In this document: positions 1 to 64,000 of the stretch, piece by piece
Layout: every line of letters starts with the position of its first letter
Position numbering within the stretch: position 1 is the stretch's first letter
NCBI GenBank assembly: GCA_017459985.1
Contig: JAFUBX010000022.1
Span: 61,488 to 125,487, forward strand
Reading direction: 5' to 3'
Origin: Parasporobacterium sp.
GTDB lineage: Bacteria; Bacillota; Clostridia; Lachnospirales; Lachnospiraceae
DNA: 64,000 nucleotides
Made by a program: the position numbers and the translations under genes
The notes under the pieces: generated by a model
Database searches by the model: none
What the model was told of the DNA's origin: nothing
Seen by the model: the letters and a program-made list of their open reading frames with translations, nothing else

Positions 1-218
1 ATGACCGCACCCGCCAGTACAAAATACGGCACGGCCATGAGGCTGGTTTTGGTCAGGGCCTCATAAACGCCGGTAAGAATATTGGTCGGCGGGGTACCGC
101 AGACCACCACCTGCAGGAAAATAGCGCATCCCAGCAATGTCACATAAATCGGTACATCCAGGATCATTAATATTGCGAAGATCACCAGCATGATGATCAG
201 TCCGAGTCCGCTACTCAT
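1..218 (-). CDS. dctM: TRAP transporter large permease DctM (N-terminal part only)
   Basis: Partial gene running off the left edge; about 72 N-terminal residues are visible. It starts at the ATG at 218-216 and overlaps the last codons of dctQ by 8 bases, typical of translationally coupled TRAP genes. The visible part is a hydrophobic helix with the motif DVPIYVTLLG, then a loop with GTPPTNILTGVYEALTKTS and the start of a second helix, the usual start of the large TRAP membrane subunit. In this family DctM forms the sodium-driven channel that takes the solute from DctP. The identification rests on this fragment plus position behind dctP and dctQ. Confidence 0.85.
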   Translation of the reverse strand, partial: MSSGLGLIIMLVIFAILMILDVPIYVTLLGCAIFLQVVVCGTPPTNILTGVYEALTKTSLMAVPYFVLAGAV

Positions 219-750
219 TGCCTGCTGCCTCCTTTCCCTGCTTCTCCGTTTCTTCCGGATTCTCTATATCTCCTGTCTTTTTAAAGAACAGGGAAATGAT
301 CCAGTTGATCACGATCAGTCCAAAGGAGACCACAATCACTGCATACAGGATGAACCGGGGCCATTTCAATACAGTCGTGAGATAATTCATTTTCGCCGCC
401 CTGGCCGTGATCTGATAGCTGTAAGGAATCAGAAACCCTATGATTCCGATGATGAAGATTCCCCGGATCACATGAAAGACCTTCCTCGCCCGCGGTGTTT
501 TCAGGGAGGACGTCAGGATACTGACACTCAGCTGCTTTTCATTGTATTCCAGAAACGGCTGAGATAAAAACACCATAAAGATCAGTAAAATCACGGTCAG
601 TTCATCTGACCAGGTAAACCCTCCCAGCCCAACGGCCCTGAGGATCGCATTGATAACGCTCAGTACCGTTGCAAGGATCAGGAGGATCGACGATATCAAC
701 AGCAGGATATCATCCACACCTCTTGTAACGCGTAAAATTGCTTTTCTCAT
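211..750 (-). CDS. dctQ: TRAP transporter small permease DctQ
   Basis: A 179-residue membrane protein with four hydrophobic segments (about residues 14-38, 48-68, 90-112 and 130-155) and a charged, Glu-rich C-terminus, the size and topology of the small TRAP subunit. It lies 124 bases after dctP and overlaps dctM, giving the standard order P-Q-M. DctQ packs against DctM to form the transmembrane unit of a secondary, binding-protein-dependent importer. The W-S-D-E-L-T-V stretch after the first helix is typical of the family. Confidence 0.88.
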   Translation of the reverse strand: MRKAILRVTRGVDDILLLISSILLILATVLSVINAILRAVGLGGFTWSDELTVILLIFMVFLSQPFLEYNEKQLSVSILTSSLKTPRARKVFHVIRGIFIIGIIGFLIPYSYQITARAAKMNYLTTVLKWPRFILYAVIVVSFGLIVINWIISLFFKKTGDIENPEETEKQGKEAAGNE

Positions 751-874
751 ATTTTCCTCCGGTTTGACCGATTACGGGGCCGGCAGTGCCGGACCCCGTA
801 ATCCTCACCAGTTTGATCGTCTTACAGGACTTATGCGTCCCTGCTTTTGTGCAAACTCTCCCGAAAACCGGTTT

Positions 875-2017
875 TTACCAAAGTCCGTGATTTTCTTCTG
901 CCGGATACTGCTCGATCAGCGGAAGGATCTTTTCATAGATGGCTGCGCAGTCCGCATCCAGATCCTTGTAGTAGTCATGAATGTGGGCGGTCAGTTCCTT
1001 TGCCTGATCAAACAGTCCTTCCGGAACTTCCATCACTTCCATCGTATCATGGGCAATCACATCATAATCATCCAGAAGAGCGATCGTATAATCCTCGTGA
1101 ATCTCATTAATCAGCTGGCCGGCTTCTGTCACCAGGGCTGCCAGATCTTCCGGAAGGGACTCCTTGAATTCCTGGCTGAATACGAAGCAGATCGGGGAGG
1201 GGTTAAAGGGGAACTTGTATACATAATCCGCAACTTCATTGACCTTGCCGACGGTGACCTGGAAGGTGATGCCTGCAACACCTGCGTTTACAGCGCCATT
1301 CTGGAAGGCCATGGAAACGTCAGAGGAGTCCAGGGTAATGACGTCCGCGCCAAGATCCTTAAACAGCATCATCTGCATTTCCGTCGGGAGACACCAGACC
1401 TTAAGGCCCTTGAAATCGTCAATGCTTTCGATCTTCTTATTTGAAGTCATACATCCGGAATTGTCCTTGCCCCATGCGATGTTCCAGAATCCTTTGGTGG
1501 CAAGATAATCATCCATAACCGGGTCTTTCTGATAGATCTCCGCGACCTGATAGGATCCGCCTTCGAACAGGAAGGGGATCGTGGACACGCCGACGCCCGG
1601 TGCGTAGTTATAAAGATATTCCACGGGCCCGAGCCATGCGGCGATACTGCCGTCCAGCACGCCCTCGATCATCTGGTTGTTGGTTCCCAGCTGGCTTAAC
1701 GGATACAGCTCCACCTGCACCTTGCCTGCGGTGCTGGCTTCAATATAGGCCTCAAAATTAGCCATCATTTCATTCTGATCCAGTCTGCCGCCTGAAGGAG
1801 TTCCGATCTTCCAGACGTAATCCTTGTCGACTTCCACAATCTTGTCTACCCGGTCCAGGATCCCGGAATCCAGGGCCATCTGATCCCAGTTTGCAGTTGC
1901 CTTCAGTTCTTCTACGACAGCCTTCACATCCTGCGCACCATCCTCAGCCGCAAACGCGGACACGGCAAAGGAGAAAACCATCATTGCACTTAAAACGATT
2001 GCGAATAATTTTTTCAT
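875..2017 (-). CDS. dctP: TRAP transporter solute-binding protein DctP
   Basis: Periplasmic-type binding protein of 380 residues. The start at 2017 is preferred over an in-frame ATG four codons upstream because GGAGGT lies just before it. Residues 1-25 form a signal peptide ending in SAFAAED; there is no lipobox cysteine. The mature part has the DctP pattern, including the WKIGTPSGG opening strand, a GTNNQMIEGV segment and KIESIDDFKGLKVW, where a conserved Arg of many family members is not evident. It should capture an organic anion and deliver it to DctQM. The ligand cannot be told from sequence; the co-transcribed URO-D-family protein and LysR gene suggest an inducible catabolic substrate. 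Confidence 0.9.
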   Translation of the reverse strand: MKKLFAIVLSAMMVFSFAVSAFAAEDGAQDVKAVVEELKATANWDQMALDSGILDRVDKIVEVDKDYVWKIGTPSGGRLDQNEMMANFEAYIEASTAGKVQVELYPLSQLGTNNQMIEGVLDGSIAAWLGPVEYLYNYAPGVGVSTIPFLFEGGSYQVAEIYQKDPVMDDYLATKGFWNIAWGKDNSGCMTSNKKIESIDDFKGLKVWCLPTEMQMMLFKDLGADVITLDSSDVSMAFQNGAVNAGVAGITFQVTVGKVNEVADYVYKFPFNPSPICFVFSQEFKESLPEDLAALVTEAGQLINEIHEDYTIALLDDYDVIAHDTMEVMEVPEGLFDQAKELTAHIHDYYKDLDADCAAIYEKILPLIEQYPAEENHGLW

Positions 2018-2073
2018 GTCTACCTCCATTATTATTTTATAAATTTTTTCAGGCTGAATGCCTTGTAACCAGA

Positions 2074-3300
2074 TTAATAGGACCCGTATTTCAGTGTCGC
2101 TTCCCGCCAGGTTTCCAGATTGACCGGATCCGCATTGTCAATGATCAGCGCGCAGTCCATGATGAATCCGCCTCCCGGCGCGCAGATATCCAGCATTTTC
2201 TTCGTTTCATCCACAATCTGTTCCTTTTTTCCGCTGATCAGAAGGGTGGTCGGGAAGTTGCCGCCGATACAGGCCACCTGTCCCACGGTTTCCTTGGCTT
2301 TCCGGATATCCACCTGCTCGAACATGTAGAAGACTTTTCCCTTCGGAACATCAGAGATGATCTCCAGCCGCGTGTTGTATTTCCCTTCACAGAACACATA
2401 CGGCACCATATCATTCCTGATGATCTCCATAATGGTCCTTCTGAGAGTCGGCCAGTAGAATTTCTCATAGTTTTCGATGCTCATGAATTCATCGACACCG
2501 GAATGAAGCGGAATAAATACCAGCTTCTCGCCCTTGGCTTTCGCGGCTTTGACGGCACCGGGAATGCACAGATCATAGATCCGTTCCACGCAGGCCAGGG
2601 TCTCCTCCGGATATTCATAGATATCCATTGTGGCCTGTACCAGGCCCCGAAGGCTGTCCGCATAGGTATCGAAAGGCGCGCACAGCGTCGCTCCCCGGGT
2701 GGGGCATCCGCAGTCCTGCACGATAAACCGGGCCAGCTCCCCTGCCTGTTTTTTCTTATCTTCCACATGCTTTCCGGCATGAACCAGGGCCATCAGCGCC
2801 TCAATCGCCTCCGGCTTTGCGAAGCTGTCCAGTCCCATGATGAAGGACATATCGTAAATGTTATTCAAATGAATATTCGCAAGCCCTTTCAGCGGCGGAT
2901 ATTTCCGGGGAAGAATGGTATTCATCAGAAATCCCGTGGGATCGTCCAGAAAGGCATCGAATTCCTCATCTTCCAGCCAGGTATGATCCAGATGCTGAAA
3001 ACTGGCATTCAGCGGAATATTGTGGGTCGGTCCCGGCCAACGGAGCATCCCGGCCTGCAGCACCTCCAGCGGATCAATGGGATAGGTGGCGGGGGGCCAG
3101 ACAAGATCCGGATCCACCGCCTCCACATAGGCCCTGATTCCGGGAGCCGCCAGCCGGTAGTCCTTCATGATGTCGTACACGCTGGCTTCCGCCAGCTGGG
3201 AATAGTAAAGACTGACCTTCGGAGCAAAGGGTACTCTGTCCGGAATTCCCATATTGATCGCTGTTTCCAGCCGGTTCCATCGTTCCTGATAGGTACTCAT
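2074..3300 (-). CDS. Uroporphyrinogen decarboxylase (URO-D) superfamily protein, possibly methyltransferase-like
   Basis: A 408-residue soluble protein of the URO-D/MtaA superfamily. It opens with the family pattern RWNRLETAINMGIPDRVPF and contains HSGVDEFMS, VFCEGKYNTRLE and ACIGGNFPTTLL blocks in the C-terminal half, then a CAPGGGFIMDCALIIDN stretch close to the usual URO-D end motif. It is first in the minus-strand operon, 56 bases before dctP. Members of this branch outside haem synthesis are often corrinoid methyltransferases, with His and Cys residues binding zinc; His in LHSG and the two later Cys could serve but this is not proven. No corrinoid protein is encoded nearby. Genuine haem synthesis is unlikely given the transporter partners. 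Confidence 0.78.
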   Translation of the reverse strand: MSTYQERWNRLETAINMGIPDRVPFAPKVSLYYSQLAEASVYDIMKDYRLAAPGIRAYVEAVDPDLVWPPATYPIDPLEVLQAGMLRWPGPTHNIPLNASFQHLDHTWLEDEEFDAFLDDPTGFLMNTILPRKYPPLKGLANIHLNNIYDMSFIMGLDSFAKPEAIEALMALVHAGKHVEDKKKQAGELARFIVQDCGCPTRGATLCAPFDTYADSLRGLVQATMDIYEYPEETLACVERIYDLCIPGAVKAAKAKGEKLVFIPLHSGVDEFMSIENYEKFYWPTLRRTIMEIIRNDMVPYVFCEGKYNTRLEIISDVPKGKVFYMFEQVDIRKAKETVGQVACIGGNFPTTLLISGKKEQIVDETKKMLDICAPGGGFIMDCALIIDNADPVNLETWREATLKYGSY

Positions 3301-3459
3301 AAGATATCTCTCCTGTTTTGAAAAATATTTTACAATTTTGCACTATTATTTTATTATTTTGGTATTATATAGCGAATTTGCACAAATAATTTGGTGATAA
3401 TTTGTTATATATAGTAATATTTTTACAATAATTGATTATAATTTAGAACTTCCGATATT

Positions 3460-3475
3460 GTTCAACGGTTCAACG
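3460..3475. promoter_or_regulatory. Tandem octamer in the lysR/URO-D divergent spacer
   Basis: Two adjacent copies of GTTCAACG stand 22 bases before the LysR start codon, in a spacer that is otherwise very AT-rich. A position between a LysR gene and a divergent operon makes a binding site plausible, but the classical LysR inverted T-N11-A form is not obvious here. Confidence 0.35.
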
Positions 3476-3497
3476 TTTTGGTTATAACGGAGTGCAT

Positions 3498-4439
3498 ATG
3501 GAAATCAGAGACCTTAATATCTATCTGTCTGTGTTTAAACATCAAAGTCTGTCAAAGGCCGCCTCTGAGAATTATATTACCCAGCCGGCGGTGAGCCGTA
3601 AGATCTCGGCGATGGAGGAAGAATATGATAAGGTATTTTTCCACCGGTCCAGCCGTGGGGTTATCCCCACGGAAGCGGGAATGGAATTTGCGAAATATGC
3701 GGAACAGTTTCTGGAATTATACGAGAACAGCCAGAAGGACATCCTCCGGAAGAAAGGCAGCCGGGACAGCCATATCCTGTCCATCGCCGCCCTCATGCCT
3801 GCCACCAACTGGTTTCTGCCGGATGCTCTGGTAAAATGGCTGGAGCTGTATCCCGGCTCGGAGCTGATCCTGGATTACTATACTCCGAATGAAATGGTGG
3901 AAAATATGCGGAATGATTACTATGATCTGTATATCACCGTTGAGCCGGATCTGGCTGCGGTCAGGGATCTGCATTATCTGGTTCTGATCAAGGACAAACC
4001 CGCCCTGCTTACAAGAAAGGAAGATGCGCCTCAAACGGAAGAGGAAGCCATCCGCATACTGAAGGCTACGCCGATCTATACCATCAGCCGGATCACGTCA
4101 ACCGTCTTTTTTGATGCCTTCAGCAGGCAGCTTTCTCTTCTTGGCCTGAAGGATCCGGTCATTAAAGAAATCCCCAGGGTCAACTCCCTGAAATATTATG
4201 TGCTTTCCAATATGGGCTGTGTATTCCTTCCTCCCTATCTGGATGCCGCCTCGGATGACCCCGGCCTGTCCCTGTTCCGTTTCCGGAATGGCCCGGAATA
4301 CAACATGGGCCTGGGCTGGAAGGAGGAGACTCCGGCGATCCGGGCATTCCTGGATGTTCTGAAACACAATTTCGACTTGCCGGTCAATCACATGAATCTG
4401 TCCGGCCCCAGCTTTTATCCCAACACATTTCCGCTGTGA
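3498..4439 (+). CDS. LysR-family transcriptional regulator
   Basis: A 313-residue LysR regulator. GGAG at 3489-3492 selects the ATG at 3498 over an upstream GTG. The N-terminal winged helix is clear (EIRDLNIYLSVFKHQSLSKAA, then ITQPAVSRKISAMEEEYDKV), followed by PTEAGMEFAKYAEQ and the long linker helix. From about residue 90 the periplasmic-binding-like effector domain begins. Gene orientation, divergent from the URO-D/TRAP operon with a 197-base shared spacer, makes it the likely regulator of that operon; the effector is probably the imported solute or a product of it. Confidence 0.9.
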   Translation: MEIRDLNIYLSVFKHQSLSKAASENYITQPAVSRKISAMEEEYDKVFFHRSSRGVIPTEAGMEFAKYAEQFLELYENSQKDILRKKGSRDSHILSIAALMPATNWFLPDALVKWLELYPGSELILDYYTPNEMVENMRNDYYDLYITVEPDLAAVRDLHYLVLIKDKPALLTRKEDAPQTEEEAIRILKATPIYTISRITSTVFFDAFSRQLSLLGLKDPVIKEIPRVNSLKYYVLSNMGCVFLPPYLDAASDDPGLSLFRFRNGPEYNMGLGWKEETPAIRAFLDVLKHNFDLPVNHMNLSGPSFYPNTFPL

Positions 4440-4515
4440 TCCGCCCGCGATCCACTGTGGTCTTCCCGGCATTTCTTGATTTCAAGGGACAGTATGATAC
4501 AATCAGCCTGACCGG

Positions 4516-4577
4516 CACAAGAGTGCAAAAGCACAAGAGCTCAAATTCACAAGAGCTCAAAACACAAGAGTTCAGAG
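4516..4577 (+). repeat. Four-copy direct repeat, CACAAGAG-type, 15-16 bp period
   Basis: CACAAGAG recurs at 4516, 4532, 4548 and 4563, each followed by a variant of CTCAAA. The spacing is 16, 16 and 15 bases. The array lies in the spacer upstream of the Card1-like gene and has no coding explanation. Confidence 0.7.
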
Positions 4578-4718
4578 GCTCCGAAATTTGAATTCGCAGA
4601 GGCATGAAGTCCTTCTCACCATGCTGCCGGCGGGTAAATTCTGTATAACAGATAAGCAGAATACAGGTCAGGACCTCACAGAAACCGGATCCGGAACCAT
4701 AACAGAAAGTGGAAAGAA

Positions 4719-5873
4719 ATGAAGACACTGATTGAACTTTTTGATGACAGACCGATTGAAAATATCCTTGCGACGGAGGTATTCCGGCCGGAAGAGATGA
4801 TCCTCCTGTGCCCTCCCGAGCTGGTTTCCGGGCAGAAGATTAAGGAATCTCTTGAAACGTATCTGGCATACCGCAATGTTTCGGTCCGGATCACTATCGT
4901 TTCCGTCAGTCTGCTGGATGCCGCCAAAGTGGAAAAGCAGATCCGGAAGATCCTGGAGAACCGGAAGGACTGTGCCATCAACATCTCGGGCGGCACGGAA
5001 ACCGCGCTGTTTGCCGCCGGAAAAGCCTGCGGCGATACGCCGGTTTTCACCTTCAGCCGGAAGCGGAATACGTTTTACGAAATATCCAATGCTCCCTTTG
5101 CCCGGAATCTGCCCTGTGAGCTGCAGCTGAACGCCCAGGCCTGTTTCATGCTGGCGGGCGGTAAACTGCTGCCGGGAAGAGAAGATAATACCGACCTGCG
5201 GAACCGCCTTCCCCAGATCGACCGGCTGTTCCGCATTTTTCAGAAATACCGCCGGATCTGGCGGCGGCAGATCACCTGGTTTCAGCGGGTCTCATCCTCC
5301 GACCCCGGACGGCTGAATACCGAGGGACCCTTTACTGTCCGGGCAGACCGAAGCCTGGTGACCGTGGATCAGAAGCTGCTTTCCGATCTCAGCCATGCCG
5401 GCCTGATCAGTCAGCTTCATATTTCGGAGGATTCTGTCCGGTTCCGTTTCCCTGACGAGATGGTCCGGTTCTGGCTGCGGGATATCGGATCCGTGCTGGA
5501 GCTTCAGGTCTTCCGTGCCTGTCTGGCGGCAGATTATTTCAACGATGTCGTTCTGAGCGCCATCGTCAACTGGGAGGGAGCTGCCTCCCAGCGGGATACC
5601 GTCACCAACGAGATCGATGTCGTAGCCGTCCGGGGACTGTGGCCGGTCTTCATCAGCTGCAAAACCAGTGAGATCCGCACCGAGGCATTAAACGAGATCG
5701 CCATCCTGAGAGACCGGTTCGGAGGGCATGGTTCGCGGGCGATCATTGCAACCTCCGCGCCCGCCACCAAAAGCCGGGCATTGATGCGGCGCCGGGCGGC
5801 CGAAATGAATATCGAAGTCATCGAATGGGATGACCTGCCGACCCAGCGCCTGATCGAACGCCTTAAACAGTAA
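4719..5873 (+). CDS. Card1/Can2-like protein: CARF domain plus DUF1887 PD-(D/E)xK nuclease
   Basis: A 384-residue protein built like Card1, the cyclic-tetra-adenylate-activated nuclease of type III CRISPR immunity (about 370 residues). Residues 1-125 form a Rossmann-like CARF domain with the ligand-loop signature INISGGTETALFAAGK (about 88-102). Residues 245-384 form the restriction-like nuclease, with an ELQ helix (Glu261), a TNEIDVVAV strand (Asp300) and FISCKTS (Lys315). In characterised members the last motif is E-C-K; here Ser replaces the Glu, so metal binding may be altered. A helical region links the two domains. No cas10, cas6 or CRISPR array is in the window, so it is an orphan here. 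Its signal source, if any, must be encoded elsewhere. The family call is strong; activity is inferred. Confidence 0.82.
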   Translation: MKTLIELFDDRPIENILATEVFRPEEMILLCPPELVSGQKIKESLETYLAYRNVSVRITIVSVSLLDAAKVEKQIRKILENRKDCAINISGGTETALFAAGKACGDTPVFTFSRKRNTFYEISNAPFARNLPCELQLNAQACFMLAGGKLLPGREDNTDLRNRLPQIDRLFRIFQKYRRIWRRQITWFQRVSSSDPGRLNTEGPFTVRADRSLVTVDQKLLSDLSHAGLISQLHISEDSVRFRFPDEMVRFWLRDIGSVLELQVFRACLAADYFNDVVLSAIVNWEGAASQRDTVTNEIDVVAVRGLWPVFISCKTSEIRTEALNEIAILRDRFGGHGSRAIIATSAPATKSRALMRRRAAEMNIEVIEWDDLPTQRLIERLKQ

Positions 5874-6096
5874 CCATTTCATCAGGCAACAGTCACCTCA
5901 CCGGAAAGTGACCTTCCCCCCTGGAAGTGCCGGCAACGACCATTTCCTGCACTATCACTGATCAGATGCGTATCCCGTTCTCATTTTCGGGTTCTCATTT
6001 TCGCCCTGCGGTACTTCTTGATTCCTGCCTGAAGAATGCATATAATATCCGCGGAAACTGTTCCTCGCAGCAGGACTGTAAAGAAAGGAGAATACC

Positions 6097-6705
6097 ATGG
6101 ATCTTTTAAATATGCTTTCCGGCCTTATGACCGATTCCTCATCGATTGACGCGCTTTCCCAGAAAGCGGGAACCGACAGCACACAGACAAAAGGAATTGT
6201 AGAAACCGCGCTTCCCATGCTGGTGGGCGCATTGAAAAACAACGCTTCCTCCGAATCCGGCGCAGCCTCCCTTCTGGGCGCTTTGAAGCAGCACACCAAC
6301 ACCGCTTCCATCAAGGACCAGATCGCCAACGCGGATGCCGAGGACGGTGGCAAGATCATTCAGCATATCCTGGGAGACGATCAGATCTCCGTACTTCAGT
6401 CCATCTCTGACAAGACCGGCGCTGAAACCAGCCAGATAAGCAGCCTCCTGAGCAATCTTGCTCCCGGACTGATGAGCAGCCTCTTCGCAGCAACCAGCGC
6501 TTCCGGCTCCAAAAAATCCTCTGAGCAGTCTGACGGCCTGGGCCTTACCAGCCTTCTCGGCCTGTTCGGCGGCGGGGATTCCAAAAGCGAAAGCTCCGGC
6601 GGCCTTGGAAGCCTTCTGGGCGGCCTGTTCGGCGGCGGCTCCAAGGACGAGGACAGCAGCTCCGAAAGCCCGCTGATGGGTGTGCTGAAGTCTTTCCTGA
6701 AATAG
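6097..6705 (+). CDS. DUF937 domain-containing protein
   Basis: A 202-residue protein, Ala/Ser/Gly-rich, with a good AAAGGAG site before its ATG. The N-terminal half (LLNMLSGLMTD, then TKGIVETALPMLVGALKNNA) is characteristic of DUF937, a helical family related to YidB. The C-terminal third is a low-complexity Gly/Ser region with repeated LGSLLGGLFGGG-type segments ending in SPLMGVLKSFLK. There is no signal peptide or clear membrane helix. The function of the family is not established. It stands alone between the Card1-like gene and a terminator. Confidence 0.8.
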   Translation: MDLLNMLSGLMTDSSSIDALSQKAGTDSTQTKGIVETALPMLVGALKNNASSESGAASLLGALKQHTNTASIKDQIANADAEDGGKIIQHILGDDQISVLQSISDKTGAETSQISSLLSNLAPGLMSSLFAATSASGSKKSSEQSDGLGLTSLLGLFGGGDSKSESSGGLGSLLGGLFGGGSKDEDSSSESPLMGVLKSFLK

Positions 6706-6789
6706 AATTTCCGGAAGCGGGGCGGTGAACGCCCGGAGCCTGCGGCATCCCGGAAACCTGCCTCCAGAATCCCATACGGAAACTTTTTT

Positions 6790-6821
6790 AAAAACCTGTG
6801 AAACTTTTCACAGGTTTTTTT
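6790..6821 (+). terminator. Rho-independent terminator after the DUF937 gene
   Basis: A near-perfect hairpin of 14-bp arms (aaaaacctgtgaaa and its complement, 2-base loop) ends in a run of seven T. It separates the DUF937 gene from the sigma-factor pair; the symmetric A-run lets it work on both strands. Confidence 0.85.
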
Positions 6822-6905
6822 CGTCTAATAAATGTAAGATGAATGAAGGGCGCTTTGTAAATCTTATCGTTCTTATGTACATGAGAGAAAGTATGACCTG
6901 CAAAT

Positions 6906-7445
6906 ATGAATGATCTGAAACTGCAACAATTAATCAGAACGGCAAAAGGCCGTGATCCGGATGCTTTTACGGAACTGATCCGGTTCTATATGAAGGATCT
7001 TTACCGTGCCGCCATCGCCATTCTCCGAAATGATGAGGATGCGGCGGATGCAATACAGGAAACGATCCTGACCTGCTGGGAGAAACTGCAGACACTGAAG
7101 AACCCGAACTATTTTAAGACCTGGCTGACCAGGATCCTGATCCATCACTGCTATGACATCCGCAGGACTGCCGGAAGATATATTTCTTTAGAGCAGCAGG
7201 AGGAACTGGCGCAGGAAGGTGTTTATGAAACTTCTGTTTATGACCCTCCGAACCGGGAGTTTAAGGAACTGCTGGAGGTTCTGGGCGAGAAATACCGCGT
7301 GATCCTGACCCTGTATTACGGTCTGGGCTACTCCGCGGCCGAGATCGGGGAACTCTTGCATCTTCCCGCGGCCACCGTCCGGACCCGCCTGGCCCGGGGC
7401 AGAAAAAAGCTGAAGGAATATTACGAAAAAGAACAGGAGAGCTGA
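6906..7445 (+). CDS. ECF-type RNA polymerase sigma factor (SigV-like)
   Basis: A 179-residue sigma-70-family factor. Region 2 covers about residues 18-88 (AFTELIRFYMKDLYRAA, DEDAADAIQETILTCWEKL, YFKTWLTRILIHHCYD) and region 4 about 125-170 (YRVILTLYYGLGYSAAEIG, PAATVRTRLARGRKKLKEY). Regions 1 and 3 are absent, as in ECF factors. The gene is followed after 5 bases by a DUF4179 membrane protein, the usual partner that restrains sigma factors of this type. The pair probably responds to envelope stress or an extracellular signal and may regulate its own promoter. Confidence 0.92.
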   Translation: MNDLKLQQLIRTAKGRDPDAFTELIRFYMKDLYRAAIAILRNDEDAADAIQETILTCWEKLQTLKNPNYFKTWLTRILIHHCYDIRRTAGRYISLEQQEELAQEGVYETSVYDPPNREFKELLEVLGEKYRVILTLYYGLGYSAAEIGELLHLPAATVRTRLARGRKKLKEYYEKEQES

Positions 7446-7450
7446 ATCAT

Positions 7451-8647
7451 ATGGCTATGAATCATAGGAATGCAAATCAAAACGCATTAAATCAGGATCT
7501 CATTCTTCCCGACATTGTTCTCAGAAAAGCAGACACCGCCTTTGCCGCCATCAGAAAGGAGAACGAAGAGAAAATGAATCTGACACCAGCAACAAAGAAA
7601 CGGATGTTTAAGAGCGGCTGGGCACTGGCCGCCTGTATCGCACTGCTCGTTTTGTGCGGAGCTACGGTATTTGCCGCGGTGAATCATTTCTGGAGCGAAG
7701 GCATGGATCACGATCTGCTGACTGCCGGGGAGGATCAGGTGAAGAATCTGGAAGAAAACGGCATGCTGCTCACTTCGCATGAAGGCGCGTCTGTAACTGC
7801 AGATGGTATAACAATAACGCCTCTGGAAGTTGTTTCGGACGGATCTGCAGCATATATCACATTTCTGGTAACCGGGACCGGGGAATATGTGGATCCGGAA
7901 ACGGAAGTATTGTTTTATGATCAGCATTTCACATTTGATGAAAATGAACTTCTCCCCATCAGTGCCGGCGGCCGTTTTTACGACGGACCGGTCCCGGATG
8001 AGAACGGTGTTTCTGCCAGAGAATATGAAATAACTGTTATGACTTTCACAGATGATAATAAAGATCTGCTGGGAAGAACGATTCATATCGAGCTGGGGAA
8101 TCTGGCGCCGGTAACCGGAAAAGCGGAACTGGGAGAGGCTTTCGCAAAAGGACCCTGGACATTTGATTTAGAACTGCCGTCTGAAATCCGATCTGTAAAA
8201 TATCCGAAAGAACAGGCGCTCGAAGACAGCATTTACGTCGTTCAGTCCGTTGAGGTCACGCCGATTTCCCTCCGGATCGACTATTCTTTGAATGGAGAAC
8301 CGGAGATCTGGCGGGAAGACAACAACATCCCCATGATCACGGCGGTGACATTGAAAGACGGAACGGTGATCGACAACAGCGATGCCTTCTCCCGTCCGAT
8401 GATCGATGGCGGCCGCAGATCCTTTTATGAAGCAGAGGGCGGATCTGCAATGGCATTTGGGCTGGCCCGCCTTGGTCAGGTAATAGAGCCTGACGAGGTC
8501 GCGAAGATAACACTGCGGGAATTCAGCGAAGCCATCATATGGGGAGATGTCCCGGATGACATCGTGGCGCAGGAGTATGGCGGCGAGATCCCCTTTGAGC
8601 GGGTGGTCCCGGGCGAAGAGAAGCACTGGGAGATTATACTTCCGTAG
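7451..8647 (+). CDS. DUF4179 domain-containing membrane protein, probable anti-sigma factor
   Basis: A 398-residue protein with a cytoplasmic N-terminal segment of about 58 residues, one transmembrane helix (WALAACIALLVLCGATVFAAV, about 57-77) and a large extracytoplasmic domain, the arrangement of DUF4179 proteins. It starts 5 bases after the sigma gene and is preceded by AGGAG within that gene. By analogy with other ECF pairs the short N-terminus would hold the sigma factor at the membrane and the outer domain would sense a signal. The outer domain is rich in beta-strand patterns and acidic residues. Confidence 0.82.
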   Translation: MAMNHRNANQNALNQDLILPDIVLRKADTAFAAIRKENEEKMNLTPATKKRMFKSGWALAACIALLVLCGATVFAAVNHFWSEGMDHDLLTAGEDQVKNLEENGMLLTSHEGASVTADGITITPLEVVSDGSAAYITFLVTGTGEYVDPETEVLFYDQHFTFDENELLPISAGGRFYDGPVPDENGVSAREYEITVMTFTDDNKDLLGRTIHIELGNLAPVTGKAELGEAFAKGPWTFDLELPSEIRSVKYPKEQALEDSIYVVQSVEVTPISLRIDYSLNGEPEIWREDNNIPMITAVTLKDGTVIDNSDAFSRPMIDGGRRSFYEAEGGSAMAFGLARLGQVIEPDEVAKITLREFSEAIIWGDVPDDIVAQEYGGEIPFERVVPGEEKHWEIILP

Positions 8648-8649
8648 CG

Positions 8650-8757
8650 CATTGGATCGGAGCGTACTGGATTGAAGCGTCCTGGTTTGGGGCGAAGTGC
8701 TTTGGATTCGAGCCTTTTGGATTCGACCGTCGCTGGATCGCTTTCGATCGGAGCTCT
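8650..8757. repeat. Degenerate short tandem repeat, about 15 bp unit
   Basis: Starting just after the DUF4179 stop codon, six or so diverged copies of a unit resembling ctggattggagcgta follow each other with a period near 15 bases. No plausible gene spans it. It opens a 394-base gene-free spacer made almost entirely of three kinds of repeat. Confidence 0.6.
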
Positions 8758-8830
8758 ATCTTTTTGGGGGGTGACTTCGCGGGAATAAAGCATTTCTGTG
8801 AAATTACCCCCCACGCCTTCCCGGCTCTGT

Positions 8831-8943
8831 GGCGGGTAACTCGCAAAAAAGGTTGAATTTTCAATCACTATACCCGCCACGAACCCGTAACCAGGTGGCG
8901 GGTAAACTGCTGAAAACATTGGATTTACAATACCCTACCCGCC
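8831..8943. repeat. Two copies of a 47-48 bp inverted-repeat element bounded by ggcgggta/tacccgcc
   Basis: Copy 1 spans 8831-8878 and copy 2 spans 8897-8943, 66 bases apart. Each begins with ggcgggta and ends with tacccgcc, so each can fold into a hairpin. The interiors are also related (ttgaattttcaat against ttggatttacaat), so the whole unit was duplicated, not only its ends. It resembles a small REP/BIME-type intergenic palindrome. Confidence 0.75.
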
Positions 8944-8949
8944 AAGGGA

Positions 8950-9021
8950 CGTAATCCGGCAGAGATGTGTAATCCGGCAGAGATACGTAATCCCGCAGAG
9001 GTGCGTAATCCCGCCGGAAGG
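8950..9021. repeat. Four tandem copies of an 18-bp unit (cgtaatccggcagagatg type)
   Basis: Units begin at 8950, 8968, 8986 and 9004, each 18 bases, with few substitutions. On the minus strand one frame would read as a repeated Asp-Tyr-containing hexapeptide, but that frame has no good start and is out of frame with the neighbouring gene, so I treat it as non-coding. Confidence 0.78.
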
Positions 9022-9041
9022 ATCGCTTCCCGAATCTTAGA

Positions 9042-10262
9042 TCAGTTTCCAGGACCTGCGGCCAGCTCCCCTGCTCTTCGGTCGGCCTCCAGCAGATACC
9101 CGTAATTTCCCGCCTCTTCCGGGTATGGCTCCTTCTCCCGGACAAAGGGTACCCAGGAACGCTCCTCCAGCTGTTTCAGGAGATCTGCTTTCTCCGGATT
9201 CTCAGCGCAGACACGGGCATAGGGCACGAACTCATGAAGACCGCAGATCTGCATATGGATCTTCCGGATCCCGAGAATCGCTTTCAGCAGAAACAGGCGG
9301 ACCCGATCCACCGGGGCCGGCCGCAGCATCTCCGCGATCCGGGTCAGAGAATCCGCGCTCCTGATCCGTTCCTGATTTTCAAACAAAGCCTCCGCCATCT
9401 GGGTCGTACTGCCGGAAATATCGATCAGCCTGTCCATGGATCCCTCCGCAAGAAGCTCAGCGGTTTTCAGTGCCAACCGCTGCTCAAACGCCGCCTTCTG
9501 CTGAAGGTCTGCTGTCCGTTCAGACTCCCTCTGCTTTTCGCTGCCTTCCCCGCTGGATCCGGAGCTTTTTCCGCTGGATCCGGAACTTTTCCCGCTGAAT
9601 CCGGCATCCTTCCCTCCGGGTTCTTGTCCCTGCACCGCGATAAACTCCCTTCGGGGCATGTAATACAGCTGCAGCATAGAATCCAGCAGCCACAGGGCAT
9701 GCCGGTTGATTTGACGGGACAGGATCTCCCTGGCTTCCGGCATACAATCGCAGACAGCGCTGTACTGCGCGTCCCGGAAGGATTTTCCTTCGGCAAAAGC
9801 TTCCTTCAGCCTGCCGCGATATCCGTTTCCCTCCCGGAAAATAAGCATGGCAATGGAACGAAGCTCTTTCCCGCAATCCGCCGGCGACTGGCCGGGACCC
9901 GGCTCACAGGGAATGATCAGCTGCTCATTGGTCCTTAGTCTCTGTACCAGGGCGGCTCCGGCAAATTCCTTTTTCCCGTATCCGCCGAGAATACCGGCGG
10001 CGGGAAGAGTAAGCACCAGATCTGCTCCGGCCTTCACATATTCCCCGGCCCGATCCCTGCAGCCAGGTGTCAGCGGGGTCCCGCAGGCAGAAAACTCCCC
10101 TGCTCCGACCATAACAAGCAGTTCCTCCCGGTAACATGTCCGGATCTGCTGCAGAACCTGCGAATTGTAAAGGCAGGACCTTTCTTCATTTTCAAAGCAT
10201 ATGATTGTTTTCGGCATTTTTTCTCTATTTACCGCGGAAAATACAGGCACAGAAAGGTTCAA
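9042..10262 (-). CDS. Degenerate TmcAL (YlbM)-like nucleotidyltransferase-fold protein
   Basis: A 406-residue protein matching tRNA(Met) cytidine acetate ligase in overall order: a MVGAGEFSACGTPL segment, then a YVKAGADLVLTLPAA strand, followed later by helical parts including SRQINRHALWLLDS. The nucleotide-binding N-terminal motif of true TmcAL (NPFHNGH type) is missing; in its place is FENEERSC. A low-complexity Ser/Gly linker (about residues 225-248) made by short DNA repeats interrupts the middle. The best start is a TTG at 10262 with GGGAG 7 bases upstream. It follows the CobW-like gene by 17 bases. It could be a divergent paralogue with another role or a decaying gene; enzymatic acetylation of tRNA is doubtful. 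Confidence 0.6.
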   Translation of the reverse strand: MNLSVPVFSAVNREKMPKTIICFENEERSCLYNSQVLQQIRTCYREELLVMVGAGEFSACGTPLTPGCRDRAGEYVKAGADLVLTLPAAGILGGYGKKEFAGAALVQRLRTNEQLIIPCEPGPGQSPADCGKELRSIAMLIFREGNGYRGRLKEAFAEGKSFRDAQYSAVCDCMPEAREILSRQINRHALWLLDSMLQLYYMPRREFIAVQGQEPGGKDAGFSGKSSGSSGKSSGSSGEGSEKQRESERTADLQQKAAFEQRLALKTAELLAEGSMDRLIDISGSTTQMAEALFENQERIRSADSLTRIAEMLRPAPVDRVRLFLLKAILGIRKIHMQICGLHEFVPYARVCAENPEKADLLKQLEERSWVPFVREKEPYPEEAGNYGYLLEADRRAGELAAGPGN

Positions 10263-10279
10263 GGCGGAACTCCCTTCCG

Positions 10280-11275
10280 TCAGGTACCTTTGGACAGACG
10301 CTGAAACATCGCGGCGGACAGCTCGGAAACGGCACCTGATGTGCCAGCGCCCGGGCGGCTCTGCAGGATCATTCCGGATTGGGGGACCGCCGTATAGGTC
10401 AGGACCTTCGGTTCCAGTTTCAGTTTCTTCTGCCCGTAGGAATCCTTCGTCATCCGTCCCACCGCCTCCAGGGTAATCCAGCCTCCCCGCAGGGCTTCGC
10501 CCTCCGATCCCGTCAGTTCAAAGGACATAAACTGGAGATCCGCCATGCAGCAGGTCATCACCACGCGGCCTGCCGACCAGCCCTCTTCCTCAGGGGTCTG
10601 CCGGATCTCCAGCGGATCAGGGAAGCAAAGGAGCTTTCCCTCATAATGTTCCGGATGTTCCGACGCATCCAGCCAGAACACGAGATAATCTTTCTCCGGA
10701 ATCGGAATCCGCTCCTTTTCCAGAGAATACGGAAGGAACAGATCAAACGCCTTCTCGTGATATCCCATGGGATCCTGCCGGAGATAGGAGGCTTTGCGGT
10801 TCATCAGCTGAAACTCCTGGCTGTAGGGCAAAAGCAGCTCTTTGGAGGGACATCCCCGGAAGGTGATCTGCTGTGATTCCGAAACCATCTGCCGGATTAT
10901 TTGCTTCTCCCCGGTTAAGAATGATTCGATGGAAGACCAGTCGATCAAGGTCACCGCGCCGATCACATGTATCTCTTCCGGCAGCCGCCTTCTGAGGCCC
11001 GGTAATTTTACATTCATTTCAACATAGATCCGATCAGGATGATATTTCCTGATCGGATCCAAACAGAATTCTCCGATATCTTTCCGGCCTTCATAATATA
11101 CGACGCGGGCATTTCTCTGAATCAGCTCTTCCGCATCATACTCCTCCGCCCCCCGCTCGAAACAGAGGATCAGAGTCGTTCCGTATTTATAGAAAAAATC
11201 GTTCCTGATGCAGTCGCGGATATAGGAGGTTTTTCCCGCCCCCGGAAAGCCGTAAACGATCCGTGTATCAATCAT
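10280..11275 (-). CDS. CobW/COG0523-like P-loop NTPase
   Basis: A 331-residue protein with a Walker A at its extreme N-terminus (YGFPGAGKTSYI, residues about 6-17), as in CobW/UreG/HypB-type GTPases. A VEMNVKLPGL strand near residue 84 fits the position of the family's Walker B/guanine region. The metal-binding CxCC motif of COG0523 metallochaperones is not visible, and the C-terminal half is unlike the standard CobW C-domain. The start ATG overlaps the end of the dehydrogenase gene by 8 bases, so the two are coupled; the start further upstream would lie inside that gene. A metal or cofactor insertion role is family-based inference. Confidence 0.6.
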   Translation of the reverse strand: MIDTRIVYGFPGAGKTSYIRDCIRNDFFYKYGTTLILCFERGAEEYDAEELIQRNARVVYYEGRKDIGEFCLDPIRKYHPDRIYVEMNVKLPGLRRRLPEEIHVIGAVTLIDWSSIESFLTGEKQIIRQMVSESQQITFRGCPSKELLLPYSQEFQLMNRKASYLRQDPMGYHEKAFDLFLPYSLEKERIPIPEKDYLVFWLDASEHPEHYEGKLLCFPDPLEIRQTPEEEGWSAGRVVMTCCMADLQFMSFELTGSEGEALRGGWITLEAVGRMTKDSYGQKKLKLEPKVLTYTAVPQSGMILQSRPGAGTSGAVSELSAAMFQRLSKGT

Positions 11276-12218
11276 ACAGGCAGACCAGCCGTCCATCGAT
11301 CTCTCCTCTGCGGAGCTGCTCAATGCCTTCTCCGATCTCCTCGAAGGAGCAGATGTTGATCTTCGGATCCAGTTCTCCGCTGGCAAGAAGCTCCAGGCAG
11401 TCACGCAGATCGTCGGTAGTGCTTCCCTGGGAACCCACGAAAGTCAGCTCCTTGAAGATCATGGAGTAGGTGTAGATCTCGGACTTGTCGCTTGCCATTC
11501 CCACAAGCACGACCCGACCGTACTGCTTCACTGTATTAAGAGCGTCCGCCGTGGTCTTTCCGGCTCCGGCGAAATCGATGATCACGTCCAGATTCTTGTC
11601 TGCAAAATCCGTAATGCTCGGCTTCACTTCTTTTGCGCCGAGACTGAGGGCACGCTCCTGGGCGGAAGCTTTTCTCGTAGCCACATAGACTTCACAGCCC
11701 TTAACAACCGCGATCCTTACTGCAAACTGGCCCAGTCCGCCGACGCCGATGATTCCGACCTTCATTCCCGGCTTGATCCCGCCGACCGTGCATACAGCAT
11801 GATAGGAGGTTGCGCCTGCATCCGTGGCAGCGGCAGCCTTGACCGGAGAAAGTCCGGCCGGTACCTTGACAAGCTGCTCCACCGGAGCGGTGGTCATCGT
11901 TCCGTATCCGCCGTCGCGGGTATATCCCGGCGTGGTTCCATCCTTTGCATACAGTGGGCAGACGGCAACGATATCCCCTACGGCATATCCTTCAACGCCT
12001 TCACCGATCTCAACGATCTCGCCGCATACTTCATGGCCCATGATCACAGGAACATTGAAACTTCCCATCCAGGACTCGATATCCAGAGCGCTGACATCTG
12101 AATGGCAGAGACCCCCTGCCAGTGTTTTCAGGACGACATAACCCGGTTTTGCCTTCGGATCCGGCTTTTCAACGATCTTTAACGGCTGATGTGTCCCCGT
12201 AAATTCCCAACCTTTCAT
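11268..12218 (-). CDS. Zinc-type alcohol dehydrogenase (MDR superfamily)
   Basis: A 316-residue medium-chain dehydrogenase. The catalytic-zinc residues are in GGLCHSDVS (about residues 33-41) and MGHEVCGE (about 59-66), and the NAD(P)-binding glycine motif is GVGGLGQFAVRIA. The four-cysteine structural-zinc loop of many family members is absent; that region reads PLYAKDGTTPGYTRDG. The ATG at 12218 is preceded by GGAG and preferred to an upstream in-frame start. It is the first gene of a minus-strand group with the CobW-like and TmcAL-like genes. Substrate is unknown; it would oxidise or reduce an alcohol/aldehyde pair. Confidence 0.85.
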   Translation of the reverse strand: MKGWEFTGTHQPLKIVEKPDPKAKPGYVVLKTLAGGLCHSDVSALDIESWMGSFNVPVIMGHEVCGEIVEIGEGVEGYAVGDIVAVCPLYAKDGTTPGYTRDGGYGTMTTAPVEQLVKVPAGLSPVKAAAATDAGATSYHAVCTVGGIKPGMKVGIIGVGGLGQFAVRIAVVKGCEVYVATRKASAQERALSLGAKEVKPSITDFADKNLDVIIDFAGAGKTTADALNTVKQYGRVVLVGMASDKSEIYTYSMIFKELTFVGSQGSTTDDLRDCLELLASGELDPKINICSFEEIGEGIEQLRRGEIDGRLVCLYD

Positions 12219-12444
12219 AACTTTCTCTTCTCCTTTCCTGATAATAATCCTCTCCGGATTACCATTGCTGTCAATACTTTTCATGTCTGCAGCGGGTGTC
12301 TGCTGTTTTTACTATATACTAATTTATTCTTTCCCGCCATGCTTTTATTGTATTTTTCCGGACGTATTCTGCCATTTTTTCCGGGTTGGTTCACCGCGCA
12401 TGCTGCGTCCGGCATGGTACATTTGTGGTGTTCTGAACTTCCGA

Positions 12445-12738
12445 TCATGTATTTTAATATATTGTGGCTGTTTACATGACGAACACAGCTGCCTCATCAT
12501 GTATATTTTGATTTTCGCCTATTTTACATGACAAAATCTGTGATTGTATCATGTATATTTTGCCTTCCTCCCGTTTTACATGACGAAATCTTGATTTCTA
12601 TCATGTATTTTTTATATTTACAGATTTTCACATGATAAATTAGCGGATTTCATCATGTTTTTTTTATCATCTCAATATATACATGATAAAGATGGTAATT
12701 TGGTCATGTAAAAAAACTTTTACTCAGTTTTTACATGA
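12445..12738. repeat. 52-bp-period array of TCATGTA/TACATGA inverted half-sites
   Basis: Twelve half-sites alternate: TCATGTA (or TCATGTT) at 12445, 12497, 12549, 12601, 12653 and 12704, and TACATGA (or CACATGA) at 12473, 12525, 12577, 12629, 12680 and 12732. The step is 52 bases, with one 51-base step in each series. Conserved flanks are a T-run before ACATGA and TATTTT-like sequence after TCATGT. The stretches between half-sites differ in every unit. It fills much of the 721-base divergent spacer between the dehydrogenase and the glutathione peroxidase genes. Confidence 0.9.
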
Positions 12739-12851
12739 CCAAAGTCGCTGTTACCGGCAGAATTCCACGACACCCGGCAGGTAATCTGTCAAATGATGTG
12801 CCCGGAGCCAAACCGAATTTCAATTTTTCTTCAAAAAAATGAAATTCCCTC

Positions 12852-12879
12852 TTGATTTATGAAAAATAATGTGTATAAT
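12852..12879 (+). promoter_or_regulatory. Candidate sigma-A promoter for the peroxidase-thioredoxin operon
   Basis: TTGATT at 12852-12857 and a perfect TATAAT at 12874-12879 are 16 bases apart, 60 bases before the peroxidase start codon. The -10 region overlaps an AT-rich, partly symmetric stretch (TATAATAATGATTGTA) that only loosely resembles a PerR box. Confidence 0.6.
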
Positions 12880-12939
12880 AATGATTGTACACAATTTAAT
12901 TGAACGCAATTATAAAATACAATTAAAGGAGGTTCTGTT

Positions 12940-13479
12940 ATGAGCATTTATGACTACACAGTAAAGGCACGCAAGGGTGCAACCCTGAATATGGCTGATT
13001 TAAAAGGAAAAGTTCTTCTGATCGTCAACACCGCCACCGGCTGCGGATTTACTCCTCAGTATGAAGCCCTGGAAAAGCTCTATGAGAAGTACCATGAGCA
13101 GGGATTTGAAGTTCTGGATTTTCCGTGCAATCAGTTCGGACATCAGGCACCCGGAGATGAAAGCGAAATTCATGAATTCTGCACTGCCAAATATCAGACC
13201 CAGTTTGACCAGCTTGCCAAGATCGATGTTAACGGCGAAACCGAAGAGCCTCTGTTCACCTATCTGAAAAGCCAGCAGCCGGAGGAAAAGACCGAAGGCA
13301 TGAAGAATAAAGCTGCCATGAAGATGATCGCGAAGATCAGCACGACCTGCAAGAAGCCGGAAGATATCAAGTGGAATTTCACGAAGTTTCTGGTAGACCG
13401 GGACGGCAATGTGGTGAAGCGGTTTGATCCGACGAGCGATCCCGCTTCCTTTGAATCCGATATCGCTGCCCTGATCTGA
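12940..13479 (+). CDS. Glutathione peroxidase-family thiol peroxidase
   Basis: A 179-residue peroxidase. The peroxidatic residue is Cys35 in NTATGCGFT, not selenocysteine; Gln65 lies in FPCNQFG and the Trp-Asn pair in KWNFTKFLVD, completing the family's catalytic tetrad. A perfect AAAGGAGG site precedes the ATG. It is the first gene of an operon with trxA and trxB, so it probably takes electrons from thioredoxin, as most bacterial members do, to reduce hydrogen peroxide or organic peroxides in the cytoplasm. The internal segment EEKTEGMKNKAAMKMIAK is a family-typical insertion of unknown role. Confidence 0.95.
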   Translation: MSIYDYTVKARKGATLNMADLKGKVLLIVNTATGCGFTPQYEALEKLYEKYHEQGFEVLDFPCNQFGHQAPGDESEIHEFCTAKYQTQFDQLAKIDVNGETEEPLFTYLKSQQPEEKTEGMKNKAAMKMIAKISTTCKKPEDIKWNFTKFLVDRDGNVVKRFDPTSDPASFESDIAALI

Positions 13480-13509
13480 GGAACGATCTGGCGGAAAGGA
13501 GTTTTTATT

Positions 13510-13821
13510 ATGGCAATGACAGAAGTAACAAAAGAGACCTTTGAGGCAGAAGTGCTGAAGGCAGAGTCCCTGGTTCTCGCGGATTTTAACGCCGACTGGT
13601 GCGGCCCCTGCAAATCCATGCGGCCGATGCTGGAAGAGTTGGCGGAAGCCAGACCGGAGATCAAGATTGTTTCCATTAATATTGATGAAGAGGATGAATT
13701 AACCGACGAGTACGATGTGATTTCCATTCCCTGCCTTGTGGTATTCAAAAACGGGGAAGAAGTGAACCGCAGTGTCGGTCTTATCTCCAGAGATGCGATC
13801 GCGGAACTTGTGGAGGGCTGA
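13510..13821 (+). CDS. trxA: Thioredoxin
   Basis: A 103-residue thioredoxin with the active site WCGPC (Cys31 and Cys34). The cis-proline loop reads SIPCLVVF, with Cys instead of the usual Thr after the proline, a small deviation close to the active site. It lies 30 bases after the peroxidase gene and 2 bases before trxB, with GGAAAGGAG upstream. It should carry electrons from TrxB to the peroxidase and other targets. Confidence 0.95.
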   Translation: MAMTEVTKETFEAEVLKAESLVLADFNADWCGPCKSMRPMLEELAEARPEIKIVSINIDEEDELTDEYDVISIPCLVVFKNGEEVNRSVGLISRDAIAELVEG

Positions 13822-13823
13822 AG

Positions 13824-14729
13824 ATGTACGATATCATTATCATCGGCGCGGGCCCTGCAGGTATGACCGCCGCGATCTATGCCCGGCGGGCCGCGAAATC
13901 GGTCCTGGTTCTGGAGGCGGTCAACTACGGCGGACAGATCCTCAACACCCCGGATATTGAAAACTATCCGCTGGAGGCCCACATCTCCGGGTTTGACTTC
14001 TCCACCAGGGTCTACGAACAGGCAAAGGGGCTCGGCGCGGAATTTGTTTTCGAAAAGGCCGTTGAGATCCGGAATGCGGAAGGCTGTAAAGAGGTCATCA
14101 CGCAGAAAAGCACCTACAAAGCCAAAGCCGTCATCCTTGCCACCGGCTCCGAAAACCGCAAGTTGGGACTTGAGGAGGAAGAGCGTCTTGTCGGAAGAGG
14201 CGTCTCTTACTGCGCCACCTGTGATGGCAATTTCTATCGCAAAAAAACCGTTGCTGTCGTCGGCGGAGGAAACACCGCCTTAGAGGATGCTCTGTACATG
14301 TCTGATCTGGCGGAAAAGGTATACCTGATCCATCGCAGGGACAGCTTCCGGGGTGAGGAAACCAACGCCGCCCGGCTGAAGGAACGGGAAAACGTAGAGA
14401 TCCTGTACAATGCGAAGGTCACAAAGCTGATCGCGGAAAAACGGCTGAAAGAGATCGAGGTGACCGATACCATCACCGGAAGCGTCCGGACCATTGAGCT
14501 GAACGGATTATTTATCGCCGTTGGCCGGGTGCCGGAAAACCAGAATTTCGCATCCGTCATTGATCTTGATGACGCGGGTTATGTGCTTGCAGGCGAAGAC
14601 TGCCATACGAACTGTGACGGCATCTTTGTGGCCGGCGACAACCGCACAAAGACCCTCCGGCAGTTGGTGACCGCAACCGCGGACGGCGCCATGGCCGCTA
14701 CGGAGGCTGTGAAATACCTGAATAACTAA
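13824..14729 (+). CDS. trxB: Thioredoxin reductase
   Basis: A 301-residue low-molecular-weight thioredoxin reductase. FAD-binding GAGPAGMTAAIYA is at residues 8-20, the redox-active CATCDG at 130-135, the NAD(P)H glycine motif VVGGGNTALE near 146-155 and the FAD-binding GIFVAGD near the C-terminus. The ATG follows trxA by 2 bases with GGAGGG inside trxA. It reduces thioredoxin using NAD(P)H. The three-gene operon forms a complete peroxide-reducing chain. Confidence 0.95.
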   Translation: MYDIIIIGAGPAGMTAAIYARRAAKSVLVLEAVNYGGQILNTPDIENYPLEAHISGFDFSTRVYEQAKGLGAEFVFEKAVEIRNAEGCKEVITQKSTYKAKAVILATGSENRKLGLEEEERLVGRGVSYCATCDGNFYRKKTVAVVGGGNTALEDALYMSDLAEKVYLIHRRDSFRGEETNAARLKERENVEILYNAKVTKLIAEKRLKEIEVTDTITGSVRTIELNGLFIAVGRVPENQNFASVIDLDDAGYVLAGEDCHTNCDGIFVAGDNRTKTLRQLVTATADGAMAATEAVKYLNN

Positions 14730-14799
14730 AGCCGGATTCTATCACCGAATTTTTATGACAGGTCCGGATGGTTATAAATAGAACCTATGATCCGGAGCG

Positions 14800-15678
14800 T
14801 CACGTTTCCGGAATAAAGGAGATATATTCTGCAATCTCTTTGAAATCGATGACCAGGTCCCCGTGGTAAATAGCTGCGGGGACTTTCTCGTCGAAGGTGT
14901 ACAGATGAATATCGGTATCCTCGGCGGAATGAAATTCGTAGGTCATCACCGTCTTTTTCCCCGGATCCACCATCCAGTATTCCCTTATGCCCGCGTTCAT
15001 GTACTTCGCCCCTTTTACAAAAATATCCTTATTCCTGGTGGATGGAGAAAGGACTTCCAGAACAAAATCCGGAGCCCCGAAGACCCGGCTGCGGCTGATC
15101 CTGGAGCGATCGCATACGATCATTACGTCCGGCTCCACAATGGTCCGGTTATCACAATCCAGCTGCACATCCGTTGGTGCGATAAGCGGAACACACGATC
15201 CCTTATGATCGTGGATATAATTGGAAATCTGCCTGTATATTTCCCCGCTGATCAACTGATGGGAAGCGGTGGGGGATCCCATGTCATAAATAACGCCATC
15301 GATCAGCTCAACCCTCTGATCCTCCGGAAGCGCGAGATAATCCTCCAGGGTATAGGTTCCCTGCCGGTCATAGGAGTGCCAGTTCACAGCAATCCGCGGA
15401 CTCAGCATAACCGGTTCCCGCACAGCCTCCGTTTCACGGACACACAGAAGTCCCTGTTTTTGTTCATTGGTCTCTTCCAGATAGGAAATCCTGCGGTGCC
15501 CATTCGTTCCCTCAAACACCGCGGACAAGGCCTGCAGGGTCTCATAACGGGGGGACTTTGTCGCCCCGCCCAGCACCTTCTGCAGCGTCCCGAGGGGTAC
15601 TCCGGACAATTTTGCAAGCTGCCTGGCCGTATATCGGTATTCTTCTTTTTTTCTGCGGATTTCCTCTAACGTTAACAT
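14800..15678 (-). CDS. XRE-type helix-turn-helix fused to a Uma2 (DUF820) nuclease domain
   Basis: A 292-residue two-domain protein. Residues 1-60 form a Cro/C1-type DNA-binding fold (YTARQLAKLSGVPLGTLQKVL). Residues about 105-285 match Uma2/DUF820, a PD-(D/E)xK-like fold: LEDYLALPEDQRVELIDGVI, HQLISGEIYRQI, VEPDVMIVCD, GAPDFVLEVLSPSTR and REYWMVDPGKK. The Asp of EPDVM and the E of LEVLS are the expected acidic residues. GGAGGGG precedes the ATG. Uma2 proteins are widespread and of unclear function; nuclease activity is predicted, not proven. The fused DNA-binding domain suggests it works at specific sequences. Confidence 0.83.
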   Translation of the reverse strand: MLTLEEIRRKKEEYRYTARQLAKLSGVPLGTLQKVLGGATKSPRYETLQALSAVFEGTNGHRRISYLEETNEQKQGLLCVRETEAVREPVMLSPRIAVNWHSYDRQGTYTLEDYLALPEDQRVELIDGVIYDMGSPTASHQLISGEIYRQISNYIHDHKGSCVPLIAPTDVQLDCDNRTIVEPDVMIVCDRSRISRSRVFGAPDFVLEVLSPSTRNKDIFVKGAKYMNAGIREYWMVDPGKKTVMTYEFHSAEDTDIHLYTFDEKVPAAIYHGDLVIDFKEIAEYISFIPET

Positions 15679-15791
15679 CTGCGACCCCTCCTTTATGCAG
15701 ATACCATATCCGTTTTTGGATCATATGTCAACCATATGACAACCGTTTTCTGTGTCTCATCCTTTCCTGAATGTTACTTCTCTTAGAAAGA

Positions 15792-15837
15792 TAAAATAAA
15801 AAAGGAGCCGCGGCTTTTCATGCATAAGCGCGGCTCC
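15792..15837 (-). terminator. Terminator of the hypothetical gene at 15852-16322
   Basis: Nine-base GC-rich arms (ggagccgcg at 15804-15812 and its complement at 15829-15837) are followed, reading the minus strand, by a long T-rich run. It lies directly after the stop codon of the minus-strand gene. Confidence 0.85.
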
Positions 15838-15851
15838 GATTTCTGCAGTAT

Positions 15852-16322
15852 TTACAGAATGATCATGGAGCGGATCTTGCTGACCGGAACGGAGACCTCT
15901 TCCTCTGCCGTTTTAATCACGATGTCCAGGAAGGTCACGATCGTCAGTTCTCCTTCATAGACCTGTTCGGTATCCATCCGTTTTACATGCACCTTCATGC
16001 CCGGTTTCAGGACCGATTCCGGAGATTCCGATTCGGAGACCCATTTGTCGCAGACCGTCAGCTCTTTGATATCCGCCAGATATAACTGCGTATGTTCCAG
16101 ATCATAGTACAGTTCCCCGTCCTCATGGAAAATTTTCGGGATCCTGATAAAAGCGTGAATCTGCTCATTTTTTCCATGGGAGGCTGCCACATCGTACTGA
16201 TCGGCCGGAATGACATCCCCGTTTTTTGTAGTAATGAGGATCGCATATTTGATCGGCGCCTTGCTGAGCGTCAGTAATGTGTTCCCCAGTTCTTCCTCAT
16301 GATATGTTGTCCAGATCTGCAT
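15852..16322 (-). CDS. Hypothetical protein
   Basis: A 156-residue acidic protein that I do not recognise. The start at 16322 (MQIWTTYHEEELG) is chosen because AAAGGAG precedes it; an upstream in-frame ATG has no such site. The sequence is soluble, with beta-strand-like blocks such as KYAILITTKNGDVIPADQYD and a C-terminal part (GMKVHVKRMDTEQVYEGEL) that looks like a small beta-barrel. It is a single-gene unit with its own terminator. Codon use is like that of its neighbours, so it is likely expressed. Confidence 0.7.
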   Translation of the reverse strand: MQIWTTYHEEELGNTLLTLSKAPIKYAILITTKNGDVIPADQYDVAASHGKNEQIHAFIRIPKIFHEDGELYYDLEHTQLYLADIKELTVCDKWVSESESPESVLKPGMKVHVKRMDTEQVYEGELTIVTFLDIVIKTAEEEVSVPVSKIRSMIIL

Positions 16323-16428
16323 AAAAAACTCCTTTCGAACTAAATGGTTGCAAGACCCTTTTTCAATGGCAGAAGCATCCGGTATTGTTCTTCCGATGCG
16401 ATGCTTTTTCATGTCTCCATTATCTATA

Positions 16429-16859
16429 TCACATATTTCCCGGGTTTTTCAAGGGTTGATTGATCAGATGAAAAACTAATTGATATCCCCCAGTTCTGCT
16501 GCCTGGCGCAGAACCTCCGTCCGGTTTTCCGGACCGCATCCTCCATCTCCTCTTTCCATGTTTCCCTGCCGCAGCTTTTTTTGCTTCCGGCAGGATGTCC
16601 TTCCAGGAATCCGTCATCGCATCAAAAAGGAGAGACCCCGGATCCGTCTGACTTTTTCTGTCCGGATGATGATATGGTTCATCTTGCGTTCTCCCAGAAT
16701 ATTCAAGTGCAATTATGGCTCGGCGATGTTGAAGGTCTGCGTAAACGGTGTCATATCTGCAATCAGGATAAACTTTATCACTGCCTTTTCAGAAACGGTA
16801 TTGTACCAAGGTACAATATTCAGGGACATTATATATTCAAACAAAGCCTGAAAATCCAT
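16429..16859 (-). other. Decayed coding sequence, no intact gene
   Basis: This part of the 559-base spacer between two minus-strand genes holds fragments of open frame only. One frame from 16859 to 16713 encodes 48 residues starting MDFQALFEYIMSLNIVPW; another from 16617 starts MTDSWKDILPEAKKAAAG and appears to continue, after frame changes, to LRQAAELGDIN and a stop. No family was recognised. It is most likely a broken gene. Confidence 0.4.
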
Positions 16860-16881
16860 ATCCAATCCCAGTCCGGAACAT

Positions 16882-17553
16882 TTAATGATAACTTACAATT
16901 TCCTGTTCCGGTTTTCTTGTACTGGCGGAGGACACCGCATCGTATCCTTCGGCTGGCATTCCGATCATTAATACTGCCGCCACGCTTTGATCCTGTGGAA
17001 TGTTCAGAAGCTCCCGGAATTCCTCCTGTCTCTTCCCGTTCAATACCATCGTCGGAGAGGAGACAATTTTGGTTCCGTATCCCAACAGCTGCGCTTCAAT
17101 CGACATGGTCTGACAGGCAAGCCCCGCATCGAATTCGGAACCGGTTTTACAGGAAATCACGATTGCCAGGGGTATGTCTGCTACATCTGTTTTCTCTATT
17201 GCAGTTGTTCCTTCTGAGGATCCTTCCATATCAGGACTTTCTCCCTCTGCAGATTCTCCTCCATCAGAAGCATCTCCGGAGGATGCGCCACCGCCGGCAA
17301 TCTCTTCCAGAATTGCCGAATCAGTAACGACCGAAAAATGCCAGGGTTGTTGATTGACTGCACTGGGAGAATTAATCCCGGCCGCAACGATCTTCTCAAT
17401 ATCTTCCTGTGCTACGGGAGTCTGGGCAAATGACTGGATTGTGGATACATCTTCCACTAATTGAATGGCTTCCTCCTGCCCAAGGGCCGGTGATGCCATC
17501 AGAACGGACGTTAAGACAATACCTATACCAATTTTCCATGTATGTTTCTTCAT
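16882..17553 (-). CDS. Exported nitroreductase-family protein
   Basis: A 223-residue protein with a signal peptide (residues 1-25, ending SPALGQEE) and a nitroreductase fold. The flavin-binding family blocks AGINSPSAVNQQPWHFSVV (about 60-78), DAGLACQTMSIEAQLLGYGT and VLMIGMPAEGY are clear. Between them lies a Gly/Ser/Asp/Glu-rich stretch (about residues 88-118), so the middle of the usual fold is replaced or extended by low-complexity sequence. The start at 17553 follows GGAG. Most nitroreductases are cytoplasmic FMN enzymes; export here suggests FMN bound outside or a different role. Single gene. Confidence 0.8.
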   Translation of the reverse strand: MKKHTWKIGIGIVLTSVLMASPALGQEEAIQLVEDVSTIQSFAQTPVAQEDIEKIVAAGINSPSAVNQQPWHFSVVTDSAILEEIAGGGASSGDASDGGESAEGESPDMEGSSEGTTAIEKTDVADIPLAIVISCKTGSEFDAGLACQTMSIEAQLLGYGTKIVSSPTMVLNGKRQEEFRELLNIPQDQSVAAVLMIGMPAEGYDAVSSASTRKPEQEIVSYH

Positions 17554-17953
17554 TGATGAACTCCTTTCCGGCTTTCCGCCTGGTGCTGTTGTATACAGCC
17601 TGTTGTATATAGCCACGTTCCTGCTGCACCGGGAATCCGTGTCTATCCTATGGAAATGATAGGAAAATATAAATCATCTGCCCGCACAAATCCATGTATA
17701 TTGGAACACTGCAGCTTGTAATATTCTACATTAAACAACTTGCGTGGCCGACGTGTTTTTTCTTACAAGTGGACGACGGAAGGTCAGGGATGGAGTTTCT
17801 CGCTTTTATGGCACGCAGTAAAAATCAGATCTCTAATTTGTTCTATTTGTATTATAATATATATAACAAACAGGGGGCAATTTTGCTCTTTTTATGCATC
17901 CAACGCGTGACATATTTTGTTCTTGAAATCAGGTTTTTCTGTACACGTGACAA

Positions 17954-18037
17954 AAATGCATCTTGTATGGAAAACGCAGAACCTGAGAACAAACGGAAAT
18001 GTTCTCCAATTTCGTTTTTCTCATACAAGATGCATTT
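17954..18037. repeat. 84-base nested hairpin element
   Basis: A perfect 16-bp inverted repeat (aaatgcatcttgtatg at 17954-17969, complement at 18022-18037) encloses a second pair (gaaaacg/cgtttttc) and a third (gagaaca at 17985-17991, tgttctc at 18000-18006) around an 8-base loop. There is no poly-T end, so it is not a simple terminator. It may be a miniature transposable element or a structured RNA. Confidence 0.7.
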
Positions 18038-18054
18038 GATGACTTTATAATGGT

Positions 18055-18156
18055 TCAAAGCCCATTTGGGGTATTCCTGTCAATTCTGACTGCCTGAATT
18101 CTTTCCCCAAGTTCTGCAAGCACTTCCTTGGTTGAAGTATAATAACTGATTTTCAT
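18055..18156 (-). pseudogene. Truncated HTH (XRE/HipB-type) regulator remnant
   Basis: A 33-codon frame starting MKISYYTSTKEVLAELGERI, with GGGAGG upstream of the ATG. It matches the first helix of XRE/HipB-type regulators (LGERIQAVRIDRN) and stops where the DNA-binding helices should follow. The rest of the gene is not present; the hairpin element begins just past the stop. The surrounding 835-base spacer holds no other gene. Confidence 0.55.
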
Positions 18157-18388
18157 TTTAATTGCCTCCCAACGAATGCCAGATGCACTGTCCGTGTTTA
18201 CTGAAAATATATATTATTACATTTTAAATATATGGTAATAACTGCTTTGTGCAGCAGTTCACAGTCTCATGCTGTTTTTTTGGCACGCACATACAATCGA
18301 AAATGTATCGGTTTTTCATACAATGCCATTGTAAGAGTAAGAGAAGAAAACCATGGCAGATAGTTAAAAAACTGGAAAAGGAGGAAGT

Positions 18389-20134
18389 ATGTTGCAGATT
18401 ACGATTAATGGAAAGCCTGTTACTGCAAGAGAAGGGGCTACGATTCTGGAAGCTTCCGTTGAGGATCATTACGCCAGAGAGCAGTACGATATTGCGGTGA
18501 TGTCCCTGCAGTACTTAAAGGGTGTACAGGAAAAGGATGAGAGTGGTCTTTGTATTGCCGAAATACCCGGAATAGGACTTGTCAATGCAGCAGAGACGAT
18601 CGTCACAGAAGGAATGGAGATCCTGACCAAATCTCCGGAAGTAATAGAAAGACAGAAGCAGGTCCTGAAGGACATTTTGGATCATCATGACAGAGACTGT
18701 AGAAATTGCAGCCGTACCGGAAACTGTGAATTGCAGGATATCCAGTATTCTCTGCGTATGACGAAAAATCCGGTGACCGATCCTATTGAAACAGTTCCGC
18801 TCAGAGCCGATAGCATTATCGTACGGGACGATAACAAGTGTGTCCGTTGCGGTCGTTGTGTTGCTGTATGCGAGAATCTGCAGGGAATCGGTGCCATCAA
18901 GATGGAAGGAGATGGCATGACTGCCAGAATCGTTCCTTCAAAAGGGATTTCTCTGATCGAAAGCGGCTGCGTTGGCTGCGGACAGTGCATTACTGTCTGT
19001 CCGGTTGGCGCTCTTCATGAGCGGGATGATGTGGCAGCAGTGACAGAAGCTCTGAAGGATCCGGAAAAATATGTTGTAATTCAGGCTGCGCCTTCTGTGC
19101 GAGCCAGCATCTCGGAAGCCTTTGGATATCCTGTGGGATCCGGAACGAAGGGAAAGCTGGCTGCAGCTTTAAGAGCGCTTGGATTTGACCGGGTATTTGA
19201 TACGGTCTTTTCCGCAGACCTTACCATCATGGAAGAAGCCAATGAGTTGGTAGAACGGATCCAGAACGGCGGAAGCCTTCCGATGTTTACTTCCTGCTGC
19301 CCGGGCTGGATCAATTATATTGAAACCTTCTACGGCGAAATGCTGGATCATGTATCCTCCTGCAAATCCCCGCAGCAGATGTTCGGCGCAATGGTAAAGA
19401 CGTTCCTGGCAGAAAAAGAAGGCATTCCGGCAGAGAAGATCGTCGTTGTCAGCGCGATGCCTTGTACTGCAAAGAAACGCGAGCTTGGACGGGATCATCA
19501 AAATGCAGCCGGCGTTCCGGATGTGGATTTCTCCCTGACCAATCGGGAACTCGCCCGCATGATCGAACAGGCTGGCATCTCCTTCCCGGGACTGGAGGAT
19601 GAAGAGTTTGACGCACCTCTGGGCATTGGATCCGGAGCAGGAACCATCTTCGGAGCCACCGGCGGTGTGATGGAGGCAGCTCTTCGGACCGCCAATGATT
19701 GGCTGAACGGAGAGGCGCAGGAAGCCATTGACTTTACGGAAGTCCGTGGTATTTCCGGCGTAAAGGAAGCCAGTTATAAAGTCGGTGATCTTGAACTGCG
19801 CGTGGCAGCGGTCAGTGGACTGAAAAATGCAGCAGAGCTTCTGAATAAGATAAAAGCCGGTGAAGTGCAATATGACTTTGTAGAATTTATGGCATGCCCC
19901 GGCGGATGTGTGAACGGCGGCGGACAGCCCCAGCAGAAAGCCAGCGTGCGAATGATCAAGGATCTTCGTACAGAACGTGCCTTAAGCCTGTACCGGATCG
20001 ATCAGGCCGACAGGCTTCGCAAATCCCATGAGAATCCGGAAATCATTGAATTGTACAATTGTTTTCTTGAAAGACCGGGCAGCGAAAAGGCACATGCGTA
20101 TCTGCATACCCAGTATCAGGCGAAAGGAGAATAA
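18389..20134 (+). CDS. hydA: [FeFe]-hydrogenase with a degenerate N-terminal [2Fe-2S] domain
   Basis: A 581-residue monomeric [FeFe]-hydrogenase. H-cluster motifs are complete: FTSCCPGW, MPCTAKKRE and EFMACPGGCVNGGGQP. Two accessory [4Fe-4S] sites (CVRCGRCVAVC, CVGCGQCITVCP) and the His-Cys3 site (His100, Cys104, Cys107, Cys113) are intact. The N-terminal ferredoxin-like domain has lost three of four [2Fe-2S] ligands: positions equal to C. pasteurianum CpI Cys34, 46 and 62 are Gln41, Ser52 and Ala68; only Cys55 remains. GGAGG precedes the ATG. It is followed after 3 bases by a ferredoxin gene and then a flavoprotein and transporter. It should interconvert H2 with protons and electrons; electrons probably pass to the co-encoded ferredoxin. 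Confidence 0.95.
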   Translation: MLQITINGKPVTAREGATILEASVEDHYAREQYDIAVMSLQYLKGVQEKDESGLCIAEIPGIGLVNAAETIVTEGMEILTKSPEVIERQKQVLKDILDHHDRDCRNCSRTGNCELQDIQYSLRMTKNPVTDPIETVPLRADSIIVRDDNKCVRCGRCVAVCENLQGIGAIKMEGDGMTARIVPSKGISLIESGCVGCGQCITVCPVGALHERDDVAAVTEALKDPEKYVVIQAAPSVRASISEAFGYPVGSGTKGKLAAALRALGFDRVFDTVFSADLTIMEEANELVERIQNGGSLPMFTSCCPGWINYIETFYGEMLDHVSSCKSPQQMFGAMVKTFLAEKEGIPAEKIVVVSAMPCTAKKRELGRDHQNAAGVPDVDFSLTNRELARMIEQAGISFPGLEDEEFDAPLGIGSGAGTIFGATGGVMEAALRTANDWLNGEAQEAIDFTEVRGISGVKEASYKVGDLELRVAAVSGLKNAAELLNKIKAGEVQYDFVEFMACPGGCVNGGGQPQQKASVRMIKDLRTERALSLYRIDQADRLRKSHENPEIIELYNCFLERPGSEKAHAYLHTQYQAKGE

Positions 20135-20137
20135 ACC

Positions 20138-20413
20138 ATGAGATTAAGCGATTTAAAGGACGATCCTCGTCGTATGAATAATGTCACTGTTGACCCGGAC
20201 CTGTGCATGGGATGCATGAAATGCATTCGCACCTGCTGCTATGACGTGTATGAATGGGATCCGGTAAAGAAACTCTCAACTGCCGCCTATCCGGAAGAAT
20301 GTGTCACCTGTTATCAGTGCATGTATTTCTGTCCGGCAGGAGCTATCACAGTGAAGGAAGCAGAGTTATCGTTTTATGATCAGTTATATGATCCGTTCGG
20401 AATGAATGATTGA
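20138..20413 (+). CDS. Two-cluster [4Fe-4S] ferredoxin, AprB-like
   Basis: A 91-residue ferredoxin with two CxxCxxCxxxC motifs (CMGCMKCIRTC and CVTCYQCMYFCP), hence two [4Fe-4S] clusters. The N-terminal extension, the insert between the clusters and the short C-terminal tail resemble the ferredoxin part of adenylylsulfate reductase beta or the partner ferredoxins of fumarate-reductase-like flavoproteins. It starts 3 bases after hydA and precedes the flavoprotein, so it is placed to move electrons between the two. Confidence 0.9.
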   Translation: MRLSDLKDDPRRMNNVTVDPDLCMGCMKCIRTCCYDVYEWDPVKKLSTAAYPEECVTCYQCMYFCPAGAITVKEAELSFYDQLYDPFGMND

Positions 20414-20414
20414 T

Positions 20415-20483
20415 CGCGCACGGAAATGTTGAGTCGCGCGCGCACCGCGGAGCCTCGGCTCTCGCGCACCGCGCACGGAAATG
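20415..20483. repeat. GC-rich spacer bounded by a 14-bp direct repeat
   Basis: cgcgcacggaaatg occurs at 20415-20428 and again at 20470-20483; between them is very GC-rich sequence with a small hairpin (gagcc/ggctc). It separates the ferredoxin and flavoprotein genes and differs sharply in composition from both. The second copy runs into the flavoprotein ribosome binding site. Confidence 0.7.
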
Positions 20484-20492
20484 GAGGATGAA

Positions 20493-22217
20493 ATGGAACA
20501 TAACACAAAAACATATACAACCGATGTGCTGATCGTTGGCGGCGGCCTGGGCGGAGCCATCATGGCACAGAAGCTTCATACGATAAAACCGGACGTGAAG
20601 ATCACCATTATGGAAAAAGGGTATTTCGGATATACCGGACAAACTACGAAAGCAGGGCACGGTATGTGCATCATGTCCCCGGAAGCTGGGGATGAGATTT
20701 ACGCCATGTGCCAGGAGCAGGTAGAACTCAATCCTTACGGAACCTACCTGAATGACCAGGACTATCTGTTTGAGTATCAGAAAGAACAGTATACCTATAT
20801 CCAGGAACTGGAGCGGATGGGCGGTAAATTCTCACATAACCCGGATGGAACGCTGCATCATCACCATGAATTTGAAGGAAAAAAGATTTCTGCAGTGCAG
20901 ATTGATGTGGATTTTATGACACCGTTTTGCAAGAACGTGATGGCAGGCGGAGCTCAGATCCTGGAGCGCACATATTTTACCGATCTTCTGACGAAAGACG
21001 GAAAGGTAGTCGGAGCTGTAGGCTTCCATCTGGACACTACAGACTTCGTCATTGTCCGTGCAAAAGAGGTCGTACTTGCGACGAACGAATTCAATCCCTC
21101 TTGCCGGGACATGTTCTATGCACCTGCGACCGGCTATGCAGCCGCTTATGAAGCCGGCGCGCAGCTTCGGAATGTGGAACATCTGACCGAATGGGATCTG
21201 GTTTACCGAAATACCGGTAACTTTCTCTATGGCGTGCATTGGGTAGTCTGCAACAGCAAGGGAGAAAACCTGTTCCGCAAATACAACTCACAATCCCTGG
21301 AGGAACTGGAGGTTCAGCTGATCCGGGGAATGGCGAAGGAACTGGAAATGGGAAACGGTCCTCTGGTGGCGGACTTCACACTGCTTCCGAAGGTCAATGA
21401 AGGTGCTGACGGTTTCTATCACGGCATCGAAATGAAGCAGAGAATGGAATTGGATCAGTTTATCGGCAGATTCCAGCATGTGGATCCCACCAATCCGAAA
21501 CCGGAAGTGTCCGTCTCCTACCGTGTCAGCATCCGTTCTTTAAGAATTGATGTAGAGGGAAAGACCACGGTTCCGCATCTGTGGGGACTGGGACAGATGA
21601 CAACCGCAGGTTCTGCCCATGGCAGCTGGGTACATGGAGATGGCCTGGGCGTTGCAGCAAAGACTGGTCTGATGACAGCGAAAGCCATGGCAAAATACAT
21701 TGACCAAACGGAACTTTCCGAAGTGGATGAAGCGCAGGTGGAATTCTTCCGCAAGAGAATCTATGAATCAGAGGAATACAAGGGAGAATACCGTCCGGAT
21801 CATGTGATCCGCTATATCTCACGGCTGATCAAGAAGCCGGAATACAGCTTCAACAAGACCGAAGAGACCATGACTGAGCTGATTGCAGAACTGAATGAAA
21901 TCCGTGAGCAGTATAAGGACATGATCCATCTGCCAAAAGTGAATGGTCATTATCTGGCTAAGGCTATTGAATTGCGGACAATGATCGACATGCTGGAGAT
22001 CATGTTCCTGGTATTCAAAACCCGAAAAGAAAGCCGCGGATGCTTCAACCGCCTGGATTATCCGGAACGGGATGACAGGAACTGGCTGAAATGGGTACTG
22101 GTGGATAATAAGAGTGAAGACGGCAAACCGCATATTTTCACAGAGCGTATCCCCATCGAACGCTATCCCTTTAAGCCTGAAGGCTGGCAGGAAATCGTGA
22201 TGAATGCAGCCAATTGA
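20493..22217 (+). CDS. FAD-binding flavoprotein of the AprA/fumarate reductase class
   Basis: A 574-residue flavoprotein. The dinucleotide-binding motif VLIVGGGLGGAIMAQKL is at the N-terminus, followed by EKGYFGYTGQTTKAGHG; the second FAD contact GLGQMTTAGSAHGSWVHGDG is near residue 360. The C-terminal helical domain (about 400-574) matches the AprA/SdhA type. GGAGG selects the ATG at 20493. With the ferredoxin next to it, the pair resembles AprAB, but key AprA substrate residues cannot be checked here, and no other sulfate-reduction genes occur, so reduction of an organic substrate is more likely. It would receive electrons from hydrogenase through the ferredoxin. The following MFS gene may bring in the substrate. 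Confidence 0.83.
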   Translation: MEHNTKTYTTDVLIVGGGLGGAIMAQKLHTIKPDVKITIMEKGYFGYTGQTTKAGHGMCIMSPEAGDEIYAMCQEQVELNPYGTYLNDQDYLFEYQKEQYTYIQELERMGGKFSHNPDGTLHHHHEFEGKKISAVQIDVDFMTPFCKNVMAGGAQILERTYFTDLLTKDGKVVGAVGFHLDTTDFVIVRAKEVVLATNEFNPSCRDMFYAPATGYAAAYEAGAQLRNVEHLTEWDLVYRNTGNFLYGVHWVVCNSKGENLFRKYNSQSLEELEVQLIRGMAKELEMGNGPLVADFTLLPKVNEGADGFYHGIEMKQRMELDQFIGRFQHVDPTNPKPEVSVSYRVSIRSLRIDVEGKTTVPHLWGLGQMTTAGSAHGSWVHGDGLGVAAKTGLMTAKAMAKYIDQTELSEVDEAQVEFFRKRIYESEEYKGEYRPDHVIRYISRLIKKPEYSFNKTEETMTELIAELNEIREQYKDMIHLPKVNGHYLAKAIELRTMIDMLEIMFLVFKTRKESRGCFNRLDYPERDDRNWLKWVLVDNKSEDGKPHIFTERIPIERYPFKPEGWQEIVMNAAN

Positions 22218-22290
22218 GCAGTCGTCATGTATGGGATATGGTGCCTGCTTCTTAAGGGGTCTGGAATATAAGATGAAAGGGTAAAGGACT

Positions 22291-23541
22291 ATGGAAAATA
22301 ATAAGAAAAGCAGATGGTACGGACCTAAACAGATTCACATTATGTTGTATACAGCAGTGATCTTTCTGATCGGTACCAGTATTATCGGTGGCAACAACAA
22401 TACGGTATTTCCCATGTTTGCAGAGATCCGTGGCTGGGATATCAATATCCTGAATATTGTATCCGGTATTGCATGTATCCTGAAGGGCATTGGTATCCTG
22501 GTGTTTGCCGGGGCTGTCCGCAGGTTCGGGCCCAAGAAGCTGATGGCAGTTTCTCTGCTGATTTCAGCGGCTTTCCTGGTGATTTTCGGATTCACCACAT
22601 CTCTTCCGCTGTACCTGATCATGATCCTTCTGATCGGTCTCTTAGGCGGTGCTTATGAAAAAAACGGCGGAATGGGCCTGACAGCAAACTGGTGGCCAAC
22701 TAAGAAAGGAGTTGTGTTAGGAATTACCACCATTGGCATTATCCTGATGAACATCGTCTACGTTCCTTACATGCCGCAGCTTCTGGGCAGCGTTGGACTG
22801 GGATGGGGTATGACCATTATTGCAATCATTCTGGTGATTGTGGCTGTATGGACATTGATCGGAATCAAGAACACACCGGAAGAAGCCGGAGAATACCCGG
22901 ATGGAGATCCTACTTTTGCGGTAAATGGCGCTGAAATTGAGAAGCTGATGCGGGAATACAAGAGCCCCTTCAAGTTCAGTGTTCTGGCCAAAGATTCCAG
23001 CACCTGGCTCATCGGCTTCGGTTCCGGATTTGCCTTTATGGCAGTTATGAGCTTCATTGCATCTGCCATTCCGACCATGATGGCTTATGGTTATGATTAT
23101 CCTTTTGCAACCACCATATTTGCCGTTGGCGGTGTCTGTGGTATCGTAGGAAGTTTCCTGTTTGGTCTTATTGATCAGAAGATCGGTACTAAGAAAACCT
23201 TTATCATCTACTTTATCTGCATTATCATTGGTTTTGTGTGTACCTTACTGATGCCAAATGGTCCCATCTTCTGCTGGATGGCCGGCATCATTATCTTCGC
23301 AGCTCAGGGAGCTCTGTGTAACCTGCTTCCTTCCTATGTGGCCACCAAATACGGCCGCTGGGATTACACCGCTGCTTATAAGGTAATCGGAACGATCTTC
23401 GAGATCTTTGCTGGTATCGGCGTTATGATGACCGGATTCTTCCCGAATCCTGCAATCATGTACATCGTGGACCTGGTTCTACTTGTGGCGGGCCTGATCA
23501 TGATGATCTTCTCCAATGACAAGTTTATAGGAAAACGGTAA
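22291..23541 (+). CDS. MFS transporter, oxalate/formate antiporter (OFA)-like
   Basis: A 416-residue protein with about twelve transmembrane helices. Markers of the OFA-like group are GGNNNTVFP in the first loop, the NWWPTKKGVVLG motif between helices 4 and 5, and the central cytoplasmic loop KNTPEEAGEYPDGD. It ends the hydrogenase operon, 73 bases after the flavoprotein, and is followed by a terminator. Substrate is probably an organic acid anion exchanged for its reduced product; this is inference from the family and from similar transporter genes next to flavoprotein genes further along. Confidence 0.87.
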   Translation: MENNKKSRWYGPKQIHIMLYTAVIFLIGTSIIGGNNNTVFPMFAEIRGWDINILNIVSGIACILKGIGILVFAGAVRRFGPKKLMAVSLLISAAFLVIFGFTTSLPLYLIMILLIGLLGGAYEKNGGMGLTANWWPTKKGVVLGITTIGIILMNIVYVPYMPQLLGSVGLGWGMTIIAIILVIVAVWTLIGIKNTPEEAGEYPDGDPTFAVNGAEIEKLMREYKSPFKFSVLAKDSSTWLIGFGSGFAFMAVMSFIASAIPTMMAYGYDYPFATTIFAVGGVCGIVGSFLFGLIDQKIGTKKTFIIYFICIIIGFVCTLLMPNGPIFCWMAGIIIFAAQGALCNLLPSYVATKYGRWDYTAAYKVIGTIFEIFAGIGVMMTGFFPNPAIMYIVDLVLLVAGLIMMIFSNDKFIGKR

Positions 23542-23576
23542 ATCAGAATATCGTAGCAATAACTCTCTCCTTTTGG

Positions 23577-23610
23577 AAAAGGATGTGCAAGGTTCTTGCA
23601 CATCCTTTTT
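23577..23610. terminator. Bidirectional terminator between the MFS and PucR genes
   Basis: Fourteen-base arms (aaaaggatgtgcaa and complement) with a 5-base loop, flanked by A and T runs. The converging genes on both sides end here; the PucR stop codon is 4 bases away. Confidence 0.9.
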
Positions 23611-23613
23611 CGA

Positions 23614-25158
23614 TTACAGATTTTCCATTTTAGAGATCTCATAAGAGAGGATCAGATATTGCCTTTCCTGAGGATCCTGGTAATTAACATGAACCAGGGA
23701 GTCGATCTTGGTTAGTCGATAGTTCAGGGTATTCCGATGGATGAACATGGCTTCCGAAGCAGTGGCGCTGTTGCGTTCATAGATCAGATACATATACAGG
23801 CTGTAGGCCAGTTGGGAGTCATGATCTTTGTCAAAGTCGATCAGGTATTTCATTTTCGGGTGACAATAGACCTCCGGGGATTCCTTCTGGAAGAAAATGT
23901 GAGCCATATGTTCCATATGATATTGTCCATAAATGAACAAGTTGGGATTGGGATCGTGGGAGGTGCCGATCTCAATAGCCCGGAGGGCCTGCTTGTAGAA
24001 ACCGGCAACATCCAGCAGAGAACGGAAGTGATTGCTGATTCCTGCAAAGAGACCATACTCAATGCAAAGAGAACGGATGGATTCATAGTCCTGTGGATGC
24101 AGCCCTTCCTTTTCGGGAAGGCAGAACAGTACTATGATTTCTCCGTTATACATCAGGGTTTTGGTGTTTGGGAGCAGGAATTCGAAGCGATTACGAATCA
24201 GGAATACATTCAATGCCATAGAACTCCTGGCAGTTTCAATGACCATACAGTACAGGGAATCAGAGAATTCCGCATTCACATAATTCATCTGTACCAGATA
24301 TTGCTTCGGCGTGGCAATCCGGCCATCCAGAAGATCCTTCAGGAAATATTCATAGGGATAACCATTGTTGTCCTTGACGAATTCCTCTTTGCGCATCTGT
24401 TGATAGAGTCCTTCTTTCAGCATGATCATCAGCTGACAGTCCACATCATTAAAAGGCCGGTTTACTGCGTTGATCACAATGTGGCCAATATCCTTGCGGG
24501 TATCAATGGTGCAGAGCATCTGCTCACAGCCAATCTCATCGTGGTAAACAACGATGGGCACTTCACTTTTTTTGACTTTATCATGGATCCTCCGTTTATT
24601 GATCAGGCGGTATTCGTCCTCTGTCATGCCCATCTGATCTACAATGCGTTTGCCGGCGGGATGCTGCAGCGCCATTTCGTAATTGCAGGCGATGAGGTGG
24701 AATCCGGCGTCAAAGACAAATACGGGGTTATTGAATCCCCGGGTGAACTTGTCGACCATAGGTTGGATACCGGTTTCATGGAACAGCATATCCAGAAGGG
24801 ATTCGGAGACGAGGCCCATGGCATTTACTCCATTAAAATAATCCCGCAATTTTATCTGGATTTCCACATCGTAAGCAGAAGGAATGACCGAATAATTGAC
24901 CCTTTGCTCCATTTCTCCCAGCAGACTTGCTGCTTCATCTGCCGACATGCCGAAGAACAGCAGATTCTGGGAATCCAGCAGCTGTGCATCTGCCAGATCC
25001 GAAGCCTGATTCACGATGTAAAGGGTATGGAGGGTGTATGGAAGGATAGCGATGTTGAAACGTTCGAAACAAGTAATGCAATAGTCATCCGAATTTACAA
25101 AGCTGACAGGATGGCGATCTTTCAATAATTCACAGATATTCCCATGACCAATGAACAT
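23614..25158 (-). CDS. PucR/CdaR-family transcriptional regulator
   Basis: A 514-residue regulator. The C-terminus carries the PucR helix-turn-helix (NSATASEAMFIHRNTLNYRLTKID, about residues 455-478) and the GGDEF-like linker region lies before it (about 290-420). The N-terminal part (residues 1-260) is a probable sensor of unknown ligand. AGGAGGT precedes the start. It faces the hydrogenase operon and is divergent from the thiolase operon across a 218-base spacer, so it could control either; regulation of the thiolase genes from the shared spacer is the simpler reading. Confidence 0.88.
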   Translation of the reverse strand: MFIGHGNICELLKDRHPVSFVNSDDYCITCFERFNIAILPYTLHTLYIVNQASDLADAQLLDSQNLLFFGMSADEAASLLGEMEQRVNYSVIPSAYDVEIQIKLRDYFNGVNAMGLVSESLLDMLFHETGIQPMVDKFTRGFNNPVFVFDAGFHLIACNYEMALQHPAGKRIVDQMGMTEDEYRLINKRRIHDKVKKSEVPIVVYHDEIGCEQMLCTIDTRKDIGHIVINAVNRPFNDVDCQLMIMLKEGLYQQMRKEEFVKDNNGYPYEYFLKDLLDGRIATPKQYLVQMNYVNAEFSDSLYCMVIETARSSMALNVFLIRNRFEFLLPNTKTLMYNGEIIVLFCLPEKEGLHPQDYESIRSLCIEYGLFAGISNHFRSLLDVAGFYKQALRAIEIGTSHDPNPNLFIYGQYHMEHMAHIFFQKESPEVYCHPKMKYLIDFDKDHDSQLAYSLYMYLIYERNSATASEAMFIHRNTLNYRLTKIDSLVHVNYQDPQERQYLILSYEISKMENL

Positions 25159-25376
25159 AAGCTACCTCCTGATATTTGGTGATTGCCATGCTATGGAAAA
25201 GTCTTATCATGAAGAGCACCGTTTGTCAATCAGTGCACAATTTGCCCATGCATTTTGGCAGATGCAGATAAACGAACAAACTGCAGAATAGTTATAATGT
25301 TTATAGAAAACGATTCCGATGGAAATCGGAATTGCTGCAGAATAATAAGAATAACAGCAAGAAAGGACCGGAACAT

Positions 25377-26675
25377 ATGAGCTTTAGTGATAATCTTCCA
25401 AAACTGAAACCATTTAACAGAAGCGTTTCCATTGTAGGCGTCGGAGTTACGCCTTTCCGGCAGACAAGAGAAGTCACGGATCTGGACGGCATTACCGAAG
25501 GAGAGCTTTTTGGCTATGCGGCCATCGAAGCCATGCGGGATGCAGGAATCAACGGAAAGGATGTGGATTTCTTTATCCATGGACAGGCAGGACCCGGATG
25601 GACCAGCAATTTTGCCACACCCAATATGCATGTGGCCAACTGGCTGGGCATGAAGGGCAAAGCGTCCTATCATCAGAGCGAAGCCTGTGCAACCGGCTAT
25701 GTGGCGCTGGAGACCGCGGTGGCTATGGTTGCTTCCGGGACCTATGACACGGTATTAAGCGGATGCGTGGAAATGCCCCATTCCATCGCTTATCCGGACC
25801 GGGTCTTAACCAAGAGAAGGCTGGGTACGGAAGCGATCTTCCATGAAACCCTTTGCTCTACCATCACCAGGGACTATAACTTGTTTACCAATGGCATTCT
25901 TCCATTCCACTGGGAGTCCTGGTTCCAGGCCTATGTGGAGGAAAACAAGCTGAGCGATGAGCAGGCAGATGCGCTTCTGGTGCATATGTCAATCAATGCA
26001 CGGAAGATGGCGTCCATCAATCCCATCGGTCTTAATTTTGGGAAAGATTATGATGCCGTTGCGAAAGAGAATGGGTTTGAGACAGCCGAGGAATTTCTGA
26101 CCTCCAAGTGGAATCCGAAACTGGGCCATTGGTACCGTGTCAGCAACTTTGAACAGCGCTGTGACGGCGCCGGTGCCATGATCGTGATGCCGACCGAGAT
26201 GGCCTATGACTACACGGATCATCCCATCGAGATCCTGGGCATCGGACACTCTTGCGTGGAATACGGCAATCCCCAGAATGAGCGAACGGGAACCTTAAAC
26301 GCTTATAAGCAGGTCCGCGAACTGACCGGACTCACCGGTGCGGATATGGATCTGTTTATGACCAATGATTTCTTCCTGGCACAGCAGCTGCTCTCTGCAG
26401 AAGCCTGCGGATATCTGCCGGAGGGAGAAGGTTGGCAGTACATGATGGATGACCGGTGTACCTTCGAGGGGGACCGCCCCATTCAGACAAATGGCGGAAG
26501 ATGCCATTACGGACATGCCGCCAGTGCATCCGGTACCCATGACATCTTTGAAGTGGCGATGCAGATGCGGGGAGAGGCGGACGCCCATCAGATTAACAAG
26601 CCCATCAAGCATGCGATGATCCGAGGATTCGGCGGCGGCCAGAACCTGCTGTGCATGATCCTGCGGTATAACTAA
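25377..26675 (+). CDS. SCP-x-type thiolase family protein
   Basis: A 432-residue protein of the non-canonical thiolase (SCP-x/PhlC-like) class. The nucleophile is Cys104 in SEACATGYVAL; the C-terminal catalytic histidine is in RCHYGHAASASG (about residue 375), where family enzymes carry G-H-P. AAAGGA precedes the chosen ATG; an earlier in-frame ATG lacks a site. Enzymes of this class cleave or form carbon-carbon bonds next to a keto group and usually need a DUF35 partner, which is the next gene. In this operon it would act on a keto-acyl group held on CoA or on the fused carrier protein. Substrate unknown. Confidence 0.85.
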   Translation: MSFSDNLPKLKPFNRSVSIVGVGVTPFRQTREVTDLDGITEGELFGYAAIEAMRDAGINGKDVDFFIHGQAGPGWTSNFATPNMHVANWLGMKGKASYHQSEACATGYVALETAVAMVASGTYDTVLSGCVEMPHSIAYPDRVLTKRRLGTEAIFHETLCSTITRDYNLFTNGILPFHWESWFQAYVEENKLSDEQADALLVHMSINARKMASINPIGLNFGKDYDAVAKENGFETAEEFLTSKWNPKLGHWYRVSNFEQRCDGAGAMIVMPTEMAYDYTDHPIEILGIGHSCVEYGNPQNERTGTLNAYKQVRELTGLTGADMDLFMTNDFFLAQQLLSAEACGYLPEGEGWQYMMDDRCTFEGDRPIQTNGGRCHYGHAASASGTHDIFEVAMQMRGEADAHQINKPIKHAMIRGFGGGQNLLCMILRYN

Positions 26676-26694
26676 GGAAGGGGAGGAACTTGTC

Positions 26695-27456
26695 ATGAGA
26701 TATGCGAAACTGGAAAGAATCGTGAAAACATATTACGATGCGCTGGAAGAAGGAAAAGTATTAGGACGTAAGTGCACGTGCTGCGGCCATATTGAATTCC
26801 CGCCTTACCTGGCGTGCAATGAGTGTGGGAATCTGGACACAGAATGGGTAGACCTCACCAATACCCGGGCGAAGATCACGCAGGTGCTTCCGCCGCTGAA
26901 TGTATTCCCAGAGACCCCATTTGCAGAGGCCAACGGCGGTTTTGTGGCAGTCTGCGTAAAAATCGATCAGGCAGATCCGTATGTTACTTCCATGGTTCAC
27001 GTCGGTAAGGATGCGTATGAGTCGATCCGTGAAAACATGGAGAATATTACTGTAAAGCCTTATATTATCCAGGGTGAGGATACGAAGATCTGCTCCTGGG
27101 TGGATGTCAATTATAAAGAAGAGCCGAAGAAAGAAGAATCAAAGAAAAATGCGGCAAAAACAGAGCCAGCGGAAAAGAAGGCAGCACCGGTACAGCAGAC
27201 AGTTCCGGATGCGGATGATGAGGTCACCAGGGCGGTGATTGATGCGGCAGCGGATGCTTATGAAGTGGATGCATCGGGGATTACGCTTTCCACCGATATC
27301 CGGGAGGATCTGGCACCGCAGTCCATGAAGATGATCGTCATGCTTTCCAATATTGAAGATGCGCTGGATGTGACCATTGAAATCACGGAAGCCGGCAATC
27401 TGAATACGATCCAGGATTTTATCAATGCAGCAAAGGAAAAACTGGGGAGGAACTGA
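26695..27456 (+). CDS. DUF35 zinc-ribbon/OB-fold protein fused to an acyl carrier protein domain
   Basis: A 253-residue fusion. Residues 1-55 contain the rubredoxin-like zinc ribbon of DUF35 (Cys27 and Cys30, Cys41 and Cys44), residues 55-140 the OB fold. A Lys/Glu/Ala-rich linker (141-172) leads to a C-terminal carrier domain (175-250) with the prosthetic-group serine at Ser210 in EDLAPQSMKM, where DSL is usual, followed by IEDALDVTIEI. DUF35 proteins bind SCP-x thiolases and position acyl-CoA; fusion to a carrier domain suggests that the acyl group is held on phosphopantetheine instead. It is 19 bases after the thiolase and 2 before pta. I know of no described DUF35-ACP fusion, though I could not search. 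Confidence 0.85.
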   Translation: MRYAKLERIVKTYYDALEEGKVLGRKCTCCGHIEFPPYLACNECGNLDTEWVDLTNTRAKITQVLPPLNVFPETPFAEANGGFVAVCVKIDQADPYVTSMVHVGKDAYESIRENMENITVKPYIIQGEDTKICSWVDVNYKEEPKKEESKKNAAKTEPAEKKAAPVQQTVPDADDEVTRAVIDAAADAYEVDASGITLSTDIREDLAPQSMKMIVMLSNIEDALDVTIEITEAGNLNTIQDFINAAKEKLGRN

Positions 27457-27458
27457 TC

Positions 27459-28460
27459 ATGGGATTTATTGAGACAATATATGAGAAAGCAAAGAGTAAT
27501 GTGAAGACGATTGCGATTCCCGAAAGTACCAATGAAATCATGCTCCGGGCGTCTGCCAGAGTGCAGCAGGATGGGATCGGGCGAATCGTACTGATCGGAG
27601 ATCCAGAGAAGATTCATGCGAAAGCAGATTCCATAGGGGTGGATCTTTCTGAAATCAAGATTGTTGATACAGCTAATCAAGCCTATATAAACGGGCTGTT
27701 GGATGCTTATGAGAATTCACAGAAGAAGGTCATGGGAAGAAAATTCGTTGCCAAGAGGGTGTCGGATCCTCTGTATCTGGCCTGCCTGATGGAGGCGGTG
27801 GGCGAGGTGGACTGCACCATGGCGGGCATTGACACCACGACTTATGAATTCGTTCTGGCGGCAAACAGCATTATCGGGATGGCACCGGGCTGCGTCACGG
27901 CTTCCGGTCTGCAGATCCTGGAACTGGAAGAATTCCAGGGGGAGAAGGATAAGTTTATTGGGATCTCTGATGGAGCCATTAATGTGGAACCCACTGTTGA
28001 GCAGCATGCAGGCATAGCCATTGCTTCCTGCGATACCTTCCTTGCCATTACCGGCATTGAGGCCAAGTGTGCCTTTCTGTCCTATTCCACCGATGGATCA
28101 GGCGGCATGAGCGCACCGGTGAAAAAGGTGAGAGACGCGGTGGCTCTGGCGCAGCAGCTTCGGCCGGATCTGGCTATTGATGGCGAGTTTCAGTTTGATG
28201 CAGCCATGCTCCCGGCGGTTGGAGAAAAGAAAGTGAAGCGTCCCAGTAAAGTCGCAGGTCATGCCAATGTGCTGATCACTCCGGATGCTTCCGGATGCAA
28301 TATTTGTGGCAAGGCCATCCAGTTTACATCCAAATGCAAATCTTTTGGACCGCTGTATCAGGGATTTCGTCTTCCGATTCTGGATTGCTCCAGAGGAATG
28401 GATGAAGCATTGGCCTATGACAATATGGCGCTTTTGTGTGTACAGGCACAGGCGGTGTGA
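27459..28460 (+). CDS. pta: Phosphate acetyl/butyryltransferase
   Basis: A 333-residue phosphotransacylase of the Pta/Ptb family. Typical blocks are MGRKFVAKRVSDPLYLACLM, FLSYSTDGSGG near residue 207, and PDLAIDGEFQFDAAMLPAV followed by AGHANVLITPDASGCNICGK. These fit Pta better than Ptb, though the next gene is butyrate kinase. It converts an acyl-CoA and phosphate to acyl phosphate. It starts 2 bases after the DUF35-ACP gene and is co-transcribed with the kinase, so the pair gives ATP from the acyl product. Specificity for C2, C4 or a longer acyl group is uncertain. Confidence 0.88.
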   Translation: MGFIETIYEKAKSNVKTIAIPESTNEIMLRASARVQQDGIGRIVLIGDPEKIHAKADSIGVDLSEIKIVDTANQAYINGLLDAYENSQKKVMGRKFVAKRVSDPLYLACLMEAVGEVDCTMAGIDTTTYEFVLAANSIIGMAPGCVTASGLQILELEEFQGEKDKFIGISDGAINVEPTVEQHAGIAIASCDTFLAITGIEAKCAFLSYSTDGSGGMSAPVKKVRDAVALAQQLRPDLAIDGEFQFDAAMLPAVGEKKVKRPSKVAGHANVLITPDASGCNICGKAIQFTSKCKSFGPLYQGFRLPILDCSRGMDEALAYDNMALLCVQAQAV

Positions 28461-28469
28461 GGTGACCTT

Positions 28470-29582
28470 ATGAAAGAGTATACAATTATTACCATCAACC
28501 CTGGCTCCAGCAGCACCAAAGTCGGTGTCTACCGGGGCGGCCAGGTGATCCTGGATAAAAATGTGGATCATGATACCCATGAGTTCGACCATTGCAAAAC
28601 CTTTGCAGAGCAGGAACCCATCCGGACCCGGAAGATCATGGAGATTTTGGAAGATGCGGATATAGATCTGAAAAAAGTGGATGCTGTATCCGGCAGGGGC
28701 GTTGGGGTGCATTCCTGCGAAGGAGGAACTTATGAGATTAACGAGACAGCCTTCCTGCATGCCCAGAATGATGTGGAAAAGATCCATCATCCTGCGACCC
28801 TGGGAATCGTCATTGCGAAGAAACTGGGAGATCAGTTGGGCGTTCCATCCTATTTTGTAAACCCCATGAGCGTGGATGAACTGAGCGATGTGGCTCGTAT
28901 GACAGGCGTAAAAGGGATCTATCGCCCCTCTCACGGACATCCGCTGAATGAGAAACAGGTGGCGATTCATCACAGTGAACTGCAGGGAAAGCGGTATGCG
29001 GACTGTAACTATGTGGTGCTTCATATGGGTGGCGGCATCAGCATTGCAGCACACAGAAAGGGAAGGATCGTTGACAGTACCCGGTCCGGTGACGGACAGG
29101 GTACCATTTCACCCAATCGAAGCGGCGACCTGTGCATTGATGACATCCTGACGTTGATGAATAAACGGGGGATTGACCTGAAAGAGATCAATATGCTGGC
29201 TGCCCGGAAGGGCGGGCTGGTGGATCTGACAGGAACCGACGATGTCCGCCAGGTGAAAGAACGGATCGCTGCCGGTGACAAGTGGGCGGAGTTGTGTTAT
29301 CATGCAATGATCTATACCATCATCAAATGGACCTGTATGATGGCAGGCGCTCTGGGCGGTCAGGTGGATGGCATCCTCATGACAGGTGGTCTTGCCTATG
29401 ATGAAGATCTGGTCCGGGAGGTGACCGAAAACGTGCAGTGGATCGCTCCGGTTTCAGTGTATCCGGGCAGCCACGAAACGGAAGCCCTTGGTGCTGGTGT
29501 GGAACGGGTGCTTTCCGGACAGGAGACAGCAAAAACATACTCAGGCAGACCGGTATGGGAAGGATTTGATTATGAACCATAA
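28470..29582 (+). CDS. buk: Butyrate kinase
   Basis: A 370-residue acid kinase of the acetokinase superfamily. The N-terminal phosphate loop TINPGSSSTKVGVY, the LHMGGGISIAAHRKGRIVDS block and the late GILMTGGLAYDEDLVREV are characteristic of butyrate/branched-chain kinases. Length agrees with the family. It takes acyl phosphate and ADP to the free acid and ATP in the cytoplasm. It is 9 bases after pta and overlaps the next gene by 11 bases. Acids other than butyrate, such as isobutyrate or an aryl-substituted acid, cannot be excluded. Confidence 0.93.
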   Translation: MKEYTIITINPGSSSTKVGVYRGGQVILDKNVDHDTHEFDHCKTFAEQEPIRTRKIMEILEDADIDLKKVDAVSGRGVGVHSCEGGTYEINETAFLHAQNDVEKIHHPATLGIVIAKKLGDQLGVPSYFVNPMSVDELSDVARMTGVKGIYRPSHGHPLNEKQVAIHHSELQGKRYADCNYVVLHMGGGISIAAHRKGRIVDSTRSGDGQGTISPNRSGDLCIDDILTLMNKRGIDLKEINMLAARKGGLVDLTGTDDVRQVKERIAAGDKWAELCYHAMIYTIIKWTCMMAGALGGQVDGILMTGGLAYDEDLVREVTENVQWIAPVSVYPGSHETEALGAGVERVLSGQETAKTYSGRPVWEGFDYEP

Positions 29583-30306
29583 AGATTTTCTGCAAACCGG
29601 AATTGCCGGGCTGTATAAAGAAGAACTTTCGGCGGCTGATATCGTCACAGCCGGAGATCTGAACCGGATGATGCAGAGGGTGACAGAGAATTCTATGGAA
29701 AGACTCGGAGTCACGGTTTCGGATCTTATGGATCGGAACCTGCTGTGGGTGATCTGCTTTTCACAGATCCAGGTCACACGCATGCCGGAGCCCGGAGAAA
29801 GCCTGGAAATCTATACCTGGCCAGGGGCCCCGAAACTGGGAATGTACACCAGAAGATATGTCTTTTTTACAAAGGATGGAGAAGAACTGCTGCAGGCAGC
29901 CTCCCTGTTCTCTCTGGTCAATCAGAAAACCAGAGAAATGGTGCTTCCTTCGGATGCCAACATCATATTCCCTGTGGTACAGATGCCTGAGGAAATGAAG
30001 CTTCCGAAGATGACTTTAAAAGGGCCGGAAGCAACCAGTGAAGTAAGACATCTGGTGGAGTCCGGCGAGATCGATATCAATGACCATGTGAACAATGCGT
30101 TTTATCTGGACTGGTGTACCGACATTCTGGCACAAAAGGCTCCGGATTCGGCCTTTCAGGCCGGCAGTATCTGGATCAGCTACGCCCGGGAGATCCGGCC
30201 CCGGGAGGAAGTCTCTCTGCAGTATTCGCAGGAAAAGGGACGGTTGTTTGTCAAGGGCTATGTGCAAGGGGAGCATTGCTTTACGATGGATATGCAGCTG
30301 CACTAA
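29572..30306 (+). CDS. Acyl-ACP thioesterase (FatA-like)
   Basis: A 244-residue double hot-dog thioesterase. The second hot-dog contains the catalytic motif DINDHVNNAFYLDW (about residues 165-178), with Asn and His of the family's active site. The first hot-dog has TENSMERLGV and TWPGAPKLGMYTRRYV. The start ATG lies inside the last codons of buk. Enzymes of this kind release free acids from acyl carrier protein. Its presence beside a DUF35-ACP fusion supports the view that an acyl group really is carried on ACP in this operon. Chain length cannot be predicted. Confidence 0.87.
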   Translation: MNHKDFLQTGIAGLYKEELSAADIVTAGDLNRMMQRVTENSMERLGVTVSDLMDRNLLWVICFSQIQVTRMPEPGESLEIYTWPGAPKLGMYTRRYVFFTKDGEELLQAASLFSLVNQKTREMVLPSDANIIFPVVQMPEEMKLPKMTLKGPEATSEVRHLVESGEIDINDHVNNAFYLDWCTDILAQKAPDSAFQAGSIWISYAREIRPREEVSLQYSQEKGRLFVKGYVQGEHCFTMDMQLH

Positions 30307-30347
30307 CCGATAGATCATGCTTTCTTTACACAATTGGAGGAACCAGG

Positions 30348-30971
30348 ATGCGGCGTATTTTTGATCAGCGAAGAATAAAAGAAGCGTTTCAGAAGACTGG
30401 ATTGGATACATGCATAGACAACATCGATTCCGGAATCATGATTTGCGAATATAATCCAGGTGAACTGGTAATCTCTCCGCTTCAGCAATCGAAAGATCTG
30501 TTGTTCCTTCTGGAAGGAGAAGCCTCCGTATATGTGTTGGACGAGGAGGGGTCGATGCTGGTGGCTGCCCGTGAAACAGCGGGAGTTATGATCGGTGACC
30601 CGGAATTATTTCTGAAAAACTATCAGTCTGTATATGTGGAAGCGAAAACAAAGCTCCGTGTACTGAAATTCCCCTATGAATTATGTCTGAGTCAGATTCG
30701 AACGAATGAAACATTTACCCATTTTCTGATTCGGCAGATTCTGATACGGGAAAACCGAAAACGGCAGATTGATCACACCGTAAAATCAAACAAAGAAAAA
30801 ATCCTCTTTTTTATCCAAAATATGTGTCAGAATCAGTGTATCACCAGCATCTCCAAGGTAGCGGATTCTATTCATTGCAGTTACCGCCAGGTGCAAAGAC
30901 TGATCCGGGAAATGGTGGATGAAGGGATTTTAGTGCGAACGGGGAAGGGAAAGTATTCTCTGACAAAATAA
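30348..30971 (+). CDS. Crp/Fnr-family transcriptional regulator
   Basis: A 207-residue regulator with an N-terminal cyclic-nucleotide-binding-like beta-barrel (about residues 15-115, including LLFLLEGEASVYVLDEEG) and a C-terminal winged helix (ITSISKVADSIHCSYRQVQRLI, about 160-182). The arginine and glutamate that bind cAMP in Crp are not apparent and the N-terminal Cys spacing does not match the Fnr cluster, so the signal is unknown. TTGGAGG precedes the ATG. It is the last gene of the thiolase operon, 41 bases after the thioesterase, and lies just upstream of a palindrome before the C-glycosidase genes. Confidence 0.87.
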   Translation: MRRIFDQRRIKEAFQKTGLDTCIDNIDSGIMICEYNPGELVISPLQQSKDLLFLLEGEASVYVLDEEGSMLVAARETAGVMIGDPELFLKNYQSVYVEAKTKLRVLKFPYELCLSQIRTNETFTHFLIRQILIRENRKRQIDHTVKSNKEKILFFIQNMCQNQCITSISKVADSIHCSYRQVQRLIREMVDEGILVRTGKGKYSLTK

Positions 30972-31001
30972 AAACAAATAATTGTGAAAAAATTGCGTCT
31001 C

Positions 31002-31020
31002 TTTATGACATATGTCGTAA
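31002..31020. promoter_or_regulatory. Candidate Crp/Fnr operator upstream of the C-glycoside deglycosidase genes
   Basis: An almost perfect palindrome, atgacatatgtcgt, centred on GACATATGTC (31007-31016), lies between the Crp/Fnr gene and the deglycosidase pair, about 65 bases before the first start codon. A TATAAC -10-like box follows at 31046 without a good -35, which suits an activator-dependent promoter. Confidence 0.5.
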
Positions 31021-31080
31021 TGGGATGCTTTTTTTATTTGTACGATATAACCAACAACAAAAACAAGGAGGAGATATGAG

Positions 31081-31533
31081 ATGAAATTAAAAGATGAACT
31101 TGCGAACCCAATCGCATTAAGACTGAATTTTGTAGATGTTATCTGTGATGACTCCCTGAAAAATATATATGTAAACGGGAAGAAAACAGGATGTCAGTTT
31201 GACGTGAGACTCAGTTACTACAGAGGACATTTTCTTTCAACCATTGATATCTTAAAAGTCTTTATTGATGGAACAGAAATTCCGCAGCAGGATATTTCTT
31301 TTGCTCTGAAGGGGAAAGAATACGGAGTCGCACAGATCCCGGATTTGGTCAATGTGTTCTGGCCCATCGCAGAACCTGCGACAATCAAGGTCTTTTTACC
31401 TGGCGGACTGGCAGAAGGTGACCATGATATCAATTTTGTCATGTATTTCCGAAGCCCCTATATGGCAATCAGCGAGTCTGCCTATATGCCAATCGACAGC
31501 AGCGGAGAGAAAACACTTCGCGTGAAGAATTGA
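31081..31533 (+). CDS. dfgB: C-glycoside deglycosidase beta subunit (DUF6379)
   Basis: A 150-residue beta-rich protein matching the small subunit of bacterial C-glycoside deglycosidases (DfgB/CarB/DgpB). Family blocks are DVRLSYYRGHFLSTID, EYGVAQIPDLVNVFWPI and FLPGGLAEGDHDINFVMYFRSPYM. It starts with GGAGGAGAT 5 bases upstream and is followed after 14 bases by the alpha subunit. In the known enzymes this subunit forms a complex with a TIM-barrel subunit that breaks the carbon-carbon bond of 3-oxo-C-glucosides from flavonoids. Confidence 0.87.
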   Translation: MKLKDELANPIALRLNFVDVICDDSLKNIYVNGKKTGCQFDVRLSYYRGHFLSTIDILKVFIDGTEIPQQDISFALKGKEYGVAQIPDLVNVFWPIAEPATIKVFLPGGLAEGDHDINFVMYFRSPYMAISESAYMPIDSSGEKTLRVKN

Positions 31534-31547
31534 AGGAGGAGGAGAAA

Positions 31548-32531
31548 ATGAGCAACGTAAAAACAGGAGTGACCTTATATTCTTTTACAACGGAATACTG
31601 CAAAGGCATTATGACATTGGAGGATTGCATTAAGACAGCGAAGGATCTTGGAGCTGCAGGATTTGAAATTGTTGCAACACAGATGATTCCTTCTTACCCC
31701 TATGTAGATGATCAGTTTCTGGGAGAGTTCAGACGCATCTGTAAAGATTATGAAATGGAACCTGTCTGTTACGGCGCAAATATGGACAGAGGATTACGAG
31801 GCGACCGGAATCTGACCGATGATGAAATGCTGGCCATGGCTGTAAATGACATTAAAAATGCCTATAAGATGGGATGCAAATGTGTCAGAGAACAGTATCT
31901 GATCGGAGCGGAAAACTTCGGACGGCTGGCGCCTTATGCAGAGGCCTATGGCGTAAAGGTCGGCATTGAGATCCATAATCCGGATACGCCGATTACGCCG
32001 ATGACAGAATCTTTCCTGGAAGTCATTGAAAAAACCGGATCAAAGTATCTGGGACTGGTACCGGATTTTGGATGTTTTGCTACAAAACCCAATAAAATGG
32101 GATGGGATAACGCACTGAAAGCCGGTGCGAAACTGGAGCTTTTAGAGCTTGCCCGGGATATGAAATATGATGAAGTTCCTCTTGCGGAAGCGAAAGAAAA
32201 ACTGATCGCAGCAGGCGCAACGGACGTGGAACTCAGTACACAGCAGGATATGTATGCATTCCTGCAGTTCAAAAAAGACATCAGCAAAGAGCTGGAAGGT
32301 CTGAAGAAGATCATCCCCTATTGTATCCACATGCATGGAAAATACCATTATGTTTATGAAAATCTGGAAGAATCGGCGATTCCCTATGACCGGATCCTGG
32401 AAGTGGTAAGAGAATCCGATTACGAAGGATATATCGTTTCCGAATATGAGGAATACAACTCCAATCATTCCTTCGAGATGCTGAGACGTCACCAGCTGAT
32501 GATGAAGAAATATCTTGGGCAGGAAGCATAA
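31548..32531 (+). CDS. dfgA: C-glycoside deglycosidase alpha subunit (TIM-barrel, xylose-isomerase-like)
   Basis: A 327-residue TIM-barrel protein of the sugar isomerase/epimerase fold. Metal and catalytic residues of the C-deglycosidase group are visible: Glu and His in VGIEIHNP, Asp in VPDFGCF, His residues in IHMHGKYHYV and Glu in IVSEYEE. GGAGGAGG precedes the ATG at 31548. Paired with the DUF6379 subunit it should cleave oxidised C-glucosides such as 3-oxo-puerarin or 3-oxo-orientin types. The sugar-oxidising Gfo/Idh/MocA enzyme that makes the oxo-substrate in known systems is not in this window. Confidence 0.88.
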   Translation: MSNVKTGVTLYSFTTEYCKGIMTLEDCIKTAKDLGAAGFEIVATQMIPSYPYVDDQFLGEFRRICKDYEMEPVCYGANMDRGLRGDRNLTDDEMLAMAVNDIKNAYKMGCKCVREQYLIGAENFGRLAPYAEAYGVKVGIEIHNPDTPITPMTESFLEVIEKTGSKYLGLVPDFGCFATKPNKMGWDNALKAGAKLELLELARDMKYDEVPLAEAKEKLIAAGATDVELSTQQDMYAFLQFKKDISKELEGLKKIIPYCIHMHGKYHYVYENLEESAIPYDRILEVVRESDYEGYIVSEYEEYNSNHSFEMLRRHQLMMKKYLGQEA

Positions 32532-32588
32532 TCCGTTAAGATGCGCGAAGCGCATGAAATAGTAAAACAAAATATAGGAGGATTTACA

Positions 32589-33722
32589 ATGAAAAAGATC
32601 GTAGCATTTCTTGTAGCAGTAGTAATGTCGGTAATGTCATTCGCCGGACTTGCATTTGCAGGAGAAGCAGAAGAGGGATTTACCATTGGATACAATTATT
32701 TCGGACCTGCATCCTATGCGCTTCTGGCCCTTGCGAACAACTCTGAATATGCCATTGAGTATATGGGAGATACCGCAAATGGAGTCAGCGACAATTACCA
32801 GATTGAACAGATCGTAGCAGATGTTGAAAATATGTGTAATTCCGGATGTGATGGACTTATTATCTGGCTTCCGGTAGAAGCATTGTATATCACGGTGGGT
32901 GATATCTGCGCAAAATATGAAGTGCCCTTTGTGCTGAATGATAAGATTCCGCAGGATCCGGAGATTCTTGCACATCTGCAGGAAAACCCATATTATGTCG
33001 GCGGCATTGCACCCGCAAATGCAATTTATGGAGAAGAAATGGCCAATTATGCCATTGAACATGGTTACATGACAACAATCATTGCAACTTCTACCATTGG
33101 GGATCCGTCTGATACTCCGCGTCTGGAAAGATTCAAGGAAATATATGAAGCAGCAGGTGGTGTTATCTTAGATACGCTGCATTGTGAATCCACGGATGAT
33201 GGAATCATGAAAATTGAAAATTCTCTGGTAGTCAATGATCCGGAATTCATTTATGGAACTGGTTCCGACTGGGGCGTATGTGCTGTGGAAGCTTTAAAGA
33301 ATCAGGATATGGAGGCTCCGGTGCTGACTTCTGGATTGGATTCCCAGGCGCTGGAATATGAGAAGGAAGGCAAAATTGAAATGATCAGCGGAGACTTCTG
33401 GGTTGCAGGATATTTCTCAGCTGTCCTTATGGAAGCATATCTTCATGGAAACCAGCTGCTTGATGCCGATGGCAAGGTGCCGCATATCGAAAACATTCTT
33501 CCTTTCGAGGTTCCGGGAGAACAATATGAACTTTACAAAGCGGTATTCCTTGACAATCACTGCTATTCCCAGGAAGAAACCATGGCGCTTGTAAATGGAA
33601 CCTATGAGGAATTCTATCAGGCCATTCAGGATTACAGTATTGCAGATCGGGCCATAGCAAGAGTAAAAGACGGTTCCATTGATGCTGCAATTGTTGAGGC
33701 AGCGGGAATCACGATCGAATAA
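32589..33722 (+). CDS. Sugar ABC transporter substrate-binding protein (Peripla_BP_4 type)
   Basis: A 377-residue exported binding protein. The signal peptide is residues 1-22 (MKKIVAFLVAVVMSVMSFAG start, cleavage near AFAGEA), with no lipobox. The fold follows the ribose-binding group: FTIGYNYFGPASYALLALAN, an NSGCDGLIIWLPVEAL strand and DPEFIYGTGSDWGVCAVEAL. GGAGG precedes the ATG. It lies 57 bases after the deglycosidase alpha subunit and shares its operon; a terminator follows. No permease or ATPase gene is near, so it either serves a transporter encoded elsewhere or acts as a receptor for the glycoside or released sugar. Confidence 0.83.
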   Translation: MKKIVAFLVAVVMSVMSFAGLAFAGEAEEGFTIGYNYFGPASYALLALANNSEYAIEYMGDTANGVSDNYQIEQIVADVENMCNSGCDGLIIWLPVEALYITVGDICAKYEVPFVLNDKIPQDPEILAHLQENPYYVGGIAPANAIYGEEMANYAIEHGYMTTIIATSTIGDPSDTPRLERFKEIYEAAGGVILDTLHCESTDDGIMKIENSLVVNDPEFIYGTGSDWGVCAVEALKNQDMEAPVLTSGLDSQALEYEKEGKIEMISGDFWVAGYFSAVLMEAYLHGNQLLDADGKVPHIENILPFEVPGEQYELYKAVFLDNHCYSQEETMALVNGTYEEFYQAIQDYSIADRAIARVKDGSIDAAIVEAAGITIE

Positions 33723-33775
33723 TTACTGAGCTTGATCTGAATACTGCGTACATATTCTGAAAAGCAGATTTCATC

Positions 33776-33837
33776 AAGGCCTGTTCTTCGCGGCACACCT
33801 TTTCCAGCTGCGACGAACAGGCCTTTTTTGTTTTTTT
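33776..33837 (+). terminator. Terminator of the deglycosidase operon
   Basis: Arms aaggcctgttc (33776-33786) and gaacaggcctt (33815-33825) close a hairpin with a 28-base loop, followed by a T-rich run to 33837. The remaining spacer up to 33975 contains only a 29-codon minus-strand frame of doubtful value. Confidence 0.85.
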
Positions 33838-33975
33838 AACTGATTGAATGTATTCCGGACTTCCGATGTTTTGGAACAAATCAGATTTATAGTAGCTTTT
33901 GCAGTGTTATTGCAATTTCTTCCAAAGCTGATGATTCGTCTTCTCCTGAATATCCCTTTCTTTTAATGACTTCCA

Positions 33976-35193
33976 TTAATAAATGTAACTCACGATGGTC
34001 AGGATAATATAGCCTGCAATCAAACACCCAAAAATAATCCCCTGCTTGACTCTGTGCCCCGTCAGCAGACCGAAGAACTCCCGGACAGAGGCGTTCGGCC
34101 AGAAATACCATTTGGTCCTTGCCCCGATGCCAATGGCCCGCAGTTTAACCCGCCGCCCCATCAGGCCGCTGCGGAAAACATGATAATTGGTCGTGGAAAA
34201 CAGCACCACCGCATCTGCCTTTTTTTCCTCGATCTTCCGTTTGGAAAACAGCATGTTTTCATAAGTGTTTTCCGCCTGATTCTCTTCCAGGATATGCGCT
34301 TCAGGCACCCCCTGCTCCAGCAGGTAGTTTTTCATACATACGCATTCCGATATGGTTTCATCCGTGCCCTTTCCTCCGGACGGGACAAATACCAGGGCTT
34401 TCCCGGTTTCTTCCATCTGCTGGTGATAAAAGGCAAGGGCCCGGTCAATCCTACCCCGTAGCAATGGATAGGGCTTCCCATCCGGCCCCACACGGCATCC
34501 CAGGATAATAATATAATCCGCATTCCGGTCCGGCTTGTAAAATGCCGTCATCAATCCCGCCACAATGGCGCCGATCAGCATACATTCGAAATACAGATAC
34601 ACTGCAGCCAGAATATGTACCAGGGTTTCCTGAATCATTATTTCTGTCTGGGATCCGGAGAAATATTGACCACTGAAAAAAATGATCACTTCCCCTGCCA
34701 CCAGGATCAGGGCAAGGATCATGCCTAGCAGGTTCTGGATCCGTTTCGTTTCATGTCGGATCAGGGAAATGTTGGAGATAAACAGGGCTATGGAAAATGC
34801 AACAATAAAAGGTGCCGACAGGATCATGAAATTCACCGCCGAACCTGAAAGGATACTCAGGATATGGTAATGCTGTGCCTCCATCCCCGGGATGAGGAAG
34901 CTTTCTATGGTTGATACCAGAAAAACAATGGCAACAAACAGCAGAAACAATCCGAACCCCAGGTAAAAGATGGTATTATAGGAATACGGATTATACTGCA
35001 CCTGTTTTCGGAATGCGTCAAACAGCACGGCTGTAGTCACTGCAAAAAAGGCAGTCAGCAGTACCATCAGCATTCGGATCTTCAGAGGCCCGCCAAAAAG
35101 CACAAGGGCAAAAGCAACCAATGCGGTAATGCCTGTGATGATCAGTTCATGATATAGTTTTGGTTTCTTTTTTCTGGTATTAAATCGGAACAT
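33976..35193 (-). CDS. YdcF/ElyC (DUF218) family membrane protein
   Basis: A 405-residue protein with about six N-terminal transmembrane helices (residues 15-215), a DUF218 domain (about 227-375) and one more C-terminal helix. The domain shows YIIILGCRVGPDGKP, VPSGGKGTDETISE, the short helix ENTYENMLFSKRKIEE and VVLFSTTNYHVFRSG. This family is linked to envelope or peptidoglycan-precursor functions (ElyC) but is poorly characterised. It is 8 bases after the HAD gene, so the two form an operon. Confidence 0.87.
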   Translation of the reverse strand: MFRFNTRKKKPKLYHELIITGITALVAFALVLFGGPLKIRMLMVLLTAFFAVTTAVLFDAFRKQVQYNPYSYNTIFYLGFGLFLLFVAIVFLVSTIESFLIPGMEAQHYHILSILSGSAVNFMILSAPFIVAFSIALFISNISLIRHETKRIQNLLGMILALILVAGEVIIFFSGQYFSGSQTEIMIQETLVHILAAVYLYFECMLIGAIVAGLMTAFYKPDRNADYIIILGCRVGPDGKPYPLLRGRIDRALAFYHQQMEETGKALVFVPSGGKGTDETISECVCMKNYLLEQGVPEAHILEENQAENTYENMLFSKRKIEEKKADAVVLFSTTNYHVFRSGLMGRRVKLRAIGIGARTKWYFWPNASVREFFGLLTGHRVKQGIIFGCLIAGYIILTIVSYIY

Positions 35194-35201
35194 TTATCAC
35201 A

Positions 35202-36302
35202 TTACCCCCGCTCCTCTGACATTTCTTCTTCCCAGCGGAAGGAACCGGTCTTTACCACATCTTCCCCATAGATCGTCCGGAAGTCATCCCGCATGGAAAT
35301 GACCTGGTATCCGTTTTCTGCCCACTGCTCTCCCAGTTTCCGGGTCTTTTCGGTATTACCGTAATCACGTTCCTCATCATCGGCAATCAGCATAAAGGCT
35401 GCGCTCTTATAAGGATTATTAAAAATCGTATAGTTATGCATGCTGACATCGCCGCTGCTGTTTCCGAAGGAAAGCACCGGCTGTTTGCCGATATCCTGCA
35501 CGATCTGGCAGACCTTGTTCATTTTCAGGTTCTTAATCAGCAGCCGGTCGGTACGGATCACCTGATCACCGGCGTTAAAAACGTAGTCCAGTCCATCCGT
35601 ATCCCCCTGTCCGCTGGCCTGCACGGCCACATCCATGCCGATAATATTGGCATAGGGGATATCAATCGTCCCTTCCAGCAATGTCCTGCAGATGAACCGG
35701 TCGCTTCCGCTGACCACATAAACGGTAAAATCGTTGTCCTGCAGATATTCGATCACTTCCAGCATAGGCTGATAGAAGGCTTCCCCATAAGTCATTCCCT
35801 CAAAGCCATCCACATCCTGCAGCAGCCGCTCTGTGACAAAGTCGGCAAATTCTGTCAGGGTCAGGCCTGCATAAGCACGGGCTGCGCCCAGGGCATGGCG
35901 AATGGGCATATCCTCCGCAAAGGAGTGGCTGGTCACGGATTCCCGGAGCTCGCGGCCCAGTGCCAGGAGTTCTTCATCCGGCGCAAAGGACGGATCTTCC
36001 AAAATCCTCCATGCCAGCAGATAATACTCCAGATAAGTCGGGAACAATTCCCCATACAAGGTGCCATCCATATCAAAAACAGCGATCCGATCTTCTATCG
36101 GGATATAATCAGACGAGTCCTCGTCCGTTACGGACTCCACATAGTCGATCAGATAATTCAGGGCCGGAGCCTCTTCGTTCCATTCCGCGAAGACATCCTC
36201 CCATTCTTCTTCCATTGAAGCAGGCTCCCACGCTGCCCAGCTCGAAAGTCCCAGACTGACCACCATAACCAGCGCCATAAAAAGGCCAATTATTTTTTTC
36301 AT
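35202..36302 (-). CDS. Exported HAD-superfamily phosphatase
   Basis: A 366-residue protein with a signal peptide (residues 1-24, SSWAAWEPA) and an HAD domain. Motif I is FDMDGTLYGE (about 75-84), motif II VYVVSGSDR (about 194), the Lys is in the region near KNLKMNKV, and motif III is SFGNSSGDVSM, where an Asp is retained. Haloacid-type phosphatases of this arrangement act on phosphomonoesters; export points to scavenging outside the membrane. ATG is preceded by AGGAGT. Divergent from the 36.5 kb membrane protein only by distance; both are on the minus strand. Confidence 0.85.
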   Translation of the reverse strand: MKKIIGLFMALVMVVSLGLSSWAAWEPASMEEEWEDVFAEWNEEAPALNYLIDYVESVTDEDSSDYIPIEDRIAVFDMDGTLYGELFPTYLEYYLLAWRILEDPSFAPDEELLALGRELRESVTSHSFAEDMPIRHALGAARAYAGLTLTEFADFVTERLLQDVDGFEGMTYGEAFYQPMLEVIEYLQDNDFTVYVVSGSDRFICRTLLEGTIDIPYANIIGMDVAVQASGQGDTDGLDYVFNAGDQVIRTDRLLIKNLKMNKVCQIVQDIGKQPVLSFGNSSGDVSMHNYTIFNNPYKSAAFMLIADDEERDYGNTEKTRKLGEQWAENGYQVISMRDDFRTIYGEDVVKTGSFRWEEEMSEERG

Positions 36303-36514
36303 ATTCTAATTACTCCTTTCTGTTGTCAGGTCTCACATACCTTGCTGTATCTGCTTGTATCGATAGCCTTTTATATATAATAATATTGTTCGCCGGAGAC
36401 AGAAACACCCCTTCCTGCAGAAAACAGAAGGAGTGTTTTCTTGGTTGGCAAAGCCAAACAACAAAAGGCTTTGTGCATGATCGTGATTATTCATGCACGA
36501 AACCTCATAAAAAA

Positions 36515-37186
36515 CTAATTATTCTTCAGCATCTTCTTGCCTGATCCAAGGTAAACAAGGAACAGGATACTTCCGATAATGCTAAGGATTCCGGAAACAA
36601 TTGTCGTGATACCGGCGATCGATGTCGTTGTTGAGTTGGCACCGAAGAAAACGATGATCAGACTGGCAATTGCCGCCAGAATATTCGGACATATTATGAT
36701 CCATGCAATGGTGTTCCCTCTGCTGATCAGCTTCTCATGGTTGAGCTTTACTGCAAAGGTCTGGATCCCTATAATTACCAGAAAGATGACAACGATATTG
36801 CTAATATTCCGGACCAGGGTCACAATGTCATCTATTGCACTGTTTTCACCGAAGATTCCAGACAGAACCGCGGAAACAACAGCAAGAATAAGGGCAAAGA
36901 TCGCAATCAGGAATGCCGTGCGGAAAGAGTCATCTTCTTTCCCTGCCTGGTGAAGTCCGACAAGACGCATAATGAAAGCAATGATGACCAGGATTCCTGC
37001 GATAATCGTAAAAAGACCGGTTCCCGCCAGCGCAGTCGTTGCGGAATCTGCGCTATCTGCCACAGCCTTTCCAAGGGCTACAATCCCGGCGACGCCTGCG
37101 AGGATCATTAGTGCTGAAGCAATAAGGTTGAGGATTTCAGCAGTGAAAACCTTTTTCACTCCGTGATAACCATTTGGAAATGTCAT
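36515..37186 (-). CDS. Hypothetical multi-pass membrane protein
   Basis: A 223-residue very hydrophobic protein with about six transmembrane helices and short loops. The N-terminus (MTFPNGYHGVKKVFTAEILN) is amphipathic; the two halves each hold three helices and look alike in pattern (AILNLIASALMILAG against IICPNILAAIASLII), which suggests an internal duplication. No family was recognised. AGGAGAA lies upstream of the start. It is a single gene between the HAD gene and the toxin-antitoxin pair. Confidence 0.7.
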   Translation of the reverse strand: MTFPNGYHGVKKVFTAEILNLIASALMILAGVAGIVALGKAVADSADSATTALAGTGLFTIIAGILVIIAFIMRLVGLHQAGKEDDSFRTAFLIAIFALILAVVSAVLSGIFGENSAIDDIVTLVRNISNIVVIFLVIIGIQTFAVKLNHEKLISRGNTIAWIIICPNILAAIASLIIVFFGANSTTTSIAGITTIVSGILSIIGSILFLVYLGSGKKMLKNN

Positions 37187-37405
37187 AAATTTATTCTCCT
37201 TTTTTAAAAATATTGATAATCATCTCTTCGCTTTTTCAGATTGGTTCCTTGGACGATTTCTATTCAGTATATTATGAGAGTGCCACAAATCTGCCACAAG
37301 GCAGGTTCCGATTTCATAAAACTTTTTCATGTCCTGGACATGATCTGCTCTCCAGCATAAAAGCGGGAAGCCTTATAAATAAAGGCTTCCCAGCTAATCA
37401 AGACA

Positions 37406-37440
37406 CGGAGGGTGAGGGATACGAACCCCTGGCCTCTTGA
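37406..37440 (-). other. tRNA T-arm/acceptor-like 3' fragment
   Basis: On the minus strand GGGGTTCGTATCCCTCACCC resembles a T-stem-loop followed by an acceptor 3' strand. No matching 5' acceptor or D-arm is found at the expected distance, and the conserved A58 is T, so no complete tRNA is present. It may be the duplicated 3' end left by an integrated element. The rest of this 323-base spacer shows nothing else. Confidence 0.4.
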
Positions 37441-37509
37441 ATGCCATTCATGAGACTTTGCTTTATTATATATTGGCATTCCGGTGCAATAAAAATGCAA
37501 TAGCGTTTT

Positions 37510-37836
37510 TTATTGTTCATTTGAAAAGATGTTTTCGTAGTCCTGAAGTTGATGATAAACAGCTTCCACATAAACTGTTTTATCTTCAATTCTGTACAGC
37601 ATTACATATCTGTGATGCAGAAAATTGATGATACGATATCCCTGTTTTTTTAAACTGGTTTTTCGGCAAAAGGAAAGAGCCCCTGCGGTTGTTTCCAGTT
37701 TGTCAGCAGTGTCAATCGCATCCTGCCATACATTTCTGGCAGCTTGTTCATTTAACAGCGTGAACTGAATATAATCAACATACTCGTTTAACTGCGATAA
37801 TGCTTTTGGAGAAATGATTACTTCAAATAAATCCAT
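37510..37836 (-). CDS. ParE/RelE-type toxin
   Basis: A 108-residue small protein of the ParE/RelE superfamily: FEVIISPKALSQLNEYVDYI at the start, then YRIINFLHHRYVMLYRIED near residue 70, the beta-strand end region typical of ParE toxins. It overlaps the upstream antitoxin gene by 14 bases. Members poison gyrase or cleave mRNA; which one is not decidable here. The pair is complete and close to a tRNA-like scar. Confidence 0.87.
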   Translation of the reverse strand: MDLFEVIISPKALSQLNEYVDYIQFTLLNEQAARNVWQDAIDTADKLETTAGALSFCRKTSLKKQGYRIINFLHHRYVMLYRIEDKTVYVEAVYHQLQDYENIFSNEQ

Positions 37837-38071
37837 GCTGTTTCCCCATTTCCGTCAATGCTGATTTCATATTCACGCCTTCGCCATTGGAAATCTGTTT
37901 TCTGGATTCCTGCAAGTCAGCAAGTACTTTTTCTTCCGTGACCGGAGTGAATGGATTGGCTGGTTTTCGAGATGTAAATAATACCTGCGTATAATTATAA
38001 ACTTGTATTCTTGCATCTTCCGGCATGCTTTCAAGCATTGATACGGTTGCTTCAAGTGTACTACCACTCAT
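37823..38071 (-). CDS. Antitoxin of the ParE/RelE-type pair
   Basis: An 82-residue protein. The start at 38071 (MSGSTLEATVSMLESMPED) has GGAG upstream. The N-terminal helix-rich part (ARIQVYNYTQVLFTSR) and the following KVLADLQESRKQI resemble small antitoxins found with ParE-type toxins. The gene precedes and overlaps the toxin gene by 14 bases, the usual order for such pairs, so the antitoxin is made first. It should neutralise the toxin and repress the pair. Confidence 0.8.
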   Translation of the reverse strand: MSGSTLEATVSMLESMPEDARIQVYNYTQVLFTSRKPANPFTPVTEEKVLADLQESRKQISNGEGVNMKSALTEMGKQHGFI

Positions 38072-38242
38072 ATGATGTCTCTCCTTCTTATCAAATGGCT
38101 TATACTTTCTTATAGTTATATTGTGATTATAGCAAATGGGAAAGGATAATTCCATGCATTAACGGCATTGTTATTATAACAAATCCCCCTATGCATTTCT
38201 ATGATATTTGAACAGAGCAGGAACTTGTGATAGCATCTATAC

Positions 38243-38407
38243 ATGAAGAATAATTTAAATCCTATACAAAACTATATGGTTCCCGAGGATACTCCGTTTC
38301 ATCATATCCCAGATGAGATTCCTGAACAGGATGAAATAGAGGCAATAGAAGCATTTACCCTTGATGACCGGATAACCTGTTCGTTAGATGAAATAAACTG
38401 GCAATAA
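38243..38407 (+). CDS. Small acidic hypothetical protein
   Basis: A 54-residue frame (MKNNLNPIQNYMVPEDTPF start) with coding-like composition and many acidic residues (DEIPEQDEIEAIEAF). It has no strong ribosome binding site near the ATG. It stands divergent from the antitoxin gene. I do not recognise it; it may be an uncharacterised small protein or the front part of a lost gene. The 196 bases after it, to the nucleoside hydrolase, show only short decayed frames. Confidence 0.4.
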   Translation: MKNNLNPIQNYMVPEDTPFHHIPDEIPEQDEIEAIEAFTLDDRITCSLDEINWQ

Positions 38408-38603
38408 CTGTTCCGGCCCATTCCTTCAGAATTCTGTACTGCCATACATATCACGGATATCATCCATTTTCACACAATTCAGCAAGTTGGAAATAGACAT
38501 GAAAAAGCCCAATAATCCTTGATCAACATTTCCAAGGTTCCATAAATGTGCCGCGCGTCAGGTCACGCACGAGATGCGCCTCGCACGGAAGCATGTCAGA
38601 ATA

Positions 38604-39566
38604 TTATTCTCCGAAATAATACTCCAGTTTTTCAAAGAAATCCTGCAAATAGCAGTTGATATCAATCGGCGTAGCACACTGTTTCATCTTCCTGGTAGGA
38701 ACATAAGTAGGATCCAGACCTCCAACCATAGAAAGCAGGTGGCTTGAATCTACTTCATTGAATGTAGTATAGCCAAGGGACAATGCTCTGGAAACAGCAT
38801 AAAAATCGCCAAACTCAAAGATTTCCCCGTTTGGATAATAGGATTTCAGTTCTAATGTGTTGAGCCCCTGGCCAACGAATCCCATTTCGATATCTGCTGC
38901 AATACGTGCTTTCAGTTCTCCTTTAGCCCACATTGCGCGATTCCACAGATATTCCCCTACTGCACCTGTATTCTTCAGGTGATTATATAATTCGGTGGAG
39001 CTGCATTTGAAAGTTGCTTCACCTTGTCCGCCGTTCAGGTACCATTCCATATTGCTGTCAAAACAAATATTCGTAGCAACACAGTCATTTCCAAGATTGA
39101 AATCCCATCCGCCGGTCGGGAGGCTGTTTCCAATAATATAGAATTCTTTTTCAGCAATTTCCGGATGCTCCAGGTAAGCAATCGCAACGTTCGTCATGGT
39201 TCCTGTAACAATGACAACCAGAGGTCTCTCATCTTCCTTGAGAGCTTCTGCCACAATCAGATCAGATGCTTCATTGGACTCCCAGATATAAGTGCCATCT
39301 TCATTCTCAATAATGGCATTTTCTGCGCCATGGCAGATCGGAACTCCTTCAATGCCCATTGCATCCGTCAGCTTCACCAACTCATCATAGCCATCCTGCA
39401 TGGATGTCTGGGACCACATGGTGCCCCATTGCTCTGCACATAGACCGACCACTTCAAATTTGGGACTCATAAGAGCATAAGCACAGGCAAATAAATCGTC
39501 AAATTCACATGCAATATCACCATCAACGATTACTCGGAAGCGCCATAAAGCTGCCCTGCGGCGCAA
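38604..39566 (-). CDS. Nucleoside hydrolase (IUNH family), start apparently lost
   Basis: About 310 residues of the inosine-uridine nucleoside hydrolase family. The calcium-binding motif near the N-terminus reads VIVDGDIACEFDDLFACAYAL; GTMTNVAIAYLEHPEIAEK and NDCVATNICFDSNMEWYL follow. It would split the glycosidic bond of a nucleoside. No ATG lies ahead of the metal motif; the open frame can only begin at a TTG at 39566 in sequence derived from the adjoining LysR relic. This suggests a deletion that removed the original start and promoter. The C-terminal part looks intact. Expression is uncertain. Confidence 0.72.
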   Translation of the reverse strand: MRRRAALWRFRVIVDGDIACEFDDLFACAYALMSPKFEVVGLCAEQWGTMWSQTSMQDGYDELVKLTDAMGIEGVPICHGAENAIIENEDGTYIWESNEASDLIVAEALKEDERPLVVIVTGTMTNVAIAYLEHPEIAEKEFYIIGNSLPTGGWDFNLGNDCVATNICFDSNMEWYLNGGQGEATFKCSSTELYNHLKNTGAVGEYLWNRAMWAKGELKARIAADIEMGFVGQGLNTLELKSYYPNGEIFEFGDFYAVSRALSLGYTTFNEVDSSHLLSMVGGLDPTYVPTRKMKQCATPIDINCYLQDFFEKLEYYFGE

Positions 39567-40085
39567 GGATATCTGTCGTCTTTATCAAAGAAACGCCGCG
39601 GGAATTCCGCATGGCTTAAGGCTGCATCAGTGGAATAAGCCTCAATATTCTGTGCCCTTAAATCTTCGATTTCGATTTTATCTTTCAATGCCAGCGGATT
39701 GCTTTGCAGCATATATAAAACCATGGGAGATAAGGTCAGGATTTCTTTTCTGATTTCCGGGTTTGAAAGCTCCGGCGCAGCATCCTGGAAGATCACATCA
39801 AGTTCTTTTCGCTCCAGGAGTTTTTCACATTGATTATCATCCGACCTGGAAATCGCAGCCTCTACTTGCGGATGACTTTCCTTAAACTCCCGCAGGAGTC
39901 AGAGTCACCTTATTCGTGCTGCGGATAAAAAGCAGAATCCCCAAAGCATCTTCCAAAGATTTTATATTCCGGCTCATGGCAGACTGAGTCACGCCGCAGA
40001 TTTTCGCCGCCTTCGTGAAGGAAAGCGTCTCCGCCAGCTTAAGAAAAAGCTTTACCTGAAATAAATTAAAACTTAAAAATCGACA
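39530..40085 (-). pseudogene. Broken LysR-family regulator
   Basis: A LysR gene in three frames. The N-terminal helix-turn-helix (FLKLAETLSFTKAAKICGV, then TQSAMSRNIKSLEDAL) is readable after a frameshift near its start. It ends at a stop after TNKVTLTPAGV. A second frame picks up inside the effector domain (KELDVIFQDAAPELSNPEIR to HAEFPRRFFDKDDRYP), so the linker is missing as well, and the end is fused to the nucleoside hydrolase. At least one frameshift and two deletions are needed to explain it. Confidence 0.8.
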
Positions 40086-40168
40086 TATCGCATAACATCA
40101 ATTCCGCAGTTTTCTGCCACGCTTTTTCATTGAAATCATTCCTCAATCGACCCTCGGCTCCTTAGAAA

Positions 40169-41494
40169 TCATTCTCCCGGCAAAACAGCTGGTCTTTTCT
40201 CTTCTTCGGGTGTCTGAATCCAGACCGGCTCTCCACTGCAATGCAGAAGACCATGGATTACCTCTATCTGCTTTCTGTCCAGCTCATTTTGGTAATTCCC
40301 ATCCGCCAGCGGGACCTGCACTGTTCCGCTTTCTCCTCGCAAAGAGAAAACTCCCACAGCCATCTGTTCCTGCCGGGTGTGCACTGCTACGCATATGTCT
40401 CTGCAATTACATTGAACCTGATAGGAACTGTCTGTAAAGATCGATGATTTTTTCAATGCAGAAAGCTGTCTGATCAACATGCTGAGATCTGTTCCTTTTT
40501 CCGGAGACAGACACACAGTGTCCCGGTCAAACAGACTCGGCAGATGAGACGCTCCAAACTCCTGCCCGGCGTAAATAAATGCCATTCCTTTCTGGAAGAA
40601 GGAAAACGCTGTTATATTGCGAAGCATTTTTTCATCCGAAACCAGGAAACGGACTCTGGGCTGATCGTGGTTTTCCAGGAAACGCAGTTTGATATAGTTA
40701 TCCGGGTAGATCCATTCCTGTCTTCTCAGCGCTTCCAGATAACCGGAAAGCCCGCTCCTGCCGCATAGATAATTTTCCCACTCCCCATATATGTCATAAT
40801 CATAACTGACATCGAAGGCACGGAAAATCTCTCCGTCACTGTGAGCGGTCAGACCACGGGACCGAAGTTCCGTCAGAAATTCCGGATGTATGGACTCAGC
40901 CAGCCACAGAAGTCCCGGCCGTACCACCTCCACCTCTCTTCGGGCCCGCTCCCAGAAGGCAATCGGTACCATCGGTGCCACATCACATCGAAAGCCATCC
41001 ACGATTTCCGCCCAGAATTTCAGGGTATCAATCTGATATTCCCATAATCCCTTCTGCGCATAATCCAGATCGATAATATCCGTCCACTCTCCGACCCGAT
41101 TACCAAAGGAGCCATCTTCCCGGTGATAAAACCATTCCGGATGATGCATGACAAGCTCGGAATCCGGGGCTGTATGGTTATATACAATATCAATGATGCA
41201 TTTCATACCATGTGCATGGATGCTTTCCACAAGTCTGCGAAAGTCCTCCAGTGTGCCATATTCCGGGTTGATCGCCCTATAATCCCGGATCGCATAGGGA
41301 GATCCCAAAGAACCTTTCCGGTTCTTCTCTCCGATCGGATGGATTGGCAGAAAATAGATGATATCAGTCCCCAGGGAACGGATCCGTTCCAAATCCCGTT
41401 CCACCATGGCAAAGGTTCCTTCTCTGCTGTAGTTCCGGACAAAAATCTGATACATCATCAGCTGCCGTAATTCTTTCTTCGTCTGATCAGCCAT
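40169..41494 (-). CDS. Alpha-amylase-family glycoside hydrolase (GH13)
   Basis: A 441-residue cytoplasmic GH13 enzyme with no signal peptide. The catalytic residues are Asp171 in GFRCDVAP (nucleophile), Glu200 in LWLAESIHP (acid/base) and Asp277 in FLENHDQPR (third acid); region I is DIVYNHT. GAGGTGATAGAA precedes the ATG at 41494. It should act on alpha-glucosides such as maltodextrins or glucosyl compounds; exact activity is not predictable. The C-terminal beta domain is present. Single gene, divergent from nothing nearby except by a 286-base spacer. Confidence 0.9.
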   Translation of the reverse strand: MADQTKKELRQLMMYQIFVRNYSREGTFAMVERDLERIRSLGTDIIYFLPIHPIGEKNRKGSLGSPYAIRDYRAINPEYGTLEDFRRLVESIHAHGMKCIIDIVYNHTAPDSELVMHHPEWFYHREDGSFGNRVGEWTDIIDLDYAQKGLWEYQIDTLKFWAEIVDGFRCDVAPMVPIAFWERARREVEVVRPGLLWLAESIHPEFLTELRSRGLTAHSDGEIFRAFDVSYDYDIYGEWENYLCGRSGLSGYLEALRRQEWIYPDNYIKLRFLENHDQPRVRFLVSDEKMLRNITAFSFFQKGMAFIYAGQEFGASHLPSLFDRDTVCLSPEKGTDLSMLIRQLSALKKSSIFTDSSYQVQCNCRDICVAVHTRQEQMAVGVFSLRGESGTVQVPLADGNYQNELDRKQIEVIHGLLHCSGEPVWIQTPEEEKRPAVLPGE

Positions 41495-41719
41495 TTCTAT
41501 CACCTCGTTCTGTTTACATTGTGTTTTTATAACTCAATTTCATATTATCACGGTTGTTTCTGTGGCTATTATAACAGTCTTTGAAAAAACGAAAAGGCAT
41601 TTTCATTTGTCCCCGAAGGGTTCATCCCTCTTAAATACTCGAAATTCAAGTCGTGATTTAAAAGCGGTGAACTGTCTAAAAAAAACATCTATATTTTACG
41701 CATCTTCCGCAGCAAAAAT

Positions 41720-41753
41720 TACCCTCCAGCTTCCCCTTGGTTGCTGGAGGGTA
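41720..41753 (-). terminator. Terminator of the 41.8-49.3 kb operon
   Basis: Arms taccctccagc (41720-41730) and its complement (41743-41753) with a 12-base loop; on the minus strand a T-run follows. It lies 27 bases after the MFS stop codon, at the end of the minus-strand operon. The remaining spacer to the GH13 gene holds nothing recognisable. Confidence 0.85.
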
Positions 41754-41780
41754 TGACAAACCGCATCGTTTTATTATTTC

Positions 41781-43058
41781 TTACTCAGGAAGTCTTCCTG
41801 TCTCTTTCGGCTGATACCGTACAAAGGCAAACAGTACAAATGCCACTGCAGAACCAACGATAAATACAATATAAGGTACTTTAAAGTTGCCGCCGCTGGC
41901 ACCGAGAAGCGCGCCCATAATCACTGCAGCTGTTGCACGGAAGATACAGGTAATTGGAAATACAATATTGAATGCTCTCTGGAAATCAAATCTTCCGAAT
42001 AAAGATGCGCACATAGAAGTAGTAAAATTGGTGTTGCCGCCCAGGGCACATCCGAACATGATGGTTCCAACCCAGACACAGCCCTTGCTGGGAAGAATCA
42101 GCAGCAGAATGGCTATTACAAACCATACGGCAAGAAGCATGGAAGCAATCTTCGTTCCCCATTTCTGATCCACAACGCCCCACAGATAGCTGGCCGGAAT
42201 TGCAACAATCGCTGCAATGGAAAGCATGGAGATCGCGCCGGCAGTATCAATGCCAAAGGGAAGTGACGGAATATACACGGTAAACTGGCAGACCATGCCA
42301 ACTGTTGCCATAAACAGCAGACCATAACCCAGGCTGCAAAGCCATACTTCTCTGTCTTTCAACAGCTTGCCGACCGTCCAGGGACTTTGATAGGCAGCCA
42401 TGATCTGCTGGTTTTTCTTCAGTTCCTCCACCGAAGCCGGCTCGTTATCCGGTGCCACACCATATTCTTCCGGGTTGTTTCGGATAAACAGAATGCACAG
42501 TACAAACATCAGTGCACAGAAGCACATATTCACAATGAACGGCGCAAAGGTTCCCATTGCCAGAAGTGCGGTAAAAATCGGAATAAAAATGGCAGAAGCC
42601 ATATTATTGCCAATGGTGGACCAGCCCATAACCAGTCCTTTCTTGGTCGGGAACCAGCTGGCAACCAGCGCAGAGCCAGCACAAAAACTGAATCCATTTG
42701 CAAATACATTGATTAAAATAACTGCAATCGTCCATGCCCAGAATCCGGAACCAAACGTCATCAGCGCCAGACCGATGATTGACATAACCAGAGATAATAA
42801 GGTTACCGTTTTGGCACCCCATTTACGCACACAGGCAGACAATACAAAAGCCCCTACAACAGCAATATATCCACCTATACCATTCATGCTGAGCATGAGG
42901 TTCGGATCCCATCCGTTTTTTCCTGAGAGCGTCGGAATGATGATATTCATACCATCTGCAGTATAGGACGAGTTGAGGAACAGCATGATACCAAAGAAAA
43001 CTACAAGGAACCACCCATGCCTGCCAAAATTGTTTTTCAGATTTCCTTTATTTTCCAT
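41781..43058 (-). CDS. MFS transporter, OFA-like (second paralogue)
   Basis: A 425-residue protein with about twelve transmembrane helices. It shares the GWDPNLMLSMNGIGGYIAVV, SWFPTKKGLVMG and NNPEEYGVAPDNEP blocks with the other two MFS proteins in this window, placing it in the same OFA-like group. GGAG lies before the ATG at 43058. It is the last gene of an operon with four redox proteins, so it probably imports their substrate or exports a product. Confidence 0.87.
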   Translation of the reverse strand: MENKGNLKNNFGRHGWFLVVFFGIMLFLNSSYTADGMNIIIPTLSGKNGWDPNLMLSMNGIGGYIAVVGAFVLSACVRKWGAKTVTLLSLVMSIIGLALMTFGSGFWAWTIAVILINVFANGFSFCAGSALVASWFPTKKGLVMGWSTIGNNMASAIFIPIFTALLAMGTFAPFIVNMCFCALMFVLCILFIRNNPEEYGVAPDNEPASVEELKKNQQIMAAYQSPWTVGKLLKDREVWLCSLGYGLLFMATVGMVCQFTVYIPSLPFGIDTAGAISMLSIAAIVAIPASYLWGVVDQKWGTKIASMLLAVWFVIAILLLILPSKGCVWVGTIMFGCALGGNTNFTTSMCASLFGRFDFQRAFNIVFPITCIFRATAAVIMGALLGASGGNFKVPYIVFIVGSAVAFVLFAFVRYQPKETGRLPE

Positions 43059-43083
43059 AATATGCTCCTTTTTCTCATTAAAA

Positions 43084-44451
43084 TTAAATATGTTCAATCT
43101 TTCCGTTCAGGCAGTCAGAAACCATAAATCCGGTGTTGAGCGCGCTCTCATAGGACCCGGTATACATATAATCGCCGGCCATATACAATCCTTCTACGAT
43201 CTTGTAATTGTTGTCACGGAATTCCTTGATAGCAGATGGGCAGCCATTCTGCATCGTAAAGTTTGCCAGCGGAGCCTTCACCACATGCCCGCCAACGTAA
43301 TGATCCGGCAGTTCCGGGAAATACTTCTTCAAGGTGGTAAAGGTGTGCTCCAGAACCTCTTCTTCGGTCATATCCCAGTATTTCTGCAATTTATCTTCCC
43401 CGAAATAAAACACACTCATGGCATCGGAATCCTCATTCGGAAGCGCTGCCGGATTCCGGGAGGACTGGAACAGACAGGTACAGAAGGGCTCATCCAGATA
43501 ACGCGGAAGGAGTCCGCCGACCGGTTTCACGCCATCGGTCATCCGTTTGTCCAGAAAGATGGTGGAGTGAATGGTCCGGCAGATGGTAACTTTCTCCAGC
43601 GGTTTTTTGATCTCATCCGGCATATTCGGCATGATCCGGATAGCAACCGGAGCAGGAACGGTACAGATCACCTTATCGCACTCATAATAATCTCCGTTTT
43701 CACACTTCACGCCTTTGACTTTGCCGTCTTCGATGACGATCTCAGAAACGACTGCTCCCAGTTTTATCCGGTCACCCAGAATATCAGCAATGGTCTGTCC
43801 TAAGCGGCCCAGTCCCCCGTTCAGCACGGCTGCACCGCCGACCAGAACGGTCCATACAATCTGAAGGCCGAATGCCACACCGCATTTTTCCGGATATTCC
43901 AACCCCAGAGATGCAACTACCGGCTGCACAAAATATTCCAGTACCCGTTCGCCAAAGTTATTTTTTACAAATTCTCCGAAGTTAGATCCGTCATCCTGAT
44001 CTGCGTCCATCATCCAGTCTGTAGATCCTTCATAGAATTTTCCTGCACAGTATTTCTCACAGAATGCGGCAAATTTTCCGAAATTCTCTTCGCCCATGTA
44101 TTCCATCCACTCTTTATTGGCTGCCACAGCTTCCGCGTCGTCCGGATTGGGGAATGCAGCGACCCATTTATTATTGAACCAGACACTCATACCAGCGCCT
44201 AATTCGAATGGGTGCAGATCCTGGATCAGATTCAACTCGGTCATCAGTTCTTTGGCCCGTTTATAGCTGGGGTGTACAAACTGGGCATATTCGTCGATCA
44301 GATATCCGTTCTCTTTGAATACCTGCATACGTCCGCCTACGGTAGACTGACTCTCCAGTACTGTGACGTCCCATCCGGTTTTGTTCAGGTTATAGGCTGC
44401 CGAAAGGCCTGCGCAGCCGCCGCCTACGATTACAACTTTTTTATTTTCCAT
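43084..44451 (-). CDS. Flavin amine oxidase/protoporphyrinogen oxidase-like FAD protein
   Basis: A 455-residue FAD protein. The N-terminal dinucleotide motif is VVIVGGGCAGLSAAYNL, the GG motif VGGRMQVFKENGY, and the C-terminal FAD motif GLYMAGDYMYTGSYESAL, the pattern of the flavin amine oxidase/phytoene desaturase/HemG superfamily. The ATG at 44451 follows AAAGG. It is the fourth gene of the operon, between a GlcD-like flavoprotein and the MFS transporter. It may oxidise or desaturate the substrate; haem synthesis is unlikely here because no haem genes are present. Confidence 0.82.
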   Translation of the reverse strand: MENKKVVIVGGGCAGLSAAYNLNKTGWDVTVLESQSTVGGRMQVFKENGYLIDEYAQFVHPSYKRAKELMTELNLIQDLHPFELGAGMSVWFNNKWVAAFPNPDDAEAVAANKEWMEYMGEENFGKFAAFCEKYCAGKFYEGSTDWMMDADQDDGSNFGEFVKNNFGERVLEYFVQPVVASLGLEYPEKCGVAFGLQIVWTVLVGGAAVLNGGLGRLGQTIADILGDRIKLGAVVSEIVIEDGKVKGVKCENGDYYECDKVICTVPAPVAIRIMPNMPDEIKKPLEKVTICRTIHSTIFLDKRMTDGVKPVGGLLPRYLDEPFCTCLFQSSRNPAALPNEDSDAMSVFYFGEDKLQKYWDMTEEEVLEHTFTTLKKYFPELPDHYVGGHVVKAPLANFTMQNGCPSAIKEFRDNNYKIVEGLYMAGDYMYTGSYESALNTGFMVSDCLNGKIEHI

Positions 44452-44513
44452 GGTCTTTTCCTTTCTGTTCAATTGATCTGCCTTGACTATATATCTGTCA
44501 GAATCCTCATTTT

Positions 44514-46064
44514 TTATACAAATGTCATGTTTGCCAGATTGTCCGGATCCAGCAGTCCTTTCACCTTCAGGGTATGCTCATAATAATTACTGGTAATCGG
44601 ATCGAAGGTTTCTACGGTCTCTCTTCCGCCAAAAGCAGCGAATCCGATACCTCCCAGATGCTGGGTGGCCAGGACTTTGGAGCATTCAATGGAGTAGGTC
44701 ATCATCGCACTCAAGGAATACTCTTTCCGTGGATCAATCAGCATTACAGCCTCATTGTGTCCTCTGGAGCTCTGCTCATAGATTCCCAACCATGCGCCGC
44801 ATCCCAGGTCGTCTTCACACTGCCCTGCGGCAATCATGCCTTCTTTGATCCGCTGTGCTTCCTGGGCCTGCTTCACATTGACATGGATGGCTTCATCCGC
44901 TCCCATAGCCACATGGAAGGAACCCGGTCCATTGAACAGAGATGCATATCCATCATATTTGCACAGGGATGCTACCTGCGCTTTACGATATGGATTATCT
45001 ACCTTCCCACCAATCAGGATGGCATTGCTTTCTTTTGCAATCTGTTCTACACATTTCACCTTATAATCCAGATCCCGATCACTGTTGCCGACAATGGTTA
45101 TCACAGTCTTATGCCGCGCCATTTTGAGAGCTTCTCTCAGATGAGGCAATTTCAGGGCCTGTTCAAAAAACTCCGGCATATATGCCTGTCCGGTAATACC
45201 AATAGAGAATTTATTCATATAGGTACAGACTTCCGTCTCCGCCAGTGCGTAATATGCCTTTTCCAGGTCTTCCCATTCATTATGAATCATGGTATAAAAA
45301 CGGATATTATCCGGAATTTCCACATCTGCTTCATAGAGATTTCCGTCGTTGGGAATCTTATAGTCCGTCATGCCCGCCCAGTGATACAATTTCAGGGCAG
45401 CTTTGGTGAAGATTCCCATGGCGCCGTCAAATCCGAAATAACCACGGATCATTGCCTTAAAGGAAGGTCCCGGACCGTCAGCGGTAAAATATTCATCCAT
45501 TTCCGCAGAACCAACCTTCACGATTTCGCCATCCGGAGATACCCACTCACAGGCCAGCATATTCCGGCCATTATATCCCATGGAACATCCGGCGCAGTTG
45601 CCGCCCTGATGGGAGGTCACCGATGCCAGCGGGGAAGACTGGGGTCCTGCTGTCGTCAGGCAGGCAGTAAGACCATGCTGCCATGCCATGTATTCGACCT
45701 CACCGCCGGTAACATAAGGTTCTACCACTGCGATCATATTCTTCTCATCCAGTTGTACGATATGGTTCATTCTGCGCAGATCTACCAGAACACAGTCCGG
45801 AGCGGTTGCGCCGTTTTCTGCACCATAACCGGTAGAATGGGCTTTGTATTTAATTTTATATTTGTTGCATACCTTCACAAATCCTGCTACTTCTTCCGTG
45901 GAACCAGGCATAACGATGGCTGCGGGACGTTGCCACCAGACCTGCGGATCCGGACGATGGAACAGGAACTGGGAGTAGGTATCGCAGATCTGCTCATCCG
46001 CAGTTATATTCTCAGAGCCAACAATCTTTTCGATTTCTTTATAAGCTTCAACAGGTATTAACAT
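44514..46064 (-). CDS. GlcD-like FAD-binding oxidoreductase (VAO fold), first
   Basis: A 516-residue protein of the vanillyl-alcohol-oxidase/glycolate-oxidase fold. The PCMH FAD domain is clear: KYKAHSTGYGAENGATAPDC (about 95-114), LRRMNHIVQLDEKNMIAVVEP and TSHQGGNCAGCSMGYNGRNM. The C-terminal substrate domain covers about 280-490. GGAGGGG precedes the ATG. It follows the iron-sulfur gene by 15 bases. Such subunits oxidise 2-hydroxy acids or related compounds and pass electrons to the GlcF-like subunit. The aromatic-binding residue set cannot be read with confidence. Confidence 0.85.
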   Translation of the reverse strand: MLIPVEAYKEIEKIVGSENITADEQICDTYSQFLFHRPDPQVWWQRPAAIVMPGSTEEVAGFVKVCNKYKIKYKAHSTGYGAENGATAPDCVLVDLRRMNHIVQLDEKNMIAVVEPYVTGGEVEYMAWQHGLTACLTTAGPQSSPLASVTSHQGGNCAGCSMGYNGRNMLACEWVSPDGEIVKVGSAEMDEYFTADGPGPSFKAMIRGYFGFDGAMGIFTKAALKLYHWAGMTDYKIPNDGNLYEADVEIPDNIRFYTMIHNEWEDLEKAYYALAETEVCTYMNKFSIGITGQAYMPEFFEQALKLPHLREALKMARHKTVITIVGNSDRDLDYKVKCVEQIAKESNAILIGGKVDNPYRKAQVASLCKYDGYASLFNGPGSFHVAMGADEAIHVNVKQAQEAQRIKEGMIAAGQCEDDLGCGAWLGIYEQSSRGHNEAVMLIDPRKEYSLSAMMTYSIECSKVLATQHLGGIGFAAFGGRETVETFDPITSNYYEHTLKVKGLLDPDNLANMTFV

Positions 46065-46079
46065 GCTTATCCCCTCCTT

Positions 46080-47330
46080 TTATGCAAAATACTGAAGTAC
46101 CAGATCCAGAACATCTACCGTCTTCATGCCTCCGGCCTGATTCAGTGCCTGTTCACACAGCGGACAGGCGGTTACCATCTGATCCGCGCCGGTAAGCTGT
46201 GCTTCCGTGACACGGTTGGCTGCTGTATCCTTCAAAAGCTTCGGCGCGATTTCCGCAACACCGGCGCCATTACCGCAGCACCATGCCCAGCCTTTGATAC
46301 GGTCCATTTCCACCAGTTCCACATTTCCGATGGCCTCAATCAACGTTCTGGGAGCCTGGTAAACGCCCAGATCGCCGGTACGGGTCAGCTCCATCGGACG
46401 GCGGCGTTTATCCCCTTCATATTCACATGTGAACGGTTCGGAACGACGTCCCAGATTACAGGGATCGTGATAGGTGACTTTGACGGGCTCTTCTGCTGCA
46501 GCAACGGTAAACATGCCATCCAGATACATCCGCTCCAGCAGCTGTGTAATGTGCAGTACTTCTACCCCCAGATCTACGCCATAGCGGGGATAGTAATAAC
46601 GGAACGCTGTAAATGCATGAGCGTCCATGGTAACCACTGTTTTGGCCCCGCTCTTTTTGATTTCTTCCGCCAGTTTCCGGGCTGCATCTGCACCTGCTTC
46701 TACAAATCCCAGATCAAAAGCCTTATCGGCTGCGGTGGGCTCCTCTACACCGGAAGTGATCAGATCAATGCCCTTCTTCAGAAGCAAGGAAGCCACATTC
46801 TTCGTTCTTTTTGCCAGTCCGGAAGTAAAATTGTTGGTATCGCCTGCGTAAAGATAGATCTCGCCCTGGTCGCCGTCAGCAACTTTCTTGATCTTCAGAC
46901 CTTTGGCCCAGTCAATCTTCGCAGCCGGATCTTTACACAACTGATTCCCGTTTTCGCTGATGCTGTCGATGATTGCCTGATGTTCCGGATAAACCAGTCC
47001 GTGATTAACACATTCTTTCCGAAGCTCTTCAATGTTTTCCGCAACATCAATATCTTTTCGGAATACCTTGCAGGTATAATCGCAGGCTCCGCATAAAGTA
47101 CAGCGATATACGACATCCCGGGTACTCTCGCTGAGTTCACTGTGGCCATCATTAATGGAATAACCTACCATTAGTTTGCCGGATCCGGAATAAGCGTGAA
47201 AATTGTATTCGGTGATAGACGGACACACATACATGGTTTCCGAATGTTTGATCCGATAGGACGGGATAAACTTGCAATTGGAGCAGCGGTTGCACCAGCC
47301 CTGATCCACTTTATAATCCATAAGTGCCAT
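46080..47330 (-). CDS. GlcF/HdrD-like iron-sulfur protein (two [4Fe-4S] and CCG domains)
   Basis: A 416-residue protein. The N-terminal half carries two ferredoxin-type cluster motifs (CNRCSNC with a later CP, and CTLCGACDYTC). The C-terminal half has the cysteine-rich CCG signature DPCNLGRR, WCCGNGAG and CPLCEQAL, which in HdrB/GlcF/LldE binds a cluster or metal centre. It sits between the two GlcD-like genes and probably makes a complex with them, taking electrons from flavin. AGGAGGAA precedes the start. Function as an electron-transfer hub is family-based inference. Confidence 0.87.
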   Translation of the reverse strand: MALMDYKVDQGWCNRCSNCKFIPSYRIKHSETMYVCPSITEYNFHAYSGSGKLMVGYSINDGHSELSESTRDVVYRCTLCGACDYTCKVFRKDIDVAENIEELRKECVNHGLVYPEHQAIIDSISENGNQLCKDPAAKIDWAKGLKIKKVADGDQGEIYLYAGDTNNFTSGLAKRTKNVASLLLKKGIDLITSGVEEPTAADKAFDLGFVEAGADAARKLAEEIKKSGAKTVVTMDAHAFTAFRYYYPRYGVDLGVEVLHITQLLERMYLDGMFTVAAAEEPVKVTYHDPCNLGRRSEPFTCEYEGDKRRRPMELTRTGDLGVYQAPRTLIEAIGNVELVEMDRIKGWAWCCGNGAGVAEIAPKLLKDTAANRVTEAQLTGADQMVTACPLCEQALNQAGGMKTVDVLDLVLQYFA

Positions 47331-47350
47331 AACTTTATTCCTCCTTCTTT

Positions 47351-48820
47351 CTATAATGCTCCGCCTGCGTATCCGCTTGCCAGTTTGCCCGGATTCAGAA
47401 TGCCTTTTTCATCAAAGAATGCTTTGATGGCCGGCATAAAATGTCTCTGCGCTTTATATTTGTTATAAATGGCTTCTTCCATCACGCCATAGGGACGTGA
47501 GAAAAATGCATTATTATCCAGCAGAACCGTTCCCAGCAGTTTCTCTGTTTCCGCTGCCTTATCTCCTGCTTCAATCAGGAATTCTATATGACAATTCCGT
47601 GCCATCTGGCTGGGCTGTACATAAACGATCAGTTCTTTCGGATCCAAACCGCACTTCTCTACCACCTTCTCTGCCAAAACAGAGAATTTATCCACTACAT
47701 CCAGAGTATTCAGACAGAAAAGATCTACAATATCGTTTCCTTCCCTCAATTTCCAGAAATCGTTCTTCTTCGATGTACCAGCAAGAACCGCAAATGCTTT
47801 TTCATTGTCCAGGCCGGTAAGTTCTGCTGACACTGTCAGGCCAGCAGCTGCTGCAAGGTCTTCCATATCCGCATACTGGTTTTCCATATACTCTTCCGGG
47901 AAATAGTTGTATCCGCGTACGCTGGTGATATAGGTCCATTTGGGCATCTCATCTGTATTTTTCTCATCAAGGCCGAAGATCCGGGACATACCTTTTCGGT
48001 TCAGTAGCACTGCTTCCTCTCCCAGCCTGCGTCGGATGACCTGGGAAGCATATGCCCCCAGCACATTGATATCATCTGACTGTACATAAGCCATTTTTTT
48101 GCAGGTACCAATTTTCTTTACCTTTACAGATGCCCAGCAGCAGATCGCCAGGGTTCCCTGCGCACCGGTCATAACTCTTCCCAGATCCAGCCAGACCGGT
48201 CCCTGAGACTGGTTCATAGCGCAGCCTGCTTCCAGCATTTCTTCCAGTGTTCCCGGTCCTGCTGCCGATCCGGAACCAAAAAGCCTGCCATTTCCAAACA
48301 CCATCTTCATGGCGCATAACGGATCCGGAACATCCCACAGATGTTTGGCTGTCAGTACCGGATCCCGATCCAGCAGGGCAGCAATCACAGACTTTTCTGC
48401 TTTTGCCTGCAGTGGATGCTCCATATAGAGCCCATGTTTTTTCAGTTCTTTATTCAGCTGTTCAAAAGTCACACCAGCTTCTACAATAGCCATGCAGTTG
48501 AGCTCATCAATATGCATAATTTTGTTCATTTTGGACAGATTGATTACTACACTGCCTTCCTTCCAGGGAAGGGAGGTCCCTGTAAGACTGGCATTTCCTG
48601 CACTGGAGCGTACCGTCACCGGCACCTCGTATTCATTCGCAGCCTTCAGGGCAGCTTCTACCTGTTCCACGGTAACCGGGTAGATCACTGCTGCCGGAAC
48701 CACTGCTTCGCTGCGGCTGTAATTTTTAGCAATGGTTTTTTTCAGGGCTTTCGCATCAGTTTCAATCTCGAGGCCTGTATCTTCACACAATGCCTTAAGA
48801 TAAGCATCGATATTACTCAT
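47351..48820 (-). CDS. GlcD-like FAD-binding oxidoreductase, second
   Basis: A 489-residue flavoprotein of the same fold as the 44.5 kb one but clearly diverged. FAD contacts are in VTVRSSAGNASLTGTSLP (about 72-89) and MTGAQGTLAICCWASVKV (about 221). The C-terminal end GILNPGKLASGYAGG is typical of GlcD-type FAD oxidases. It is 20 bases before the iron-sulfur gene. Two different GlcD-like subunits flanking one GlcF-like subunit suggest either a heterotrimer or two alternative oxidases sharing one electron acceptor. Confidence 0.85.
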   Translation of the reverse strand: MSNIDAYLKALCEDTGLEIETDAKALKKTIAKNYSRSEAVVPAAVIYPVTVEQVEAALKAANEYEVPVTVRSSAGNASLTGTSLPWKEGSVVINLSKMNKIMHIDELNCMAIVEAGVTFEQLNKELKKHGLYMEHPLQAKAEKSVIAALLDRDPVLTAKHLWDVPDPLCAMKMVFGNGRLFGSGSAAGPGTLEEMLEAGCAMNQSQGPVWLDLGRVMTGAQGTLAICCWASVKVKKIGTCKKMAYVQSDDINVLGAYASQVIRRRLGEEAVLLNRKGMSRIFGLDEKNTDEMPKWTYITSVRGYNYFPEEYMENQYADMEDLAAAAGLTVSAELTGLDNEKAFAVLAGTSKKNDFWKLREGNDIVDLFCLNTLDVVDKFSVLAEKVVEKCGLDPKELIVYVQPSQMARNCHIEFLIEAGDKAAETEKLLGTVLLDNNAFFSRPYGVMEEAIYNKYKAQRHFMPAIKAFFDEKGILNPGKLASGYAGGAL

Positions 48821-48870
48821 TTGCCTGCACTCCTTTCTGTCTGTCAGTCACAATTGTTTTCCTGCTATCC

Positions 48871-49335
48871 TTATTTCACATTGATCATCGCTTCCTCAGA
48901 AGCTAAAAACGCAATACACTGGCCTAATGTATACAATAATCTGTCCAGGTTCTCCGTTCCGATCTTTTCCACCAGAATTTTCTGATAATATTCGAAAAAC
49001 CGGTCTCCTGCTCCAGGAACCTGAAGTGTATTGTTTGAAATATCAAACACTCCCATAGCCTGAAGATTTTTTACTGCCCAGAACATTTGAGAGGAAGTAA
49101 ATTCCTGCGGTTCCCAGTGCTTTGGATCTGCCATAAAATGCAGTGTTGGCGCCAGATGATACAAGGCCAGGTCCAGCTTTTCCAGGTCATATCCTTTCAG
49201 AATATCCGCCTGAAGGGATTCGAAAAACCGAAGTCCCGGTCCCTGTGCTCCCTGTAGGGAGGGAAACATTTCCAACACGCCTGCATCCTGTGCATTCTTG
49301 ACTGTACAAAACACATCCTGTGATTTCAGTTCCAC
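48871..49335 (-). CDS. Unknown protein with two tandem copies of a 65-70 residue domain
   Basis: A 154-residue protein starting with GTG at 49335, supported by AAAGGAG 7 bases upstream; a longer reading would overlap the divergent LysR region without support. Two copies of one domain are visible: QDVFCTVKNAQDAGVLEMFP with LEKLDLALYHLAPTLHFMA, and SQMFWAVKNLQAMGVFDIS with NLDRLLYTLGQCIAFLA. I do not recognise the family. It is the first gene of the flavoprotein operon, 50 bases before the GlcD-like gene, so a part in the same complex or in substrate binding is likely. It has no signal peptide or membrane segment. Confidence 0.75.
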   Translation of the reverse strand: MELKSQDVFCTVKNAQDAGVLEMFPSLQGAQGPGLRFFESLQADILKGYDLEKLDLALYHLAPTLHFMADPKHWEPQEFTSSQMFWAVKNLQAMGVFDISNNTLQVPGAGDRFFEYYQKILVEKIGTENLDRLLYTLGQCIAFLASEEAMINVK

Positions 49336-49521
49336 CTGCTTTCTCCTTTCTGCTGATTGTCTTTCTGCTGCATCTACCATATCATGCCCGAAAAAGGGAG
49401 TTTCATTCCAGTTCGCATATCCGTTATTCCAAAATGGAAAAAGGCGTTTGGCCATTTGACATTGCTGAATGGATTTCATATGATGAAAGAAAGCATGGAT
49501 TATCTGTCAGGAGAAAAGGGT

Positions 49522-50430
49522 ATGGATATTCAATTAATACGGGAATTTCTGGATCTGTCATTTACGTTAAATTTCAGCAAAACCGCTCAGCGGGTTTATA
49601 TTTCCCAATCTGCATTATCCAAACATATTGCTCAGATCGAAAAAGAACTGGGAACCACACTTCTGATACGGGATAAACAGTCTGTCCAGCTAACCCCCAT
49701 CGGAACTGTGGTGCGGGATCGTCTGCAGAAGGTGATCACAGACTACGACGAAGTACTGGCTGTCCTGGAAAATGACAGGAGCGAATTACAGGGGGTATTG
49801 AAAATCGGATTTCTGGACGCAGCCATGAAGAATCTCCTGGCGGCTTCCATTCAAACCTATACCACCAGATACCCGCATATGAGAATCAATCTTTCCAACT
49901 ATGAAGTTGGGGAACTGGCAAATGCTCTTGCGCAGAATGCCGTAGACCTGGCTCTGAATATTGTATTCCCCAATTCTGCCATCCCTCACAATACCTATTT
50001 CCGTCCGCTTTATAATGATGGCATATCGGCAGTTGTATCCCGGAACAATCCTTTATCGCAGATGGAAGAAATCCGTTTTGAGGATCTGTTGGAGTATCCG
50101 ATGATACTGCCCAGTCCCATCCAATATCCGGCCTATGCCAGCATTATCCGAAAAATGGTCGAAGCAGCACCGGAAGAAGCCAAAATCATCTGTGATTTCA
50201 CCAATGTAAATACCGCTCTCGTAATGGTCGAATCAGAGATGGGGGTTTCCATTCTTCCTTCCAATGTTTCCAATATGTCCACCTCTGCGGTTTTTATTAA
50301 AATCAAAGGCACAACAGAAAACCTCCAGATTGGCGCGATGTGGAAAAAAGACAGCACAGCGACCGGCCTGGAGGAATTCGTAAAAATCATATGTGATACG
50401 GCTGCAGAAATGTTCTATTCGCAGTCATAA
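49522..50430 (+). CDS. LysR-family transcriptional regulator
   Basis: A 302-residue LysR protein. The ATG at 49522 follows GGAGAAAAGG. The winged helix reads LIREFLDLSFTLNFSKTAQR and YISQSALSKHIAQIEKELG; the effector domain starts near residue 90 (LQGVLKIGFLDAAMKNLLAA). It is divergent from the operon that begins at 49335, with the shared spacer between them, so it probably controls that operon. Downstream it converges with the MFS gene at 50450, with only 19 bases between the stops. Confidence 0.9.
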   Translation: MDIQLIREFLDLSFTLNFSKTAQRVYISQSALSKHIAQIEKELGTTLLIRDKQSVQLTPIGTVVRDRLQKVITDYDEVLAVLENDRSELQGVLKIGFLDAAMKNLLAASIQTYTTRYPHMRINLSNYEVGELANALAQNAVDLALNIVFPNSAIPHNTYFRPLYNDGISAVVSRNNPLSQMEEIRFEDLLEYPMILPSPIQYPAYASIIRKMVEAAPEEAKIICDFTNVNTALVMVESEMGVSILPSNVSNMSTSAVFIKIKGTTENLQIGAMWKKDSTATGLEEFVKIICDTAAEMFYSQS

Positions 50431-50449
50431 ATGGGTTTACCAGATTCCC

Positions 50450-51766
50450 TTATTTGGAAGATTCTGTTTTCGGTGTATAGCCGATATATTTATCACTGGT
50501 TACCAGAATCAGGATAGATGCAACGACAGCCAATAAAGTACAAATGATTAAAGATCCGAAATATCCGCCTGTCAGATCTGCAAATGCACTGAGGGCAACA
50601 TATCCAAAGGAAGAAAACAGACAGGAAATGGTAAGGATACAGGTATATGGTCTGGAGAAATCAAATCTGCCCCAGATGGTGGAAGTCATGGACATAAGCA
50701 TATTATTTCCACCGCTCATAGCTGAGAAGATCAGCCAGATCCCGATCAGCATACCAACTGCGGCATGTCCTGCCAGCGCAGCGATCAGACACCCTGCAAT
50801 GGCAAATGCAATACAAATCAACGAAGCCTTCTTGGTACCAAGCTTTTGATCCAGTATTCTCGCCAGCAGTGTGGCCACCAGTGCAAATACAGCGCCAAGA
50901 ATATTGATCATTAATGCCACCTGTTCCTCTAATCCATAAGATTCACAGATCAGCGTAACCTGTGCGATAACTCCCTGGGCAACCAGTAAAACCAGGCCAA
51001 ATCCGATTCCAATCAGCCAGATCTTTCCGGTCTTCAAACACTTCGCTACCGTCCATGGCGAATTCTTCTTATATGCTTCACCCTCCGCCAGAATTGCTTT
51101 CGCGCGTTCCGGAGTCATTGTCTTGTCATTATCCGGGAATGCGCCTGCTTCTTCCGGGTTATCTTTGGTAAAAATGCAGATGAGGACAAAGACGATTACT
51201 GCAAGTACGGCAAAGATTCCGATACCGGGTGTTACGCCTGCTTTTGGAATCACATTTCCCATAATAGCATTTCCAAGCAGTCCTCCGACTACAACACCAA
51301 CGGTAACAACGCCCATATAATTACCCTTTTTCGTCGGGAACCAGTTTGCGCCAAATTCAGAAAAACATAATTGCGCAACGACGCAGCCCATGGATTTTAC
51401 CAGAATGGCACTGACGCCATATAAAGCCACATTCGGTGCTACAGCCCAGCCGATAACTGCCAGACAGAAGATCGCCATACACAGAATCGTACATTTTTTA
51501 ATACCCCATTTGACAATCAGAATACCAAATACTGCCACCAGTACAACGCTGACCCAGCCTCCAACCGAGCTGAACAGCAGTAATGTGGTTGGACTTGCAT
51601 TCAGCTTTTCCGAAAATGCAGGAACAATGTAATTCAGGCCATTATCAAATGCCATATAAACTGCATAAGCCAGAATTCCCATAATGACAAGTCTCCAGCC
51701 TTTTTTTCCAAAATTAAACTTTGCGTCCTTCGTCCTGCCTCCGGACAATTCCATCTGATTACCCAT
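50450..51766 (-). CDS. MFS transporter, OFA-like (third paralogue)
   Basis: A 438-residue protein with about twelve transmembrane helices. OFA-like markers are NWFPTKKGNYMGVV, TKDNPEEAGAFPDNDKTM and IWGRFDFSRPYTC. AAAGGAG precedes the ATG. It is the last gene of the flavoprotein/ACP/hydrolase operon. It is related to the 41.8 and 22.3 kb transporters, each also tied to a redox cluster. A shared type of substrate, such as aromatic or enoic acids, is a guess. Confidence 0.87.
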   Translation of the reverse strand: MGNQMELSGGRTKDAKFNFGKKGWRLVIMGILAYAVYMAFDNGLNYIVPAFSEKLNASPTTLLLFSSVGGWVSVVLVAVFGILIVKWGIKKCTILCMAIFCLAVIGWAVAPNVALYGVSAILVKSMGCVVAQLCFSEFGANWFPTKKGNYMGVVTVGVVVGGLLGNAIMGNVIPKAGVTPGIGIFAVLAVIVFVLICIFTKDNPEEAGAFPDNDKTMTPERAKAILAEGEAYKKNSPWTVAKCLKTGKIWLIGIGFGLVLLVAQGVIAQVTLICESYGLEEQVALMINILGAVFALVATLLARILDQKLGTKKASLICIAFAIAGCLIAALAGHAAVGMLIGIWLIFSAMSGGNNMLMSMTSTIWGRFDFSRPYTCILTISCLFSSFGYVALSAFADLTGGYFGSLIICTLLAVVASILILVTSDKYIGYTPKTESSK

Positions 51767-51808
51767 ATATCTCTCCTTTTCCCCGGTATTTCCTATAACC
51801 GGTTATTA

Positions 51809-53596
51809 CTAACGAATCACAATATCCCCATCCTGAAACCGTGGCGGAATCACCGGAATGGTCAGACAGCTTTCATATTGCCCGCCGGTGTGCAGGATCA
51901 CTTCGTCTCCTTCCTGATTGATGGAGTTCCATCCCAGAGGTTCAAACCAGGGATCCCGGATATAACGTCCTGCTACCTGGATCCGCAGCTTCTGCCCTTT
52001 ATGCCAGAAACGGCCATAGGGATTAATGGCAATTTCTACCGGAACAATCTGACCTTCCTCCAGTTTCTCTTCCCGGTCATAGGTATAATAAGGCTCATAT
52101 CCATTGGATTTGCTCTCATCTGTATGCCGCAGAGACACCCGCATCTTGCCCCAGGCACCGGGATGCCGTTCCGATCCGAAGATCGTTACTGCCAGTTCTT
52201 CTCCTGTAGTGGAATCTTTTTTAATATTGACAAAGAGGTCGGTATCGGTATTATTTTTTACTTCCACAAAAAGTTTTAAACGCATGTAGCCATTGATTTC
52301 CGTATCTTCCGGAAAAGTATAGGTGAAGTTGGCCTCTCCATCTGCTGCCTGATAGGATACCTGTGATTCCTGGGAAACCGGTGTCTCCCCGGCTGTTCCT
52401 GACAGCGCATCCAGATAGAGATTCTTATATACGGTGCGTTCCATCGGAAACCGTTCTTCCGGCCGTCCTGTCTGGTGCCGTAATTCTCCCACATCCATGA
52501 CTTCCATACGGATCCGGGGAGTAATCTCCCATCCATTATGGATATCCTTCAGATAGCGGTCAAAAAACCTCTTCAAATCTTCCAGGTTCTCCGGAGCATA
52601 AGTATCGGGCCATTCGAAACTCTGATGTACCCGCATCCATTTTTTCTGAGAACGAATCTTGTTGAACCCATCCCAGGTTCCATGACAATGGAAATGATTT
52701 GGATTGACGCAGCAGTATACCGGGATCCGGATCTTCGTAAAATCCGGGATTTTATCCTGCCAGTAAGGAGAGGTAACCAGGGGCTCCTTCACGGCCATGG
52801 CAACCATGTTGTCGATATAGTTATACCCACGGGCACCATAAACAATGAATGCCGGGAATGTTCCATTGATACCGCCTTCTTTCAGGCTTTCCCGGTACAT
52901 ATCACCGGTTGCTTCCCAGGGGGCAATACAGGCCAGATGCGGCGGGCGTTCTGCTGCGATTCTCCACTGGCTCATACCCACACCGGAGTTTCCGAAAAGT
53001 CCTACCTTTCCGCTGCACCATTCCTGCTCGGCACACCATTCCACAAAATCCGCTCCATCCTGCCCTTCCTGATACCCGAAGCACTGAAGGTCTCCTTCTG
53101 AGTTGGTGATGCCTCTCGGATCAACATTGGCTACTGCATAGCCCTGGTAGCACCAGTACATCGGATCCGCTGCTTCGAATTTGCAGCAATCGGATACCGT
53201 TCCGGTCGGCACGCCCATAGGACGCATGGGATTAAAAGGCTGTTCCCAGGGACGTTTTCCGAAGAAGCTCCAGGATACAATAACCGGAACCTTCCCTGCT
53301 CCCTTTGGCAGATAGATATCAGCATATATTTTTGTACCATCCCGAAGGACAATCTCTTCGTCCTGTTTGCAGATAATATCTTCATTGACATCATAGGTGC
53401 GATGATTCAATGGCGTTTCCAGACAATAATCAACGACCCGGTCCCTGGGAACCTCTCTGTATTTATCTTCCGGTAAAGGCTCGCTCATCTTAGTAAAAAT
53501 AACATCACATTCCGATCCATCCGGATAAACCACATGTTTGATGATATCTTCTCTATGCGGTTCCGGTAAAGTAATGGTGGTTGATAATTCTCCCAT
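51809..53596 (-). CDS. CocE/NonD-family alpha/beta hydrolase (peptidase S15 type)
   Basis: A 595-residue hydrolase. The alpha/beta domain (about 75-340) has the nucleophile Ser204 in LFGNSGVGMSQW and the Y-containing oxyanion region SWSFFGKRPWE; VDPRGITNSEGD matches the family. The C-terminal jelly-roll domain (about 370-595, EINGYMRLKLFVEV and KLRIQVAGRYIRDPW) is the X-Pro dipeptidyl-peptidase C-terminal type. Relatives cleave acyl esters or amides such as cocaine esters. It lies 13 bases after the carrier protein gene, so the acyl chain on the carrier or an ester of the substrate may be its target. Confidence 0.87.
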   Translation of the reverse strand: MGELSTTITLPEPHREDIIKHVVYPDGSECDVIFTKMSEPLPEDKYREVPRDRVVDYCLETPLNHRTYDVNEDIICKQDEEIVLRDGTKIYADIYLPKGAGKVPVIVSWSFFGKRPWEQPFNPMRPMGVPTGTVSDCCKFEAADPMYWCYQGYAVANVDPRGITNSEGDLQCFGYQEGQDGADFVEWCAEQEWCSGKVGLFGNSGVGMSQWRIAAERPPHLACIAPWEATGDMYRESLKEGGINGTFPAFIVYGARGYNYIDNMVAMAVKEPLVTSPYWQDKIPDFTKIRIPVYCCVNPNHFHCHGTWDGFNKIRSQKKWMRVHQSFEWPDTYAPENLEDLKRFFDRYLKDIHNGWEITPRIRMEVMDVGELRHQTGRPEERFPMERTVYKNLYLDALSGTAGETPVSQESQVSYQAADGEANFTYTFPEDTEINGYMRLKLFVEVKNNTDTDLFVNIKKDSTTGEELAVTIFGSERHPGAWGKMRVSLRHTDESKSNGYEPYYTYDREEKLEEGQIVPVEIAINPYGRFWHKGQKLRIQVAGRYIRDPWFEPLGWNSINQEGDEVILHTGGQYESCLTIPVIPPRFQDGDIVIR

Positions 53597-53609
53597 GCCT
53601 GCTCCTTTC

Positions 53610-53855
53610 TCAGCTCAGCTGTTTTGCAATGGCATCTGCCATATCGCCTACGGTATTGCAATGAATCAGAGAAGTATATTTAATATAGGCGTCGTATTCA
53701 TCCTCCACTGCTGCCAGCATATTGGCGAGCTCAAAGGATTTCATGCCCAGCTCCGTTTTGAAATTCGTATCCGCATTCAGATCCGGCAATTCCGTCTTTA
53801 ACACTCTGGGGATTTCCCGAAACAATATCTCAAGTACCTCATCTCTTAATTCCAT
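53610..53855 (-). CDS. Stand-alone acyl carrier protein
   Basis: An 81-residue carrier protein. The start at 53855 (MELRDEVLEILFREIP) has AGGAGGAAC upstream. The attachment serine is Ser40 in TELGMKSFELANMLAAVED, with Lys rather than Asp before it, so the usual DSL motif is altered. Helix pattern and length fit ACP. No fatty-acid or polyketide synthesis gene is nearby; the neighbours are a fumarate-reductase-like flavoprotein and a CocE-type hydrolase. It probably carries an acyl group for these enzymes. An ordinary fatty-acid-synthesis ACP would be expected in a fab cluster. Confidence 0.85.
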   Translation of the reverse strand: MELRDEVLEILFREIPRVLKTELPDLNADTNFKTELGMKSFELANMLAAVEDEYDAYIKYTSLIHCNTVGDMADAIAKQLS

Positions 53856-53909
53856 TTTTAGTTCCTCCTGTTTCATTGATTTTCTGTTTTCATCCTATCT
53901 GACTCCATG

Positions 53910-53967
53910 TAGAAAGTGTGTTTCGATATCGAAAAAACGTTATTCCAAAATCGAAACACACTTTCTA
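53910..53967. repeat. 18-bp inverted repeat between the flavoprotein and ACP genes
   Basis: tagaaagtgtgtttcgat (53910-53927) pairs perfectly with 53950-53967 across a 22-base loop. Next to the inner end of the left arm the sequence also reads ttcgatatcgaa, a palindrome. It lies between co-directional genes, so it may stabilise or attenuate the transcript or serve as a second operator; there is no T-run of terminator type. Confidence 0.7.
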
Positions 53968-53993
53968 TAAGAGAGGTTATATATATGTTTTTG

Positions 53994-55454
53994 CTATTTG
54001 CGGCGGATATAATCTGCTGCATTTTCTGCTGCAATTCTTCCGGAATTCAACGCAAATCCCATGGTATTACCCGGGAAGAAATAATCATAGGTTCCATTAT
54101 AGATTTCACAGGCGTCATTTCCTGCAGCATAGAGTCCTTCAATTACTTTCCAGTCTTCCGTTACGACTTCATAATCTGAATTGATCTTGATCCCGCCAAG
54201 TGAACCATAAGCGCCGATGGACATCCGATATGCATAGAGTTTCCCCCCGCGGAAAGGAACCAGATATCTGCGGTTCTTGCCGAACTCGTCATATTTTTCA
54301 TTACACATATCGTTGTATTCTTCGATCGTCTCTTCCAGTGCTTCTGCAGGCATTCCGATCTGCCGGGCAAGATCAGCAATACTATCGGCTACGAAAGCAT
54401 TTCCGGGATATCTGGCAGCTGCCTGCGTCCATTCCTCGTCAAAGTTCTCGGTCGGATCTCCCGGCATCACTTCCGAGGGGAAATCCAGGCCATGTTTGCT
54501 GTAATAACGGACCATTTTTTCATCCGCAATCCGATAAACGGATCTCTCTGGCTGAATGTCGATGATATTGGCACAAACAGAGTGATTCTGCATGGCTTCT
54601 TCACTGGCTACACGTTTTCCCAGTTTATTTACTGCAATCGGCCCACCCTGGAAGAACAGCATTACCTGCGGCAGCTGTCCGATAGCTGCCTCCGCAATGG
54701 TAAATCCTGGGATTTTCTCCATCATCATACGGCCTTTTCCAGCGCCTGCTTCCCAGGCCATGCGCAGACCGTCACCTGTAATGCCAGGAATCATGAAATC
54801 AAACATATCCTGGAAAACGGTATATCCGGTATATTCTTTCACCATTTCCGGATTGGTAGCAAATCCGCCGGTAGCAATGATGACTGCCTTCGCATCCGCC
54901 TGATATTCGGTTCCGTCTGCTCCTTTCGCCAAAACTCCGGTCACTTTTCCATCCTCTGTCAGAATTTTGGTTGCCGGTGTGGAATAAAAGAACTGAACAC
55001 CCAGTTCATTACAATGTTCCACCATTTTTCTGGCCATGGCGCCGGCGCAGCGCATGCCTGGTACGCCGTTTTCCGGTTTTACCACATGCCAGGTAGGTTC
55101 GGATTCCGGGAAGTTTTTCATCGCCGCAAAAAATTCCACGCCCATTGCCATTAACCAGTCAATGGTTTCCGCCGATTTCCAGAAATAATCATGTACGATT
55201 TTGGCATCGACTTTCCAATGGTTATAATCCATAAACTTTTTGAATGCTTCTTCTTTGGTAAGATTCACCATCCCCCGCTGCTGCAGTTTACTTTCCACGG
55301 CAAATGGTCCCATACCCATATTGGCAGCGCCGCCTGCTACATTTGCTTTTTCAAAAACTGCAACCTTCAAGCCATCTTCTGCTGCCTGTGCTGCGGCTGC
55401 CAGACCGGCTGGTCCTGCTGCAATAATTGCTACATCAACCGTTATTTTTTCCAT
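53994..55454 (-). CDS. Fumarate reductase-like FAD flavoprotein
   Basis: A 486-residue flavoprotein of the fumarate reductase/urocanate reductase class. The N-terminal FAD motif is IIAAGPAGLAAAAQAAEDG, with EKANVAGGAANMGMG; later blocks are AVIIATGGFATNPEMV, GSLGGIKINSDYEV and GNTMGFALNSGRIAAENAADYI. It lacks an FMN-binding or haem domain, so electrons must come from a partner, perhaps the FMN reductase at 56.3 kb. The ATG at 55454 has AGGAGG upstream. It is first in the operon with ACP, hydrolase and MFS genes and divergent from tetR. Reduction of a C=C bond of an enoic or aromatic substrate is the likely role. Confidence 0.87.
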   Translation of the reverse strand: MEKITVDVAIIAAGPAGLAAAAQAAEDGLKVAVFEKANVAGGAANMGMGPFAVESKLQQRGMVNLTKEEAFKKFMDYNHWKVDAKIVHDYFWKSAETIDWLMAMGVEFFAAMKNFPESEPTWHVVKPENGVPGMRCAGAMARKMVEHCNELGVQFFYSTPATKILTEDGKVTGVLAKGADGTEYQADAKAVIIATGGFATNPEMVKEYTGYTVFQDMFDFMIPGITGDGLRMAWEAGAGKGRMMMEKIPGFTIAEAAIGQLPQVMLFFQGGPIAVNKLGKRVASEEAMQNHSVCANIIDIQPERSVYRIADEKMVRYYSKHGLDFPSEVMPGDPTENFDEEWTQAAARYPGNAFVADSIADLARQIGMPAEALEETIEEYNDMCNEKYDEFGKNRRYLVPFRGGKLYAYRMSIGAYGSLGGIKINSDYEVVTEDWKVIEGLYAAGNDACEIYNGTYDYFFPGNTMGFALNSGRIAAENAADYIRRK

Positions 55455-55556
55455 ATGCACTCCTCCTGTAATTTTGGGAATCTTATATTTACCGTTGCCA
55501 TTCATTTGCAAGTTATCGAATATTATGCTAGTTTTAAAGAACAGAAAGACTGAAAA

Positions 55557-55573
55557 CTGTCGAAATTCGACAG
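55557..55573. promoter_or_regulatory. Perfect 17-bp palindrome, probable TetR operator
   Basis: ctgtcgaa-a-ttcgacag stands 22 bases before the tetR start codon, in the 141-base spacer shared with the divergent flavoprotein operon. Form and position are those of a TetR-family operator. Confidence 0.7.
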
Positions 55574-55595
55574 ACAGAAGCACAGGTGTAGAAAA

Positions 55596-56171
55596 ATGGC
55601 AGAAAATCTCCAAAAGAGAAGTGAAACGAAAAAGAAAATCAAAGATGCCACTATGGCTCTGTACGCACAGGATGGGCTATACAAAATCTCTGTCACCGGA
55701 ATCTGTAAAATGGCCGGTTTGCATCGATCCACTTTTTATCTATACTATGAGACCATCGATGAAGTAATCGAAGAGGTAGAAACAGAGCTGCTGGAGCAAA
55801 TGTACTATTATTCTGATAAAACCGATTTTTCATCGGTAAAACAGAAGGACATGGGGAAAGAAGATGTTCTGGCTTTCAGCAGACAGATTCTTGCCGATTA
55901 CTATACCTGGATGTACTCTATGCGGAATTATTTCAACCCTCTGCTTTCCGAAAATGGTGATATCCGGTTTCTTGCCAGTTTCGAAAAGCATCTTCATGAC
56001 ACCCATGAGCGGCTGTCTGTACAGCTGAATCTCAATTTTGACAATGATTATGCCCTGGATTATTTCTCCGGCGGAACATTTCGCACCCTCGTCCGCTGGC
56101 TGAAAGCAGGAGACATATCTGTTGAAGAGCTGGTCAAACTGCAGACAGAACAGTTTCTGAAGAATCTTTAA
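55596..56171 (+). CDS. TetR/AcrR-family transcriptional regulator
   Basis: A 191-residue TetR regulator with the DNA-binding helices at the N-terminus (KIKDATMALYAQDGLYKISV, ICKMAGLHRSTFYLYYETID) and an all-helical ligand domain ending FLKNL. It is divergent from the flavoprotein operon and sits by a perfect palindrome, so it should repress its own and the operon's promoter until the ligand, likely the substrate, binds. The FMN-reductase gene follows on the same strand after 131 bases. Confidence 0.9.
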   Translation: MAENLQKRSETKKKIKDATMALYAQDGLYKISVTGICKMAGLHRSTFYLYYETIDEVIEEVETELLEQMYYYSDKTDFSSVKQKDMGKEDVLAFSRQILADYYTWMYSMRNYFNPLLSENGDIRFLASFEKHLHDTHERLSVQLNLNFDNDYALDYFSGGTFRTLVRWLKAGDISVEELVKLQTEQFLKNL

Positions 56172-56302
56172 TCAATTCCATTCTTTTATATATCTTTTTT
56201 GTATGCATTTTTGGAATACTGAAATCCCAAAATCTCATTTCCTGTTTCCTGTTTTTCTATATACAATCCCATTAACAGAACACTATGTTTGGGAGGTATT
56301 TC

Positions 56303-57259
56303 ATGAAAAAAGTATTAGGCGTCAGCTTTGGCAGACATTACGGAAACAGTGAATTGATCCTCAGAGAAGCGTTACTGGGCGCGCGGAGCGCCGGAGCTGA
56401 AATTGAACTGATCCGCATGCAGGATTATGAAATCAAACCCTGCAGAGGATGTCAGGTATGTACACAGCGCATGATGAATGACGGCGTAGAAAATCTCTGC
56501 ATCCAAAAAGATGACTTCCCGGTATTCCGGGATCATCTGCTGGACTGTGATGCCGTAATTTACAGTGCCCCCGTTTATCTGATCCGGCCGATTGCATCAT
56601 TCCTTGTCATGGCCGACCGTATTGGCCCATTCCACGATGTGGGCGGGCTTGCAATGTTAGGCTTTAAAAGAGAGGATTCCCCGATTGATCAGCGTCTGTT
56701 TAAAGACCGCTGCGCAGGATTCATTGCAGTAGGCGGCGCAGCCAGACCGCAGTATATGTCTATGGGACTGACCTTGATGAATGATGCAACCTATCCGATG
56801 CATATCAAAGTGGTCGACCAGCTGGCGGTTGGCGAATCCAACAGCAGCGGCGAGATCTTAATGCATGAAGAAAAACTGAAGAGGGCTTATCAGCTCGGCA
56901 TCAATGTTGCAAATAATGCCTGCATTCCTTATGAAGAAATGAAATGGTGCGGAGATTTTGAAGGAACCTGCCCGGTCTGCCACGGAAACCTGATGACGCT
57001 GGATCCGGGCGCCAATCAGGTCACCTGTGCAATCTGCGGCATTCAGGGAGATCTGACCATGAAAGACGGAAAATCTCATGTACAGTTCCATAACCTGGAA
57101 GGATCCCGTCTTCATATCAAAGAGCTGGAATTCCACTATAAAGAAATCTTCGCTTCTCTGCTGGCATTTGCTGATATTGAAGAAGAAATCAAAGAAAAAG
57201 TGAATCAATACAAAGAACAGGACATCCCAATCGTCCGCCCGGAGAAAAAAGCACGGTAA
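56303..57259 (+). CDS. NAD(P)H-dependent FMN reductase/flavodoxin-like protein with zinc ribbon
   Basis: A 318-residue flavodoxin-fold oxidoreductase. VSFGRHYGNSELILREALL near the N-terminus forms the FMN phosphate loop; CRGCQVC (Cys47, 50, 53) is a typical iron-sulfur/thiol motif of this group; SAPVYLIRPIASFLVMADR completes the flavin site. The C-terminal part adds a zinc ribbon (CPVCHG ... CAICG, about 227-250). GGGAGG precedes the ATG. It is probably co-expressed with tetR and the small gene after it and may deliver reducing power to the divergent flavoprotein. Partner and electron donor are inferred. Confidence 0.85.
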   Translation: MKKVLGVSFGRHYGNSELILREALLGARSAGAEIELIRMQDYEIKPCRGCQVCTQRMMNDGVENLCIQKDDFPVFRDHLLDCDAVIYSAPVYLIRPIASFLVMADRIGPFHDVGGLAMLGFKREDSPIDQRLFKDRCAGFIAVGGAARPQYMSMGLTLMNDATYPMHIKVVDQLAVGESNSSGEILMHEEKLKRAYQLGINVANNACIPYEEMKWCGDFEGTCPVCHGNLMTLDPGANQVTCAICGIQGDLTMKDGKSHVQFHNLEGSRLHIKELEFHYKEIFASLLAFADIEEEIKEKVNQYKEQDIPIVRPEKKAR

Positions 57260-57296
57260 CTATTTTTTGATTCAAAATAACAGGAGGTAATTTATT

Positions 57297-57608
57297 ATGG
57301 CATCAAAAGTAATTGGAGAATGGGAAGTAACCACAAAATCACCTTTAGGAACCACCGTAGCAATCTGGAATATCACGGAAGAAGCGGATGGAAGCTACAA
57401 AGGCACGATCCTGTCTGTCGCAGATAATGAAAAAGGCGATTTCGTGATCAATGCCATTGAAGGCGATAACTTCGATATGAACACAAAATTAAAAACCCCA
57501 TTCGGTATGATCGATTTTAACATGAAAGGAACCGCAACGGATACAGAGATCACCGGAGAAGCCAAGATGAAGCTTGGAAAATCCAAGTTTACCGGCGTAC
57601 GTAAATAA
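57297..57608 (+). CDS. Small hypothetical protein, beta-strand-rich
   Basis: A 103-residue protein that I do not recognise. GGAGG is just upstream of the ATG. The sequence alternates beta-strand patterns (GEWEVTTKSPLGTTVAIWNI, SYKGTILSVADNEKG, TEITGEAKMKLGKSKFTG) and looks like a small beta-barrel such as a lipocalin or ligand-binding fold. It follows the FMN reductase by 37 bases and ends in a terminator, so it belongs to that unit. A role in binding a hydrophobic substrate is a guess from its shape. Confidence 0.7.
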   Translation: MASKVIGEWEVTTKSPLGTTVAIWNITEEADGSYKGTILSVADNEKGDFVINAIEGDNFDMNTKLKTPFGMIDFNMKGTATDTEITGEAKMKLGKSKFTGVRK

Positions 57609-57635
57609 TCACATTTTTCTTTATGAATGAACACG

Positions 57636-57676
57636 ATAAAGCAGAGCCCTTTTTGGGAAGCTCTGCTTTATTTTTG
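57636..57676 (+). terminator. Terminator after the small beta-rich gene
   Basis: Arms ataaagcagagc (57636-57647) and complement (57660-57671) enclose a 12-base loop and are followed by five T. It closes the tetR/FMN reductase unit before the next LysR gene. Confidence 0.88.
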
Positions 57677-57771
57677 CTTTTCTTCTGAAAATCATCTATA
57701 ATGTGTTTGGTTATAATAGTTAATGCCAATACTGATTTGATTTCAGGTAGAACTGTAGCGGAGCGCATGAT

Positions 57772-58647
57772 ATGAACATCAAGCAAATAGAATGTTTTAA
57801 TGCATTGGCAAAAACTCTGAATTTTTCCAGAGCAGCAGAACAGGTCTATGTCACGCAGTCAGCCTGTTCCCGTATGATTTCCAGCTTAGAGGACGAACTC
57901 GGATGTCAACTGTTTGTCCGTGATAAAGTAAAGCCTCACTTAACCCCTGCGGGTGAAGCTGTTTATCAAAAAACACAGACCATCCTCACCAATTATGAAG
58001 ATATCATAAATATCTCAAAAGATGCCGCGGAAGGAAAATACGATTCCTTTCATATCGGCATGCTCAGTAACGGACGCACGCCGAATATTAACCGGATTTT
58101 AAATGCTTTCACAAAAGATAATCCGCATGTTCAGCTGCGCTTCAGTGAATACCCGGATGCAGAGCTGGCGCGGGCGCTGTCAAATGGAGTGATTGATGCG
58201 GCCTTTCTGATTTTTACACCGGAAAGCTACACTACAGACATCGAAACCCGTATCGTCGAGGTTACTGAGAATGGCCTTTTCATGCATAAGAGCAATCCGC
58301 TTGCAGAGAAAGAAGAACTGTCTGTTGCAGATCTGAAGGATCAGCCCTTCATCGCTTGGCGAAAAGACCGCTCCCTTCTTGGATATAACGTGATGTGGAA
58401 AAGCTGCATGGAGGCAGGCTTTTCTCCCAGGGTCTCTGTGGAAGCTGATTCCATCTCTTCTCTCTTTACTTATTTGGACTGCAACTATGGTGTGGCGATC
58501 ATGGCGCAAGCAATCCAGGCATCTTTTCAAAGTGAAAATGTTATCTACAAGCCCCTGAAAGAGCTTGCCCCATGCAATATCATGCTGGCCTGGAAAAAAG
58601 GCAATTGCAATCCCTTGCTTGCGAGCCTGATCCAATGCAGGCAGTAA
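57772..58647 (+). CDS. LysR-family transcriptional regulator
   Basis: A 291-residue LysR protein. The winged helix is IKQIECFNALAKTLNFSRAA and YVTQSACSRMISSLEDELG; the effector domain begins near residue 90 (FHIGMLSNGRTPNINRIL). No ribosome binding site stronger than GGAG (a few bases before the ATG) is visible. No target operon is divergent to it inside the window: the next gene upstream runs the same way and downstream lie relics. It may act on the flavoprotein operon or on genes lost from the decayed region. Confidence 0.9.
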   Translation: MNIKQIECFNALAKTLNFSRAAEQVYVTQSACSRMISSLEDELGCQLFVRDKVKPHLTPAGEAVYQKTQTILTNYEDIINISKDAAEGKYDSFHIGMLSNGRTPNINRILNAFTKDNPHVQLRFSEYPDAELARALSNGVIDAAFLIFTPESYTTDIETRIVEVTENGLFMHKSNPLAEKEELSVADLKDQPFIAWRKDRSLLGYNVMWKSCMEAGFSPRVSVEADSISSLFTYLDCNYGVAIMAQAIQASFQSENVIYKPLKELAPCNIMLAWKKGNCNPLLASLIQCRQ

Positions 58648-58708
58648 TAGATAATCCTATGCCCGCAGCCTGGATTCAGGAAAAAGCCTAATATGGAAAA
58701 AGAGGGAA

Positions 58709-58740
58709 AAGGAAAGGATGGATTCGAACCCTTGTCCCAT
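58709..58740 (-). other. Second tRNA T-arm-like fragment
   Basis: On the minus strand GGGTTCGAATCCATCCTTTCC reads as a T-loop with TTCGAA and the 3' acceptor strand. No 5' acceptor, D-arm or anticodon arm occurs within the next 90 bases, so it is not a tRNA gene. It is similar to the fragment at 37406-37440 and marks the start of the decayed region. Confidence 0.45.
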
Positions 58741-58831
58741 TCTGAAAACACTGATAAATAAAGGAAGAAGCGGTAAATCCAATGTCAACGCAATTTCCTC
58801 TAAAGAAGGCTTATTCCTGGCAATTGCCTTC

Positions 58832-59402
58832 TTAGCAAGTCAGATGTTCGATAGTCCGCGCATCACTTAAGCGCATCCGTTCCACGGAAATGATCTGCTC
58901 TGCCATGGTCTCCTCCGAATTCGCTTTCCACTGTGCCGGAGTCATATGATATTTTTTGTGAAACAGCCTGGCGAAATAGTTCTGATCCTGGATCCCGACC
59001 GACGCAGCAATTTCCCCGATAGACAGATCACCCAGGCGCAGTTTCATGGAAGCTTGTTCCAGACGAATATCGTTCAGATACTGCGTAAAAGTTTCCCGGC
59101 TTCTTTTGTGAATTCGGAAGACAGATAGTTTTTATGCACGCCTAAAATGTCTGCCAGTTTTTCAAGCTTTAACGGGTCCCGGTAATGCTCCAGCAGATAA
59201 CAGACTGCTTTTCGGATCAGGTGCAGAATATCCGATGGTTCTGATATTCTGCACCTGATCACAGACAGAGGAAGTCATGCGAAATGCCTGTTTGAACTGC
59301 TCATTCACATTTTTCCGGTAACAGATCATGTCATGAACTCCTGAAACAACTGGTCCAGGATCACAGGAGAGACTCCCGCCTGGTATGCTGCAATTCTGGC
59401 CG
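58832..59402 (-). pseudogene. AraC-family regulator, frameshifted
   Basis: Parts of an AraC/XylS regulator. The C-terminal DNA-binding half is readable in two frames: KLADILGVHKNYLSSEFTKEAG, then after a one-base shift ETFTQYLNDIRLEQ, continuing IGEIAASVGIQDQNYFARLFHK. The upstream part (AYQAGVSPVILDQLFQEFMT, CYRKNVNEQFKQAF) is in other frames. At least two frameshifts disable it. An 18-bp inverted repeat interrupts it at 59215-59260. Confidence 0.8.
59215..59260. repeat. 18-bp inverted repeat inside the AraC relic
   Basis: gatcaggtgcagaatatc at 59215-59232 is the exact complement of 59243-59260 across a 10-base loop. One arm encodes a normal part of the AraC protein (DILHLI), so the other is an inverted copy of coding sequence. 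Confidence 0.8.
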
Positions 59403-59677
59403 GAGTACAATTTACAGCGCGTCGCGAGACCGGCGGTTTCCGGAACTGGGAAAGATGGGACTGGGCAACTGCAGACATCGCAACCGATTACTGGAGCAAT
59501 TTCATCAAAACCGGTGATCCGAATGGCGCAACCGTGCTGGAATGGCCAACTGCGGAAACTATGGATATTATGTATATCGACTGGAACTGCCGCATCTTAA
59601 TCGGACAGGATCCCATTGATCAGCTTCTTGTAGAAGGGTTCATCCAGCAGAATGATCTGGGCTCTTATTTCGAGTAA
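59403..59677 (+). pseudogene. C-terminal fragment of a carboxylesterase
   Basis: From about 59440 the frame reads WERWDWATADIATDYWSNF, IKTGDPNGATVLEWP and VEGFIQQNDLGSYFE, ending at a stop at 59677. This is the end of a type-B carboxylesterase (pnbA-like), where an active-site region would lie far upstream. The catalytic domain is missing; the AraC relic adjoins directly, so a deletion joined the two. Confidence 0.75.
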
Positions 59678-59707
59678 TCTGATTCAAAAAGAAGAAAGTG
59701 TTTATTC

Positions 59708-59743
59708 GCTCCCTGTGTTCAAGATGACACAGGGAGCATTTTA
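59708..59743 (+). terminator. Hairpin terminator after the carboxylesterase fragment
   Basis: Arms gctccctgtgt (59708-59718) and complement (59727-59737) with an 8-base loop and a T-rich end. It is the preserved terminator of the lost esterase gene. Confidence 0.8.
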
Positions 59744-59895
59744 TAGTGTCGACGCCAGGATCACCTGCCAGGCGGCAATCAACTTCTCCAGGGTGCAGGC
59801 GGCATTGGCCGGACTGGTGGAGGGCAGTGAGGCGGCAGGCTTTAAGGTGACCGGCTTGATATAGCGGTGGTACAGAAAATGCAAGTAATGGGAAG
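59741..59895 (-). pseudogene. C-terminal fragment of a DNA-deoxyinosine glycosylase
   Basis: The minus strand reads FLYHRYIKPVTLKPAASLPS, then TSPANAACTLEKLIAAWQVI and ends soon after. LPSTSPANA is the signature of the C-terminal part of Mug-like DNA-deoxyinosine glycosylases. Only the last 45 residues or so remain; the next gene ends at 59898. Confidence 0.7.
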
Positions 59896-59897
59896 AT

Positions 59898-61187
59898 TCA
59901 CAGCGCCTGAATAGCCCAAAGCGGAATATTGATCAGCCAGTCCTGCTCCCGGTATCCGGACATGGAGGTTCGAATGGCAGTTTTCGGGTGATATTTTTCC
60001 ACATACATCTTCAGACTTTTTGCTTTCAGGTTTTCTTCCGCTTTTACCTCCAGCGGAAGAACATTACCGTCTTGTTGAAACAGAAAATCTACTTCAAAAG
60101 CCGATTTTTCTGTTGCATAATAATAAACAGAATAGGTAGTTTCTGCAACAAGCTGCTGCAGAACATATTGTTCTGTCAAAGCTCCTTTGAACTCCGTGAA
60201 AGCTCGGTTTCCCTCCAGAATCGTCCTCCAGTCCAACTCCCCCAGAGCGCCCAGAAGACCGACGTCCAGCATATAGATTTTGTAGGAAGAAAAATCTATA
60301 TAAGCTTTCAATGGAACGGAGGGGGCGGAAACCTTATTTACTTTATAGATCAGACCACTGTCCAGCAACCATTGAATGGCAATCTCATAATCTTTGGAAC
60401 GAGCCCCCTTTTTTATTTGCCCAAAGAAAAATTTCTTATTTTCCTTGGCAAGCTGAGCAGGAAGGGATTGCCATACCATGCGGATCCGGGGGAGTTCTCC
60501 GGGGTTCACATGTTTTCCGAAATCCCCTTCATATTGCCGTAAAATGGATAACTGCAGTTCCCGGACCTGATCATAATCATGATGCAATCGAAAATGCTCC
60601 ACTACTTCGGGCATTCCACCGATAACATAATACGCTCTTAATAACTCAATATAACGATCCCGAAACAGATTGATTTCCGGATTTTTATAATCGGTAAAGA
60701 ATTCCGCCAGATCATTTTCTTCCAATGCCCAGAGAAACTCCCGAAACGACATAGGATATAAGTGCAATTCGTCTACTTTGCCGACCGGAAAGGAGATTCC
60801 CTGATGAAGCGCTGTACCTAATAAGGATCCTGCCGCAATTACGGCATACGTTCTGGCGTCTTCACAGAAATACTTCAGAGATTCAATGACTTTCGGTGCT
60901 CCTTGTACTTCATCAAATACAATGAGGGTATCCTGTGGAGATATGGTTATATGCATTTCGATTTCAATAGCCTTCAGAATACGTGCAGTGTTGTAATCCT
61001 GCTCAAAAATGGATGCCATTCTCTGATTGTTGTAGAAGGATATATACACCGTATTTTGAAAATGGGATTGGCCAAATTCACGGATAGACCAGGTCTTACC
61101 TACTTGACGGGCACCCCATAAGATAAGCGGCTTTCTGTCCGGGCTGTTTTTCCATTGCAGCAGGGAGTCTTCTATTAATCGTTTCAT
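59898..61187 (-). CDS. AAA-fold ATPase with DUF4143 domain
   Basis: A 429-residue ATPase. Walker A is ILWGARQVGKTWSIREFG (about 22-39) and Walker B DTLIVFDEVQGAPK (about 86-99); the C-terminal DUF4143 region includes DVGLLGALGELDW and YYATEKSAFEVDFLFQQ (about 360-380), a PD-(D/E)xK-like segment with E-VDFL and LEVKAEE. These proteins occur singly in many gut bacteria with unknown function; a role in defence or mobile element biology has been suggested. Intact and not clearly part of any operon. The start fits the family, with an AT-rich, poor ribosome binding site. Confidence 0.87.
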   Translation of the reverse strand: MKRLIEDSLLQWKNSPDRKPLILWGARQVGKTWSIREFGQSHFQNTVYISFYNNQRMASIFEQDYNTARILKAIEIEMHITISPQDTLIVFDEVQGAPKVIESLKYFCEDARTYAVIAAGSLLGTALHQGISFPVGKVDELHLYPMSFREFLWALEENDLAEFFTDYKNPEINLFRDRYIELLRAYYVIGGMPEVVEHFRLHHDYDQVRELQLSILRQYEGDFGKHVNPGELPRIRMVWQSLPAQLAKENKKFFFGQIKKGARSKDYEIAIQWLLDSGLIYKVNKVSAPSVPLKAYIDFSSYKIYMLDVGLLGALGELDWRTILEGNRAFTEFKGALTEQYVLQQLVAETTYSVYYYATEKSAFEVDFLFQQDGNVLPLEVKAEENLKAKSLKMYVEKYHPKTAIRTSMSGYREQDWLINIPLWAIQAL

Positions 61188-61218
61188 CGCAATTTATGCC
61201 TTTCTTTGCAAACGGATT

Positions 61219-61323
61219 CTAAACGGTGGATGCGCTAACATCATCCTTCGCCGTTGGCTTGGATTCTGTGTCTTCTACATGTGAAGCTTTACGTCGCTTT
61301 CCAGGAGCTTCATCAAAGCTAAC
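61219..61323 (-). other. Short C-terminal coding remnant
   Basis: A reading frame ends here with VAVSFDEAPGKRRKASHVED and a Ser/Thr/Lys-rich tail. Its upstream part runs into AT-rich non-coding sequence, so it is either a degraded tail of a lost gene or chance. The spacer from 61188 to 61461 holds otherwise only the palindrome listed separately. Confidence 0.3.
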
Positions 61324-61362
61324 CGCAACCAAAAGTATAATATCAGAAAAAATGAGCGGAAA

Positions 61363-61390
61363 CAACATTTTTTCCGCGGAAAAAATGTTG
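61363..61390. promoter_or_regulatory. Perfect 28-bp palindrome
   Basis: caacattttttccg followed by its exact complement, centred on ccgcgg. It could be a protein-binding site or a cruciform. TTGACA overlaps its right edge at 61388, but the nearest TATAAT is 23 bases on, too far for a normal promoter. Confidence 0.7.
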
Positions 61391-61461
61391 ACATGACACA
61401 ATAATTCTGTGAATAGTATAATGCGGAGTGTATCTTGGTGAAATGAAATAATTAGTGCCAG

Positions 61462-61578
61462 TTTGCAAGATTAAGTTCCATTATTAAATTTTTTGCAAAA
61501 TTCAGTTCCGGAACAGCACCTTGAAAACAGAAGTAAGTTTTACAAAAACCAGCCATATCAGAAGTAAGTATTGCAAAG
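61462..61578. mobile_element. Relic of an insertion sequence with repeated ends (IS21-like)
   Basis: TTTGCAARATTMAGTTCC occurs twice, 30 bases apart (61462-61479 and 61492-61509). An inverted partner pair, CAGAAGTAAGTNTTNCAAA, occurs at 61529 and 61559, also 30 bases apart. Paired direct copies at each end, in inverted orientation, are the end structure of IS21-type elements. No transposase remains; the inner part was deleted. The right pair lies in the end of the neighbouring transporter gene and explains its truncation. Confidence 0.55.
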
Positions 61579-62184
61579 GTTGCATTTAGTCATAAGGACT
61601 GCCGGGAACAACAACGAAACCACCACGCCGGGGAGCATGTTGACGCCCATGTTTGTGAACAGGCTCAGCGCGTCCCGCTGCTTTACATTACTGGTGGACA
61701 GCGGAACCATCAAGGTATGGCTCATATTGTAAATGGTATAGGCAAAGGAAAAGAAAATGTTGTAAGTCAACGCCACCAAAACAAACTGCAATACACTGTG
61801 TTCCCGAGGTACCAGGAATAATAAAATCGTAGCGATGGACATAAGTGGTGCTGAGATAAATATCCAAGGGCGCGCCTTACCTTGCCGTGTTCGGGTTTTT
61901 TCGATAATCTGTCCCATAACAATATTCGTGACAGCGTCCACAATTTTAGACAAAATTGGAAACAGCGCCATAAATGCTGCGGCCCAAACAAAAGAATTCG
62001 TCAAATCCAAAACGTCGGTATAAAATACATTCAGATAGCTGACTAATGTAATGTTCAGGATCGCTGCGCCCATCGGACCGAAGAAAAAGCCAAGCCATTT
62101 CTCCGGTCTGCTTGTGTTTGCGGATTTGATATAGGGATCAAACTTCGGAGACGCAAAAAGTTTTGATTTTTCAAGAATTGACAT
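61558..62184 (-). pseudogene. GPH-family sugar transporter, 3'-truncated
   Basis: About 200 residues of a glycoside-pentoside-hexuronide (GPH/MelB-type) symporter with the first five or six helices, including [40 protein letters not shown] and [11 protein letters not shown]. The usual family length is about 450 residues. The last residues after LFPAVLMTK come from the insertion-sequence relic, ending in [13 protein letters not shown] precedes the ATG. It is divergent from a TetR gene, which probably once regulated it. Confidence 0.85.
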
Positions 62185-62363
62185 ATTTCATTCCTCCACT
62201 CTTATTCTTAATGAGATCATCATCATCAATTCAGACTTGACTTTTTCCTCATTATCATCATAATACTTAATGTACATCGTGTTCAATAAGCAGATATATT
62301 TCTTTTGTTAATTCCTGAACAGTTTCGGGAAATATGTTGATTATCATCTATAAGGGAGAAATA

Positions 62364-62933
62364 ATGATGAAGAATGAAGATACCCGTGTTCAGTTCACGA
62401 AAAAGATTTTGAAAGACGCTCTTCTGAAATTATTGAAAACCAAGCCGATTACCCGAGTCACGATCAAGGAGCTCTGCGAGGAGGCTGGACTCAACCGAGG
62501 AACTTTTTATCTGCACTATAACGAGCCAAACGATTTGCTTCGGGAGATTGAAGAGGAATTTGTTCAAGAAAAAATGTCGTTCTTCAATCCATATATGAAG
62601 AACGACAACCCGGATCAGTTGGCAATGCTTTTTGGTGCAATCCTGCAAAATCATGAGCTGAGCCTGATTTTGTTCGGACATAATGGAGCTCCGCAGTTTA
62701 CTGAACGAATAAAGAAACTGGTGCGCCCGAGAATCCTCGAGGACTGGCAACGTGAATTCCCCACCTATCATCCTGACGATCTTGAATTTGTATATGACTT
62801 TGTTTTTTCAGGCGCAATGAAACTAATCCTTAATTGGATTGCAGACAGCGGAAATATCTCTGCGGAAGAATTTGCGCATCGCCTTGACTGTCTTGGGCAT
62901 TACAGCCATCTTGCCATCAAGGAATTCCGCTAG
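62364..62933 (+). CDS. TetR/AcrR-family transcriptional regulator
   Basis: A 189-residue TetR protein. The DNA-binding part is FTKKILKDALLKLLKTKPIT and IKELCEEAGLNRGTFYLHYN; the rest is the helical ligand domain with TetR_C-type features (ILFGHNGAPQF). Two ATG codons lie side by side at 62364 and 62367 behind GGGAG. It is divergent from the truncated GPH transporter, so its original target is probably broken. The spacer between has TCATCATC repeats that could hold an operator. Confidence 0.88.
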   Translation: MMKNEDTRVQFTKKILKDALLKLLKTKPITRVTIKELCEEAGLNRGTFYLHYNEPNDLLREIEEEFVQEKMSFFNPYMKNDNPDQLAMLFGAILQNHELSLILFGHNGAPQFTERIKKLVRPRILEDWQREFPTYHPDDLEFVYDFVFSGAMKLILNWIADSGNISAEEFAHRLDCLGHYSHLAIKEFR

Positions 62934-62945
62934 CATTGGCTGCCT

Positions 62946-63153
62946 GTTCGTTGACCGCTTCATGGCAGCATAGTTCTCTTCACTGGCAGCAATGACATCC
63001 ATGGGATAAATCTCATATCCCAGTTCCCGACACAGATCACAGAATGCACGAAGCGGATATGGATCTTCCCTGGTTTTTCAGGAACCGGCTTTGCAGCTGC
63101 TCATCATGGAAGGCCTGTAATTGCAGCCGGTTTAAGGCTTCTGCAGCATTCAT
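62946..63153 (-). pseudogene. Nif11-like small protein, frameshifted
   Basis: The start MNAAEALNRLQLQAFHDEQL lies at 63153 and overlaps the VOC gene end by 4 bases. At a run of five A the frame shifts; the sequence then reads TREDPYPLRAFCDLCREL and GYEIYPMDVIAASEENYAAM, resembling Nif11-type short helical proteins. With the frameshift the product would be about 38 residues. One extra A in the run is enough to explain it, so a sequencing or assembly error is possible. Confidence 0.5.
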
Positions 63154-63545
63154 AGTTGCTCTCTTTCCGCCATATATGTTTTCCGGTAATTCTCCGAATG
63201 TTCGATCAGGCAAATCCGGATACCATTCGGATCCAAAACAAAAGTCATCCTTCCAACCGTAGTGGGTATCATGGGCCCTGTCGCCTGGTACCCAAAGTCC
63301 TGCAAGTGGGAAATCACTTCGTCCAGGTTATCCACATCAGTTCCGATGGAATACATCCCCGTGGGAAAATTCTTATTGCAGATTAGCTCCACGCTGGCCC
63401 CATCGCTTTCCATAATGGTGATAGCCCCGCCATCCCGAGTATCCACGTGGTATCCCTCCCGGAATCCAAGGACATCCTGGTAGAATGCCACGGATTCCTC
63501 CAGGTCATTCACGATCAGGGTGGTATATTGTACTTTGATCTTCAT
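63150..63545 (-). CDS. VOC-superfamily (glyoxalase/bleomycin-resistance-like) protein
   Basis: A 131-residue protein with two beta-alpha-beta-beta-beta repeats. VQYTTLIVNDLEESVAFYQD and FVLDPNGIRICLIEHSEN mark the start and end of the domain; the metal ligands of glyoxalases are not all evident (Glu in IEH is present). It follows the truncated monooxygenase gene by 20 bases and precedes the Nif11-like frame with a 4-base overlap, so these once formed an operon. Substrate unknown. Confidence 0.88.
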   Translation of the reverse strand: MKIKVQYTTLIVNDLEESVAFYQDVLGFREGYHVDTRDGGAITIMESDGASVELICNKNFPTGMYSIGTDVDNLDEVISHLQDFGYQATGPMIPTTVGRMTFVLDPNGIRICLIEHSENYRKTYMAEREQL

Positions 63546-63565
63546 AGCATGTTCCCTCCAGAATT

Positions 63566-63793
63566 CTATTTTCTGACAAACCGGCCTTCCGATTCCGGAA
63601 TGTCTGCGTTTGCAAACCGCGCCACCGTCATATGAAGATCATACTTTTCCCGGAACGCAGCAATTGTTCCCATCATCAGTGATGCATGATGGATATCGAT
63701 CGCCTCTGCTGTCCCGGATGATTCCATCTCTTCCGCAAATTTGCGGGCATTTCCGTTGGTACCGGTATAGTATAAGTTCACAGTAATTGCCAT
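63566..63793 (-). pseudogene. Antibiotic-biosynthesis-monooxygenase-like protein with an internal deletion
   Basis: A 75-residue frame that matches the start (MAITVNLYYTGTNGNARKFA) and end (AIDIHHASLMMGTIAAFREK) of putative quinol monooxygenases of the ABM family. The central beta-strand part of about 45 residues, expected between them, is missing, and the join falls at a short repeated Ala-Ile. The fold cannot be complete, although the reading frame is kept. Confidence 0.55.
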
Positions 63794-63795
63794 AT

Positions 63796-64000
63796 TTAAC
63801 TCATCTCATGGTTCCAGTGTTTTTCAAATGTTATCGTCACATTATGCTGCAGTGCCAGGCCCGCTTCTGCTTCGATGCATTTTGTAATGCCAGACAAAAC
63901 CGGGCAGCCTGCATGCACCGGGAACTGCTCAGAAGCATACCCAAACAGCAGGCCTGTCCCCGGTTTTTCAACTACTGCTGCTGGGTGTTCAACAGTAATC
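63796..64000 (-). CDS. Unidentified protein, C-terminal part only
   Basis: About 67 C-terminal residues are visible, running off the right edge; the stop is at 63796-63798. The segment includes PGTGLLFGYASEQFPVHAGC and ends FEKHWNHEMS. Codon use is like that of the neighbours and the frame is open throughout. The next gene on the same strand starts 3 bases after its stop, so it is upstream in the same operon. I do not recognise the family from this fragment. Confidence 0.55.
   Translation of the reverse strand, partial: ITVEHPAAVVEKPGTGLLFGYASEQFPVHAGCPVLSGITKCIEAEAGLALQHNVTITFEKHWNHEMS

Follow-up and report, generated by a model that had tools for sequence, protein, structure and literature searches.

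A thiolase operon with a DUF35–acyl carrier protein fusion probably couples C–C bond cleavage to ATP formation in some gut bacteria

The window analyzed here, a stretch of 64,000 nucleotides from Parasporobacterium sp., contains a tight operon of six genes at 25377-30971, all on the forward strand, whose composition as given in a preliminary description is confirmed by gene coordinates and by the Pfam/NCBIfam profiles from which all domain calls were made. The first gene (25377-26675, 432 aa) encodes an SCP-x-type thiolase (Thiolase_C_1 78.3 bits, Thiolase_N 30.5 bits) and is followed, after 19 bp, by a gene for a 253-aa fusion of DUF35 to an acyl carrier protein, or ACP (26695-27456), with matches to zf-ChsH2 and PP-binding. 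Only 2 bp further lies a PTA-type phosphotransacylase (27459-28460; PTA_PTB 248.7 bits) and, 9 bp after this PTA, an acyl kinase of the butyrate kinase family (BUK; 28470-29582), which scores 354.4 bits with TIGR02707 and is thus above the cut-off of 289.1. The BUK gene overlaps by 11 bp that of a FatA-like acyl-ACP thioesterase (TE; 29572-30306), which exceeds the cut-offs for both Acyl-ACP_TE (PF01643, 60.2 bits) and Acyl-ACP_TE_C (PF20791, 39.5 bits) and has 2own as its top PDB match, and a gap of 41 bp separates TE from a Crp/Fnr-like regulator (30348-30971; cNMP_binding 37.2 bits). Also as previously described, the operon is devoid of fatty-acid synthesis genes: carrier domain aside, none of the six products has such an enzyme as its best family.

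The fusion consists of a zinc ribbon/OB region (residues 1 to about 138), a linker rich in Lys, Glu, and Ala (about 140-172), and a carrier domain (about 175-250). Its matches to zf-ChsH2 (24.4 bits, cut-off 23.2, residues 15-48) and PP-binding (21.4 bits, cut-off 20.8, residues 180-244) barely exceed the cut-offs, yet both recur in relatives, with 26.8 and 26.9 bits, respectively, in the Slackia exigua fusion, and PP-binding scores ranging from 23.2 to 44.6 bits in stand-alone cassette ACPs. The carrier domain claimed for this protein, with a predicted phosphopantetheine attachment site at Ser210 (codon at 27322-27324, forward strand), is consistent with the above-threshold PP-binding match and with the invariance of Ser210 in 11/11 aligned fusions, in which the zinc-ribbon residues Cys27, Cys30, Cys41, and Cys44 are invariant as well. 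More broadly, the attachment Ser is conserved in 28/28 aligned carrier rows, which include one duplicate and one housekeeping-type ACP. In the thiolase, the predicted nucleophile Cys104 is invariant in 26/26 aligned proteins, His380, which sits in a GHA motif, is likewise invariant, and the pair aligns with Cys88 and His347 of PhlC. The third thiolase Cys (CxG) is replaced in the window thiolase by GFGGxQN.

Upstream of the operon, outside the stretch covered by the preliminary description, lie further genes that recur at related operons. A divergent PucR-type regulator (23614-25158, reverse strand) has homologues (E<=1e-30) at 9/14 fused thiolase loci. It is preceded by an associated module on the forward strand (18389-23541) comprising a HydA-like [FeFe]-hydrogenase (18389-20134; PF02906, 317 bits), found near 8/14 fused loci, a 2x[4Fe-4S] ferredoxin-like protein (20138-20413), an FrdA/AprA-like flavoprotein (20481-22217), found near 10/14 fused loci, and an MFS transporter (22291-23541). 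PTA, BUK, HydA/FrdA, and PucR are recurrent neighbors of related thiolases. Elsewhere in the window, an S15–ACP pair is found at 51809-53876.

We collected 38 related thiolases, all adjoined by a DUF35 match, of which 14 have the fusion, 15 have an ACP encoded separately within 4 kb, and nine have no ACP within that distance, counts that are partly selected because many of these loci were found with a DUF35–ACP query. Control loci without such a thiolase (354,489 bases fetched) yielded no ACP match. The 14 fused thiolases form a single clade (support 100/100) that spans Lachnospiraceae to Slackia exigua and, within the set of 38, includes no unfused thiolase. In the nearest sisters of this clade (L011, L012, and L176) the ACP is encoded by a gene of its own, which makes it probable that the carrier already belonged to the operon when it was fused to DUF35. 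Close homologues therefore do carry the carrier, in keeping with the carrier-bound model of the preliminary description. The occurrence of 14 fused copies in several assemblies and two phyla led us to reject a chance fusion or an assembly artefact, and a search for close plasmid copies returned just two plasmid records, covering 18-25% of the query. At two of the nine loci without an ACP within 4 kb (L078 and L130), BUK is found nearby together with a PTA that is weaker and Ptb-like, and CoA may therefore also support this chemistry. Phosphopantetheinyl transferase (PPTase) genes, a family common genome-wide in these genomes, are present within about 7 kb of the cassettes in 6/18 genomes: in the Slackia exigua cluster the gene (PF01648, 53.6 bits, 234 aa) comes after HydA and DUF1097, and the others are in G327, G104, G748, G789, and G337.

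The residues of the PTA (M. thermophila numbering) are suggestive of acyl-ACP as its substrate. Arg87 and Arg133 of CoA site-2 are absent from 34/34 cassette PTAs, in an alignment that is gapped and unsure around Arg87 and leaves out Ptb-like PTAs, whereas canonical Ptas of the same genomes retain them in 11/11 and 10/11 cases, respectively. Active-site Asp307, Ser309, and Arg310 are retained in all 45 aligned PTAs, including the window PTA, which lacks Arg87, Arg133, and Asp316. The presumed equivalents of the two arginines in MaeB are reported to contact the 3'-phosphate and pyrophosphate of CoA (PMC7902834), and these are groups that an ACP arm does not have. The loss of the arginines is suggestive only, because mutation of the P. 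gingivalis equivalents alters mainly Km, with moderate effects, and the residues are not essential for catalysis (PMC6461089). The P. gingivalis counterpart of Asp316 is reported to be important (PMC6461089), and the window PTA, with a Leu at 316, might therefore be weak or use another base. Gene linkage points the same way as the arginines: an ACP lies within 4 kb of 29/34 cassette PTAs and 0/11 canonical Ptas, a linkage that among thiolase loci represents only two to three independent pairs. For the 10 cassette PTAs first found via PF01515 rather than ACP or DUF35, the figures are 6/10 versus 0/11 within 4 kb (Fisher p 0.004) and 8/10 versus 1/11 within 6 kb. The nearby PPTase genes and the loss of PTA arginines favor a charged, working carrier and, with the conserved Ser, lend the carrier-bound model support at the level of sequence.

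We propose, as the more probable reading, that the thiolase of this operon depends on ACP and is served by a dedicated set of enzymes for substrate-level phosphorylation. Phosphopantetheine would charge Ser210 of the fusion, and Cys104 would attack a non-thioester substrate in which an acyl group sits beside a carbanion-stabilizing carbon, such as a 1,3-dicarbonyl or a C-acylated polyhydroxy-arene, splitting the C–C bond and forming an acyl-Cys as proposed for PhlC. The acyl group would then pass to the tethered ACP arm, which DUF35 would present at the place of CoA in a related complex. The modified PTA would convert acyl-ACP and phosphate to acyl phosphate, as its lost CoA-site arginines and its linkage to ACP genes suggest, and BUK would produce ATP and the free acid. 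In some lineages, the TE may offer a second, ATP-free exit. The earlier claim of two exits stands in part: TE adjoins 5/14 fused thiolases and 0/24 others, but the TE family is common (16/18 genomes). Among the parts of this scheme, it is very likely that the ACP works as a carrier, and we have good, if lesser, confidence that thiolase and PTA act on ACP thioesters. No acyl-activating ligase was recognized among the cluster genes with the families scanned. The FrdA-like, 4Fe4S, and hydrogenase genes probably ready the substrate through an H2-linked redox step.

As for the substrate itself, a ketone or reduced ring derived from plant polyphenols is our preferred candidate, hinted at by PhlG-type hydrolases nearby (PF18089; L003, L219, and L222 clusters), and a polyphenol-type compound is a tentative assignment. 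PhlG was rejected as a core component, since it is absent from the Slackia exigua and Family XIII MAG genomes. The DPGC (PF04199) and TAL (PF05853) of the phloroglucinol route are not in the operon, and Slackia exigua has neither; in the 17 genomes searched, PF04199 is present in 14 and PF05853 in 16, and the two are adjacent in G266, G327, and G337. This distribution, together with Slackia exigua lacking both, led us to reject the module as a substitute for triacetate acetoacetate-lyase in phloroglucinol degradation.

The operon might instead work in the biosynthetic direction, BUK spending ATP to make an acyl phosphate, PTA loading the ACP, and the thiolase forming a C–C bond by Claisen or Friedel-Crafts chemistry with a small ketone or signal as the product. 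Both the kinase and the PTA catalyze reversible reactions, and PPTases, which adjoin the cassettes, are common in biosynthetic clusters. PhlACB, moreover, is reported to acylate phloroglucinols reversibly (PMC6392133). However, among the neighbors assigned to families, many of the recurrent ones look catabolic (MFS, PucR, PhlG-family, URO-D-family, hydrogenase, and FrdA-like), and we regard the catabolic direction as likely and the biosynthetic one as unlikely.

It is still less plausible that the carrier domain is a structural or regulatory appendage and that thiolase and PTA use CoA as usual. Such a role would fit the near-threshold zf-ChsH2 and PP-binding scores, the nine of 38 thiolases with no nearby ACP, and the absence from cassette ACPs, judged by eye, of the Asp that usually precedes the attachment Ser. 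It is difficult to reconcile with a Ser conserved in every carrier row, an ACP, fused or separate, at 29/38 loci, tandem ACPs in at least 5/14 fusions, PPTase genes near the cassettes, and a PTA without CoA-site arginines. Least probable, and markedly so, is a lyase or retro-aldolase role for the thiolase–DUF35 pair, akin to that of Ltp2/ChsH2 in steroid side-chain degradation, with the ACP presenting a ready-made substrate. In its favor, the matched DUF35 model is zf-ChsH2, and sequence searches match both Ltp2 and ChsH2 (6ok1). Against it, the invariant Cys104 and His380 correspond to the situation in acyl-Cys thiolases and PhlC, Ltp2 is not known to have a Cys nucleophile, and no acyl-ACP synthetase that could load the carrier was recognized among the operon genes.

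Among the papers listed by full-text searches of the open-license part of the PMC literature, none described, to judge by title and opening of the abstract, a DUF35–ACP or ACP–thiolase system. If our preferred reading of an ACP-dependent thiolase is right, some gut bacteria probably possess a gene set that cleaves a C–C bond, collects the fragment on a dedicated, tethered carrier instead of CoA, and passes it to a carrier-adapted phosphotransacylase to make ATP. Thiolase and phosphotransacylase would then both work on ACP, and acyl-group ATP formation in fermenters need not involve CoA. This would be a new energy-harvest route for fermenting microbes and a new way to turn hard-to-use ketones, probably from plant polyphenols in ruminant and other guts, into energy and short acids. 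The loss of Arg87 and Arg133 in an ACP-adjacent PTA would provide a sequence test for finding further systems. The system is directly testable because it is present in a culture-collection strain, Slackia exigua ATCC 700122, whose cluster also includes a PPTase gene. More speculatively, and with rather less than even confidence, gut anaerobes may have a general carrier-protein-based energy conservation in which varied acyl-loading enzymes act on non-activated plant-derived molecules and charge dedicated ACPs, from which an ACP-specific PTA and BUK make ATP with no CoA thioester. The loaders would be thiolase–DUF35 for C–C bonds and possibly S15/PepX_C-type hydrolases, as acyltransferases, for esters and amides, the thiolase operon and the S15–ACP pair of the window being two branches.

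Among the closest known systems, PhlACB, from the 2,4-diacetylphloroglucinol pathway of Pseudomonas, resembles the window system in combining a thiolase-fold PhlC, which has the Cys/His pair, with a DUF35-type PhlB. PhlACB is reported to transfer C-acyl groups reversibly, starting from a free aryl ketone, in a reaction proposed to pass through an acyl-Cys that arises without an intermediate from the C-acylphenol donor, and crystals of PhlC show an acylated Cys88 (PMC6392133). Unlike PhlACB, the window operon has an ACP fused to DUF35, together with PTA, BUK, and TE, and none of its six products is a counterpart of PhlA, the HMGCS/KASIII-like subunit. The CoA-using thiolase–DUF35 system with HMGCS has the same pairing, and is the second-best PDB match of the window thiolase profile (1.8e-30); we know of no carrier protein or acyl kinase in it. 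The benzoylsuccinyl-CoA thiolase BbsAB (7pxp), to whose thiolase subunit the window thiolase is only distantly similar (PDB match, 4.1e-26), is catabolic, but it uses a CoA thioester and is not known to involve an ACP, PTA, or BUK. Citrate lyase and malonate decarboxylase, which no operon product matches, are catabolic and use a dedicated ACP to carry the acyl groups while a C–C bond is cleaved, with other folds and another prosthetic group and no known coupling to PTA and kinase on the ACP. Substrate-level phosphorylation by Pta/Ptb and AckA/Buk shares its protein families with the cassette PTA and BUK; what sets the cassette PTAs apart is the absence of the CoA-site arginines and, mostly, a position next to ACP genes. 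Finally, PlsX, which converts acyl-ACP to acyl phosphate and feeds phospholipid synthesis, has a net reaction equal to the one we propose for the cassette PTA.

A preliminary description proposed an operon (window 25377-30971) of thiolase, DUF35-acyl carrier protein (ACP) fusion, phosphotransacylase (PTA), BUK kinase, acyl-ACP thioesterase (TE) and Crp-like regulator genes; this gene content and order are borne out by gene calls and family matches, with successive intergenic gaps of 19, 2, 9, -11 and 41 bp. The upstream neighbours encode an [FeFe] hydrogenase, a 4Fe4S protein, a flavoprotein of the FrdA/AprA type and an MFS transporter; between them and the operon sits a divergently transcribed PucR regulator gene. 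Directly downstream, on the forward strand (31081-32531), are a homologue of the C-glycoside deglycosidase beta-subunit (PF19906, 119.9 bits) and its TIM-barrel partner; this pair has counterparts, 79% and 89% identical, near a gene of the phloretin/DAPG-hydrolase family (PhlG) in one relative locus (L074). On the reverse strand, 43087-48820 encodes, by family matches, consecutive FAD_binding_4, CCG/Fer4 iron-sulphur and amine-oxidase-like flavoprotein genes, a row resembling a glycolate-oxidase-type operon.

The DUF35-ACP fusion is real and conserved, being rare yet no singleton. A scan of genome contigs gave 11 loci, nine with the fusion (present twice in L010; L005 and L007 are cut by a contig end) and two (L011 and L012) in which DUF35 and ACP are separate adjoining genes. 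Two tandem ACPs are fused to DUF35 in L002, L003, L004, L079 and L125. In L004, three genes that by eye resemble larE, larB and larC of nickel-pincer cofactor synthesis (5613-8504) lie just upstream of the thiolase/DUF35-ACP-ACP genes. Whole-genome searches at E<=1e-20, in sets that sample larger groups, found matches in nine of the 299 genomes searched from the window's family, four with the full fusion (own genome included), and in one of 391 genomes of its class, the window's own. In the family of Slackia exigua, 4/138 genomes match at E<=1e-15, and the fusion is found in S. exigua only.

An ACP profile was run over 4 kb either side of each of 38 clade thiolases, of which 14 are fused, 15 have a separate ACP gene and nine have none (L078, L095, L092, L091, L060, L093, L057, L086 and L130), proportions that partly reflect selection because many loci were found via a DUF35-ACP query. 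The same profile had no match in the fetched loci that lack such a thiolase (354,489 bases). In the tree, the fused thiolases fall on one side of a branch with support 100/100, and those nearest to them (L011, L012 and L176) all have separate ACPs, so the ACP was probably an operon partner before the fusion event. The thiolase of S. exigua (Actinomycetota) is nested among Bacillota sequences, a placement that suggests transfer between phyla.

Of 34 cassette PTAs, the type found in this operon and its relatives, 29 have an ACP within 4 kb, versus none of 11 canonical Ptas, the ordinary CoA enzymes of the same genomes. As a subset against selection bias, we took the ten cassette PTAs initially found with PF01515, and six of them have an ACP within 4 kb versus 0/11 canonical genes (Fisher p = 0.004, relatedness ignored), or eight versus one (L228) within 6 kb (p = 0.002, relatedness again ignored). 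Within this subset L215 has no nearby ACP; in L220 the ACP is 6.5 kb from the PTA, outside the flank range compared for canonical genes. Among 34 loci uncut beside the operon, 23 of the 25 with an ACP also have a cassette-type PTA, versus none of the nine without, a descriptive comparison amounting to two to three independent pairs; L078 and L130, two of the nine ACP-less loci, have both BUK and a weaker Ptb-like PTA in their vicinity.

In 12 genomes searched with PF01515, the matches fall into three groups by score: a high one, a middle one at about 242-304 bits, to which the cassette PTAs belong, and a weaker, Ptb-like one. We aligned 45 PTAs (34 cassette-type and 11 canonical, Ptb-like matches left out) to M. 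thermophila Pta. Arg87 and Arg133 are both absent in 34/34 cassette-type enzymes, and canonical Ptas have Arg87 in 11/11 and Arg133 in 10/11 (the Slackia one has Ser); the Arg133 column is ungapped in one alignment, and the Arg87 column, which shifts one residue between that alignment and another, is less sure. Asp307, Ser309 and Arg310 are present in all 45. According to an excerpt of PMC6461089, the two arginines belong to CoA site 2 and act mainly on Km. Their equivalents in the MaeB PTA domain would, because of identical spacing (46 residues), be Arg535 and Arg581, which touch the CoA 3'-phosphate and pyrophosphate, respectively (PMC7902834, in excerpt). Losing contacts to a part of CoA missing from the ACP arm is the pattern that an acyl-ACP-specific enzyme should show, and we infer acyl-ACP use by the cassette PTA. 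Two points speak otherwise: Arg87 and Arg133 have non-essential equivalents in P. gingivalis, and the window PTA has Leu at the position of Asp316, whose P. gingivalis counterpart is important (both from the same excerpt of PMC6461089).

Some cassette-type PTAs have an ACP but no recognised thiolase alongside: ACP-PTA (L212 and L214), ACP-PTA-BUK (L216), and regions where PTA/BUK accompany an ACP with an S15/PepX_C-type hydrolase (L213, L217, L218 and L220). Such arrangements suggest that carrier, PTA and kinase form a general unit that various loading enzymes feed. The window has a second carrier-protein cluster on the reverse strand (51809-55613), in which an S15/PepX_C-type hydrolase (595 aa) and a free ACP (88 aa) at 51809-53876 adjoin a FAD_binding_2 flavoprotein. 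The conserved ACP-PTA pair (L212 9019-10400 and L214 4398-5750) has no thiolase or recognised kinase close by, and in both genomes a gene that by eye is IspF-like lies a few kb away.

The attachment serine is present in 28/28 aligned carrier rows, which include one duplicate and one housekeeping-type ACP (L228). By eye, the preceding residue is the usual Asp in L228 only, and K, A, T, Q or G in cassette ACPs. Phosphopantetheinyl transferase (PPTase, PF01648) matches were found in 17/18 genomes and also in 10/14 controls, and in 6/18 genomes a PPTase gene is no more than about 7 kb away from the cassette: in S. exigua (L009 16331-17035, 53.6 bits) and in G327, G104, G748, G789 (two places) and G337, the last being 125 aa long and AcpS-like by eye. 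The window's genome has one match, of Sfp-like size; it shares the operon's contig, about 77 kb upstream, and by eye adjoins a carrier-protein gene and an AMP-ligase-like gene. The cassette carrier is probably charged; phosphopantetheine would sit on Ser210 and receive the acyl group. Our overall reading, carrier-bound thiolysis to ATP with a presumed catabolic direction, is one that we hold with fair confidence. The same parts could be read as biosynthetic, which we consider unlikely, and a carrier that goes unused, despite its invariant serine, is more doubtful still.

Around the 14 fused thiolases (about 10 kb, contigs often cut), recurrent neighbours are PTA (10), BUK (10), FrdA (10), PucR (9), HydA (8), a URO-D-family protein (6), TE (5) and PhlG (3). 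TE is found beside 5/14 fused thiolases versus 0/24 others; its family at large (E<=0.001) occurs in 16/18 genomes and 7/14 controls. The PhlG family (PF18089) is present in 15/61 genomes, including all 14 searched from the window's genus, and in 0/14 controls; L003, L219 and L222 carry such a gene inside the cassette, and L006, L008 and L071 carry one close to it. The search found none in S. exigua or the Family XIII MAG, which rules out PhlG as a core member and makes it lineage context. One genome (G336, that of L010) shows an unusual expansion, with 17 family matches, some of them weak or split pieces of a single gene. Several of these genomes appear to encode the phloroglucinol route, known from PMC10470551 (in excerpt), at other sites. 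The substrate class is one that we infer.

Among the matches listed from the open-licence PMC literature, judged by title and opening abstract, none reports a DUF35-ACP fusion or an ACP-dependent thiolase/PTA system. Across 26 aligned thiolases, the active-site residues Cys104 and His380 and a Gly-rich C-terminal motif are kept. GFGGxQN or GYGGxQN stands in place of the third thiolase cysteine, that of the CxG motif. Against solved structures, the thiolase profile best matches acetyl-CoA acetyltransferase 7yvy (1.5e-39), then 6esq, the archaeal thiolase of the HMGCS/DUF35 complex (1.8e-30), and it also matches BbsB 7pxp (4.1e-26) and the Pseudomonas C-acyltransferase PhlC 9skh and 5m3k (6.9e-24 and 2.2e-23, respectively). 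Because the family-scanned cluster genes, which are part of the neighbouring genes, include no recognised acyl-activating ligase, PhlC is our model for the entry of a non-thioester substrate. As described in an excerpt of PMC6392133, Cys88 of PhlC was observed acetylated, and in the proposed mechanism of this reversible enzyme the free aryl ketone is attacked directly; by analogy, a non-thioester substrate may enter the cassette thiolase as it does in PhlC.
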